Source of the DNA: Plicaturopsis crispa FD-325 SS-3
Lineage: Eukaryota; Basidiomycota; Agaricomycetes; Amylocorticiales; Amylocorticiaceae
DNA length: 64,000 nucleotides
NCBI GenBank assembly: GCA_000827205.1
Contig: KN832558.1
Coordinates: forward strand, 1 to 64,000
Direction of reading: 5' to 3'
Position numbers and translations under genes: made by a program. Shown in pieces: positions 1 to 64,000 of this stretch (its first letter is position 1; each line of letters begins with the position of its first letter). The notes beneath the pieces were generated by a model that was not told the DNA's origin, made no database searches, and worked only from the letters and a program-made list of their open reading frames with translations.

Positions 1-416
1 TCCCTGCCAATGCTAACACAAGGCGTTTGGCAGAATGGATGAAACGAGCATTATGGGCAAAGTCAAGGCAACTGTGCCTTGCATGCGCGTCACCTATGCA
101 CCGCAAAACAATATTTGCATTGACGCCTCACCTGATAGCAATTAACCTATTCAATTGTAACACAAATCCTGCTAAATTCATCAAGCTACCTGTTGCAAAT
201 AAGGATGTAACACTGAGGTTGAGGGGTCTAATTTACCATGGAGAATTTCACTTCACCTCGAGGATAATCACAAGAGATGGAAAGCTTTGGTTTTACGACG
301 GTGTCACTACAGGTGGCACCGCAAACTTGGAAGGTTTTATTGAGAATATAAGTGAACGAGAACTGAGAGAATGTAAAGGGAGGAAGATAGTATTAGCCGT
401 ATATGCACGTAAATAA
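1..416 (+). CDS. C-terminal part of a peptidase-like (USP/UCH-type) protein, cut by the window edge
   Basis: An open frame enters from the left edge and ends at a TAA at 414-416; no ATG start is visible, so it is the 3' end of a longer gene. The segment YHGEFHFTSRI, followed by WFYDGV about 10 residues later, resembles the histidine box and following Asp/Asn region near the C-terminus of ubiquitin-specific protease-like domains, which occur in mobile-element proteins of Agaricomycetes. That is family-pattern recognition only: the catalytic Cys would lie outside the window. Everything downstream up to 14 kb is repeat-rich, which supports a mobile-element origin. It could also be an unrelated protein. 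Confidence 0.35.
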   Translation, partial: PANANTRRLAEWMKRALWAKSRQLCLACASPMHRKTIFALTPHLIAINLFNCNTNPAKFIKLPVANKDVTLRLRGLIYHGEFHFTSRIITRDGKLWFYDGVTTGGTANLEGFIENISERELRECKGRKIVLAVYARK

Positions 417-446
417 GCAAGCCATTATGAGACGACTACACTAACA

Positions 447-502
447 TAAACTAAGGACTCGTTTTTTGCCATGCGCAGCAGTGGCCCTCTCCAGCAAGTA
501 CA
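447..502 (-). repeat. Short inverted copy of the 7560-7610 sequence
   Basis: The stretch from aaactaaggactcgt to about 502 is nearly identical, in reverse complement, to 7560-7610 (shared core ttgccatgcgcagcag). The motif aaactaaggactcgt also lies in both arms of the larger inverted-repeat unit (2066-2080 and, inverted, 8636-8650). It is probably a truncated end of the same repeat family. Confidence 0.5.
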
Positions 503-525
503 GTATTTCACAAGATGTATTGTCA

Positions 526-781
526 TGTTGTTGACATACACTGGAAAGCGCAAAACAAGGGCTTTCTAACTGACCCTGGGTCATGTGATTTTTTCAATGA
601 TGTCAACATCCATCGTACACCGTCCATTTTACAAGCCATGACGTCATTGTCATTTTGCGGATGCTATTGTCAGTAAAATACAGTAATTTGACTATATCTC
701 TGTCAATATTGATTCAAATCACTTGACCCAGAGTCCGTTAGAAAGCCCTTGTTCTGCGCTTTCTAGTGCATATCAACAAGA
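526..781. mobile_element. Hairpin MITE of about 256 bp
   Basis: Arms of about 70 bp (526-597 and 709-781) are inverted repeats with a few mismatches; both contain gaaagcgc and aagggctttctaac. No open frame lies inside, and no clear target duplication was found. Diverged copies of the ggctttctaacgga motif recur at about 9356 and 9492, so this is one member of a dispersed family. Class is unknown. Confidence 0.6.
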
Positions 782-1156
782 CGGTGATGCATTACATAAT
801 AAGCATGCAAATGGCCATATCATTGAATTTATCAAACTCACTGCTGGTGAGTCAATAGGCATTCACATAAGTCAATGTAGGGTCCGTCAGGGAGCCCTAT
901 ATTTGGGCTTTTTAGTATGCATGTGCAAGATATAGGCTAGACGTGTGATCATTGCAAATTTAGCCATGAAATAGAATTTAGTACACTATTTGCAGCATCG
1001 TCAACAGGCATCCACAAATATTGGTGTAGAGTCAACTGGAAAGCTCAGTAGTCATAATGTGTACAATGTGTGCTCTGTATCCGATCAGATCACATCTAAT
1101 ATAAAATATTGGTTAGAACTAATGACAAGACAGTGGGTTTGCCAAAAACTTATTGC
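782..1156. other. Gene-free AT-rich stretch
   Basis: No supportable coding frame. A weak copy of the gggctttt/gggtccgtcag motif (about 870-915) suggests decayed MITE sequence. Confidence 0.5.
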
Positions 1157-2080
1157 AACCAACGGGATTTGAACGGGCGACCTTCCGGGGTTTTTCAATT
1201 TTCTATATTTCAAGTCAAAGACTACGATTGAATAGTATGGTTCGAATTTGTCATTAGGTGGTTCGCTTGAAAGGTTAAGCGGTTCAATTTGAGTATTACA
1301 ACTTTCTTTGTAATGGTTCAATCTTGAGACTACAAAATATTTTTCCCATGGCATGCAAGGTTCAAAGTTGCAACTTTTTTTTCACCGCAAAAGTCCCAGT
1401 AAATAAACAAGTTACAGTGTTGCCCCGGTCCTTGACACACCCAAATCAAGTCAAGAGCCCCTTTTTTTAACCTGATTTATTTTCGCATTTCTGAGTAGAC
1501 AGATGTGTTCGGATTGTGCTCCTTGGTATGTACACAAGAAAGAATCTTTCAGTCTTCGCAAGTGGTGAAGTTTTCTGTGTAAAAACCTGCAGAGTAACAA
1601 AATGTAACAAATACGGTCCTTAACACAGTCACATCCCCGCCAAAATAGACGCAATATGTGATGATATGTGACTAAATGTGACTAAAGCGCCGCCAATCTT
1701 TGTGCATTTCGACCGCCATTCTCGTTCCTCTCTGGCAAGGACATCCTCGAGAGTGCTACTAAAGCAGATTCTACTTAGAAAAGGGCCCTCTCACACCCCT
1801 GATAAAAATTTAAGCCTTATATTATGACTGTGTGCACCCGAGGCCCCATTAGATTTCTAAATCTGTGCATTTTGCACCCTATGCATAGTTTCTCAACCAA
1901 TTTGTACCCTTTTGCGAGGCTGAGGTGGTGGAAACATGCATGTATATATCTTCTTAGATACGTCAAAATTTTGAGTCCATAATTGCAAAGAAAAAATAGT
2001 TTTAGACTAGGTGTGTCAAGGAACGGTGGTGTGTCAAGGACCGGGGCAACACTGTACCCTTAGTAAACTAAGGACTCGTA
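1157..2080 (+). repeat. Left inverted arm of the TET/JBP unit
   Basis: Pairs with 8634-8922. It contains about five ggttcaa/ggttcga blocks between 1240 and 1365, spaced 20-35 bp, and an outer block (1157-1190) whose complement reads like a tRNA T arm (CGTTCAAATCCCG). It is interrupted by the MITE at 1415-2054. Confidence 0.6.
1415..2054. mobile_element. 640-bp Tc1/mariner-like MITE
   Basis: Perfect 27-bp terminal inverted repeats (1415-1441 and 2028-2054) begin CAGTGTTGCCCCGG and are flanked by a TA dinucleotide on each side (1413-1414, 2055-2056), the usual Tc1/mariner target duplication. A second partial copy of the end motif (gtgtgtcaagga) lies just inside the right end. No transposase frame is present, so it is non-autonomous. 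It interrupts the left arm of the surrounding unit and is therefore younger than that unit. Confidence 0.8.
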
Positions 2081-2118
2081 ATATTGAGGTGTGCACTTGA
2101 CTCTGTTGACCTGCAGCC

Positions 2119-2934
2119 ATGTCTACTGCCTCTCCCGCTGAACTGCAAGACATGTTCAATCGTGAAATTGCGCTTCTTAGGCAGTCGTTATCTGTTCTAT
2201 GTTCAACAAATCCTGATTTCAGAGGGCATCCCCAAATTCTTTTCAAGCCTTTGAAGCATGTGGTGAGTTCATTTGAATTTTACAACATGTGGGCCAAATT
2301 GACAATGCCAATCCCAGCAAAGGGCTGAGATGCTGTTGGGACATGGTCGGATAGGGCAAGTCAAGCTGGACGTGCCAATCTATCTGTCCGAAACTTGGAT
2401 GGCGTACAAGTAACGACACAATCACCGTCGAGAACAATTGGTGGAGGAACTAGTTGGCATAAGTAAGAGGATCCAATGGGACAAACTTGCGGATATAGTG
2501 CCGGACGAAAGTTGTTGCAAAACGCATCTGACACTGCCGCCGCCCGACCTGTTGACGGCGGATGAAGTAGATGCAATGAGTGTGAAAGGATGGGTAAGCC
2601 GTCTTGAAATCACGGAGGGACTATGAATTAAATCACCACAAAGAAAGCAGGATTTCAACTGCAACGCCCAGCGACGGAGGAGTCCTTAGCGGACGTGTTA
2701 GAGGAGCTTGCTGAGCATGCGACGGAGCGGGAGATGGCCTCGACGGCTCGGATTTTGCAGAAGCGGGCATACATCATGGGTCTTGTGAAGGATATTGAAG
2801 ATTTGGACAAACTTTTAAATGAGCCAGAACTAGAGTCTGATAGTAGGGGGAGGAAGCGGACCAGAGAGGTGGCAGGTAGTTCTAGGTTAGATAAAGGGAA
2901 GGGAAAAGAGCCTGACAAAATTGTTGTAGATTAA
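2119..2934 (+). pseudogene. Element-borne gene with coiled-coil/basic C-terminus, one in-frame stop
   Basis: The ATG at 2119 (MSTASPAELQDMF) opens a frame with two likely short introns: one with donor gtgagt after ...KHV (about 2265-2322) and one with donor gtaagc after ...VKGW (about 2593-2650). The last exon ends ...KGKGKEPDKIVVD at 2934. The middle exon carries an in-frame TAA shortly after ...SETWMAYK (about 2410) and then continues in the same frame, so this copy looks disabled unless an unseen intron removes the stop. The C-terminal third is charged and helical, then Lys/Arg rich. No family is recognised. It ends 27 bp from the stop of the convergent TET/JBP gene, and both lie inside the inverted-repeat unit, which suggests a two-gene cargo. 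Confidence 0.5.
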
Positions 2935-2961
2935 AAGATGTAGGGAGTGTGCATTACAAGA

Positions 2962-4175
2962 TCATTCGCCTGATTGTCCATGGAACCTGTAGTCCATTGA
3001 TTGAGGCGCTCTGACTTTCATCCTTTCATGCACGTTGTCACGCATGTAAAAGACCAGGCAAAGTCTTTCTCCAATGGCTCTGGATACACCGTGTGCAAGG
3101 ACTCGGCCTGAAATACCGACGATGGTACTGCTAGAATAGTCGAAGCGGAGACCCAGACCGGGGACTTCAAAGATGGCGGATGTGTGGTGGCCAATGGTGG
3201 CCAGAAGATCGTACCATTCCGCGCGTGAAAAGTTGTCTCTGTGGATGGGGGTCTCTTTGCTCGAGATCACTGAGATGGCATTGAATACTGCTGTCCAGCG
3301 GTCAAAGACTGCCGCGAGCAAGGGGGCTTCTGGGACGTCCCGCATCCGTATGAGGGTGTTGTGTCCCACCCGATAAAGGTCAGGGTGGATGATGGCCATG
3401 ACAGCATTGATCAAAGCAATAGATTCCGCCATGTCGGCGAGCCATGGATGGGTGTATTGGGCATTGTTGCCAGTGCATGTGAAGGAGGGTTGGAGAGGGT
3501 ATGAATCTGTCTGTTGTCCAATATTCAATTACATGTTGAAAAGGATGTGAAGACGGACAAACATCATGAGCTTGCTGAAACCATGCAGGTGATATGTTGA
3601 TGCATCCAGGGTGTATATTCGGACATTCTGAAGGAGAGGAAACAGCTCTGGGTCATTGCGCCAGTTGTGGCCGTTGGCCTTGGACTTGGCGGAGTTCTTC
3701 ATCAACACCAACAGTCGGGAGGTGTGTTGAATAATTGCCTCCTGGTAATGGATATCAATGGGTGACTATATAGTGAAAGGGAGAGAACACATACCTGTCT
3801 AGCAGCAGATAAGACGTGCAGGAGGTACCACAGCAATATAACACCGTGGACATCAACAACAGTGGCTGGTTGTTGAATTATGCCTTCCGCAACGGGTGGG
3901 GGCGAGTAGCGGCGACCCAGCGCTTCCTCCTTCTGCTGTTGCTGACCCGTGGGTTTACTTTCGAAAAGGGCATTATACTGTTGAACGTCCCAAGATAGTT
4001 GAACTGTTATGCATTCAGGCGGGTATACTTTTAACACAAAAGTGCCGCGCTCACTCGGTGTCAAATATGCCTGCCTTGCGTGATCCGCTATAAAACGGCA
4101 CTCAGCAGCAAGGTCGGCGGATATAGAGGATTCTGTTTCCTCGATAGTGGCAGCATCCTGGGGTTGGGCTTGGTC
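2962..4175 (-). CDS. TET/JBP-family 2-oxoglutarate/Fe(II) dioxygenase (5' end not resolved)
   Basis: Reading right to left, at least three exons can be followed. The first (about 4175-3797) ends in a segment with DVHGVILLWYL and SAARQ. The second (about 3744-3588) contains NDPELFPLLQNV. The last (to the stop at 2962) contains HRDNFSRAEWYDLL, LAHGVSRAIGERLCLVFYMR and a C-terminal basic stretch. The His-x-Asp (HRD), the distal His (LAHGV) and the Arg of GERLC fit the iron and 2-oxoglutarate ligands of fungal TET/JBP enzymes, which oxidise 5-methylcytosine in DNA. The first exon reads upstream to an apparent acceptor near 4175 and has no ATG, so a 5' exon is missing from this model. The iron and 2-oxoglutarate residues are present, so the enzyme could be active. 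Confidence 0.65.
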
Positions 4176-5799
4176 ATATAATTAGATAAACAATCAGTTA
4201 AGGAGAGGCACTGTTCTGGTGGGGTGGGGAGGCTACAAAGTATGAGTAAGGTGTATACAATTAGGGGATAGAGAGGGAGATACCTTTGCATGATTAAAGA
4301 AAGTGTTTGTAAAATGGGGGAAAATGAGAGGTCTGGATGTTGAGTGAATCAGCAATTTTAAAGGAAATTGCGTAAATAAGGTAATTATTGGAGCTTGAGA
4401 ATTCAATAGATGATGGATGAGTGTATAGCGTTGTAGGGCTAAGTTTTAATAGTTTGACTGACGAATGGGTACATGGGGGGAATGTCATGACAGGATCGGT
4501 GCGGATGTCGGTGGTGAGGCGGCTGTCATGACTGACAAATGGGCTATACGGTACATGGGTGGAAGGACATTAGTATGGCGGTTGTCGGGGGTGTGTCGGC
4601 TGTGATGGTTGAGAAGTGGTAATAAGTGGGGATGGTGTTGGCTCTGGGGTTTAGGTGGTTTGTGATAAGAGTGGAATCTTGAGGACAAAGGACCGATGAG
4701 TGAGGGCTGGAGATATGTACATACTAGTCGGCCGCACCCTACCAATGGGCGGCTAAAATGTTTGATATTGAAGGGCCTAAGAAATCTGATAAGTAGAGGG
4801 GGCTGCACCCTCTCAAAGGATTTTTAAGTTTTTGTGAGATCTTAGGGCCGCACCCATGCCATGGGCCTTAGGGCTAACCCCTTTTCTTACAAATTTGGTT
4901 ACACGGGTACTATACTTTGTTAACCGTTTGTTCTTGACTTGACTACAAGGCTACAATTGCTATAGTGATGGGGCCACATCCATTCATAGGACCGCTTCGA
5001 AATGCGGCCACACTGTGGGTGGCTCCATCAATAGGCCCTTGGAACGTTCTAGGTGGCTCCATTGAATGGGCTTTAGTCACTGAATAGTGTGGTGCTCGGG
5101 TCCCTATGGTGTCCTCGGCCTGCAAACACTTCATTCACCTGCACATTTTGGCCCGTCCCGTCGCATCACTCCGCCACGGTCCCTGCACTGTCTGCCCTCG
5201 TATGGGGTCGCCTGGCGCGTTTTTCCACTTTTACCTCTTTTGGTTCTTTTACTTTAGAGGTTTAAAGGTCTCGGCCTTTTCTTTGGCCGGGTCCTTACAG
5301 CCTCAATGAGGCAGGAGAGGCTAAAGGTGATGAAGAAAGGGGCCCAACGGAGCAGGGCTGCTCCGCAGCAGACTCGAGATGGAGAACGAGGAGGCACAAC
5401 ACCTGCTAGACGGCAAGACCACTGACACTACCCCCACCCCATCTCCCATCTGTTTCGTTCACCTCGCCCCCTCCAGAAGGCTTATTGCAGTGTGAACTGC
5501 ACCAGAACGGACTAGACACTTGCTGGATGAAATAACTTAGAGTATCAGACAGCTGGTGTCCAAAGTTAGTCACTATATATTGAGATATAGCTAAACACTA
5601 ACCTAGAGTCCGAAGTAAGTCACTGAAGAGAGTGAGAACTTCGGACTCCGCTTTTGCAGAGTAAAGTACAAACAGAAACAAATAGAGCGGAGCGGAAACC
5701 GGAGCAGAGTGGCTGGCCTGTCCAGTCAAAGCGAGGTAAACAAAGAACAGGAAGACTCAATGATAAGTAGCAAACACAGACTGTAACAAGGCTTCCCCA
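4176..5799. other. Repeat-unit interior without a supportable gene
   Basis: It may hold the 5' exon of the TET/JBP gene (a proline- and histidine-rich minus frame lies at 4485-4808). Short local repeats occur: ggtggctccat twice (about 5017, 5050), and a hairpin around 5598-5650 whose arms contain gagtccgaagt and acttcggactc. Nothing else was recognised. Confidence 0.4.
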
Positions 5800-6432
5800 T
5801 TGTTCACGGGTGAGACGAAGAATCTGTTATCAAAAACATGGACATTGAATGCCGCAAGGCCTGGGACAAGATTACGGTCCCTGAATGCCTCGTGTACACG
5901 TTTTGACGGACGCAACCCTTGGGCCGTGGTCAAGTCCATCACTGACGCCGTCACCGGTACTTCCACCACAAACCCCACGTCTCCCCCCCTATGCACACTT
6001 CAACTTCAACAGACCGCGCTGTCCCCTTACGTCCACCTAGTGGCAAACACCCCACAGGAGATAATCTCAGCATCAGTCGACCAGGGATGCTGGTCTATAT
6101 TGCCATCCCTGGTCTTCTTTGCAATACCATATGCACCGCACCCCTCCTACTACATCCTCACCATTGAGAGCCTGTCTATTGACCATACTCGTAACGACAA
6201 TGCACTCTGTGTCATTGTCGGCGCTATCGCAAAATTGGCGGCGATCGTGTCCTTCATCTCTGCCTGCTACGAGGACACCCCTCGAGAACTGGGACCCGAT
6301 GATTGGGTCCTCAGCATCATCAAATCCGTGTATGTCAGGTGCATCAAAGGGAGGATCAGTGGGGCCCTGCAAATTCTCTGGAACCTTTATATAAAGTCAC
6401 CCGCCTCAAACATCAAGGACCACTGCGCGTAG
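5800..6432 (+). CDS. Unrecognised 210-residue frame
   Basis: A single uninterrupted frame from ATG 5800 to TAG 6430-6432. The middle (residues about 100-165) is hydrophobic and could hold one or two membrane segments. It matches no family I know. Overlapping minus-strand frames (5757-5996, 6073-6372) are also open, so coding strand is not settled. It lies inside the inverted-repeat unit and may be part of its cargo or chance. Confidence 0.2.
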   Translation: MFTGETKNLLSKTWTLNAARPGTRLRSLNASCTRFDGRNPWAVVKSITDAVTGTSTTNPTSPPLCTLQLQQTALSPYVHLVANTPQEIISASVDQGCWSILPSLVFFAIPYAPHPSYYILTIESLSIDHTRNDNALCVIVGAIAKLAAIVSFISACYEDTPRELGPDDWVLSIIKSVYVRCIKGRISGALQILWNLYIKSPASNIKDHCA

Positions 6433-7924
6433 ATCAAGCTCTTCAACAACCTTCCTTCCCTTCAAATTGCCTAAGTTCAGAAGCGGCATGGGGAAATGTG
6501 CTTTGACCCCCCTTTGTACGCTCTTTGCAGAAGTCTCGGCCACGGCAGCCCCCACTGCCCGTTCCCTGCCATTCCCGGCTAGCGCGGCCCCAACCCCTGC
6601 AAGCAATGCAACAGGCCCGACCAAGACCACCAAATCGACGTGCCTAACATAGCCCCGCGTAGAGGCCATGCTCAGCGAGAGGGTTGAGGTGGACATGGAG
6701 GTCGCGGCCACAGAGACAGTGGCGCCCGAGCAGGTCACACCAGAGCTCGAGGTTGGTACTAAAGTTGTTTACCTCGTGTCCCACCCATGTACTTTGTTTA
6801 AACCGAATATCTGCACCACCTCTCACCAGACTATGTTGAGTCTGCTGTTCAATCACAAATTGTAAAGGCCCTGAGGGTTTGTATAATCCTGACACCCCCA
6901 ATCACCTCTGAGCTGTCCTACATTATTATGAGGCTCGCCGAACGCACCACCGACGAACCCGCCAAGACTGACAAGAAACCCTCCATGCTGACGTAAAAGA
7001 GCAGCAAATCATACATAGTGGGCCACTATAAGAGGGACCTAGAGACAAACCCCCTCTTCCCCCAAAACCACCATGTCAAACCAGCATTGCCGCCTCCCTT
7101 CCAGTGACAGCTTAGACCCCTCATCTCAGACACAGTCAGTACTCCCACCTGCGAAGGTAGCACAGCAAATCCCACCTAACCAAACGAAACCAGAAACTCC
7201 CACCTTGCCAAAGCGAGCCTAAATCAGACAAGGCGAGTTTGTGTTCCCTGTTAGAGTTGGTTTGCTCAGGTGCCACAAGGATCAAATAGATACAAACATT
7301 GCCAGCTCATCAGTAGCATACTTGTCTCTTTTCCCCCTCATCTGTGTCAATCCAGTCTCTTTTTGTGTCTGTGTCCGCGCCCCCATCTCCCTTATTCTAA
7401 CATTCCCCGCCGTCTCGGAAGGATATGCAAAGTTGAATGCAGGAGAAGGGAAACGACGACGAGACGAGGATGAGAGACAGGCAGAGTGCGCAGCGCGACG
7501 AGAGCGATGAGGAGATGGTGAACGCGAGGGAGAACGATCTGCAGCGACGCGAGCATGACTTGCTAAAGAGGGCCACTGCTGCGCATGGCAAGAAACGAGT
7601 CCTAGTTTTTAGTGATTCAAGACATTTGAATTAGAATAATCTGTTTTTGTCCTCGCTGCATTTGCAAGCTATTTGCGGTCTATGCTATCTGTGTCTTGTC
7701 TGAATGCGAAATGGGGCAGAGGAACAAGGGTACATGTGGAGGAAATCAAGGGTAAATGCGAAAAAAAGGGAATAAAGTGGTGAAGGAGTCCATGCAGGGG
7801 GAACAAGGCAATAGAGCTAACACGAGGTGATGCACGACCAAGGGGGGAGTTGCGCGACGAAGTCACGTGATGCTCCAAAGCCGCGGACCGGTGCCGAGGG
7901 TTCCATGTGGCCCCGAGTCCAGGT
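6433..7924. other. Interior of the inverted-repeat unit, weak coding evidence only
   Basis: A short plus frame at 7437-7634 is rich in Glu, Arg and Asp and would form a coiled coil (ARENDLQRREHDLLKRATAA). Its end is duplicated in inverted orientation at 447-502, so it may be the 3' end of an element gene whose upstream exons are not recognisable. The rest shows nothing supportable. Confidence 0.25.
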
Positions 7925-8029
7925 GGCGATGCGACAGCTGCAGAAGCGGAGTTGTGGCGCAGGGACACGAGGGGTCAACGTGGGGTGACGTGTGATGGAC
8001 TGGGAGGTCGCGCAATGATATTAGGTCAT

Positions 8030-8500
8030 GCCAGGAAGTTGCGCCGCAGCTGCAGAGGTGGTAGAACAGTCGTAAAGGCCGAAATGGGCAAGAGGGCCCA
8101 AACGCGCAGGTGAACGGAGCGTTTGAAGGCCGAGGATGCTATAGGGACCCGAGCGCAGCTTTGGGAAGCGAACTAGAGGTCGCACAGTGATGTCCCGTAG
8201 TGCGCCTAAGTCGCGCTTCAGCTGCGGAGGTGGCGAAACCGGCCTGAAGGCTAAACGACGCAGGATGGGCCAGAACGCGCAGGTGGACAAGGGGTTTAGA
8301 GGTCGAGGACGCTATAGGGACCCGAGCGCAGCCTCAGGGATTGAACTAGAGGTCGCGCGGGGATGTTCTGCAGTGCGCCCAAGTCGTGCTTCAGCTGCGG
8401 AAGTGGCAAAATGGTCCCGGAGGTTGAACGACGCAAAATGGGCCGAAACGCGTAGGTGAACGAAGTGTTAAGGGTCCGGGATACTCGATGGATCGAAGCA
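8030..8500 (+). repeat. Tandem repeat, about 173-bp period, about 2.7 copies
   Basis: The block atagggacccgagcgcag occurs at 8141 and 8314 (173 bp apart) with a decayed third copy near 8481. The companion block gctgcagaggtgg recurs at about 8049, 8222 and 8395. A more diverged partial copy begins near 7933. The units are GC-rich, unlike the AT-rich flanks, and lie just inside the right arm, so they could be a subterminal repeat array of the element. Confidence 0.75.
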
Positions 8501-8633
8501 CGGTCGAAAAGAGCGTGATAGCGACTTAGGTAGGTCCCAGAAGGAAGTCCCGGGACGTGTGCGCAAGTGGATAAATGGTCGGGTCATGACACACCTTTGA
8601 TGTAAAACACAATATGGCTGGACAGACTTCACT

Positions 8634-8922
8634 GTTACGAGTCCTTAGTTTACTAAGATAACTCGTTTATTTACTAGGACTTTCGCGCGTCAAATGGACT
8701 TGCAACGTTGAACCTTGCAAACCATGGGAAAAAAAATTGTAGTGCTCGAGTCGAACCATAGTAATGTTGTAATGGTCAAGCCAAACCACCCTACATTGCA
8801 ACCGAACCACTATACAAAAAAATCAAACCATAGTACTAAATTCTAATGTTCAAATTGAACCATATAAAAGGTGATTCTCCAACAGGTCGAGCGTTCGAAT
8901 CCCACTGACGGAAAACATTTTT
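8634..8922 (-). repeat. Right inverted arm of the TET/JBP unit
   Basis: The reverse complement aligns with 1157-2080 minus the MITE. It contains gaaccat/gaaccac blocks at about 25-30 bp spacing and ends outward in a tRNA T-arm-like block (GCGTTCGAATCCCAC at about 8889). It shows more differences from the left arm than expected of a recent element. Confidence 0.6.
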
Positions 8923-10004
8923 CTTCACCTATAGAGGATTATAATCAATCACTCCAGGCTTAGTATGTGTCAACTATTGCAATGAAATAGAGCACGTACA
9001 CAGTATTACATTGATTTTTACCTCATAGTAGATCTCCAACAGTGATGTGGAACAATTGTGCAAAGACTGCAGCCCTCTCGTTGACCGTCGGTCTATAGGC
9101 CAAGCCAGCCACAATTGAACCGCATTTTTGCGCTTTGCCTTGTAGGTGCATCAGTTTTGCAGCGCATTTTGAGAAAAAAATATATGCATATAGTGAACAT
9201 CTAAGCCCTGAATTTCAGCTAGAGAAATCAGGAATCCGTGTAGTATTGATAGAGATACGGGCAAAATAAGTAGGGTTCACAGATGAGCAGATATTGGGAG
9301 GAAAACCAAAGCACTCATGGAATGGTGGATATGTGCTTTAAGAGTGAGCTCAGGGCTTTCTGACGAATCCTAGGTCGAAGAATTCCGTGAGGTATCCATT
9401 GAGTGATGAGAGATATACGCCATTTTGTGAGAAAGCTTATTGCAAGCGCATTACATAAGCAGTACAGAATGTGCGGGTATGCTCATGGAGTGCGGAAGAA
9501 GAGCTTTCCAACGGACCTGGGGTCGAGGCATTTGAGCGCATAATGGCGGAGATATAGGCAGCCGCATCGTCAACGTCGTTTACCACGATGACCACGTCCC
9601 AACTGTCGTGTGATGCCGTTGAGAGGGGTTTAAAGTGGCATCTGCAATGCTCACGTAATTTTCAGTGAAATCAATTTTATTATTTAGACTATGTGATCAT
9701 CGTCTGAAACAGCGTCGAGGACAGTTTTTGAGGCGGCGGCACTGTTGAAAACGTTGAGCTCAGCTGGTGCCTGACCGCCAACCGTGAGGAGGCCGTAAGA
9801 CGCGGCACCATCCGCCGTTTGTATCTCCGAACATTTGTAAGCCTGGAGAAACGACGCAGAAACGAGACGCGTCAAAGTCAAAAAACGGTTTCTGCTCGAT
9901 TTTGCGAGTTTGCCGAGGGTTGCCGAGGCAGAAACGATTTGAGAAACGACGCGTTAATCGACCGTTAAACGACGGAGAAACGACGTTGTTTCTCTACTCT
10001 GATA
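8923..10004. other. Intergenic repeat remnants
   Basis: No gene. Two diverged copies of a gctttcYRACGRA...GGTCGARG motif lie about 136 bp apart (about 9356 and 9492) and relate to the hairpin MITE near the left edge. From 9845 to 10000 several gaaacgacg repeats in both orientations suggest another decayed MITE. Confidence 0.4.
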
Positions 10005-10345
10005 CACCCTATTGGCCTCAGCAATGCTGGTCAACATTTGGCTTGGCTGCGGTCTTTCTTCGACGAACTCGGACATCCCCAAGACAAACTTACCGAGCTG
10101 TTTTGCGACAACTAGGCTGCCATTATCCTCAGCAAAGAGCCTCAGTTCCGTGCCCGGACTAAGCACATCCAGCGCAAGTACCACTTCGTCCGCGACGATC
10201 TTGTTGCCCGCGGACATGCTGTTGTCTGCTATGTTCCGACCGATGACATGGTTGCCGACATCTTCACCAAAGCCCTTGGTCATGAGAAGCACTGGAAGTT
10301 CACCAAGGCCCTTGGACTACGGCTGCGCACGAGTGGAGGTGACAG
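10005..10345 (+). mobile_element. Fossil Ty1/copia pol fragment (RNase H end)
   Basis: The plus strand codes for a stretch typical of the C-terminal RNase H region of copia polyproteins (RTKHIQRKYHFVRDD, then VPTDDMVADIFTKAL and a HWKFTKALGL tail). It is a broken fragment; no LTRs could be assigned to it. Confidence 0.7.
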
Positions 10346-10397
10346 AATATGAGGGGTGCCCGCACACATCCTTTGTCTGTCAGGCCTGCAAAACGTT

Positions 10398-10500
10398 TTC
10401 CACCAGCGGGAATTGAACCCAGGACCTCCGGCAATTATATTCGATTATAATCGAATATAAGCGAATATAAGGTCTTATAATGAGGTTATGAATTTCGACA
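10398..10500 (-). repeat. tRNA-like T-arm block, AT palindrome and short hairpin
   Basis: The minus strand of 10398-10425 reads like a tRNA 3' half with a B-box-like GGGTTCAATTCCC. Next to it, 10435-10460 is a perfect 26-bp palindrome centred on gattataatc. A 10-bp inverted repeat (gaatttcgac) with a 12-bp loop follows at about 10490-10521. No complete tRNA can be folded. Confidence 0.45.
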
Positions 10501-10586
10501 CAAGTCAACGCGTCGAAATTCGTGACATCATAGTCTTTGTCAGCATTCATGGACTCTTGCAAACTTTTCTCTTCATCTCTTTTCCT

Positions 10587-10768
10587 CAGTCGCTTCGCTA
10601 TTATTGCAGCACGGCTGAGGTATGTTGTTCATAGCATTCTCAACACTACATTACATTACTTACCACTGTACTAGATGCATTTGCTGCGCACTTCATAGGT
10701 ACAGTTTAATCAAGTCGCTTCGCTATTATTGCGGCACGGCTGAGACGCATTTGCTGCGCACTTCATAG
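10587..10768 (+). repeat. Intron-containing and intron-less copies of one short exon pair
   Basis: Copy 1 is exon-like 10589-10619, then 10620-10674 (55 bp, GTATGT...CTTAC...TAG), then 10675-10698. Copy 2 (about 10714-10768) repeats both exon pieces with two base differences and lacks exactly those 55 bp. The missing piece has a canonical fungal donor, branch-point motif and acceptor, so copy 2 looks like a reverse-transcribed spliced copy. Copy 2 abuts the first LTR. The parent gene is unknown. Confidence 0.6.
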
Positions 10769-12291
10769 TGTTGGATATGCTGGTGCAAGCCAGAATATTC
10801 TGGTGCGCACGCGGTATTACCGGATATGGAAGGTGCTGAGTAAGCAGGAGCGCCGGACTATTGGAGAGGGTTCTAGATAATTTTCATTGTAGTATATATA
10901 CAGCTTGTACGGTACGAGAGCGCCTTATGTGCTTGCCCTCCGAATGCCTAACAGCCACAATACAACAACTTAATTCCCATACAAGCGCATAGTTGCTGTA
11001 TACGCCGCATCACCGCTCGCCGAGAGCACCCGGAAGTCGTCTGTCGAGGACGCATCGTAACCGAAGCCCTGGGAGTGAACCAGGCACCGAAAGCCCTGAG
11101 AGTGAATCAGGCCCGAACCCGAACCCGAACTGAACCGGAAGCCCTCGGAGTGAACGAGGCACGAAGCCCTTGGAGTGAACAAGGCCCGAACCCCGAAACA
11201 CGCGTTAATCATTTACGTAATAGCGAAACGAGATCAAGGAGAGCCATGCATCGTCGAACGGAGCTCGCTTTGAGCAGCTCAACGAAACTAATTATTTCAA
11301 GTGGAAATACAGGATGGAGATGCAGTTGATCAGGAAGGATTTATGGGACATAGTCAGCGGAAAGGAGGAGCGTCCGCAAGGAAACGGACAGGGTGCGACG
11401 AAGAAGCAGGCAGCGTGGGATAAACGCCTGCAATTAGCCGCGGCCGAGATCGTCCTTAATCTCGGAGATTCGCAGTTACCGCATGTTCGGAAAACCACCA
11501 ACGCGTGCGAGATGTGGCAAATACTGAAGAAAGTGCACAAAGGAGGGAACTGGGTGAACCTGATGACATTGCAGAGGAAGTTCATCAGCATGAAGATGGA
11601 TGAGGAAACCACCACCATGCAGGAGCACATTAACCAGCTCAATGAACTAGCAGACACTCTCAATGATGTCAAAATTCCTATTTCGGATACATTCCGACTC
11701 ATTGTGCTACTCGCCAGCCTACCGCCGTCGTACAAGAACCTCGTGGCCGCCATCGAATCACACATCGACTCGAAAACCACTACCAATTCCGATGGCACGA
11801 ACACCACCGCGCCCGACGTCGATTATGTTGTGAACCGCCTCGTGAACGAGGAGAAGCACCGAAAATTGTTGATCGGAGATCCGCCGCCCGCAGATAATCA
11901 GGCACTTGCCGCGCGATCTTATCGGCCTCCCCCGCGACGAAACGTCGCCGATATCACATGCTTTAATTGCCACAAGAAAGGGCATTATCGCTCGAACTGT
12001 CCCTTGCCGCAGCACAGGGAATTGCCTCATCAGGAGGAGCCAGAAAAATCGAATGCTGTATTTGATTGCGCATTCTAAGGCAGAATAGTGCTGGCTTGAG
12101 GAGGAGTGTTGGATATGCTGGTGCAAGCCAGAATATTCTGGTGCGCACGCGGTATTACCGGATATGGAAGGTGCTGAGTAAGCAGGAGCGCCGGACTATT
12201 GGAGAGGGTTCCAGATAATTTTCATTGTAGTATATATACAGCTTGTACGGTACGAGAGCGCCTTATGCGCTTGCCCTCCGAAGGCCTAACA
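10769..12291 (+). mobile_element. Non-autonomous copia-type LTR element, gag only
   Basis: Direct repeats of 185 bp (10769-10953 and 12107-12291) begin TGTTGGATATG and end in CCTAACA, differing at about three positions, which points to a fairly recent insertion. A purine tract (ggcttgaggaggag) precedes the 3' LTR. The 1.15 kb interior holds only a gag-like frame; no protease, integrase or reverse transcriptase is present, so it needs enzymes from another element. No clear target duplication; its 3' LTR is followed after 5 bp by the next LTR element. The ends may extend by a few shared bases (gccac). Confidence 0.8.
11224..12078 (+). CDS. Copia gag with CCHC zinc knuckle (element part)
   Basis: This frame fills the interior of the first LTR element. 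The N-terminal part (NETNYFKWKYRMEMQL) and the middle are typical of copia gag (UBN2-type); near the end is a zinc knuckle CFNCHKKGHYRSNC (about 11960-12000). It would form the nucleocapsid-like coat. The ATG at 11314 is not certain to be the start, because gag-like sequence extends upstream of it. Confidence 0.75.
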   Translation, partial: RNEIKESHASSNGARFEQLNETNYFKWKYRMEMQLIRKDLWDIVSGKEERPQGNGQGATKKQAAWDKRLQLAAAEIVLNLGDSQLPHVRKTTNACEMWQILKKVHKGGNWVNLMTLQRKFISMKMDEETTTMQEHINQLNELADTLNDVKIPISDTFRLIVLLASLPPSYKNLVAAIESHIDSKTTTNSDGTNTTAPDVDYVVNRLVNEEKHRKLLIGDPPPADNQALAARSYRPPPRRNVADITCFNCHKKGHYRSNCPLPQHRELPHQEEPEKSNAVFDCAF

Positions 12292-12296
12292 GCCAC

Positions 12297-13860
12297 TGTT
12301 GGATTTTGTGTGTGCGTCGCGTCCTCGGAAAGGGCGCGTTCGTGAGTTTCAGATCGGACTTCGGACTTCGGACAAACAGTAGTCAATAGTACGCGCGTCC
12401 ACGTAGCACGGCGTTGCCTTTGTCTTTCTTTTTGCTCTCGTTCAATATACGATCCCGGCCGCATTCTATCGTCCTCGCCGTCACTGGTGCCCCATATCTA
12501 GCCTATTTCTGTCAGGTTATGAGCCCCGCGCTCCTCTGATCTACACGCTGCTTTCCTCGTTGAGTTTCAACACTTTTTCTCTGTTCTTTTGCGCTCAAAA
12601 CTCCGGATTCCCCCTCCCTTTCCTGCACATTCATTCCCATCACCATCCTCCACTTTCCTATCATGTCCCCTACCGCTCTCCAGCTCCTCGCCACCTTTGA
12701 CGTCGCCAACAAGTTCAATGGCTCGAACTGGTCCGCTTTTAAGTGCGAGTTTGTCATGACTTTCGGCGCCAACCCCGCGATGTGGGCCGTCATGCAGGGC
12801 AACACCAGGCGTCCCTCTTCCCCCTCAGAGGGTGATGCTGCCTCCAAGTGGGATGGGCTTGACCGTGATGCCTGCCTGGTGCTTTATAAGACCATGGCTA
12901 GCGCCGCTGTCCAGTCCACCCATTTCAAGGCTAACTGGACGTCTGCGCAGATCTGGAAGAGCCTTACGTCGGAGTACGAGAAGGATGTTCGCTCTGCTCG
13001 CTTCGACCTGAAGAAGCAGTTCCACAATCCCGTCCATGATCCTTCCCAGCCCATCGCCACCTACATCGCCCGTATCGAGGACGCTGCTGACCAGCTTAGC
13101 GTCATCGGCCACACTCCTTCCTCCACCAACATCACCGACTCCATCATCATGCATCTCGACCCGTCCTGGCACGTCATCCACACCATGCTCGTCACTCGCC
13201 CCTCCGATGCCATCCCAGATACGCGACAAGATCATGCGACGTGCTCGTCATCGTGCTCATCACGCCGCCACTGGCTCAGACTACTATGGCTCTGACAGTG
13301 ACGACGGCATTGCTGGTGGTGCCTTCGCCGGTGCTGCATCTCATCTTACGCCGACTCAGATCCTCAACCGTGGTCTGGCTCTCATCCCCGACTCAGAGAA
13401 CGCCGACGACATCTTCGCTGGTACTGCCCTCCAAGGCATGGATGGCTCAGGCTCGGATGACACGGATGTTGACAGCGATTCGGACGACAGTCTTCCAGCC
13501 CATGTCTCACGGGCTCCGATTCGGATTCAGGCGTAGGAGGGTTGTTCAGGACAGTGGGAGGTCTCACGAGTTGTTGGGTCAGTGGGAGGGGTCAGCCGGT
13601 TTTGGTTTTGGTCTTTCCTTCGGACGTCTTCGCAAGTGGGAGTGTTGGATTTGGTGTGTGCGTCGCGTCCTCGGAAAGGGCGCGTTCGCGAGTTTCGGAT
13701 TGGACATCGGACTTCGAACAAACAGTAGTCAATAGTACGCGCGTCCACGTAGCACGGCGTCCCTCTTGTCTTTCTTTTTGCTCTCGTTCAATACACGATC
13801 CCGGCCGCATTTTATCGTCTTAGCCGTCACTGGTGCCTCTCTATTAGCCTATTTCTGTCA
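12297..13860 (+). mobile_element. Second non-autonomous copia-type LTR element, gag only
   Basis: LTRs of 218 bp (12297-12514 and 13643-13860) start TGTTGGATTT and end TTCTGTCA; they differ at roughly 15 positions, so this element is older than its left neighbour. Directly after the 5' LTR is GGTTATGAGCCC, complementary to the anticodon stem-loop of initiator tRNA-Met, the half-tRNA priming site used by many copia elements. The interior has a gag-like gene and no pol. No target duplication is seen. Confidence 0.8.
12663..13536 (+). CDS. Copia gag-like region (element part), degraded
   Basis: The region begins at ATG 12663 with a gag-type N-terminus (FNGSNWSAFKCEF) and continues as gag-like coding with an acidic Asp/Ser-rich tail. 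It is broken and contains no zinc knuckle or enzyme domain that I can see. Confidence 0.6.
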
Positions 13861-14339
13861 AAAATTCTTTCGATTGCTCAGAGTACGTCGTAGCTGGTGC
13901 ACTGGCAACTTTCTTTGCACGACTTGGACTCGCGACTTAGACGCGCAAAGTGCAATCAAGTCATATGACTTGGCCACATGGCGGAAACCTCGGACTACAG
14001 ACCGACGACGTCTCACCGTCTAGCCCGACTTCAGACTCAGAATATTTGCCGATAAATGATGTCATATAGTTACGGGTGTTTACGGTGGGTAACCGTAACC
14101 GTACCGTACCGTAAAAGTACGGCCGTAGCTGTAACGGTACGGTGCGAAGTCCTAACTGTCAAGCAAGGTGACGAGTACTGTGACCTTCGGATCGGACGCC
14201 GGACGTCGAGTGCAGAAGTCACGTGGTTTATACTGATGGAAACTGGGACGCGGCGCACGACATTTCTGTCAGTGACATTTCTGAGAGTACTTTTGAGGCT
14301 TCACGACTTGTCTTGCCAGCTTTTCGCGACGCTTTCAAG
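13861..14339. other. Intergenic stretch with accgta simple repeat; NBS1 upstream region
   Basis: 14085-14145 is built from repeats of accgta and its complement tacggt. The rest shows no gene. The last 200 bp should hold the NBS1 promoter; no TATA box is obvious. Confidence 0.5.
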
Positions 14340-17300
14340 ATGTGGGTGATTAGCGGGCCATTTGACGGAGAGGTGACTGGCCAAATTGGTTTCGAAAGTA
14401 AGTCGCTCAGTCTGTATGTATGATGTGAATTGTTCCCTTCACGAGCAGTACACAGAACAGAAACTCTTGAAGACAGGAAGGAAATATGCCATGGGTAGAA
14501 AGGAGCGCAACCTCATCATCAATCATAAGAAGATATCCCATGACCATGCCGAGTTTATCGTTGGCCAATACTCCAAACACGACGTCGTGCGCTCTTTGTT
14601 TTGTCTTGCCTCTCCTGCATAGTTAATCAATCCTCGGGCAGGCAAATCCCACGGCCATGCCCTCGCTTGAAGTCCACAACACAAAGAGTAAAGCCATGAC
14701 TGTGCGACGCGCATCGAGCGACTCGCAAGATAGCGAGCGAGTCGTCGTCAATCCATCCGCGACATGCGCGTTGCGAGACGGAGACACAGCATTTGTAGTA
14801 GCCGACATACCTGTAACGTGAGTCGCCCACATCCTTGTGCCTTCGACCTTGTACTCATACTGCTCTCAGAGTACGATGGGTTCGCGTATGCTGCTATCTC
14901 ACTACGCGTGGCAAGCCGGTCATTCCTATTGACGCGTGCGCTTCGTTAGGTACGCGCTCCGTTGTATTCCCAAGGCGCTTACCGATGTATCTGTAGGCAT
15001 AAATGTCGTGTCTGCGCCCCATCCCGACGTCACTCACCACCTCACGCCTACATTCGCCATAACGCCGGCGATATGTGCATCCTTACTCTCTGCCGCCCAG
15101 TTCGTCAAGCCCGAATGGCTCTCCGAAGTCATTCGCCTCGGTGACCTACCAGCAAACAACAATCCTGCCACCGGAACGTCCTTGGAGCAAACTTTCGCCC
15201 TCCCGCTCACCATCAAATTCCGCCCAGCGTTCTCTGCCGCGCTCCCCGCCTCTGCTAAAGCGTTCAAGACGTGGGAGCCGAACGAGGAGCGACTCAACAT
15301 GCTCAGAGGGCACAGATTCCTCTTTGTCGGAGAGAAAGGACACGAGGTAGACGGAGATATGCGAGAGCTTGTCGTGCGTGGGCAGGGGGAATGGGAGGGA
15401 TTCAGCGTTCAAGCAGGCAGAGTGAAGTGGCATCAGGTCCTTGCAAAGGGACATGAGCGCGTCTCGAAGCCGGGCATGAAGGGTCTAGTTGTGGTCGCAG
15501 ATGGGAAAGCTATGGAAGCCGCAGTAGGAAGGGCGGAGTGGCAAGAAATTGTTGACGAAACCAAGAGGTGAGTTTACCTTTGCTTTAATATAGGCTTTAG
15601 CTGATGAGTATGAGAACAGTTTCGGCCTGCGGTTTAGGCCCAAGGAGGATGTGCTGACTGCTGTCGTACAAATTGACGTATCCCTTATCGACTGCTCACT
15701 CGCCTCAGACGAAAATGACTGTAAGTACGAACAGATACACCAACACACGATCGCTGATACCGCTTTGAATACCTAGCGGGACATAAAGCCTCATCGCCGC
15801 TGCCTGACTTCGTACCGAACACACATCCAGAGGAGCCATCATATCCACCCGACACCGCTCCTGAGGAACCTACCTCTCCTCCGCGCAAAAAGCTAGTACG
15901 ACGGGCGACGCGGTCTGCATCGCGCGCACCCTCCGCTCCTCCAGAGCCAGAGCCCATGCCCGATCCCCCGCCACGGAAGAAAGTACGCGTCTTACCATGA
16001 CCTAACCAAACAACATCGCTCACGTCGTTGCAGCCACTTACCAGACGTGCCAAAACTGCAAAGCTAGAAATTATCGGGATCGACGACTCGTCGACTATAA
16101 TGGATGTTGAGCCGGACATCGCGGGCCCGTCGAATCCTGACCCCGTACCAAATGCCAGCACGACAGTAAGTCTACGTTCGAATCTCGCCTTCCTGACGTG
16201 TCCTCATCCTTCCTCCTCCAAGGCATCATCCCTACCGCGCTCGTCGACTTTGAAGCGTCGCGCAGGAACCGCTGTGCCCTTCTCCCTGTTCGACGACGAC
16301 GAGCCCTCATACAGCCACACCCAAACCGAAGAATCCGAACCGCCGCTCAAAAAGTTCAAAGCGCTTTTCGACGCCAGCGATCCGGACAAAGTCGCCGAGA
16401 GCGGTATGAGCTACGGCCACCGCGGGGAAAGCCAACAAAGCCAGACCTTGACGCAGAGCGGCAGCCAGCGTGGCGGGAACGACGCCTTGGCCGCGGTGCC
16501 GGAGGAAGAGGAGGAAAGCATCGGGACTTCGCTTGTAGCGCGGGGTACGAAGCGCAAGGCGAGTACGCAGGACGTTGAGATGGCGATTATAGAGGATGAG
16601 CTCGCGCCTACACCTGCAGCGGGCCCCGCCGCGGCGAAGAAACGGGCTGTGGAGAACGTGAACGCAGTCGCGCGGGCCCCTTCGAAGCCCCCGTCCGCCG
16701 TCGCCACCACTAAACCACCTTCTGCCAGACCGCCGTCGACTGCCACTGTCAAGCCACCATCCAAGACGGGGTCTGTCACTGGCGCGAAGAAAGCTGGCAC
16801 GGGTGCTGCGCCCGGGAAACCCGACACAGACAAAAATTTCCTCAAGGCGATCGCCTCTACGAAGCGTGGCAAAAAGAAGGAAGACTTGTTCGACCGCGAA
16901 TTCAACCAGCTGCGTATCTCCAAGCCCGATCTGGAGCATGACAACGACGAGGACAAGCAGGAGGAATGGAAGGTGTTGGAGGATTTTGGCGACGAGCGGA
17001 ACATCCGGGGAAATTTCATGGTCGTTCTCGAGATGGAAGTCCACCGCGGCGAGAGGAGGGGACCGGTGTCGAATGAGGCGTGGAGGGAAAGGCCCAACTT
17101 CAAAAAATTCAAGAAGGTACGCTCGTATTCGCTAAATCGTGCACAAAGCTGACTAGTGACTGAGCAGAGGCCTACCCCCGGATCTCGGACAACTATCGAG
17201 CTCGTCGTAAACGAGGAAAACGATTATGGAATGGGTGCTGGTATGTTTCCTCAATCATGTGTAGCGTTCGCTAGATTATTTCTCATCCGTCGTATCAGCC

Positions 17301-17789
17301 TACTGGAAGGGAAACAACACCGAGTCCCAGTCCCAGTCTCAATCTCAGTCTCAGTCCCAAGGTGACTTCGGCTCGCATCCCAAAACCCAATCAAAGGCAA
17401 GGGCGCAATCGCGAACCCAGACCACACGCAAGGCCAAAGGCCCCGCTCCTGTCCTAGACGACTCCGACTCTGAAGAAGCCCCTCCCCCGACAAAAAGGAC
17501 ACGAAGCTCGGCAGCTCCGACGAAGAAAACGGGAACGCAGAAGCGACAGCCGCTTTTCATCGAGTCCGATTCTGATGAGGCGCCTAAGGGATCGGGTGCC
17601 AAAGGATTCGACCTGGAGGGTCTTGACGAGGAAGATTTGGACGAAGCCTTGACGTTGCAGTCCAGTGTTGAGCCCACTAGACGGCCGAGGACTACGGCGC
17701 CTAGAAAACGCACCACCGCCGCGCCCATCGTTGTAGACGATGATTCTGATGATGAGGCGACTTTCAAGGGGTTCCGCAAGAGACGGTAA
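14340..17789 (+). CDS. NBS1: NBS1/nibrin, DNA double-strand-break repair (MRN complex)
   Basis: Nbs1 is the regulatory subunit of the Mre11-Rad50-Nbs1 complex, which senses DNA breaks and activates the ATM/Tel1 kinase in the nucleus. My model has 11 exons: 14340-14397, 14456-14586, 14642-14817, 14870-14949, 14997-15567, 15620-15720, 15777-15982, 16034-16165, 16223-17116, 17168-17240, 17299-17789, giving 970 residues. Domains in order: FHA (about 1-130; GRKYAMGRKERN, ISHDHAEF), BRCT1 (about 150-215; THHLTPTFAI, VKPEWLSEVI), BRCT2 (about 245-340; LRGHRFLFVGEKG), a long disordered region, an Mre11-binding-like motif RPNFKKFKK (about 780), an SQ-repeat stretch and an acidic end DDDSDDEATFKGF like the Tel1-binding tail. 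The 57-bp intron 16166-16222 is in frame and could be retained. The 3' end faces the next gene 122 bp away. Confidence 0.9.
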
Positions 17790-17910
17790 ACCGCAGGATT
17801 AATTTTACAGCCATATTTCGCTTTTCCGATCTAACGATGTCAGCGCCCATTATAATTAACGATACTCTAGTCCCCTTTGTGATACCTAGATACTCGCAGT
17901 ATGTACTGTC

Positions 17911-19780
17911 TATAGTCCGAGCTCCTCGTTAATGGAAAATCCAAGGCGACGTTGCGTTTTCGTAGCCTTCCGTCCACCAGTTTGCCTATCGAGCAGACGA
18001 TATGTCAGGATCTGAGCTGGAGCATATGCAATCGATGAACGCGTACCTCTGTTCCTGGCATACAAAACTCTCCGGGGCGCCTTCCCAGTCCTCTAACACA
18101 TACTTGCCAGCTGTCGTGCCCTCAACATCGTTATCCCGCTCGGGACCGAACAAATCCAAGGCGAGCTGTGTGTGACTTACACCCGCATACGTCGTGACAC
18201 ACCGTGGGTTGACTAGGATGCGTGCGGGGGAGTACACAGAGTTCGGAATCGCCAAGTACTCGTTGATATTGTCGAGGGGCAGCGGCACATCGGAGTCCGG
18301 CATCGCGTCGTAGTCGGAGCCTGCATTCGCATCTGGGTCGGCGCTATCCTCTTGGCGCCGCACGTCCTCCTCCTTCGCTTCCCGCTTCCTCCGACGACCC
18401 GGCGCCGCGTTTGCAGCCTCGTCCACCTCCTTCACGCCGCGCTTAGCCGCACCCACCCAGAGATCCCGGCAGAACCACGCCTGGCTGCTGTCCAAGCACG
18501 CCGCATCCGGGCCGCGGGCGGGAGGGGGGTCACTCGTGGAGAGGTTGTGGTAGTCTGTACCTGCGCGGTACTTGATGCCCGCGTAGTACGACTGCGCGGG
18601 GTCGACGACGTGCGTGCCTGATTCGCAGCAAAAGACCTGGAACGGGAGATGCTGGACGTATCGGGCCGCACCAGCGCTGTCGCGTGGAGGGACAGCATCA
18701 GGTTGAGCGGAGGACTTGGACTGCCTGAACTGGTCTCCCTCGATGTCTCGCGTCCGCCAACTGTATTGCCGTCAGTAAAAGCTACTAACAAACGGTGGAA
18801 ATTGTTTCGTACCGGTCAGAGAATATGAAAAAGCCGTTATGTTCCGCCCAGTCCATCCCACATACCATTGCTGCCTCGTTTGCCACGCTCATCTTAATCG
18901 TCTCGAGAATATCGTTGGGACAAGTGAACCCTTTGAGCCATATAACACGGTGGAAGGTGACCCCACGTTTCTGGTAAAGCTCGTGCAACGGCTCGAGCGC
19001 AAGGTTTTTCATATATGCCTCCTCCAAAGGGTAATACGCGTCTACGGGATCGACTGTCATCCCTGGGACCCTGCGTATCCGGAATGGAACGCCGAGGAGA
19101 ATGAGCACAGCCTCACACAGGTCCGTGAGCGTTTCTGTGGAGTCCGTGGAGTCGTAATCGAGCATGGAGACAAACAGGCTGCTCGCACCGAGCCGTTTGA
19201 CCATCTGGACGATGACTGCGAGCTGGTCGACGAGGAAGTGGTCGGCAGAATGGAGCACGATACCGATGTAGTAGAGGTGGTCGTTCAGGGCAAGTTCGTC
19301 GTATGATGCTTCGTATTTATTCTGCCCAAAAGGACGGGTGAGTGTTGGGCAAGCGGCTGCTGACCAGCCGTTCAGAGAGAGCAACTGCTCTATGGAACTA
19401 TGCACGCTCTGTGCGTCCATCTGAGCTGTCTCAGAGCCAGTGATACTATCGTGATATCAGTAAACGCTAGGAATCACACATTCCGACACTTACTATGGTC
19501 GTTGAAACCGTTCCCAGTAGTCCGTGACACCATTCGAGATGTAATCGTCGAGCAAGTCCGGACGCTCGTCTCTGCCCACTCGCGCCTGGAGGAACTTGTA
19601 TTTTTGGACATTCAAAGTCTTGTCAGCGCGTGTGACGCGCTCCAGGACATTGTGTTCGCGTATTTCATGGTCGGGCACAGACGAGGATGCAGGGAAGAAC
19701 AAGAGTCTGACGAAAGCGCCGAAACAAAACAGCAGGACCAGGCGGACCAGAGTACGTCGTCGTATGAACACGGCTGCCAT
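17911..19780 (-). CDS. Cap59/CMT1-family mannosyltransferase (type II membrane protein)
   Basis: This fungal family includes the Cryptococcus alpha-1,3-mannosyltransferase Cmt1 and capsule protein Cap59, which act in the secretory pathway on surface glycans. The start at 19780 is followed by a signal anchor (about residues 10-30, LVRLVLLFCFGAFVRLLFF). Later conserved blocks are LFVSMLDYDSTDSTE, MDWAEHNGFFIFSDR, FQVFCCESGTHVVDP, SQAWFCRDLW and VNPRCVTTYAGVSHTQLALD. Introns are short; one near 18770-18820 (donor gtacga) is clear, and a small exon of about 20 bp near 19410-19430 is likely but unproven. The final intron (donor gtacgc near 18040) extends the protein to a stop at about 17911; without splicing it ends at 17986. 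The exact sugar acceptor cannot be told from sequence. Confidence 0.85.
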
Positions 19781-19985
19781 TGCCGCAGGGTATCACACCG
19801 CAAATACAGTAAAGGTCGGGGCCGTCCCTCGCAGTCAGGACCAAGTCGAGAGTTCAGTAAGTGGCACAACGAAAGTGCAGTGAGTGATCAGGACCAAGGA
19901 CTTGAAGACGGAATCGGCTCCGTTACTTACAAAGTCCGGATCCACTCTTTTGATTATATTGGTCTCTACATTGTGCTCTTACAAT

Positions 19986-20072
19986 CTCGACATAGCTCAG
20001 TTGGAAGAGCGCGGGACTGTAATGGATAATATCGTTATCCTGAGGTCGCTGGTTCGATCCCGGCTGTCGAGA
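19986..20072 (+). tRNA. trnY(GUA): tRNA-Tyr (GUA) with 14-nt intron
   Basis: The acceptor stem CTCGACA/TGTCGAG pairs fully, with discriminator A at 20072. The D arm GCTC...GAGC, anticodon stem CGGGA/TCCTG (one G-T pair) and T arm GCTGG-TTCGATC-CCGGC all fold. The anticodon GTA is at 20019-20021 and the intron is 20023-20036, one base 3' of the anticodon as usual for eukaryotic tRNA-Tyr. T-rich runs after 20080 can serve as the pol III terminator. Confidence 0.95.
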
Positions 20073-20213
20073 GAGGGTTGTTTATTTTCTTTCGTTTTTC
20101 TTCCACTTTTTACCGCGAGCCACGTGGGGAGCCGTTCCTTCATATTTACAGAACGCGTCTCGAAGAATTCAGTGACTCAAAGTTGACTCGTCCCTTTCCC
20201 TCTCACCACCAAC

Positions 20214-21493
20214 ATGTCTGGCGTTCCACATTTAATGAGCCTGGCCGACCTCTCAGGGCCCCAAATTACCCGTCTAATCACTCATGCCCACTACTTAAAA
20301 CATATGGCAAAGCCATGGCTGCTCCCCGTCAGGAACAACAGTCACAACAAGTTGCGCATGGGCTCCCAGTCCCTTTTCTCAAAATCCATTGCGCTGCTGT
20401 TTTCCAAACGGAGCACCCGGACCCGGCTCTCTGCAGAGACAGCCGCGTCTCTTTTGGGTGGGCAGGCCCTGTTTTTGGGCAAAGAGGACATCCAGCTCGG
20501 AGTAAACGAGAGTGCGAGGGACTCGGCGCGAGTCATCGGTGGAATGTGCCAGGGAATATTCGCTCGCGTCGGCGACCACTCTGAGATTGAAGTGAGCATG
20601 CCTTGGCACGTCCTGCTTCCATAAATCCTTATGCGAAATACAGGAACTCGCGAAATACTCGCCAGTCCCGGTCTGCAACGCGCTTTCCTCTCTTTGGCAT
20701 CCTACGCAGACGCTTGCGGATCTGCTCACCCTACACGAGCACGCACACCTCTTCGCCAACGCCCAAGTTCCCGTATCGGATCCTCCCAAAAAGCCCCAGA
20801 CTATTGCACCGTTACCAGAGCTCCGACCGCTCACGATAGCATACGTCGGGGACTCCGCGAATGTCCTCCATGATATGCTCGTCACGTATCCGCGTCTCGG
20901 GCACAAACTGCGTGTCGCGAGCCCCGACCAACCAAAATATCGCGCCCCGGCAGAAGTCTGGAGCCGCGTCCAAGAATTGGGATGTGATAAGGGCATCTGG
21001 TGGGGTGCAGACCCACGAGAAGCAGTTCACGGCGCCGATGTCGTTGTGACAGATACGTGGTAAGTTGCTTTAGCCTATGGGTCGTATATATATATTCTGA
21101 ACAAATGACAGGATCTCCATGGGTCAAGAAGCAGAAAAGGCGCAGCGCTTGCAGGACTTCGAGGGATACCAGGTCACGGAGAAGCTCTGCAAGGAGGGCG
21201 GCGCGAACCCCGACTGGAAATTCCTGCACTGTCTCCCGCGCAAACAGCATGAGGTTGACGATGAGGTGCGCTTCGTGTGATTCCGGTCATATCTGCCTTC
21301 GCTGACACCTAGCTCCCAGGTATTCTATGGTCCGCGTTCGCTCGCGTTTGAGGAGGCGGACAACCGCAAGTGGACTATCATGGCCGTCTTCGAGTATGTT
21401 CATTCCTTCCCTCAGGCGTGCACTGTACTGACGCACTTTGCTAGCTTGCTTTTCGGCAAATGGGATCTTTCCGTCGGCAAGACACCTAAGTAA
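20214..21493 (+). CDS. ARG3: Ornithine carbamoyltransferase (arginine biosynthesis)
   Basis: The enzyme makes citrulline from ornithine and carbamoyl phosphate. Five exons (20214-20591, 20644-21059, 21112-21265, 21320-21393, 21445-21493) give 356 residues. Visible motifs are the carbamoyl-phosphate site KRSTRTR (about residue 65), HPTQ ([10 protein letters not shown]), a DSANV segment and the ornithine-site Cys in FLHCLPR, so it should be active. Start choice: ATG 20214 in a good context (accaacATGtc), just before the first conserved block (LMSLADLS). The protein has almost no N-terminal extension, so no mitochondrial presequence is visible, unlike most fungal OTCs and like the cytosolic budding-yeast enzyme. 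The tRNA gene ends only 141 bp upstream. Confidence 0.93.
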
Positions 21494-21745
21494 AATGCAT
21501 GGCCTATCTAACTACTTTTACCCCCACCACGGATAGGCGTGGTTGCCGGAATAAAACATGCGTCGCTCATGTCTTTTTTTGTGAACGTGCATAATAAGTG
21601 TACGCTGTCTTCTGAGCGTGAAGCCCGACCAATTCAATGTCACGGACGAGTCTTGCGCAAGAGGTGGGCAGTACGAAGGCAGTTCGACAGAATTGATATT
21701 GCTCCCAACAGTCAAAAAAGTACAAACATGATAGATATTTTGTAT

Positions 21746-24324
21746 CTACGAACTGCCGTTGACTCCATTTACCTGACTGAGCGCCGCGTCCGCTTTGCGC
21801 AGATCGCCCTCGCTGAGGCTGTTAAATGCACCTCCTCCCGGTGTACTCGCACCCGACATCACAGAGCCCGCGCGGGAGCGAACCTTCATAACCAACGGGC
21901 TGCAAAGGGAAAACCGTTATTCAGCTGGCATACAGCGGTGCAGAAGGGGTATACGCACAATGGATAGCCGTCTTCTTCATCCTCCGTGGAGCCGGGCCAG
22001 CTTTGGCCCCTATAATCACTCGTAGAGAGGCCTTGCATCTGCAGTATCAACCGTCAGTAAGGCGTGTGCGCGAGACACTCCAGGTGTGCGTACCTCCTCG
22101 GTCAACGTGCCGAGATCGCCTGGCGTGGCTTGTCCCCTCAGCCTGGGACTAGCGGGCATAGATCCCGGCGGCATCTTGGAAACGCCCGCGCCGAAGTAAT
22201 CGAGATCCTCCTCTTCACCCTCGCCATCCCCGTGATAGAATGCATCCGGGTATGCGCGTCGCAGCGCGAGCTGTCTCGACTTGGAGTATTCGATGCCGAG
22301 GTTCTTCCAGTCCAACAGTGGCGAAAGGCGCTCAACACGGTTGCGCTGGTTGATGCGCTGGCGCCGGGTCTTGTTGCAGAACGACAGCATCTGGGAGGCG
22401 AGCTGGTTGACCGAATCTTCGACGGACTGCATCCGTCGGTCGATGATGTAGCAGCCTTCCTCTTCAGGCCGCTCGATAAGGTCTTGCATGAAACACCCAA
22501 AGCCAGACAGATTCGTCGTGATCGACGGGATGCCCATCTACAGATCATTAGCGTAGATCTAGAGTGCAGATATAAGGGTACCCACCACTGTGCATTCTGC
22601 CGGAGTGTAGCCCCACGGCTCATAGTAACTGGGGAATACGCCCAAATGGCATCCTCTGACAAACTCCTCATAGTCCAGTCCCAAGATAGGATTGTTCGAG
22701 TTGAGGAAGTCCGGGTGGAAAATGACCTTGACGCGGTCGCTCGATGCATTGAAAAGCTTAACACGGCGGATTTGGTTCAGGACCGGGTCGCCCGCGTCAT
22801 CAGCCATATTATGTGTTGTGATCGGCGGGAGCGAATTCCGTTTCAACGCGAATATACGCCGTTTTAAGAGAACCTTGTCTTCCTCTGAGAGCAGCTCGTC
22901 AGGTGTGGGCACTGCCTTTTGGTCTCTGTATTATAGTGCTCGTGAGCCCAGAATGTGTTGTGGGGAAATATGGGTGGAGCGTACCCGTGGAAGCGAGCGG
23001 CATGGTTGAATAATCTTGAACCGACACGGTTCTGGATTTCTGTCACTGTATCGCGTAGCTGCTTAGTGACAGCCTGCCCCTTCAACGCCTCGATTGTATA
23101 GGAGTGCGTGGCTGCTGGCATGATGATGAAAGCTACGACGGTGACTGTCGAGCCTGCCTTCTGGAGGCGATGATTGAGACCTGTTGGATGTCAATTGTGT
23201 GTACGAAAACATTGGCAGAGAACTTACGCGCGAGAGATTCGATGAACATGTCTACACCCTTGTTTCGATATTCGTAACGACCTGCCGTGAACATCTTCCG
23301 TGAAATACGGTCAGCCGTGATTGAGTTTAAAAACAGATTGTCCTCACATATAGCGTGTTGTCGAGGTCAAAGTCAAAGTGGCCGTAGAAGTGACCCCTTA
23401 CGAACTCGTTGATCTTCTCCTTGGCGGTGGAATGCAAATTCTGGAACTCGTGCATTGCCTGGAACTTGACGACGTTGAGGCCGTTCGGAACTACTCCGTC
23501 CGGCTTCCGCTTCAGCAAGTGCTCAGCCTCGTACGCGGTGATATGGGATACGGTCGTGAAGACGTCAGCGCAATGAGTAGCTGATCGTTCAATGCAGTAG
23601 CGGTGATATATGCCGCGCTTTCCCGCTTCATGGTCTACATCGAAGTATTGGAGGTTGTTGTAGAAGTCGACGCTGCCCGCACAGAGATAGCGGCCGAGAA
23701 GTGTCGCGTGCGTCGTGAACACTGTGGTAACATCGATGTGACGTTTCCGGCAGAGGGGGATCGCAAGGCCGGCCTGCCACTCGTGGAAGTGCGCGACGAC
23801 AGCGGTATGCAGCTGCCTAGAGACATACTGCAGCCTCTGTTAGATCCGCAAAGCCATTCACACGATGAACTGCAGCTTACATCTCCGAGGAACCACGCCA
23901 CAAGATATCCAAAAACGATCGTCTCGTTTGTTTCGTGATCATTAGGAGGCGACGGAATGCCAGCCAAGTTCCACAGATCTCCTTTCCACTCGTCCAGCCG
24001 GTGGTACTGACTTCCTGTGTCAAACAGAAGAACGTGTGGATTTCCTTCGATAAGCCAGCGGCCATAGAGCGCCTTTACGCCCTGCGCTCGCATCGACTCC
24101 AGCGTTGCGGCAAGGTGAGGGTCGGTTGGCTCCTGCGCCTCGACCTCCATGGGGGCTGTCTTGTAGCTGAGTGGGCCGATAAGACAATAACGGTCGCCAT
24201 ACTCGGAGACGGTGACGGGTACTTTCGTTTTGATGACGGTGTAGATTCCGCCTACTTTATTGGCGACCTCCCAAGCGCATTCGAAGAGCAGATGGTTATG
24301 AACATCGCGCTTTTCGTCGGACAT
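21746..24324 (-). CDS. GSY1: Glycogen synthase (GT3 family)
   Basis: It extends glycogen with glucose from UDP-glucose in the cytoplasm. The start [11 protein letters not shown] leads directly into the GT3 N-terminus ([21 protein letters not shown], around residues 15-35). Further blocks are [61 protein letters not shown] and [13 protein letters not shown], including the acidic EPWGYTPAE active-site segment. The tail includes an Arg-rich regulatory stretch ([20 protein letters not shown]), then RGQSWPGS, and ends ...NGVNGSS. About nine exons with short introns; exon edges not all fixed. An in-frame ATG lies 12 bp upstream (24336). Length and order fit the family. Confidence 0.93.
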
Positions 24325-24968
24325 TGCGACGAGCAACCTGGTAAGTTGTCAGTCTTAGATGGGGGTAGGAAAGAGAAAGACGAGCTCGAGGAAAAGGGGA
24401 AACCTGGAGAAAAATATGAACCAGTGTCGTTCAGCAAAGCAAACTCCAGATCCTGCTCGGCCCAAGCTGGCCAGGGGCACAAAATGACTTCATGCCCACG
24501 TGAGACTGGGACAGGTGGCGTGGGAATATATTTACCCCAGACTTTACCCCACCTGACCGTACCACGATGCTCGCAGGTTCTTGCGATAATCAGCCATGTC
24601 AAAACGGAGAAACATACAAACTTTCAAGAGCGCGGTCACTGCCTCAGTCCGATTCCTCAACGAATCTACGTTCAATGTGAGAGATCACAGTCGTGTCCCG
24701 GACGCAGTTCTGAGTTTCTGAGGTGTGCCTTTACTTCTCTGTTAACGAACGCTAAGTATCTTGACCTGAATTGTCGTGCAATGCCTAGATGCCCTCGACC
24801 GTTTAGAAAGACATAAATCAAGCCGTATTTTGAGTCCTGCCATGTGCATTGTGCAATAATTCTCTGCGAGCGCCGTGCCTACTCGTACGCTGTTCGACCA
24901 AGAAATGGACATTCGATCCAACCGACAAGGATGTAACTCTTAAATCTTTAATACATGGAAATACCAGC
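24325..24968. other. Glycogen synthase upstream region
   Basis: 644 bp between the GSY1 start and the 3' end of the first Rid gene. No convincing coding frame; presumably the GSY1 promoter and 5' leader. Confidence 0.5.
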
Positions 24969-25495
24969 CTAAGCCCCGTCCGGGACTTCCGCGATGCACT
25001 CAATCTCGAAATCTGCATTCACCGGAAGGCTCAGTACTCCGATACAGGTACGAGCGGGCAGTGACTCGTTATTGAAAAACTGATTGCAGTCATAGATGTC
25101 CGCGGCGCGTTAGGCGGGCCACCCAGACACAGATATGAGGAGATCGCGCACCTCTTTATACGCCTCGTTCATCGGCTGGAAATCTCGCGCCATATTCGTC
25201 AGATAGATGTTTATCTTCACGATATGCTCTAAGCCCGATCCTGCAGCCTTCAGGACGATGGCTATGTTTTCTAGCGCTGCTTTCTATCAGACATCGCAAC
25301 ACAGTCAACCACATGAAGACTCGAGTGTTCATGTAGACGCACCGTTTGCGCTGGAACGCCTCCCTCGACGAGCTTGATATCTTTCGTGCAGCCAACATTT
25401 CCCGACACATATACGAGGCCCCCAACAGACCTGACTGCCTGCGAGAAGATAGGGAATGGGAGAGGCGCCTCGGGGGTGGATATAACGGTCGGCAT
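24969..25495 (-). CDS. RidA/YjgF-family protein, copy 1
   Basis: Rid proteins hydrolyse reactive enamine/imine intermediates (such as 2-aminoacrylate) to keto acids. Three exons separated by introns with donors gtgcgt (near 25344) and gtgcgc (near 25153) encode about 127 residues. Seen: N-terminal MPTVISTPEAPLPFPIFSQA, GLVYVSGNVG, and near the end SLPARTCIGVLSLP, which carries the conserved Arg (PART) needed for activity in the RidA subgroup, then FEIECIAEV. It is the most diverged of the three tandem copies (LVEGGVPAQTK where the others have IEGGVQAQTR). The shared exon boundaries show that the genes arose by tandem duplication. Head-to-tail spacing to copy 2 is about 290 bp. Confidence 0.88.
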
Positions 25496-25784
25496 ATTTG
25501 AGGTATGTGGTGGGTGTAGTTTGCAAGTACGTCGTTATCTAGACGCTGAGATCCTTTCGATGTTCCCGAAGTCTCAAAACAGACTGCTCCAATCGATAAA
25601 AGGCCGACTGAGGAGATCTCACCGAAATGAACAGCTCAGGGGCGGCGGACTGTATGTCTGCGGGAGTCGACGAGGCTGCTTTCATCCCAGTTTAGAGCTA
25701 GCCTTGACAAGTCACCCATTGACCGATGGATAGAACAAGGTTTTGCATCTTCATTTTACATTTTACGCCGGCTGTTTACCATGC

Positions 25785-26294
25785 TCACGCAACGACCTCC
25801 GCGACGCACTCGATTTCCACCTCTGCTCCGAGAGGGAGTGCAGCTACGCCAATGCAGGTGCGCGCCGGCAGTGCATCCTTGTTGAAATACTGTGATAAAA
25901 CGAACGTTCAGCCAATCTTGCGAAAACTGGCCGAGATTAATAGCGCACCTGCGCATAGACTTCGTTCATGGGAGCAAAGTCCCGGGCCAGATTTGTTAGG
26001 TAGATGTTGACCTTTGTTACATGCTCAAATCCGGAGCCAGAGGCGACCAAAATCTTGCCGAGGTTGTCTAGAGCAGATCGCTGGATAACGGGACGCAGCT
26101 TCAGGACATGCTATGGCTTGAGATCATGAAGGAGTACTCACAGTCTGAGCTTGCACTCCACCTTCGATCACGGTCTTCTGGTCGGGAGCGAAGCCTATGT
26201 TTCCAGAGAGAAAGACAAGGCCTTTGGAGATGACTGCCTGTGAGTAGATTGGCAAAGGAGGAACAGCATCGGGTGTATAGACTACGGTGGGCAT
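25785..26294 (-). CDS. RidA/YjgF-family protein, copy 2
   Basis: The ATG at 26294 opens MPTVVYTPDAVPPLPIYSQA. A first intron follows ...VQAQT (donor gtgagt) and a second follows ...MNEVYAQ (donor gtgcgc), the same positions as in its neighbours. Conserved features: GLVFLSGNIG, RSALDNLGKIL, ARDFAPMNEVY, LPARTCIGVAALP with the Arg present, and VEIECVAEVVA at the end. Between the first and second exons the intron has two possible acceptors; the one just before CGATCTGC matches copy 3. Predicted soluble and trimeric as in the family. Confidence 0.88.
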
Positions 26295-26674
26295 TGTGGT
26301 TGCTGAAAGTAGCGAAACAGGACGGCGAGATCCCTCTGATTTATAGCTTGATCAGGCAAACTCGATTACTGAGCAATTGCGTGACTCAGACCAAAGGGTC
26401 CATCTGGAGCAAGGATAAGAATCAGAACGAGTCAGTAGCGCGGAAAGACATATGGCGCACGCCTTCGTGCGCAGACGAAGACCGTGATCGTTGTCGAGAG
26501 TCATCTTAGCGCGTCTAGGTCACCGTCAAATTGCTTGTGTCGATCTTGAGAACGGCAATACACGAGCTCCTAGAGCGCTTTGCATGCTTAAACACGGAAG
26601 CGTCAGCGGGTTGTAATTTTCCAGACAGAATACATTTCTTCCATATACTTCACTCCCCTTCTTGTTCGTCTCAT

Positions 26675-27173
26675 CTACGCAACCTCCGCCACGCATTCAA
26701 TTTCAACCTCTGCGCCGAGAGGCAGAGCGGCTACGCCAATGCATGTACGCGCCGGCAGTGAATCCTTGAAATACTGTACGCAGATCGGGTGAGTAGGGAA
26801 GTAGACCAGTGCACGATCGGCGATGAATACCTCGGAGTATATTTCATTCATAGGCGCGAAGTCGCGAGGCAAGTTCAACAAATAGATGTTGACTTTGACG
26901 ACATGGGCGAAGTCAGACCCTGCCGCTTTCAAGACAATGCCCATATTGTCAAGAGCAGATCGCTGGCATTACTCGAGTCATCAGCGAGACATTCCAGAGA
27001 TAAAGAGCGGTATCGCTCACGGTCTGTGCCTGCACGCCACCCTCGATGATAGACTTGTGGTCGGGGCCACAGCCAATATTCCCGGCGAGGAAAACGAGAC
27101 CTTTTGAAACGATCGCCTGTGAGAAGACAGGCAGGGGAGGTACAGCGTCGGCGGTGTAAATTTTGGTGGGCAT
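26675..27173 (-). CDS. RidA/YjgF-family protein, copy 3
   Basis: Exons 27173-27021, 26962-26831 and 26773-26675 give 127 residues. Features in order: MPTKIYTADAVPPLPVFSQA, GLVFLAGNIG, RSALDNMGIVLKAAG, VKVNIYLLNLPRDFAP, then SLPARTCIGVAALP carrying the conserved Arg, and VEIECVAEVA. It is closer to copy 2 than to copy 1, so the duplication order was probably copy 1 against the ancestor of 2 and 3. Each copy has its own upstream region of 290-460 bp, so they may be separately expressed. Confidence 0.9.
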
Positions 27174-27635
27174 GTCTGATCAGATGGTGGGGGTAAGGAG
27201 TCAAGAGGCTTATGGGCGTTCACAGTCCCTGCGTGCTTTATGTACAAGCGACATCGATAGGCAATCTGTATTTGACTTCGTGGAATCAGTCAGGAGAGGC
27301 GTTGGCTATAGTAGGAGGCAGGGTGGCATTAATATTGACCGAGGTGAACGGTCTTCGCAAATGCACATGACCCAACGCGTTATCTCAGGTACCGCGCGCG
27401 ACGGGACGCTGGAACTCACAAGAACCAAGTCGCAATATGACATGGTGGGACCAGATATCGATTACACGGGACACAAATCCCTTTGGTGACCAAGGAATAC
27501 AGGCTGATATGTATAAGTTTAGGCGAAGCTGAGGTAAAGGTATTGAGCAGGGATACGGGATGAAACTAAACGAGAATACGAACGATAATAAACACAGGCG
27601 AGATAGGAAAGAAATGAAAGACATCTCCAGGTAAT
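27174..27635. other. Intergenic: Rid copy 3 promoter and demethylase 3' flank
   Basis: 462 bp between the start of Rid copy 3 and the stop of the KDM4-type gene. No supportable coding frame. Confidence 0.5.
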
Positions 27636-32050
<4,415 letters not shown>

Positions 32051-32097
32051 CGTGTCGCAAAAATCAGTTCCATCTGAATAGGGCTTGTTAGAACCGC

Positions 32098-32245
32098 TCA
32101 GGCCTGTTCAGGTCATAATGTTATGTGTCGCCTGACAAGCTGCAAAAACCCTGATAATGACTAGCCAGCCTGACGACACCTGATCAGCCTGACGGCAAGT
32201 GGTCAGGCTGATGCTAGTGATCAGCCTGACGGTCCCTGGCGAGTC
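32098..32245. repeat. Left subterminal repeats of Plavaka
   Basis: Several copies of gatcagcctgac and its relatives in both orientations, matching the array at the other end. Such arrays usually bind the CACTA-type transposase. Confidence 0.6.
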
Positions 32246-32269
32246 CTGGACAGAAGAGGGGGGGCAGAT

Positions 32270-32515
32270 CTAGAATTCAAAAAAACTGTAACGGCCTTCG
32301 CCGTTTTTTGTAGTGTCTTTCCTTTGCGTACTTGTAATGTTTGAATGACTTCTGTAACGGTTTCATTGTAATCGATTTCAAAGTTTGAAGACGGACTTAG
32401 AACTGACTGACTTAGGGAAGAAACTTTTCTCAGACTGGGGTTCGAACTCGCGACTCGTATCGATTTCACTAAAATTGTTCACGCGCTTAACAGTTAGGCC
32501 ACAAGGGCTACGCTA
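32270..32515 (-). mobile_element. Candidate tRNA-derived SINE
   Basis: Reading right to left, an A-box-like TGGCCTAACTGTTAAG and, about 50 bp later, a B-box-like AGTTCGAACCCC form a tRNA-like head (about 32515-32435); the T stem does not pair well, so it is not a working tRNA. A 150-bp unrelated body follows and ends in a T run near 32280. No target duplication is evident. Confidence 0.4.
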
Positions 32516-33534
32516 ATCTTCATACTATTAGCAATATACCCGTCGTTTGGATGCTCAATACTAAGCTCCCCGTCAGTTTCATCGACCATCGTACGCGCGT
32601 ACTGTACCTTGAACACGGAAAGTTCAGCTAGCGTCACCCAACTCACATATCAATATTACTCTCGGTCTCATCTTAGTATTCACATTCTCCAAGCCCACTA
32701 CTCAATCTGCTACTGCCCTAGGTCACCAGTACCGTCCGACTTGGTCCGTATCGTACAGGCCATGTCTCAGCTCGCAACGGCATCGAGGACTGTGCGGCGA
32801 GCCCGCGTGCGTCCCCAATTCTGTCCGTGTTTGCCTTAGCTAAGTTGATATCGGTGAGTCATTGCTGCCTTGCTTTGCACGACTGAGATTAACGAACGGT
32901 GCTGTTTCAGCAAATACGTTGTACACAAGATTCTTCGCACACAATCACCAGAGACTTAGAGCAATGCGGCGATATAGGTGCGTCACCTTTGAATATATCT
33001 AGGGAGTGGTGTTGACAACGAGGTGTGACATAGGTATTCAGTCAGTCGGGACGTCCAGCGACCGCAACGGCACTCGCGGCGACTTGCTCGTATCACGATG
33101 CATACCCGCCGCATCCAATCGCGAACTAGTATGGGGCGCAAGCCAGAGCCCCTGCTCTACAGCTCAGTAAACTACGGCACCGTGAACACAAACCACGATG
33201 ACGCCCAGACTTAGCCTATCGCGCGGTGCCACTGCCTGATCCTCCGTCCCCGTTTCCCTGTGTCACCAACCGCCCATGCTGCCGCCACCCTATCGGCCCG
33301 CACATGGAAAACCGAGAACGAGCGGCCGGTGTACTTCTACCCGACCATCATGTCGCCGGCCATGTGCAGTGGCGCGGACACGGCGGACCCATGATTTTCA
33401 CGACCTTTGTATTCATCAAATAGATAAAGTGTAATTGTATGATCATATATTGCCCGAAGGCGGGGTATTCCAGTGACAGCCCAACGAGTAAAGAAATAGT
33501 AGAATGGTAACTTATGTCTATAAATTAGTCGCAT
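32516..33534. other. Left part of Plavaka without a supportable gene
   Basis: Only short frames. It may include decayed element sequence. Confidence 0.4.
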
Positions 33535-36500
33535 CTATTCCTCTCCGCTTCGCCCTCCAGCTCCTCCGTCCCCTTCAGCGTCTGCCGCCTCGTTCAAGAG
33601 ATCCATCGCGCGATTCTTGCTCATGAGAGAGGCTTGTATTGATGGTGCTGCCTGAACACCTATCCCGGTGGTCGCACCGGGAAAAAGAACGTCGTCCCAG
33701 GTGCGGAAGATTTGGAGCACTGGCTTCACATTCTTGTGGATCCCGTGCGTAAGCATCTCGAGATAATGGTCGAAGTCGTCCATGTAGTTGATCCCCGTTG
33801 ACACGCCGCGCATGCGAAGCTCGGTGTCGGCAGACAAGGTCCAGCGCGCCTGTAGGTGTGTAAGTGATTCCCAAGATCCGTGAAAACGATGTATACAGCT
33901 TACCAGGACGCATGCCGCCGCAATCGCTCCCGGCGTAGTGTGCCGAATGTCTAATTTGGTTGCCAATATTTCTGCCTTGACACTGAAGATCTTGTTCTCC
34001 GTCTTCAATGTAATCGCCGCTCCTGGACCGCGAATAATGGCTTGAAAAACCTATTGACCGGGGAAATCAATCGCAAGGCCAAAGGTCAAGGCCGTATTGT
34101 TACTTACAAGCATCAGACCACGATTCTGAAATGCGGTATCCCAGCTGAACGTCCCGTCATAGTCATCCGAGTGGAGAATAGGCGCCTCGACGGCATCGTA
34201 CTCGCCTGTGCCGTCAGCATTGGCTTTCCACCCAATTTTCTCTCGAAATAAGCGGTGCCTCTCGTTTGGCGAGTTCATTGTGGCAATGTCGGCATCAAAA
34301 ATGACGCGCCCGACTTCTCCACGCAGGCGATAGGATATGTTTGAACGCTGCTCGCCCATGGCGTCGGAAAACTGCTCGGTCATATGAGCAGGTGCAAAAT
34401 AGAGCTAGGCGGAAGGTATGGCATAGGACTTACCAATTTAAAAACCCATCTTTGACCGAACAGACCGGCATCGTGGAACTGCTGTGGAAAAATTTCGCGA
34501 AGTTCACGAAGCTGGCCCTGGATCCTGCTATTGTCGTCACTGAAGCGCGTGAGCACCGTGTAATACTCCTCCTCCAGCTCTATCATGAATGTTCCCTGTC
34601 CACCACGGAGCCACACCCCCTTCAATATGACGAACTTGTGTGCAAGATCTTTGATTGCTCGCATGGTGTCTTCGCGGTGACTCCCGTCGTCTGAGCTATC
34701 GTCGTCTTCAGCCTGGTCAGAGTCGTCTGCTCGCCCTTTGCGACGCCTCTTCTTCCGAGGTTTATCAGCTGCGTTGTCGTTGTCAGCGAATTTGCGTCGC
34801 AGCTCAGCAAGCTGAGCACGCAAGTCACATCAGGAAAAACACTTTGGGATATTTATTGCTATAGGATGCTTTTTGTTGCTATATGGTGCTATAGAGCACT
34901 TATAGTTGTCCTAGCGGCCATAGATCGGTGCCAACTATATAGCACCAAAGTTTGGGTCTCTTTTTCTCATAGCGCTACATAGCAACCTCATAGCATCATA
35001 TAGCACCAATAAAATAGCCTATAGCTGTCATAGCTAGGCCTGATTACACTCTTATTCAGTACTTCTTGGATCCACTAGCCATTATAGCACTCACAAATGC
35101 CAAGAGAAAATGAGAAAATGGTTTTATTAGAGTACTAAAGGCATACAGGGTCTAGCTACTGGAACTGCATATTTATATACTACACACCTCTCCTATGCCC
35201 GGTCCTCAGGCTGCACCGTATCCTGGTCTGTCAGCGACGGCACACTCTCACAAACATGGAACAAAGACGCACCGTGAGCAATGCACGCACAACCTGCCTG
35301 ACCTTGAGCAGAGGACCTACACGCGCAAGCACATGCAGCGCGAGCTGCTCCGTAATTGGGCATGGTGCTGATAGTGTGTGTGTGTGCTGCTGTCGAGTGC
35401 AGGAGTGCATCGGAAGGGTGTGGTGGGCATGAGCGTGGTGGTGTGGACTGCAAGCACGTAGGGGATGTGTGTTGGTGTGCACTGGTGGTACTTATGGACA
35501 CGGGTGTGCGTGTGCTGGTGTTACACACTGGTGCTGGCGGTTTGTGAGGACGGAATGTGGTTGATTTTGATAAGGCAATAAGAAAAGGAATTAAAAAGAG
35601 CACTCACTATGAGGTTGGGGTGGGGTATCGTCATTGTGTGGATCGTCGTGGGTGATGCGCAGTCCAGCATGCGGACATGGCCTTGCATGGTTAGAAAGCG
35701 CGAAGTTAGTGATGGAGCAGGGTACGCACCTTCCTCCGCTACCAAATCCGCACATTGAATCCTCGCGGGTGAGCTGCTGTACAATCTAGGAAGCCTGTGA
35801 GTAAATCCATGAGTAAATTCCAGTACATGTATATGCCAACAACGATACAAGCGTCAAGAGCAAAGGGCAAACAGTCGACGTGGCACCATCAAAGTTTGCA
35901 GTGGGCTGCCAGCGTTCCCACGCCACTTTCCCACGCCACTTTCCACGAGATTTTGGAAAATTTTTATAAGTCCTCTCTGTGCTGTGCGTGCTTTGAACTC
36001 TAGGAGCAACTAACTATATCCCACATACATCCTGTATATTTTAACATTATTTGCATTCCAAATATACATATCTTCATATTCTTCTAGCTACCTAGGCAAG
36101 CAAAGAGTCAGAAAATAAGGAAACCTTGAATGTACTAGCACAGTAAATGATCCTGTTTTGTTTGTGCCCCTCATAGTAACTTGAGAGCTATGATAGCTCA
36201 CATAGCTGACAAGATGAAATCTGACAACTTGACGTCTAAAAATGAGTTTTGCAAGTCATGACTATATTAGCTATAAGTACTATAATAGCTCTCATAGCAT
36301 TTCATAGCATTATTGTAGCTATACAGTACTATATGAATAGCCTTATACTTGTATAGTCAAAGTGGTTTTCCTGATGCACTGGACTCGAGCTGGAAATCTC
36401 GCGCAATCTGATCATGACCATATCAAAGTCAGTATCATTTCCGAGCTCCGTTACTGCTCAATTCAGCACTCACTCGATACAGAGTACGTGGTGTCCCATT

Positions 36501-36629
36501 GCGACTAAGACGGGGCTCCTCGGTGCGTCTGGGTTGAGATCCGGACACACTCCGAGTTGGACTAGAAGGCGGACTCGAGTCTGGGAGGCGGCGCTTACGC
36601 CCAGTGGACAAACGCAAGGGTGGGGACAT
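33535..36629 (-). pseudogene. Plavaka-borne second gene, split by an insertion
   Basis: Exon 1 36629-36474 (starting MSPPLRLSTGRKRRL), exon 2 from 36407, interrupted at 36374 by a 1543-bp element and resuming at 34828 down to 34434; then exon 3 from 34404 and two more exons ending with ...GGAGGRSGEE at 33535. If the element and one copy of its AT duplication are ignored, exon 2 stays in frame. The protein has a basic stretch (PRKKRRRKGR) that could be a nuclear signal, an acidic Asp/Ser run, and conserved-looking segments LDIRHTTPGAIAAACVL and TGINYMDDFDHYLEM. No family is recognised. It starts 196 bp from the divergent transposase gene, so it is probably a regular Plavaka partner protein rather than a host gene. 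Confidence 0.6.
34831..36373. mobile_element. 1543-bp TIR element inserted in the Plavaka partner gene
   Basis: Ends CAGGAAAAACACTTTG and, inverted, CAGGAAAACCACTTTG (15 of 16 match) are flanked by AT on both sides (34829-34830, 36374-36375). Subterminal regions (34849-35032 and 36190-36360) are full of ctatag/tatagc repeats. No transposase is seen; the only long frame (minus, 35193-35603) is Pro/Thr/Cys-rich and unconvincing. Superfamily unknown. Confidence 0.7.
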
Positions 36630-36825
36630 GATGCTCCTGACAGTCGTGAAGCAAAGGTATGCTCTCCGAACTGACCATTAAGTCCTGTTACCAATGTTAA
36701 TTAAGGGTGGCTGAAGAATCAGCAACGACGCTTGCAGGCCTTGCACTCACCATCCTCTGCTCTTTGAAGCAGGTACTACTCGGAGACACCATCCCTAGAG
36801 CTGCGGACACTGCTCGACGTCTAGC
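36630..36825. promoter_or_regulatory. Divergent promoter region of the two Plavaka genes
   Basis: 196 bp separate the start codons of the two element genes. No specific motif is claimed. Confidence 0.4.
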
Positions 36826-37258
36826 ATGACTTGGTGCCGATGGTGCCAAACGGAAAAGCGAGGGCAAGGCTTCAAGAAGCACGTCACCGCATGCCGCCTT
36901 CGATTTTGGGCTAGGAACTCAAATAAACATTCCACAAAGTCATCCGGAGTTGACACCCAGCCGCCGCCCAAGAAACGGAGGAAGATTCAGGAGGACTCGG
37001 AGGAGCACAGCAAAGAGGTATGGATGCCTTGTTTATGTTTCGAGGGTTTCGCTAAGCAGGACTTTGAATGCAGGCCGATGGCTTGGGGGAGGACTACACG
37101 GCCGGCTTTGCCTCGGAAATTGAACCGGTTACAAGCGATGGTGGATCAGATGGTGAGAATTGAGCGATCGAACCATCTGGCAATCTAAGCGCATTGACCG
37201 CCTTATGATCTATCTTCAGCGACACCAGATAACGGGGCCCCGTACATCAAGATCATAC

Positions 37259-37359
37259 TAGTCTCGGATCCAGCCGTTTTCGGAGTTTCAAAACCCAAGA
37301 CACAGAACCTCCTACAACGTCTGGTGCACTGTGTAAGGGACACCCCCGCGCAGGTCACA
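37259..37359 (+). repeat. Left 101-bp terminal inverted repeat
   Basis: Identical in reverse complement to 43660-43760. Identity stops sharply at 37360. It lies about 310 bp upstream of the DUF6589 start. Confidence 0.95.
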
Positions 37360-37671
37360 TCAGGGGTATCACACTTCCAAATCAGTGCATTTTGTTACAG
37401 TGACGCTCTTTAACGGGTTATATACCCCTGACTCGTAGAGTGCTACGAAACACTCGCTCTTCGCATGTTAGTGACGGTGTCGACCATAGGCTTGTCCTGC
37501 CTTGTAATGTACACGAAAACATGTTTGGTATAAGTGCTACTCAAGTTGATGAGGTAGTAAATTTTTATCATCACCAATGTGTGAACTTTATTTGCGACTC
37601 CGAGTCTGACTGGAAAATTGATGACCGTGTATAAGCGACGTGCAAAGACAACTGCTATAGCTCTCTCCGAA

Positions 37672-40509
37672 ATGGCTGAACCACGCGCAAACGAAAATAC
37701 TGCTGCAACTAGCCAACCAGACTGGGCAAACCTTTTTATTCACGATGAGTCCGAGGATGATCCAATGGCCCGAGAAGACCCCGATACCGACAGTGAATGC
37801 AGCAGTGACGAGGACGACGATTCGGACTATGACCCGGAGGCTATGGATGTAGACGAGGACAGTGATGAAGGTGCAGAGGAGGTGAGAGGTTCCGTGCCAT
37901 ACCACGAGCACACGGAGGGGCGAAGAGAGCGGTTGCGGAACAACAAACGGCACGACGAAGCTGCCCGAAATCCTGTCGAAACGATGTCAACGAAGGTTGC
38001 AAAAGTTCTGTACACAATGGACAAACTAGGCCTCGACTTACCAATTTTTCTGGATGCTCTGAGCTGGGGTGAAGACGAGAGCTATGGCACCGGAACACCG
38101 TCCGAAGCACGCTCAATTCAGTACGCGCGCTCATCGCTACTCCATAGCAAAGAGCTTCCCGGTATCCTGGAGCGTTGGTGGAAGCCGCCGCGCTCGAAAA
38201 AGTCGAAGAGGTCGAGGCCAAAAGGAGCAAAGAGCAGTATGGAGACGTTTGCGGTGAAGTGCGTGGACAACATCCGCGAGCGGGAGATGAAAGGTGTCGC
38301 AGCGCTGCTGCGGTCTCCGTCGGGAGAAGACTTGAAGGAGGAGACCCTGACGAGCATCAACTTCATTGAGATGGGGGAGGAGATTCGGGCCCGCGCACCG
38401 ACTGTGTGGATGTTGTTTCGAGGCGCCGCGTATAGCGCTAAGCAAGAGAAAAGAAACAAGATGAAAAATCCGGATAAGGTGTGTTGAACGGCAAATGCAT
38501 ACCTTGTAGTGCTGAACCAGCTGCGCTAGGTTGTTCTCATGGCCATCGCGATGCTGGCGTACACGCGAAATCATCGTCACGGTCGTATGCAAAAGATGTT
38601 CGCGGTGTACCTAAAGTTTCGCGGACTTTCAGCAAAGGCTTTCGACACGCTCCACGCGCTGGGAATTACGATGAGTCACAAATGGACGAGCAACGCCGTC
38701 GAAACCATGTCTAAAAACGCAATGACCGAGGTCGTCAATATGATACAAAAATACCCCTTCTTTGTCTCGCACGACAACGTCAACATACCATTTCGTGTTT
38801 ACTCCCAACGACTCGACAACAAGGGGGAGTTTGGGAATGGCACAGCGGCAACTGTATACGTCAAAAGGAATGCTAAGCCGCTGCCCACGGACGAGAATCG
38901 AAACTTACAGGAGACACGCGCGGAAGGGCTGAAGAAGCCGCTGGGGGCCCTCGAAATCATGAAGATGGACGTTGAATCAGCCGGTCGAATACAAGACCGC
39001 ATGTGCGACGAGGTCCTTCAATTCATCACAGGATCGCCTGAGTTCGACTTGAAAACGTACGCGCACAGGGACAGCCTCCTTCTTCAGCGGCTTCCTGCCA
39101 TCCGCCCACTTCCGTGTGGTCCCGAGAACATTACCCTGCAATACATGCTCGGAACGGTTGATATTCCTGAGGCAAGCTACGACGATAATGACCGCTTGCT
39201 TATCGAGTGGCTCCGGCAGCTGAGAAAGAACGCGCCGAACGAGAAGAGGAGGTTAGCACTCGAGCAACTTATTGTATGGGTGGGGGATCAACTCACCGTC
39301 GATCGGCTCCGGGGGCTTTTCAAGTCTCGCGCCGAGGACTTGAACTCGTACGATCGTATGGACTGGATAGTGCCGGTGTTTGGGTGGTTGCATCTCGAAA
39401 TGGCCGTCGAGAATTCCTTGCACAAGCAATATCTTGGTACATCCTCGGGCAGGGGCCTGGCCCACGATTTCGCGGTTCTAGAGCGGAAGGGACTATCGTC
39501 AGTTCTCACAAAGGGCCCATTTCATCACAATCTCCAGGAGGCTCTTTACCATATCGCGGAAGCCCACATACGCATCGATGTCTGCATGGTTGCCGGCGTC
39601 TCCGACCTGAAGGAGCTCCGTGAGAAGTCGCCCGAGGAGCTGGTAGAATTGGCCAGGACTGTTGTTCAAGAGCACGCGTCTACGGCTGCCATCGACAAGA
39701 TCGACCACGGTACCTCGGTGGATAAACGGGACGAAATCAAGAGGCAAACTGTCATGTTTAACCGTGATGTTCTCCAATACATTGTCCTAGATCACGCTAT
39801 CAAGCACGGCGACGTGGGAGTGATGGAGGACTCCTTACCACAGCTTTTGTTCCGCTTCCAAGGGAGCGGCCAGTCCAACTACGCCACGGAAATTCTGGAG
39901 TTGCTTCAGAACTTGCGGAGAGAATGGCCCGATGAGCTGCGGTACAAAGATCACTATGTTAGATTTTGCAACTGACCGACGAAGTTATGCATACCTCCTT
40001 AGAGAGCACGTCATCACAAATTGCTGGCTTGTCAACTTTGGGGGGCGGCGGGACGGGTTTGTGCCGGTGGACATGGCGCAGGAGCACAACATAAAGGACA
40101 TCAAAGTTAGTCACTCGTAACTATCCTACAACGGAGATACTCATCTGTATTGTTATAGGTAACATACCACTCGGAAGGTCCGAACATCGACTGGGCCTAT
40201 CTCAAGAAGATGCACCCTGCCGTGCGCATAATTCGAGCAGTCTCACAGCACATGGAGCAGGACTTCGGCACCTTGAACCGGGGAAACAAACACGGCACAC
40301 CTAAGAAAGACCGAGACGTTAGGAAACTCCAAGACTCATATCTGGCTTCGCGCACTCACGAGACCTATCCAAACGGGCGCAAGGCTAAATCGGAGAATCG
40401 CGCAGTCGACGTTGTCAACCTAGGCTGTATTAGTTTGCCGAACAAGATGAAGGAGTGGGTCAGCGGCCGAAGCTTCAGACGATCAATGCAGCAGAAGTGG
40501 AACGAATGA
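37672..40509 (+). CDS. DUF6589 protein, candidate transposase
   Basis: Exons 37672-38478, 38530-39941, 39985-40105 and 40159-40509 encode 896 residues; an in-frame ATG at 37618 would add 18. The N-terminus is acidic (ESEDDPMARED, then an Asp/Glu/Ser run). The DUF6589 core is residues about 230-850, with FLMAIAML-type start region (VVLMAIAMLAYTRN), IVWVGDQLTVDRLRGLF (about 515-530), DWIVPVFGWLHLEMA (about 545-560), GPFHHNLQEALYHIAEAHI, SNYATEILELLQNL (about 715-730) and INCWLV-like NCWLVNFGGR with VPVDMAQEHNIKD near the end. DUF6589 is a fungal domain of unknown function, common in Agaricomycetes. An RNase H-type DDE fold is my inference from the GDQLT/WLHLEM/ATEILEL pattern and the element context. 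Confidence 0.85.
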
Positions 40510-40531
40510 TTATTTGATGCTGGGTCTTGTC

Positions 40532-43500
40532 CTAAGTATTCGTATCTGTGTAGTTATGAGGAGGCCCGGGCATCCCGAAAGCGAGCGCAGCGTCGTTGTT
40601 ACCAGACGTTGGGGGGCCGAAAATCGGCGACGGCGTCGAATGTAAATGAGGAGTTGATACTGGATGTTCGCCGGGCATTGCGTTCAGTGCGTATGAGAAT
40701 CTGGAAGGGAGTAATGGCGAATACAAATGCGGATACGCATGCGGTCCATATCCGTATATATGGTGTCCCGGAGAGCTGGGAAGCGCCGGGGTGCGAGGCG
40801 CTTCTGGTAAGAAACGAGGTGGCGGCATAGGCTGCTGGTAGAACATCGGGTGCTGACTGGATGAGGGATGGGTGGTAGAGGAAATAGGCGATGCGAACGC
40901 GCTGCCCGAAGAGGACGGGGACGAGAAAAGCTGTCCGAGTGGAGTGGGAAGGTACCCGGGATGGACTGGCGCACGAAGCTGGACCGAGTCTGCGTACGCA
41001 GCGCTCGGAGAAGTCCTGGCGTATGTGCTCGCGGTGGCCTGTGTTAAAGGACTCGAGTCAATTAATGTCATGAACAAAATAGAATACTAGTCGCGTACCT
41101 GCTGAGCAACGGGGGTCGAAGGTCCCATATTGAATGAAAACGAACCAACAAGCGTGGATGGCGCCGGCGCTCGAGCAGCGTCGCGCATCGCGGCGCGCTC
41201 TTCCCGCTTCCTTGCACTCGCCACCAGCCGCTGCTCCCGTTCCTTTTCTTTCCTATCGGCCGTCGCTAGCTTTTTCTTCGCGCTCTTCTCAGCCTTTGCT
41301 TGGTCCAGCGCTGCTTTCCGCGCAACGTCAACCCGCCGAATGACTTCAAGAACTTCCGCGCCGTGCTGCTCGGCGAATATCCATGGCGTTTTGAGCGCCA
41401 GCAGATCGTCGACGGTTTTCAGGGACGTCTTGGTCGCTAGCGCCGTGAGGATGGGGTCCGGGAGGATTGCGGATGTCGCAAACGAGCTAGGTGAGTACTC
41501 ATCACGTTTTTTGCGGTACCTCCAAGTCTCGAGGCAGCCGCGGACATCTCTGAGGTGGTCGCCCCTGCGATTCGAAGCGCGCTTTGGCTGCGCTGCCATC
41601 GGTCGTTTACCGTTGGCGTTGGGTGTTGTCGATGGCGCCGAACGCCTTCCATCTGCTCGCGGCCTGGACATACCACGCTCGCCTTCCCCGTCTGATTCGT
41701 TTGCAGAATCGGCCTCTTCGTCATCCCTATCACGGTCTGTGTCGTCGTTCAAGTCGTCGTCCTCGTCACGATCATCTTCCCCCGGATCCGTTTCCTCTGC
41801 CGCCGCCTGCCCTTCATGATCGATCCCTTCAGACGTCGGCGTGCACTTGTCGCAGCAGGCTCCGGTAGGCGCTATAATATTTGATTAATATCTTTTCTGT
41901 ACGCTGATCGGACACTAGCTCACGCTTTCGTGGACGAGGACTATCAAAGTACTCGTCCGACACGTCCCGGCGACAGCCAGGCGCCTGTATCCACCTGCGA
42001 AACGGCTCCTCGACCTTACGCGCCCATACCTTGCCATCGTCCTCAATCGAGTTTTTAGGTCCTTGAATCTCGGTTTGAGTTGGAGGTGCGTCATCGGTCG
42101 ACCGCGCGATCTCGTCCTCATCGCCAACGCCTTCGTCCTCGGCATTCACGATGTACGTTACGTCGTCGCCAGCCTCGCCTTTCTTCCGCTTCCTCCGATG
42201 AAACATAGACTCTTCGACTAATAGATAAACCGAAGCGTGAACGCCAGGCGAGCGCCCCGCACGACCGGCGCGTTGAGTCCAGATCGATAATGATTTGCAG
42301 AGCCCAAACTGGATGACACGTTTTATGTTGGGAATATCGGCGCCCTGTCGTATCAGTGAGTACGGAAGATTGGACAAGCATGAGATAGGTTGAACTCACC
42401 ATGCCTGCTGCCTCTGTTGCCACCAGTATCTTAACCACACCTTTCGAAAACCGCTCCATCACATCCCCTTTCGCGAATTCCGTCCGCCGTGAGCTCAGGC
42501 AGTCGATAGCGTCGTGGAAATCATTCGGAAACCAACTTCGAATTTCTCGCACCAAGTGCTGCGTGGACGTGACACTGTCGATGTATACGACGGTCTGTTC
42601 GAGGTCCTCGGGGGAGATAACACCAGTTGTAATGAGTCGTTTGAGTTCCGTATAGTCATTCGTGCTTTTGATGCGGATGACCGTCGGGGTGAGGTTTGGG
42701 CGATCGTTCCCAAGATTGAGAAAAAAGGACTTTTGGAGGTCAATGTTAAGCTTCATGCAAGTCTCAGTGAGAGCGGCTGAGGGCAAGGTCGCAGACGTAG
42801 CAAGAAAAGGTATGTGCGTGGGTACAAAAGCACGAAACTTCTCAACAAGAGAGTACTTCGGACGGAATTCCCCGCCCCACTGTGAAATACAGTGGCATTC
42901 GTCGATTATGAACGCGGTAATCCTTTCCGCGTATGCTTTCGATCCGAGTAGCTCCCGTATTGCAGGATTCTCCAAGCCCATCTCTGGTGACAGCAAGATG
43001 GCACGCCACTTGAGGTCCTTCAATTCCTGCCGTCGATGATGATGTGAGAGACCATGAGGCTCGGGTCTGATGAAACGACTGCTGTATTATGTACATACCT
43101 GATGCAGTCGCTCATTCCACGTTTGTTTGTTCACAGGTACTGCTGCAATCCCCATTTTCTTGAACCGCGCTGCCTGTCAACCACATTAAGGTTGAATGCG
43201 GAAAGTAGAGGCTCCTTGGGCACACACCATGTCTTTCTCAAGGATGTTGAGAGGGGAAATGATGACGACAATCTTGGTCTTGTCGTGTAGGAGCGGCATC
43301 ATGAATGGCATTGTTTTGCCCGCACCGGTCCCTGCGATCACCACCGAGTCGAGTCCGAGAAGAAGCGCTTCAGTGACATCAACTTGCCATTCATGAGGCG
43401 CAGATCCAAAGCGGTCCGTGAAAGCTTTGCGGAGCGCTTCCCGAGTTGTTGCTGATGTATATCCCCGAGCCTGAGTAGCTGTCTCGCGTGCAGCTTGAAG

Positions 43501-43551
43501 ATTATCATGAGAGCGTTTGAGCCGGACATCAAGGGCAGCTTGTTGAGCCAT
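40532..43551 (-). CDS. RecQ-like SF2 DNA helicase of the transposon
   Basis: The start at 43551 (MAQQAALDVRLKRS) is 108 bp from the right TIR. Helicase motifs in order: I AGTGAGKT, Ia ISPLNILEKD, II DECHCISQWG, III SATL, V ATEAAGMGADIPNIKRVIQFG-type block, VI QRAGRAGR. Behind the core comes a likely zinc-binding TGACCDKC reached through an intron with donor gtgagc (near 41930), a helical Lys/Glu-rich region and a Pro/Ser/His-rich tail ending at 40532. At least seven exons. Motif II DECH and QRAGRAGR place it with RecQ rather than Pif1 helicases. It should unwind DNA 3'-5' in the nucleus. Related helicases are frequent in Agaricomycete genomes and near telomeres. The 3' ends of the two element genes are 22 bp apart. 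Confidence 0.87.
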
Positions 43552-43659
43552 GGACAGATATGTATTCACACAGAAAACAGTGAAAATATTCAACGCGGCG
43601 GTGCGACGCGCTATCACGTGGAGTAAATTAATGCCATTTTGGGGACGTGATGTTACGAT

Positions 43660-43760
43660 TGTGACCTGCGCGGGGGTGTCCCTTACACAGTGCACCAGAC
43701 GTTGTAGGAGGTTCTGTGTCTTGGGTTTTGAAACTCCGAAAACGGCTGGATCCGAGACTA
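43660..43760 (-). repeat. Right 101-bp terminal inverted repeat
   Basis: Reverse complement of 37259-37359; followed directly by the second copy of the 9-bp target duplication at 43761-43769. Confidence 0.95.
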
Positions 43761-46700
43761 AGATCATACCACATCCACATAGCGGCATCACCGAGCCTAC
43801 GATCATCCCCCTTGATGGTACCACAGCTCTCACTTCAGCGGTGCACAGTCCTGAGGTCGCCGGATTGGTGATTCCTCGGGCTTCACTCAAGCCTTGGGCA
43901 CCATTCCGAAACCTACAGGACTTCGAGTTCACGGAGTTCGCTCTACACACTGGGTTGTCGAATAAATATGTCGATGTCCTTCTGAAGAGTAGATGGTCCA
44001 GCGGCGAGTCATTACTCACGTTTCAGAATCACGCGGACATGAAACGCTCGCTACAGGCTGCGCGTCAATACGTGGTCGAGGTCAGTTGCGCCTCCTTTCT
44101 CAGAAAGTGTGATATATTATTGACGCTTTGAAACTCTAGTTCCAGCCGGGGCATGTTGAGGCGACATACCAAAACAAGTGCTACAAATTCGACTTTGAAT
44201 ACCGGGATCCATGGGATTGGATTCTAAGTATAGTAACGGACGAGACCCTTGCGACCGACAGCATGTGGTATTCAGTCCGTAAGTATTATTGTGAGGGCGG
44301 TGTGGAGGATGAGCTCTTCGACGAGCCGAATACAGGAGAAGCTTGGCGGGCAGTCGATGTGAGTCCTGTTTTTGTCGCACAACATGTAATCAATTGACCA
44401 GTGACCATTGATCAGGATACCCTTCCCAGTAATGACTCGTACCCGCACTGCTACCTCCCGCTCCATCTCTGGCTCGACAAAGCTGCTATCACCAAACGTG
44501 TGAAGAAGCACCCTATCGTTCTGCGAGCAGCCTGGCTGCCTCGACACATTCGCAATGCTTCTGGAAACGGGGGCGGGGTATTGATCGGGTATATGCCAAT
44601 TGTATGTAGTGGTTTTATCCTCGTATGACTCGGGGATACACTCAGCTTATGAATCATCGCCGTGGACTCCGCAGGTTGTCGACCCCGCAAACCCTTCCGA
44701 TCGGAACGCCGCTGAAACAGTTGAGTATGCCAACTTCAAACGGGAGGTATATCAGAATGTGCTTTCTGTGGTCTTCAAGCGCTTGCGACGACGCTCCCAT
44801 CATGGTGAAACGGTACGCTGTGGTGACAAGATCCCTCGGATTTTGCATCCTGGCATTCTTATCGAGTCACTTGATGGAGAAGAGGCCGCGGCATTTTGCT
44901 GTGTTCGAGCCGCCACCGCTAATTTTCCGTGCCCAAAATGTCTTGTCCACAAATTGAAGCTTCACGAACTGACCACGACATTTGATTTACGCACAACGGA
45001 GACGATGCGCGCAGTCTTTCAACGCGCAGCTGCAGCAGGATCAAAGACGAAAACAGAGAACATTCTCAAAGATCACGGTCTAAATAACGTGGAGGTAGGT
45101 TGCTATCACACCAGGCTAGTGGCGCTATTCACTGACATACTGGCGTAGCACTTCCTCTGGGGGTTTCGATTTTCGGATCCATACGCTGCCTATTGCTACG
45201 ACACGCTACATTCGGACGACCTCGGGAAGTGGGGCAAGCACATTTGGCCTCTGATATTGGACGTGCTCGAGAAACAGGGCAACGGTGCTCTAGGTCGTTT
45301 AGCAGAAAAGTACGTCGCGCATCACTGAATAACTTGTTTGAACTTCAAAACTCATGATGCTGTCTGATCACCGCACTAATTCGCACCGAAATTAGCTTCA
45401 GAAGCATGCCGCGCTGGTCGAGGCTCAAAAACTTCCAAAATGTCACCACTATCGAGTACGCGGACGGACAGGCGTATCTCGACATATTGAAGGTTTTTGA
45501 GTGTGCATACCTGTTAGCATAAAGCACGGTCTGACAGCTCTGAGCAGGGCATACTGCCCTGTCTTGTGCAGATACTTCCGAGGAACTCGCCTCTCATTCA
45601 CTGCATCCGTGCTTATGCACGCTACCGCATGATGGTTGGACTGCACTGCATGTCGGAAAGCCGTCTCAAACGGCTGGAAAAGTATCTTGCGGCTTACGAG
45701 TATTGGTCCACGGTGTGCCACGCTCCTCGACTGCTATTTCCGCAGCCAACCTACTCATACTGCTAACAGAAAGTGGCTCATCTCTACGAGAAGAACTTCG
45801 ACTTCTTCAAGCAGCATGCATCTTCGCATGGTCCGCGCGACATACGCGCCCGGGGTACCACCGACAACTTTTCGACGCGACCAGGTGAGGGAGTTCAACA
45901 AGAGGTCAGGGAGGCATACGAGGAGACGAACGGAAAGAACGCGGAGTCCCAGGTGCGTGAATAATTGGTATATCAACTCGTTCTATACGTTTACCAGCTT
46001 ATTTTAGATGACTCGCCGGGACGCAAATCACGAGGCAGTCGCACGCATCCGAATGACAATAGACGACGACGAGCGAGCGAGAATGGAGGCCAACGCGGCC
46101 GAGCCGGACGACGAGGACGTGACCGAGATCGCAGCATCTACAGGCAATTCCCCGAAGCACTGGACCCTTGGATCGCCAGAACGTCGTAACGCAGATTCGA
46201 GACTACTGGAGGATGCGAAATTAGAGGCCGGCACTGAGGGATTCCGCTCTTTTGACTCGAAACTGAGGGAGTTCATTACTACTCATATCCCAGACGACGC
46301 GCCTCAAAGCGCTAGTCTCATGCCGGTATGTCCTACTCGTTCTCGGCGGTATACGACACCACGAATACTAATGATACTACGTACCCTGCTTGACTCAGAT
46401 TCAAGAATACAAGTGTGTATACATACACTATCAATCACTCGAGGATTGGACCGCAAGCCGCGACATTCTGCGGTGCAGCGACAGCTTCCACGGCAAACGG
46501 CGTCGCGACTGTGTTATCATCAACATGGACTCCCCTGGCTTGACATGCGCACGCATTCTGGGCATATACCGTTGCACGCTGCCGTCTGGAAAGCTTCAAG
46601 ACATCGCGCTCGTGCGCATGTTTCAATCGAGCAGCTGGAAGCCAAATACGTTCTGGGACGGCTGTCAAGTTTGCGACGAAGCAAAGGAACCTATGTTCGT

Positions 46701-46968
46701 CATGATGGAGTACTTGGTCCGTGGTGCCCATATGATACCTGCCTTTGAATCTCGCAGCGACGCACGGTTCTATTTGGATGACTTATCTGACCCGGACATG
46801 TATTTGCGTGCAGGAAACTGATTGTCGTTACTTCGAACTACTCTTTGCATTATTCTCTTAACACATTTGACTCAGTTCACGCACTTGGGTTTGCGCATAT
46901 CACTTCTAACGCTCTGTTGACGCAGTTCAAGCTTTTTTCTTATTATATTCTCCTCTCGACCTTACCAG

Positions 46969-47069
46969 GGGTAATAAGGCCTGGTCATGACCTGGTAACG
47001 CCTGATCAGCCTGGCGCGGAGGCCTGATTAGGCCTGATAATGCCGTCAGGCTTCGCAAGGCCTGATCAG
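46969..47069. repeat. Right subterminal repeats of Plavaka
   Basis: Copies of cctgatcagcctgg, cctgattaggcctgata and related blocks, matching the left array. Confidence 0.6.
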
Positions 47070-47345
47070 TCAAAAGTGATTTTTGCGACACGGACGCGCG
47101 CTCTTCGGGTGCACAACTCCTTCCGAGTCACAGAGCAATGTAGTGCATATATATGTGTAAGTTCGTACATGAATTGGGTATACTTTTGGTATATGGCCTC
47201 GAAGAATGCGAGGAGATGGCCACATTGAATACATTGGTGACAGAAACAACATTCAAAGACAGCGTTGGAAAACATTTGACGGCTGGGAAATGCGCACGAT
47301 TCGCCAGGCCGGAAGGTACTATCGACGCGCGTTCGAAAGCATGGC

Positions 47346-49762
47346 TTAGTCGAGATCTGCCAGACTGCTAACACCGTCACCGGAGGAGCCTTGAATCGCG
47401 CGTTTGGCGAGTAGCTAGGGCAAGTCAAGTCAGCGCGCGCAGAGTGATTCAAGGGCGCCGAGAGGCTCACGTTAGCATCGCGGCAACACGACTCGGAGCA
47501 GGCAGGATCGAGGCCTGCGTAAATTAGAGAATGAAAGTCACTGTCGCAGTACGAGTGAGCTTGACATCGAAAGCATGTGGTGGGATAAGCCACTCACCGA
47601 TTGCACAGCTGGTTCATGACATGAACCGTTGCACCATGAAGAGAATCATGATCGCCCGGCGTCGTCCCCTCGAGACGAATCTTCTCGTAGATGCGATCGT
47701 AATCTGCTTTCATGGGCACCAGATAGTGTCCAAAGGATATTGTGAGGTGAGCTCGTGGTATCACATTCAGCACCACGGTTGCGGATTCGCCCATTGGTAT
47801 ATAGGAAAACGCAATCGCCGCGTTGTCTAAGCTCTTGGCCTTGGCGACAGTGAGATCCCATTGTCGACGTGTGTTTGGCTCGAGCTCATAGTCGATAGGC
47901 CTGCACGAAGTCGTTGTCCCGACTTCCATGCTCGGAAACGGCGCGATCGTGAAGTCGAAATGTATGACGGGCAGGACGGTGACATTTTCGCGCTTCAAGG
48001 CCTCTGCGATTTCCTCGCGACGTATCTGGAGCTCCTCGCGCACGACCTCTTGTGCAAACTGAGAATCACGGTGAGGAGATGCTGCCACCTTTCCTTCTTT
48101 GTTGCAGTAGCATCAAGTTTAGCAATGCTTGAGCAGCAAGAAACGGAAGCAGCTCACCGTGACTGAGGCCCTGTAGATATTCGCAGCGCTGCTTGTGATT
48201 TCCTTGCTTCCATGCACGCTTTTGACAGTCTTTGGAACAGTATCGAGCCTCGTGGCATCCAGAACACCGCAGGAATGCAACACCCTTTTCCTCTCGCTTG
48301 CCGCACTGCAGATATATTCAGTATCAGGAACGGTGACTCGGGCTACTATCGGGATCGCAAACCTCGAGATTTTCACAGCAGCCATATGACTGTCTCGTAG
48401 TGCTAGCCGGATGTAACTTATCCGCGGTGAGGCTTTTCAATTGCGAACGTCTTTCGACAATCGCCTTGAACGTTCTCCATGCCTCCGAAAACGGCCCAGT
48501 CTCCGTCTCCTCGTTTCGTACGATACGAGGCTTCTTGAGAATCTTCCCGATAACGCGTACGATAGTCGTGTTGATGAGGTATTTGGTGAGGATGGTAGAA
48601 AGGATGGTGACGTGCGGAGTTTTTCCGTTGTGAAACGCATTTCTGCCAGCGGGTGCCCGGATGGGCTGCCAGCGGTCGATGCGCCACAACGCCTGTAATA
48701 GCTGTGCATTGAGTGCTTGCAGTATGAATGGCCGACCCTCTCGCGCTTCCAGGTTGTCCAGAATATAACAAAGGCAAGTATTGATGCAACTGCCTACATG
48801 CACGGGGGATGGTGTCCATAGCGGCATTGCTGACACATTGGCCAAGAATTTGGTGACTAGGGGGATGGACTCGTGCTTCAGGAGTAAAACGTCGCGGATA
48901 GCAGTGTGCTTGCTCAATACTTGCATCAGAAAGATGGTCTGAGCCGCGTACTCGATATTAGGCGTTCCAGACAGGTCGCGCTGCAGACAATTAAAGGCGG
49001 TATCGGCGATAATCTCCGGTGTGCCTCCCAAATGACGGAGAATGTCTTCGTCCCAGCTGACCATCTTGTCTGGAGAAGGGTGGATCTCTGACAGGAGAAG
49101 TGCGAGTACTTTGGATGCGGGGCAATGCCGTGGGTTGTTCTGGCTGCGAGTATGAAATGCGGGGACAGTCGCTTCCTGATACCATAGGCTCGCAGACATG
49201 GCCACGGTGCCGGGTGTAGAGCACATGAGGTTCCGTAGGCCCTCGTCACATGCAAAGCCATCCATAACGTTCACAGTGACAGCCAGAAAATTGAGTCGCT
49301 GAGCGGGATCGAAGCGTTGCGTGTTCGTAAGGCAGGTGGAATGGATGTATTCGAGCCAACTCCAGATGGAGGGCCATAAGCGACGCATTGAGTCTGTGCC
49401 TTGCGCGAAGACAGCGCGATTCCACGCCAACCCGACAAGTGCTCCCAGACCCTCAAGGGCTTGTGCGGCAATGAAAGAGGTCAGAACACTCTCTGCTGTG
49501 GTCTGTCCGCGAGGAATTCTGGCAGTGTCGAGGCGAGAGGTGAAGACTGCAAGGAGAGTGGGGATTTTGGCATCAGGGACACGGGAATCGACCATACTGA
49601 CAAGAGTTGCCATATCGTTAAGCTGTTGAGGCAAAGGCGACACGACACGAGTTGCTTTGGCTATCGCATCCTAATATATGCAATTTGGGCGGTCAATGAG
49701 TAATCCATCCATTTCCCACAGTTAGTTGAACTTACGTCGATGGAGGCAGAGGAAGAATGCAT
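47346..49762 (-). CDS. MYND zinc-finger protein
   Basis: Short exon 1 (49762-49736, MHSSSASID), then a long exon from about 49671 that begins DAIAKATRVV and ends near 48380 with GCCENLE. Next comes the MYND finger (CGKREEKGVAFLRCSGC, ARYCSKDCQKRAWKQGNH, KQRC; about 48315-48165), and two or more short exons to ...GVSSLADLD at 47346. The MYND Cys/His set is complete. MYND domains mediate protein contacts; the long helical N-terminal part resembles the Agaricomycete-wide family of MYND proteins of unknown role. The last splice choices (acceptor near 47544) are inferred because they give a sensible C-terminus. The Plavaka end lies 254 bp beyond its stop. Confidence 0.78.
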
Positions 49763-50072
49763 TGTAAACGCGGTACTTTGCGGATGGATTGACCGACTGG
49801 GAGGCTACTGACTGCAAGGAATGCCTCGTTAGTGCACAAGGTGGAACTCGTCAGTCTGACAGCCAAGATAAGTGAGTGTTCAGTGCAATTTGGTTCAGTG
49901 TCAGTGAGGGAATAAGATGTAGTATATTTTGTGGCGGACTTGTGTCATTGAACAAAAAGAACAAGAGCTCGATGCGGGGTAAGAATTTGCGCTTGTTTGG
50001 CTTCACCGTCCCCGACTAACTACTAACGCTCGCGGCGTCTATCTCTTGACTATCTCTTGTCAACTCATACTT
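49763..50072. promoter_or_regulatory. Divergent promoter region, MYND gene and GST
   Basis: 310 bp between two start codons facing away from each other. No specific element is claimed. Confidence 0.4.
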
Positions 50073-51009
50073 ATGGCTACCTCTGCTGGCACCATGGTTG
50101 TCCAGAACAACTCTCGCTCGCAACGTATTCTCTGGCTACTTGTTCTTTCCGTCCAAATCCCGTTATCCCTTTCTTTTTGCTGACGACGCACAGGAAGAAC
50201 TAGGCGTAACGTACACGCTCAAGAAATATGAACGCATGCCAGACAAGCGCGCGCCGAAAGAGCTCCTCGCCGTGCACCCTCTAGGAAAGAGCCCGGTAGT
50301 CACAGATGGGCCCGTTACGCTTGCGGAAAGCGGCGCGGTACGTTTGCTTGCATATCCGACGCGCTATCTCCCCGCTGACGCATCACGCAGAGTACCTCAT
50401 CGAGAAATACGGCGCTGGAAAAGCGACGCCACCCAAGTCTGGAAAGATAGACAATCTCTATTGTGAGCTTGTTCTCTGACTGTCCGGGCTCAACACTAAT
50501 CCTTCTTAAGTCACGCACTACAGCGAGGGCACGTTAATGCCTCTGCGCGTTAACGGCTACGTATTTTCTCTTGTCCCCGATCATTCACCTTTCTATCTCC
50601 GGCCTATCGTCCGCCTTATAATGTCGCAGCTCCAGCGCACCCTCGTCGATCCCGGTGTTGAAGCAAATATCGTTTTTGTAACGGCTCCCTTTTGCTATCT
50701 AGTGTTCGTCCTTTGCTCACGCAAGAACCCCAGATCGACGCCCACCTCGAAAAGACGGGCGGCCTCTTTGCAGGCGGTGAGAACCTGACATCAGCCGATT
50801 ACATGATGTCTTTCCTGCTCGAGGCACTCGCCGCGTCGAGCATCACCACTCCGCGCATCGACACGTTTTTGCGTAGAATACAGGCACGTCCCGCATATCA
50901 ACGGGTGAGTTGGTCCACATCCTTCTAGCATCTCCTTGTTGCTCTCTTTCTGCTGTTTCTGGTCCCGACGGCTTTTGCATAGACGATCTATCATGCAGGA
51001 CTGTGTTAG
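50073..51009 (+). CDS. Glutathione S-transferase (Gtt1-like)
   Basis: It conjugates glutathione to electrophiles or acts as a peroxidase. Exon 1 from ATG 50073 ends ...QRILWLL; exon 2 (50193-about 50341) EELGVTYTLKKYERM...PLGKSPVVTDG...AESGAV; exon 3 QYLIEKYGAG; exon 4 with LMPLRVN; exon 5 IDAHLEKTGGLFAGGENLTSADYMMSF; final exon to TAG 51007-51009. The thioredoxin-fold start (NNSRSQRILWLL) and the KSPVV/ESGA glutathione-binding parts are present. Donors gttctt (first intron) and gtttgc (second) are weak but are needed to keep the frame, so small model errors are possible. Confidence 0.83.
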
Positions 51010-51415
51010 CCGTCCTCCGAGGCTACATGCCTGCCTACTTGCGGACTTCCGAGTCTGTGCCCGCATCTCGCTGCCCCTTCCGGTCGTACCACTATATATG
51101 ACATTGACAGCGACTACAAAAGTTTGATACAGGCAGGATCTGATTCCACCTGAACCTCACCTCGGGCTGTGATGTAAATATATGATACACACTTCTCAGG
51201 CATGATGATACGGCATTTTCCCTCCACATGCTCAGCCCCCCGCGACCTCAGAGCTGCTTGAATTAGTATAGCAACGAAGACAATTGACGATTCGAGGAAC
51301 AAGCGCGAACAAGCGCGTACTGGCATTCACCGCACAATAAATTCAGATTCGCGAGTGAACTACAAGATGACAAGTTTGCCAACCTTCGTTTGCTGCAGCA
51401 TGAGAAACTACCATC
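51010..51415. other. Intergenic region between GST and seven-TM gene
   Basis: 406 bp between convergent 3' ends; only short frames. Confidence 0.5.
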
Positions 51416-52662
51416 TTAGCCTTCGCGGACATGCATATCCGTAAGCTCGAAGTTGTTCCCATCCTTGGAGGATCGCTTGGCCGAGAATTTCGATGGCACG
51501 AATGGTTCATCGTCGACACGGACTTCTACGACACGCCGCTGGTGCTGTGGTGGGTGGCTCACGGCAATCGCACTGTCGGCGCAGGAGCATACCGCGGACT
51601 GGCCCAAGAGTCCTTGCGAGTCGGCCCATGTCGAGCCCGTCGACCACACCGTGGCAAAGACTACGCCGATGATTGTGACGTAGTTGTTCACCATGAAGAC
51701 CAATGCAGTGCGTACGAAAGAGTCGTTCGTGGTGGTCGACGAGAAAAGTAGTGCCAATTGGATGACATTCAGGACGACCGGAAAGACGAAGTTCGATAGT
51801 GCGATGGCGAACAGTCCTCGAAGGCGTCGGCTCATATGAGCTGCACGGCAGACGGTCAGAAATAGCTCACCACAGAGTGATGGGAGAGGCTTACCGGGTC
51901 GAATGACTTGTAAGTGGTCCGCAGTGCTTTGTTTTGAGTACAATCGGTATAAGAACGTGACCGATACATATCTGTGTCAAGATCAACCGGAACCCTACTG
52001 TAAAAGGTGTAGTAAAGGCTCACGTATTTTCAACTAGCTGTAAAATCCATTCGATCTTCAACAAGGTGAGGATCCTCGGCACGGAGAGCATCCCAACAAT
52101 GTTAAGGCTGCCGCCGGCGGTCACTCTAGACGTCACCGTGTATTCGTGCACAAATATGCCCCAGTTGACTAGGCGTGCAATCTTGGTCAATACAGGGAAT
52201 AGCAGGATGGCGATGAGCCTATGGCGTGTTGATGCGGAGCGAGGGCGGTAGACCGTAGCAATTCGGAGCAGCAATACGCACTCCACTAGCATAGGCCCGA
52301 CATAGGAGAGGATCACGAACACAAAACTGGTGGAAAGCTGGCTAGGAAGCTCTGGATGGAACATGGTCCGTGCCTGTGAGGTCCCCGTAAGTCGTTGTCG
52401 ATGTGGCTCGTGGTTCGGCGGAACGTACCTCGATGTGAATGTTGATACCACCCTCTGCGATACCGAGAAGAACAGCACATATATTGAGGATGAAAATAGG
52501 CCGCCTTCGTGACTTTGAATCCGAGAAGAAAAACAACGCAGTGAAGATTGAGACGAGTATCGACGAAAAGACGGTTCCGACCATCAAAAACGAGACTGAA
52601 ATCTGGATGACTGCGATGTAATTGACTCCAGCAGGAGGGGGAGGGAGTGCCCCAGACGACAT
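51416..52662 (-). CDS. Seven-transmembrane protein of an Agaricomycete family (GPCR-like)
   Basis: The start at 52662 (MSSGALPPPPAGVNY) leads into TM1 (IAVIQISVSFLMVGTVFSSILVS split over about 20 residues), a charged loop SKSRRRP, TM2 (IFILNICAVLLGIAEGGI), then after an intron (donor gtacgt) TM3 (FVFVILSYVGPMLVECVLL), RIATVYRP loop, TM4 (LIAILLFPVLTKIARLV) and, after further introns, TMs ending with NYVTIIGVVFATVWSTG and a hydrophilic cytoplasmic tail. The layout is that of a seven-helix receptor-like protein found in many copies in mushroom genomes; no ligand is known. About five exons; edges in 51890-52030 are not fixed. Confidence 0.7.
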
Positions 52663-54591
52663 GAGCGAATCCGAGCGGCCAGCGATTTAGACTGACTTCG
52701 TCTGCATCGTTTGCACTGACATATTTATGGTGTGCGTGAGTTCACATGGGATATTGTAGCCAACGCAATGGAACACCAGCTGTCCAAGAAGGGTTTGGGT
52801 TGTAGAACATGCAAAGAGTGATTTAATCAGAGCGTCGAATCTGGACGAGCGTTAGGAATTGCTCTCATCTTTGTGAGGGAGTACGTACAATGGTCCATGC
52901 GGTTTATGACCTTCGGGCATGACGACGTTGATAGCAGCGTCTTCGGCCCTATTCCGGGAGGTTTCCTCGCGCGGCCATCGACTCCAGTCCACAGGGCTCT
53001 GGGTGAGTGGGTCAAGTACGTCGATTTTCCGCTGGCTCATCCCACAACGCAGCATACTCACGACATATGTCACCACACGAGGATCTGAGTTAAAGTTAGC
53101 ATTTGCGCAGTGTAATATTGGCGACCCTCTCACCCGAGACAACAAGGTTGAGCAGTGAGACCCCAGGTGGTTACGGACTGTTGTGTATCGTAGTGCTTTC
53201 CCAGCCCCCAGCATGATCTGCAAAGCTGAATAAACTTTATTCTTCTTCTGATAAGGCTGCGCAGAATCCAGTTACGCAGGCAAAGGAAGTCCTGCGGTGA
53301 TGCCGCTTATCCCGGACATTTTACAGGAACCCGAGCATCGGTGTACGTAGCGAACGAGCGACTTCTGAGTCCTTCAGCCTCGGGGTGAAGCGAAAAATCT
53401 GGTTGGTACAGATATCGCATCTGTAGGTGCTGCGCAAAACCAATACTTCAGTGCGGCTTTCCAGATGAGCAGAAGAAGAAAACACTATACCCTTGCATGA
53501 CAACGACGACAGTACGAGTGCAGGCATTGTCGATAACCAACTCTTTCGCCAACTCACGAAGCCATGGCCTCGATTACTCGCCGGTCCCGCTGCACTACGT
53601 ACGCAATGAGCATTCCATTTAGCGAAGGCACTCCCATTGTCAGGGGAACCTGCGATATGGAGTGGAGACCCACCAGGACGATCATCCAGCTGATCTTTGC
53701 CCGTGAAACTTGTCGAAGTCAACTTGAATACTTATGGAGACACTTGACATTGAAGCCGCAGCAGAATCTTGACTTCTCCGCGGACGCGACAAGGCCGCGT
53801 TGCTCAAACTTGAAACAACCGTACCTCCCGCACACGGATATGATACCGCGAGCGGTGGCATACACTTGCTCTTGCACGGAGATACCAAAAATGGCCAGGC
53901 AGAATCGCTACCACAGATGTTAAAGTGAGCGAGAATGGAATGGCGTAGGCCGTTGACGGGATATAATTCTGGGACGAACGAACATGGTCTTAGATCGTCG
54001 CAGCACAACCTACAGTATCGCGAGACGTACATAGAGGTACGCTTGAGGCACACTGAAATAAAGTGCGTAAGTCACTGCCGCTAACGCCGTGTTTGACCTG
54101 TAAATCACGTACTTGAATTCGTACCTTCCGCTGCTGCATCCTATTGAATCAGTCAACGAGGCCAGACGTATCGTCTATTTGTGACGGGATCGACTCACAT
54201 CATACTCTGGGGATTATTGTTCATAGCAGTTGTGCCTTATGGGATCTGAATTCGTTAGTTTCTGCCAGTGTTAGTTTCACGGTTCACCGTCGCGGTCAGT
54301 TTTCACCAAATCGTTGGGACAAAAAGAGAGATATCGTGGGCTCCGGGTCCGACTAAATGACCGACCATTTATAAGGGGTTATGCATCAATGCTTGTTTCG
54401 CGAAGGATAGCAATCCAAATAGCGGAGGCTAGTGACGGAGCGATGCAAGAAAGTTGCAAGATTCACTGAACTGGAAAGACAAGTCGAGCGCGGAGAGGGC
54501 ATATTTGTGGCGTGGGAAACGAGACTTCGACGTGAAGCCGTTCCGAGGCTGCTGTGCTTTGGACATTGTACACACCGTCCGTCCGTCCGCG
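52663..54591. other. Long stretch without a clear gene
   Basis: A minus frame at 52852-53223 (ending PHGPLYVLPHKDESNS) and minus frames at 53321-53722 and 53682-54053 could be exons of one unrecognised minus-strand gene, but splice joins and homology are not convincing. The last 200 bp should hold the epsin promoter. Confidence 0.3.
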
Positions 54592-56346
54592 ATGTCACTG
54601 CAGCATTTTGGCAAGGGGGCCCTACGCGTCGCCAAAAACTACACAAAGGGATACTCGGATACCCAGGCAAAGGTTCGCGATGCAACCTCGAACGACCCTT
54701 GGGGCCCTTCTGGCACGCAGATGAACGAGATCGCGCAGATGACATATAACCAGTGCGTCTCATTTATATATCTTTGCGCTCAAAATCTGACTTGGACGGT
54801 GCTTGTGCCAAAGGAACGACTTTGTAGAGATCATGGAAATGCTGGACAAGAGGCTGAACGACAAGGGCAAGAATTGGCGCCACGTCTTCAAAGTGCGTGC
54901 GTTTCCCATAGCACACTGCGTAACTATGTCATCGACTGACTAGACTTGTGCTTCGTAACCCCATCGACCACAGTCCTTAACAGTCCTCGACTATTGCCTT
55001 CACGCCGGCTCCGAGAACGTGGTCATCTACTTTCGAGACAACATTTACATCATCAAGACACTGAAGGAATTCCAGTTTGTGGATGAGTACGGGAAGGACC
55101 AGGGCGCGAATGTTCGTCAAAAGGCCAAGGACATCACAAATCTTCTTCAGGACGAATCGCGTCTCCGTGAGCAGCGGCGCTCGCGTGCGCACATGCGAGA
55201 TCGCATGGTCCGCGGTGGCCCGGGTGGGGAAGAGGAGGAGGATCTTGGCGAAGACGAGAACGCTCTCCGGAGAAGCAGGAGAAAGCCGTCGGGTGCCAAG
55301 GATGAGGACGAGCTTAAGCGCGCTATTGAGGAAAGCAAACGGAGTCTCGCGCTCGAGCAGGCGAAGAAGGGCGCCATGACGGCCGAGGAGCGAGACCTTG
55401 CCCAAGCGATACGACTGAGTGAAGAAGAAGAGGCGAAACGGGCGAAGGCCCTTGAGGACGCCAATGCAAACTCCTTGTTTGACGAACAAAACCAGTACGT
55501 GCGCGTTTCCTCAAGCTACAGTATCCCATCCATCTCATACAATTCCAACAGAGTCTCGCCACAGCAACCCACTAATCCATTCCCGTTCCTCGACCCAACA
55601 CCATATGCTACTGGTTTACAAGTGCAGCCCCAGTTCACCTCGTTCAACCCTTACCAGCAGCAAGCGCAGCAGGAGGCTATGCAGCAGGAATACCTCCGCC
55701 AGCAGCAGGAGTGGATGCGACAGCAGCAAGAGCAACAAGCTTTGCAGGCATTGCAGCAGCAGCAGCAGCAACAGCAGGAGGAATGGATGCGGCAGCAGCA
55801 GATGATGCAGATGATGCAGCAACAGCAACAGCCAATAATGGCCCAGCCTACCGGGTTCGGGTCGAACAATCCTTTTGCCCCCGCCAGCTCGCCGCCCCCA
55901 CCTATGCCATCCTTCAATTCGTCACCCTCGACGAGTTCGGGACCGTCGTTTAATCTGCAAGGGACATACGAATCGTCACCGGCTCCTCCGTCGTTCTCGA
56001 CGTCGTCAACATCCTCGCCTGCCCCGTCGAGTAACCAGGGCTCGCTGAATGGTCCGCCTCGGAAGACACGGGCGGACGAGGAGCATGCTCATCTCGCAAA
56101 TCTATTCGCAAACCGCGACGATGGCCAGGATACGTTTGGAAACATCGGGCAAATGCGGTACGTCTTGGCATCGGTAATAATGACTGCGTTATGGTGGTTG
56201 CTGAGCAAAAACGCTGCAAATATAGGTACGGCCACACGGAGGCCGGTCGGATCGTGGCACAGAAAACGGGCCATACCCATAACCCGTTCGCACAACAGCA
56301 GCAGCAGCAGCAGCAGAGCAGCGAACAGCCCTTCTTCTCTATCTAG
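54592..56346 (+). CDS. ENT1: Epsin (ENTH-domain endocytic adaptor)
   Basis: Epsins bind PtdIns(4,5)P2 and ubiquitinated cargo at clathrin-coated pits. Start ATG 54592, MSLQHFGKGALRVAKNYTKG; ENTH domain over the first three exons (YSDTQAKVRDATSNDPWGPS; EIMEMLDKRLNDKGKNWRHVFK; SLTVLDYCLHAGSENVV), about residues 15-150. Two ubiquitin-interacting motifs follow (DELKRAIEESKRS, DLAQAIRLSEEEE), then Gln-rich stretches (CAG repeats at 55650-55835), NPF motifs for EH-domain partners (TNPFPF, NNPFAP, HNPFAQ) and a C-terminal eight-Gln run with PFFSI at the end. The last intron has donor gtacgt at about 56159. A 57-bp in-frame segment (55497-55553, gtacgt...caacag) is probably an intron. Confidence 0.92.
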
Positions 56347-56791
56347 CCACTTAGGTGTCCTGTTACCCTCGTTTGTTTTCATTGATATTCCCGAATGCTT
56401 TTATTTTTGCATGGATGTGTTGTAACAATCTTTCTCTTCCACGATTGCGGCAGTGGACGGCAGTCATTGTGCTTATCGAAGTCGATTTGTTGGAACCGCG
56501 GTAATATGGGCCTCGTTCTCCGGAAGATTTGAATACGGAAAAGCAAAGATAGATTTCTGAGCATGCAAGCAGCCGTGTAAATGTAGGGTGTATATGAAGA
56601 TAAAATATGAGTAGAGATATGCGGCGTCATCCAAAACTATATGGGCACACTTCATGAAGGACAGGAAAGAAGAAAAAGCGTCATAAAAGAGAAGGGCTCG
56701 GAGTGAACGAAGGAAAACTGGAAGTGAGAGGCAAGCTTTTAGTACAGGGACGAATAAGAGAACAAGAAAGCGAACATAGCAGCTGCTCAAA

Positions 56792-59650
56792 TCATATCCA
56801 ACGCTTGCTGCTAGCAGAAAGCCCCTCTGGAATCTTTGGCACCGGTGGAACCTCCATCTCACGTTCCCGCCCGTTAGGACCAAACATATTCTCGACCCGG
56901 TTAACGAAACGCGACCGCGTTTCCTCGCTTTTGTCCTGGTCCATAATGCTGACACGGCTATGCGCAGACGGCGCATATCGGCTGTCCCGCATGCCGCCAT
57001 ACTGGTCGAAGATCGAGTACAGCGTATCCCGCGCGTCGGGCGGGTAGTGCGACGCATCGTCGTCATCGTCGTCCTCTTGTAGGACGCTGATGTCCATGCT
57101 AACATCACGCGGCATGTTCGCAGGCGGGAGATTGTGGATGTCATCGCTGAGGGTTGGCACCCGGAAATGGTGGCGCTTGCCCTCATCGTCGACGACATAA
57201 AATTCGTCCGCGTACCGCAGGCCGTCATCGTCGACGCTGCCAATGCTAGGGATAGTCTCGATCTCCTCTTTGAATTTGGACACCGGCTGGCGCCCCTGCA
57301 CCTCGAAGCGTTCGGCCAAGACTTGTCCTAAATCGCGCGGTGCAATATCGTCCACGTTCCCCTTGCCAGTCCTGCGCACCTCCGGCTTTTCCAAGGAAGA
57401 CTTCCCGGAGTTGACCGTATCATCCTGCGGCGAGCCCTCGTCGTCTGAAGCATACTCGATATTGATTCCTGGTGCAGCCGCGTAGACCGCTCTCTCACCT
57501 GCCCGCTGACCGGCTTGCGGCGGCGGGTTGATGCCATCGAACCCGTACAGGCCACGATATCGCTCGACCCGTACGCGGGCTTCGAAGCCATCCATGGTTC
57601 GGGTAGGCTTATTAGCGATTGGCCGTGCGGGTTTTGCAGGGAATGGTGCTTGGCGACCACGACCGCCTGCCGATGGCGGCGTTGGCGATGATGCAGGAGT
57701 GTAAGCAGTAGGGGTAGGAGGTATATCTCGAGTCGGGGCACGAGATGGGGGAGGAGGTCTTGGGAGAGGCCCATTGGGTGGTGGTGAGGGTGGGGGGATA
57801 TCGTAATACGCCAGGACGTTCCGGGGAGTTGGTAGAGCAGATTGATGGGGTGAGGGGACAATGTACTCCGATGAAGCGACCACACTCTCTGGCGGAGATC
57901 TATCCCTTGGGATGGGAAGCGTAGAAGAGTCAGGAATGGTCCGTTGAGCGGAGGTCGCGACCGGGGTCACGAGCACAAAGGATGATGGCGAGGGGGCTCC
58001 AGAAACAGGAGTGTGCGATGCGAGGTATGTAGGGTCATCACCGCTAGGTAACAATGCAAGAGGACGAGGCCGTTTGGGACCTGGGGCTGCTACAGGGCTG
58101 AGATTAGTTGTGTCCAACCTAAGCCCTGTGGACGGGACCGGTGGATTTGGAGGACCGCCCATGTTGGTATTCGGCAATGAAATAGCAGGGACTGCGCGGG
58201 TAGACCCGCTACTCCCTGACCCCGTCGATTCCGCGCGCTCGAAATGCACGGCTCTCTTGTTCTGTTGCTGTGAGAAGAAGGACACGGGGGATTGAGTGTA
58301 GTCGCGCTCTCGTGGTGTCGGTGCTCTGCTGTCCGTGCTGGACTTGCTCCGGTCCTCTTCCAGCGACGTGTTGGCGGTCGACGACCCAGACGCGTCGATC
58401 GGCGAGAATGCTCGCGACCCGCTTGTAATCGAAGTCGTTGGAGTGAGGCTACGATCTGGTAGTGGGCTAGTGGCGAAGCGCTCTGCGATGGGGAGCGGCA
58501 GCGGTAGGGCCGGCATAGGTGGTACGGCGTCGTGGTCTGAGTCGCCAGAATCATCTGCGTCCGATCTCGAGGCCTTGGCGCGCGAGAAGAAACTACCCTT
58601 TTTCTTCGGTTTGGGCTTTGGTTTCGAAGAATCGGTTTCGTAGCCTGTCGGGGACGAGGCGCGTGACTTTGATTTAGAGCGCTTTTTCGACTTGGTCCTC
58701 GACCTGAATGCGCGAGTCGCCTCGGAGATGTATCCACCATCCGTTTCGTAGTCCGTCGCGTTCGTCTTCTCCTCGCCCGTCTTCTTGTCTCTCTTCTTCT
58801 CCGCCCGTTTCTCCTTCTTTTCCGTGTCTTTCTTGTCCTTTTCCTCCCGCTCCTTGCGCTCCTTATCGTCCTTCTTATCCTTCTTATCCCTCTTCTTCCT
58901 ATCCTCCTTGTCTTTCTTGCCCTTTTTCAGACCATCGCTTACATACCCGCCATCGGACTCGTAACCACCTCCTTCCGTCTTTCGCGATTTGCGTAGCTTG
59001 TTACCGTTGAACCGTGAGGTAGAAGAATTCGCCGGCATCGAGCCGTCAAATGGATTGGATGGACTCTGGCCTAGCGCTGCCGGTGAGAGGTTTGGAGGCC
59101 TGAAATTACCATCCGAGTTCACACCGGAGGGCATCGGGTAGGACGGATAAATGTAAGCGCCTGCGCCTTGGGCGTTGGGAGATGCGTAAATAGAGTCGTC
59201 GGATGTTCCATGCAATGAATGCGTCAGATCCGGTGTGGGCAAGTCCTGTAAATAAGCATCTCAGCTGTCATGCACAAATACAGAAGCGCAAGTAGATATA
59301 TGGAGTCAAGTAGAGACAGAGATAACTTGATGCAGATAGAACAAAAGTTTGCACGATCCCCGCAGGCCCATTGCGGTTGTGCGCAATCGAGAGGTGTCCA
59401 TGCAGTTTCCAAACGCATCGCCGAGAAGATGTTCTCCCGCAAATAAAGCGCAGTGCTCGAATAGGTTTTAATAGTGGATAATACTTTGAATAACACTAAC
59501 CTCGGCCTCCTCTTCTGCGATGGGATCATTGAACATCCAGTTCGCCACAGTTTTGTTGGTGCCCAGTCCCAGCTGAAGCGCCGCGTCCAGTACGGATGCA
59601 CGCAAGGCATTGGAATCGCGGTCTCGGTTCTCTGCATTCGAGCCCTCCAT
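56792..59650 (-). CDS. Large low-complexity protein with repeated YETDGGY motifs
   Basis: Exon 1 (59650-59501) encodes MEGSNAENRDRDSNALRASV...EEEAE; an intron of about 260 bp leads to one long exon (about 59245-56792). The protein is about 865 residues. Seen: a Lys/Asp/Glu-rich block (KKDKEDRKKRDKKDKKDDKE), three repeats YESDGGYVS, YETDGGYIS and YETDSS, an Arg/Ser/Lys stretch (RTKSKKRSKSKSRAS), long Pro/Ser/Thr regions with many SP/TP sites, and a more ordered end (FRVPTLSDDIHNLPP, SRFVNRVENMFGP). No enzyme domain is visible. Probably a basidiomycete-specific, phosphorylated scaffold or nuclear protein; function unknown. Confidence 0.75.
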
Positions 59651-61209
59651 TTCTGCGTTGTACGATTCGATCGCTACAAAGGCAGCACGCTGTTCTCCAG
59701 ACAGAGTCGGAAGCCAAGAGGAAGCAGACGAGGTTCAAGTTAAATACGAGAGGTATATTTACTCATCCGCCTGGGGGATGCAAGGGTGAAACGAACGGGG
59801 AAGAAAGGAATGTAGGGGGTCTGCGGGCAGGACGACGTATGTTTTGCAAGTGCAACGGCTTCGTGAGTCGTGACTCTGTGAGAGCATTCTCATGCCCAAT
59901 TGGGGTCATGCCGGGCGCGTAGTGGATGGGGAAATCCCACGCGAGATTCATCAATTTCATCAGCCTCCGGCGAGGACTCCGATGTTCGTACACTTACGAT
60001 GCTCAGACGTCTGTTGACTTTCGCAGTCGCCGCAGGAAAACATATCTACAGCTTCTTCATTGTGCAAATTTAATGGTGCTATGTACGTCGTTTCGCGTCC
60101 TATCTGAGTACCGGTGCAGGTCAGCAAGAGTTATAGCAAAGGTAAGTACTTATCACTGATACTCTGTATTCGCGAAGTTAACAGCAGTTGTCAGGGCAAC
60201 TTCCAAGGAGGACTTGGCCCTCTAGTAGTAGCAGCAGCACGAAAGTAATTCCGACCCTCGAGGCTCGGAATCTACCGAAGCCTCGAGCCTTGACAGCCTC
60301 GAGAAAGAGCTCTTCTCCGACATCGGGACCGCACAATGCACGAGCGGGCTCATGACCATGATGTATGCATGCTTCCATAGCCCTACCAGCGCCCAGTAAG
60401 TGCCAAATAGGTGAGTGCGAGGCGGATACTGCAGTACTTACAAGTATCGCAGGCAACCCGATAATGTTTGATGAGCTCGTCGACGGTCGCGGGACTTATA
60501 GAAAGAACGCTGCGGCCTGGGGACCCTGACGTCCAGATACGCATATACTTAAGTTACGCAAGGACACAAGTCGGCGTTCAATCCGCTTATGGACGTAGGA
60601 GGCAGACCTTCAGGACGCTTTTCACCCGAGTGCTTGCATGGAGGATTGAGAATGTATCGATAGACAGCAGACCCTAGCAAACCTTGGTCTCCGAGACAGA
60701 CGCTATATGCAATATGATTTACTCTGTTCGGTAAGCAAGTTTGTTGCTGCAAATTTCGCGAATAGAACGAGGCCACACACAGAATGCCAGTAGTGGCCTT
60801 GTGAGGAGGTATGATGTCCGCTCCGAGTTTGAATCACATAAGTAGCAATGTCTTGTACATACTTACCGATGTCTGACCAGGGAATTACTTTGTCAGGGTC
60901 CTACGTCACTTCCAAGCGTTGAGTCGAATTAGACGACGCTGCCAAACATACGCAAATAATTGCCTAGTCCCTAGGCAGGCTGGCTTAAAGTATGCGCTGG
61001 GCACCCCTGCGAGCTGCAGCCAGGTCAACGTAATGATCTCTTGAATCTTGAATCTTCCTGCCTCTCTTCCGCGCAGTCAAGCCTAAGCTCGATTTTTTTG
61101 AATGGACGTTTGGGTTCGCATAGATGCCATAACATTGTAAGTACACTGTATGAACACTGCTATCGTTTACAAATACAATGATTCCAGCCCTTGCTGACGC
61201 TTTCGCACC
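59651..61209. other. Intergenic region without a supportable gene
   Basis: 1.56 kb with only short frames on both strands and no recognised repeat. It includes the promoter of the low-complexity protein gene on the left. Confidence 0.5.
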
Positions 61210-63163
61210 TTAGTATAGCTTCGCATTATCTGTTAAGATCTTGTTTAACCCCTCCCTATGCACGCAGTTCTCGAATTTGAAGCTCTGCGCGATCTTGTCC
61301 AGCTCGGCCTCCTCCTTGCCTCTGAAATGCTCCGCCCACTCCCTGATGAGGAACTCCGAGAGGAGGATGTTGCGCGCGAGGCGCCCCACGCGGTCCGCCA
61401 GCTTCCACACCGGGAACGGGTAGAGATTCTGGAACTTCTCCGGCACCTCCTCCGTGATGTGGTCGACGAGCGGCTGGTACACGTGCCGAACTTTCGAGTC
61501 GTCCGCGCCCCATGCGTCGATGGCGAGACGGTGTTTTTTCGCGAGGAAGTCCTTGAACAGCGTCATGTAAGCCGCATCGGTGGGGATGTACACCATCCCT
61601 TGGAAGCCGATGTCTTTGTACAGCCAAATCGTCCAGCTCAGTCGGTCCTGTAGCAGCCGTCAGCAGCGCATTTCGGAGACGAGCTCCGAGAATGCTCACC
61701 TTGTTGTAGATGTCGAGTTGGTCCTCGAGCACCTTGTACCTGTGCTCGTTGATTTCCTTAGTCTGGTCGCCTTCGTACTGAAGATCATACGAAGGGTTAT
61801 TAACCTTGCCCCCCAAAAAAGAGCTAACATCACTGACCTGCTCTCTGGCATAAACGGGGCCCCATTCACCGTTCCAGACGCATAATCCACGCTGGTCCAT
61901 CCACTCTCTTTTCTTTTCGTAGGATCGACGTAGTCGGTGCTTCTGCTCGTCGCTGCCAACGTATAGCTCAGGCGATTTAGGGAAACCGAATACCTGCAAG
62001 ACAGCAACACGAGTAAAGTCACACGTCAGAGAGATATAGACCACGTTCATCAGTTAATTCTGGACGTACCGAGTAATCGTGTATCGAATATGCCGTGTTC
62101 GTCCATTTCTTGTGGACGTCCCCGAAATGCGAGAAATCCGACGCGAACGTATTTCCGTCAAAGAATATGGCATGGTCAGGATCGATAGCGCGGATGGCAT
62201 CGTATACCCTGTCATAGAAAGCGACCACGCGCGTATGCGCAGAATCCGTCGGCTCATTCAGCGGGTTGTACCCTGCGATCCACGCATTTCCGGCGTAGTG
62301 CTTGGACAACTCTTGCCAAAGCCAGATTGTGCGGTCTTGGTGGTCCTTGTGAAGCCAGAACGCCGCAATGTGGGTCCCGTGGTCGCTGTGCCAGCTATAC
62401 AAGGAGGCCGTGAGCATCGACGTAACGAGTGAGATTATTCGGGAAAGGATACCCACTCGGTGTTTTGGCCGCCTGGTGCAGTGTGAAGGTCAAGAATAGT
62501 GTCTAGAGCCCGAATTTAGCACGACGAGCGTCACTCAATATAGAGGATGTGTCATTACAGATGCCGTGCTTCGCACATAGGTCGATGACACGATCCAGGT
62601 GCTTGAAGCCCTCGGGTTTGAGGACACGAGGATTCATATCATCTAGAGAGGCATGTTAGCATGGCGGGCGCGAGGGTAGTTTAACATCGGCATGTTTTAC
62701 CTTCAAAATGCCTGTAGTTGAACGGAAGACGAATACAGTTGAGTCCCAGGCTTTTGAAGAATTTGGCGTCGGCATCCGTGAAGAAATATTCAAGGAACTG
62801 TAAGTGGATAATCAGTAGACGGTAATTGCATTTGTTTCGGTGAAATGGATAGCTTACTTTGTCGAAGAAAAATTCTGACTTTGCTGGGCCGACAACATCC
62901 GCGAGGGCCTCCCGGATTTGAAATTCACATCCAGGATATCCTGAGGCACTTAGTCAGGCAGTTATCTCAAACGAGTATTCCATTTTTAACGAACCAGAGA
63001 TGAAATTCTCCATGCTAGAGGTATGCAAGGGTTAGTCGCGAAATATGGAGTATTAAGGTAATACAACTAACTTCATCCATCCCCCGAGGCCCGCGCCACG
63101 CAATATGACCTCGTTCCCGCCCTCGTCGACGACTTTCGTTCCGGCTACCTTGAGGAAAGACAT
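61210..63163 (-). CDS. Glycoside hydrolase family 5 (exo-glucanase/glucosidase-like)
   Basis: It starts MSFLKVAGTKVVDEGGNEVILRG (63163) and runs through about eight short exons to ...LTDNAKLY at 61210. GH5 landmarks: LRGAGLGGW near the N-terminus, FFKSLGLNCIRLPFNY, ICTILDLHTAPGGQN-like block, acid/base Glu in YNPLNEPTD, HDYS and nucleophile Glu in NGEWGPV. No signal peptide is seen, so an intracellular enzyme is likely, as for fungal GH5 sterylglucosidase or glucosylceramidase relatives. The exact substrate cannot be told. Its start faces away from the valyl-tRNA synthetase gene 487 bp to the right. Confidence 0.82.
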
Positions 63164-63650
63164 GGGCACTTCGTGTGATGGGGGCACTCTAGGACGAGCG
63201 TTGACTCCACGATGGACACACTGGCCACTACTTATAGCTGCAATACGTCTACATCTCTCATGCGTTGGTACGGTCCGATGGGTATTGAAGGCTTCGGTTT
63301 TGAGCAGCTGGCCAGCATCGACAGCCCGAAGTTACTCCATGGGGGATCACTATAAGTAAACCCAAGCTATACGGAAAATAAGTTGGGTCTATTAGCAGAC
63401 GGGTAGGATAGCAACATTATATGCCGACAATTTGCAGCAGGTGCAGGTCAAGTAGAAAGCTATTGGATTTTTGTATCGTGTCGAGGCTAGGAGTCGGAGA
63501 TCCCAATTATTGGCGCCGAAGTACGATAATTATCGTCGGAGTTCAAACCCATCCACTGAGTCAAACTGCTAAAAGTGGATGCTGCTAAGACTGCATCGAT
63601 CTTTATACAGGGCCTTTCCACCTCCTCGTCCTGCTCTGCACCTCAGAAAA
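63164..63650. promoter_or_regulatory. Divergent promoter region, GH5 and VAS1
   Basis: 487 bp between divergent start codons; no specific motif claimed. Confidence 0.4.
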
Positions 63651-64000
63651 ATGACTGACGGTCCAAAAGCAAGTCCTGTCGCGGGAGATGTGCCATCCCC
63701 TGCCGATGGATCGAACCCGAATTCGAAAAGTGCAGGTGCGTCTGGATTTCTTCTCGCGTGCATAGATCTCCAATGTCCGACGCGTTCTCTGTAGCTAAGA
63801 AGGAGGCAAAGCGTCTTGAGAGAGAGGCGAAACTTGCTGCCAAGACTGCGAAGATAGCAGCCGCCACGCCAGCTGGCGAGAAGAAAGTAAAGGTTGAGAA
63901 GGAGAAGAAAGAGGAAGAGGCACCATTTGTGAACACTACGCCGAAAGGAGAGAAGAAAGGTGAGTGTGCATTGCGTACCAGAAAAACATGTTCTAAGTGA
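63651..64000 (+). CDS. VAS1: Valyl-tRNA synthetase, N-terminal part (cut by window end)
   Basis: ATG 63651, exon 1 to 63735 (MTDGPKASPV...NSKSA), intron with donor gtgcgt, exon 2 from about 63796 coding KKEAKRLEREAKLAAKTAKI and ...EEAPFVNTTPKGEKK, then a donor gtgagt at 63960. The Lys/Ala/Glu-rich leader followed by EEAPFVNTTPKGEKK is the typical extension of fungal cytosolic ValRS just before the catalytic domain, which lies beyond the window. Alternative downstream starts could separate mitochondrial and cytosolic forms, but this cannot be judged here. Confidence 0.75.

Follow-up and report, generated by a model that had tools for sequence, protein, structure and literature searches.

A full-length fungal transposon, very probably of the AcademH kind, with a DUF6589 protein as its likely transposase and a RecQ-like helicase as partner

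The 6502-bp segment at positions 37259-43760 of the window, by which we mean the whole 64,000-nucleotide stretch of Plicaturopsis crispa contig KN832558.1 that was analysed, is a full-length, recently inserted DNA transposon, and it is probably autonomous. It carries two genes, one for a protein of the DUF6589 family (PF20231) and one for a RecQ-like helicase. Judged by this gene content and by the length of its target site duplication, the element is in all likelihood a transposon of the AcademH kind, in which the DUF6589 protein would be the DDE transposase and the helicase an accessory factor. On the same evidence it is probably a new AcademH family, AcademH itself being known to us by description. 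The point that remains new is the role of DUF6589, which is likely that of the transposase.

The boundaries of the element are set by its terminal inverted repeats (TIRs) together with the target site duplication, to which the reconstructed empty site adds consistent support. The left TIR (37259-37359, plus strand), which begins TAGTCTCGG, and the right TIR (43660-43760, minus strand) match base for base over 101 bp, with mismatches from position 102 onward, and the terminal bases of the element are TAG. Outside the TIRs lies a 9-bp direct repeat, AGATCATAC, at 37250-37258 on the left and at 43761-43769 on the right. The base A precedes AGATCATAC on either side, so that a 10-bp duplication, AAGATCATAC, with an element one base shorter, is also possible. 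Among the 122 outermost exact inverted-repeat pairs of at least 12 bp in the 64-kb window, the 101-bp pair was the only one with the same flanks over at least 8 bp, and the second-longest exact pair in the window measures 29 bp. Exact pairs of 29, 25 and 23 bp occur in the first 9 kb (1413-2056, 466-7591 and 2059-8657, respectively), and their flanks of 6-12 bp are unmatched. An earlier reading, made from the sequence only, had described 101-bp identical inverted ends, a 9-bp duplication on both sides and two genes with unbroken spliced frames, and had taken these for a whole, recent DNA transposon. These observations are borne out by the paired TIRs, by a duplication that may extend to 10 bp and by frames that are unbroken in gene models with eight introns chosen by eye as GT-AG; the recency of the insertion follows from the identity of the TIRs and the unbroken genes, as judged from this one copy.

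An empty site was reconstructed by deleting the element together with one copy of the duplication and joining the flanks. In this sequence no stop interrupts the frame of the right-hand open reading frame (ORF) for 132 codons over the joined flanks, counted from a putative 3' splice site, and 13 of these codons derive from the left flank. One of the other two frames is open for 46 codons across the junction, and the third stops after 3. The right-hand frame runs open into the TIR even with the element present (ORF 43547-44131). The joined flanks are consistent with insertion into an exon, and to that extent the sequence-only reading stands; its stronger claim, that the empty site proves both boundaries, does not, because a second frame is open as well and the right-hand one continues into the TIR in any case.

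Directly downstream of the insertion lie three ORFs spanning 44140-45145 that match Plavaka (PF18759), one of them above the Pfam cut-off: ORF 44585-45145 matches with E 7.5e-14, ORF 44398-44625 reaches E 6.7e-6 (26.0 bits, cut-off 26.3), and ORF 44140-44397 is below the cut-off at E 0.0049. In Pfam searches with E values up to 0.01, the junction peptide and the upstream stretch 36830-37017 had no hit. The element would thus have inserted into, or next to, a Plavaka transposase gene that was there before it. Elsewhere in the window, two adjacent copia-type gag regions (PF14223; 11224-12075, E 2.4e-42, and 12564-13292, E 3.4e-15) possibly belong to neighbouring or nested LTR elements. Host-type genes are present for glycogen synthase (23635-24345, minus strand) and an ENTH domain protein (54959-56422, plus strand), and a CAP59 mannosyltransferase-like stretch (17986-18768, minus strand) falls just below the Pfam cut-off. 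Other remnants of DUF6589 or of the helicase were not found in the rest of the window, where the best tblastn E values were 2.9 and 0.086.

The two genes of the element are convergent and fill it, with their stop codons tail to tail and 22 bp between them. In the splice models of both, introns were picked by eye as GT-AG to hold the frame, with no transcript support, and each gene reads as an unbroken frame once the eight introns (51-72 bp) are removed. Introns this short, together with DUF6589 and Plavaka, suggest a fungal and likely agaricomycete genome. The DUF6589 gene, at 37672-40509 on the plus strand (exons 37672-38478, 38530-39941, 40003-40105 and 40159-40509), encodes a putative transposase of 890 aa. 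Residues 404-819 of this protein match positions 3-410 of the 410-position PF20231 profile (E 5.9e-126), and no other family is above the Pfam cut-off. The DUF6589 protein has no sequence relative in the PDB at E up to 10 and no PADLOC match, and an AlphaFold prediction of exon 2 alone (470 aa, single sequence) has a mean pLDDT of 36.9, too low for a fold to be read from it. Weak matches to YL1 (E 0.045) and Herpes_TAF50 (E 0.0045) also came up in the Pfam searches; they lie below the cut-off and were put down to composition. Scans of non-fungal collections, which catch close relatives only, gave one pattern match to the DUF6589 protein among viruses and 15 among prokaryote genomes, and no relative was confirmed in these or in the plasmid collection; the same holds for 13 pattern matches of the helicase in the viral collection.

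The candidate catalytic residues were probed by making single changes in two stretches of the DUF6589 protein and reading the shift in the PF20231 score. Sites were chosen by hand and not exhaustively, giving 19 changed copies for residues 509-591 (9 + 10) and nine for residues 681-802, 28 in total. The unchanged stretches score 88.7 and 165.2 bits, respectively. Relative to these values, the four largest losses among the 28 changes were those of E767A (8.4 bits), H557A (8.2), D763A (6.9) and D522A (6.6). Within residues 509-591 the next losses were G521A (4.7 bits), D522E and T525A (4.4 each), and W555A and Q523A (3.8 each); changes to three other Asp residues shifted the score by +0.5, -1.9 and -2.0 bits, three Glu changes by +3.1, -0.8 and -1.3 bits, and a change to another His by -1.8 bits. 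Within residues 681-802 the third loss was that of D697A (4.2 bits), and the remaining six changes lay between +0.2 and -3.1 bits.

Three residues are proposed for the active site. D522 in VGDQLT (39286-39288, plus strand), the residue at which change to A cost 6.6 bits and change to E 4.4, is the candidate second catalytic Asp, and E767 in PVDMAQEHN (40082-40084, plus strand) is the candidate last catalytic Glu. H557 in FGWLH (39391-39393, plus strand) is a conserved His between the two, and D763, four residues ahead of E767, is also conserved. D351 (38773-38775, plus strand), which lies outside the Pfam match, may be the first catalytic Asp. Conserved D, H and D/E at these places are what one would expect in the latter portion of a DDE enzyme, conservation in itself not being proof of catalysis. 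With H557 taken as the signature His, residues 554-557 read GWLH and not C/DxxH, and placing C or D at 554 lowered the score by 3.0 bits in each case.

The second gene, at 40532-43551 on the minus strand (exons 43551-43228, 43173-43099, 43026-42400, 42344-41924, 41871-41099 and 41038-40532), encodes an SF2 helicase of 908 aa. It matches DEAD (PF00270, E 1.7e-19) and Helicase_C (PF00271, E 6.4e-15), which together with ResIII are the only domains to reach the Pfam cut-off. Among NCBIfam models recQ_fam fits it best, but the score of 158.8 bits stays below the cut-off of 219.8, and 'RecQ-like' is therefore the fitting term; the list of PDB relatives is headed by WRN and RecQ helicases. The long C-terminal half (41099-41871, minus strand) is rich in charged residues and contains the motif CCDKC at residue 488; Pfam models did not match it, even with E values up to 1.

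AcademH is reportedly the helicase-encoding lineage of Academ distinguished by Kojima in 2020 (Mob DNA 11:15), a work known to us through the papers that cite it. The present element has a duplication of 9 bp (10 possible) in its one insertion, and a helicase recognised by PF00270 and PF00271 for which recQ_fam is the best NCBIfam model, below its cut-off. By comparison, the portion of PMC10045372 that was available gives duplications of 9 or 10 bp for AcademH and 3 or 4 bp for AcademX, apparently tied to the helicase and the nuclease, respectively, and that of PMC10799480 records AcademH, in low copy number, from Basidiomycota, Ascomycota and Mucoromycota. The likeness, drawn by description only, is to a helicase-encoding DNA transposon with a 9 or 10 bp duplication and low copy number in Basidiomycota. 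For fungal Academ copies, the available part of a 2019 paper (PMC6416283) reports recognisable protein domains such as PF00270 and recQ_fam in 1,568 of 1,938, and notes that domain-bearing copies are thus often annotated as host genes; the element shares these helicase domain names, a likeness of description and not of compared sequence. Terms beginning with DUF do not occur in the text of that paper. In a mushroom genome, putative non-autonomous Academ elements, along with Mutator-like ones, are described as widespread in the accessible section of PMC8290104. What could be consulted of the literature on Mycosphaerella, Stagonospora, rust fungi and Pleurotus Helitrons, and likewise on TET/JBP transposons, plant-pathogen transposon bursts, M. 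oreades transposon activity and Phlebopus, held nothing that decides the identity of the element.

These reports bear on what the sequence-only reading had made of the element. It had held that the element type was undescribed, and this is overturned by helicase-bearing AcademH elements with 9-10 bp duplications that were already known (PMC10045372 and PMC10799480, as excerpted); nor do the helicases newly gain a transposon identity, recQ_fam having been reported in fungal Academ in 2019 (PMC6416283, likewise in part). Its division of labour, with DUF6589 as transposase and an assisting helicase, survives in that DUF6589 is the best candidate and has a RecQ-like partner, and loses the novelty of the type. 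The placement in AcademH rests on the fit of gene content and duplication length, and on the poor fit of KolobokH and of Mutator-like elements; the assignment of DUF6589 as the transposase was reached by elimination.

Long TIRs and duplications of about 9 bp are classic for Mutator-like elements (MULEs). The element might thus be a MULE with captured genes, moved by a MULE transposase encoded elsewhere, and the duplications of 4-10 bp given for MuDR/IS256 in the available text of PMC10045372 agree with this. We regard such an origin as quite improbable, since searches of both proteins with E values up to 1 turned up neither a MULE domain nor any other named transposase domain, the C/DxxH signature is not present, and the element is filled by two genes with unbroken frames whose stops are 22 bp apart. 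It is most improbable that the element is KolobokH, the form of Kolobok that encodes a RecQ helicase. KolobokH resembles it in combining a RecQ helicase with a DDE transposase and in being known from fungi only, and a rhodophyte Kolobok has its RecQ gene on the complementary strand, as here, so that orientation is no argument against Kolobok (PMC9587614, in the part available). However, Kolobok elements have a 4-bp TTAA duplication, 5'-RR..YY-3' ends and a C/DxxH signature between the second D and the last E, whereas the present element has the 9-bp AGATCATAC, a TAG end and GWLH; the duplication by itself already speaks against KolobokH.

A further reading is that the element belongs to a separate, undescribed superfamily, whose DUF6589 transposase is unrelated to Academ and whose RecQ-like helicase was gained independently, as in KolobokH. 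RecQ partners do occur in more than one superfamily, being found in KolobokH and in one rhodophyte Kolobok (PMC9587614, as excerpted). In addition, Pfam still lists PF20231 as of unknown function, and the string DUF6589 was not found in the literature searched, though the protein may go by another name among Repbase users. We nevertheless consider this reading unlikely, because the duplication length and gene content agree with AcademH as described in the accessible part of PMC10045372, and because recQ_fam helicases are reported for fungal Academ in that of PMC6416283.

For an AcademH element of this composition, the DUF6589 protein, as DDE transposase with candidate residues D351, D522 and E767 and conserved companions H557 and D763, would bind the 101-bp TIRs, cut the element free and join it to target DNA at positions staggered by 9 (or 10) bp. 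The RecQ-like helicase would be accessory, and may act on DNA ends or gaps in excision, repair or replication-coupled spread.

Helicases of similar make-up are described in other fungal settings. The available portion of PMC7473861 reports subtelomeric RecQ-like helicases in Agaricus bisporus and other fungi, which have the helicase core without the other RecQ domains, as here, and that of PMC5576322 a Colletotrichum subtelomeric repeat with RecQ-type, HTH and DDE motifs. The comparison is by description only: the subtelomeric helicases are at chromosome ends, whereas ours is within a TIR-bounded element. We think it rather likely that the whole DUF6589 family (PF20231) consists of DDE transposases at the core of Academ-type elements, and that fungal genes annotated as DUF6589, along with many neighbouring genes for RecQ-like helicases, belong to transposons and not to the host.

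The element adds no new kind of mobile element. Through its one well-bounded and seemingly intact copy, a Pfam family without a name becomes connected with a transposon lineage that is already known, and its ends, gene models and candidate catalytic residues provide an annotation template for fungal genomes, where such genes can pass as host genes.
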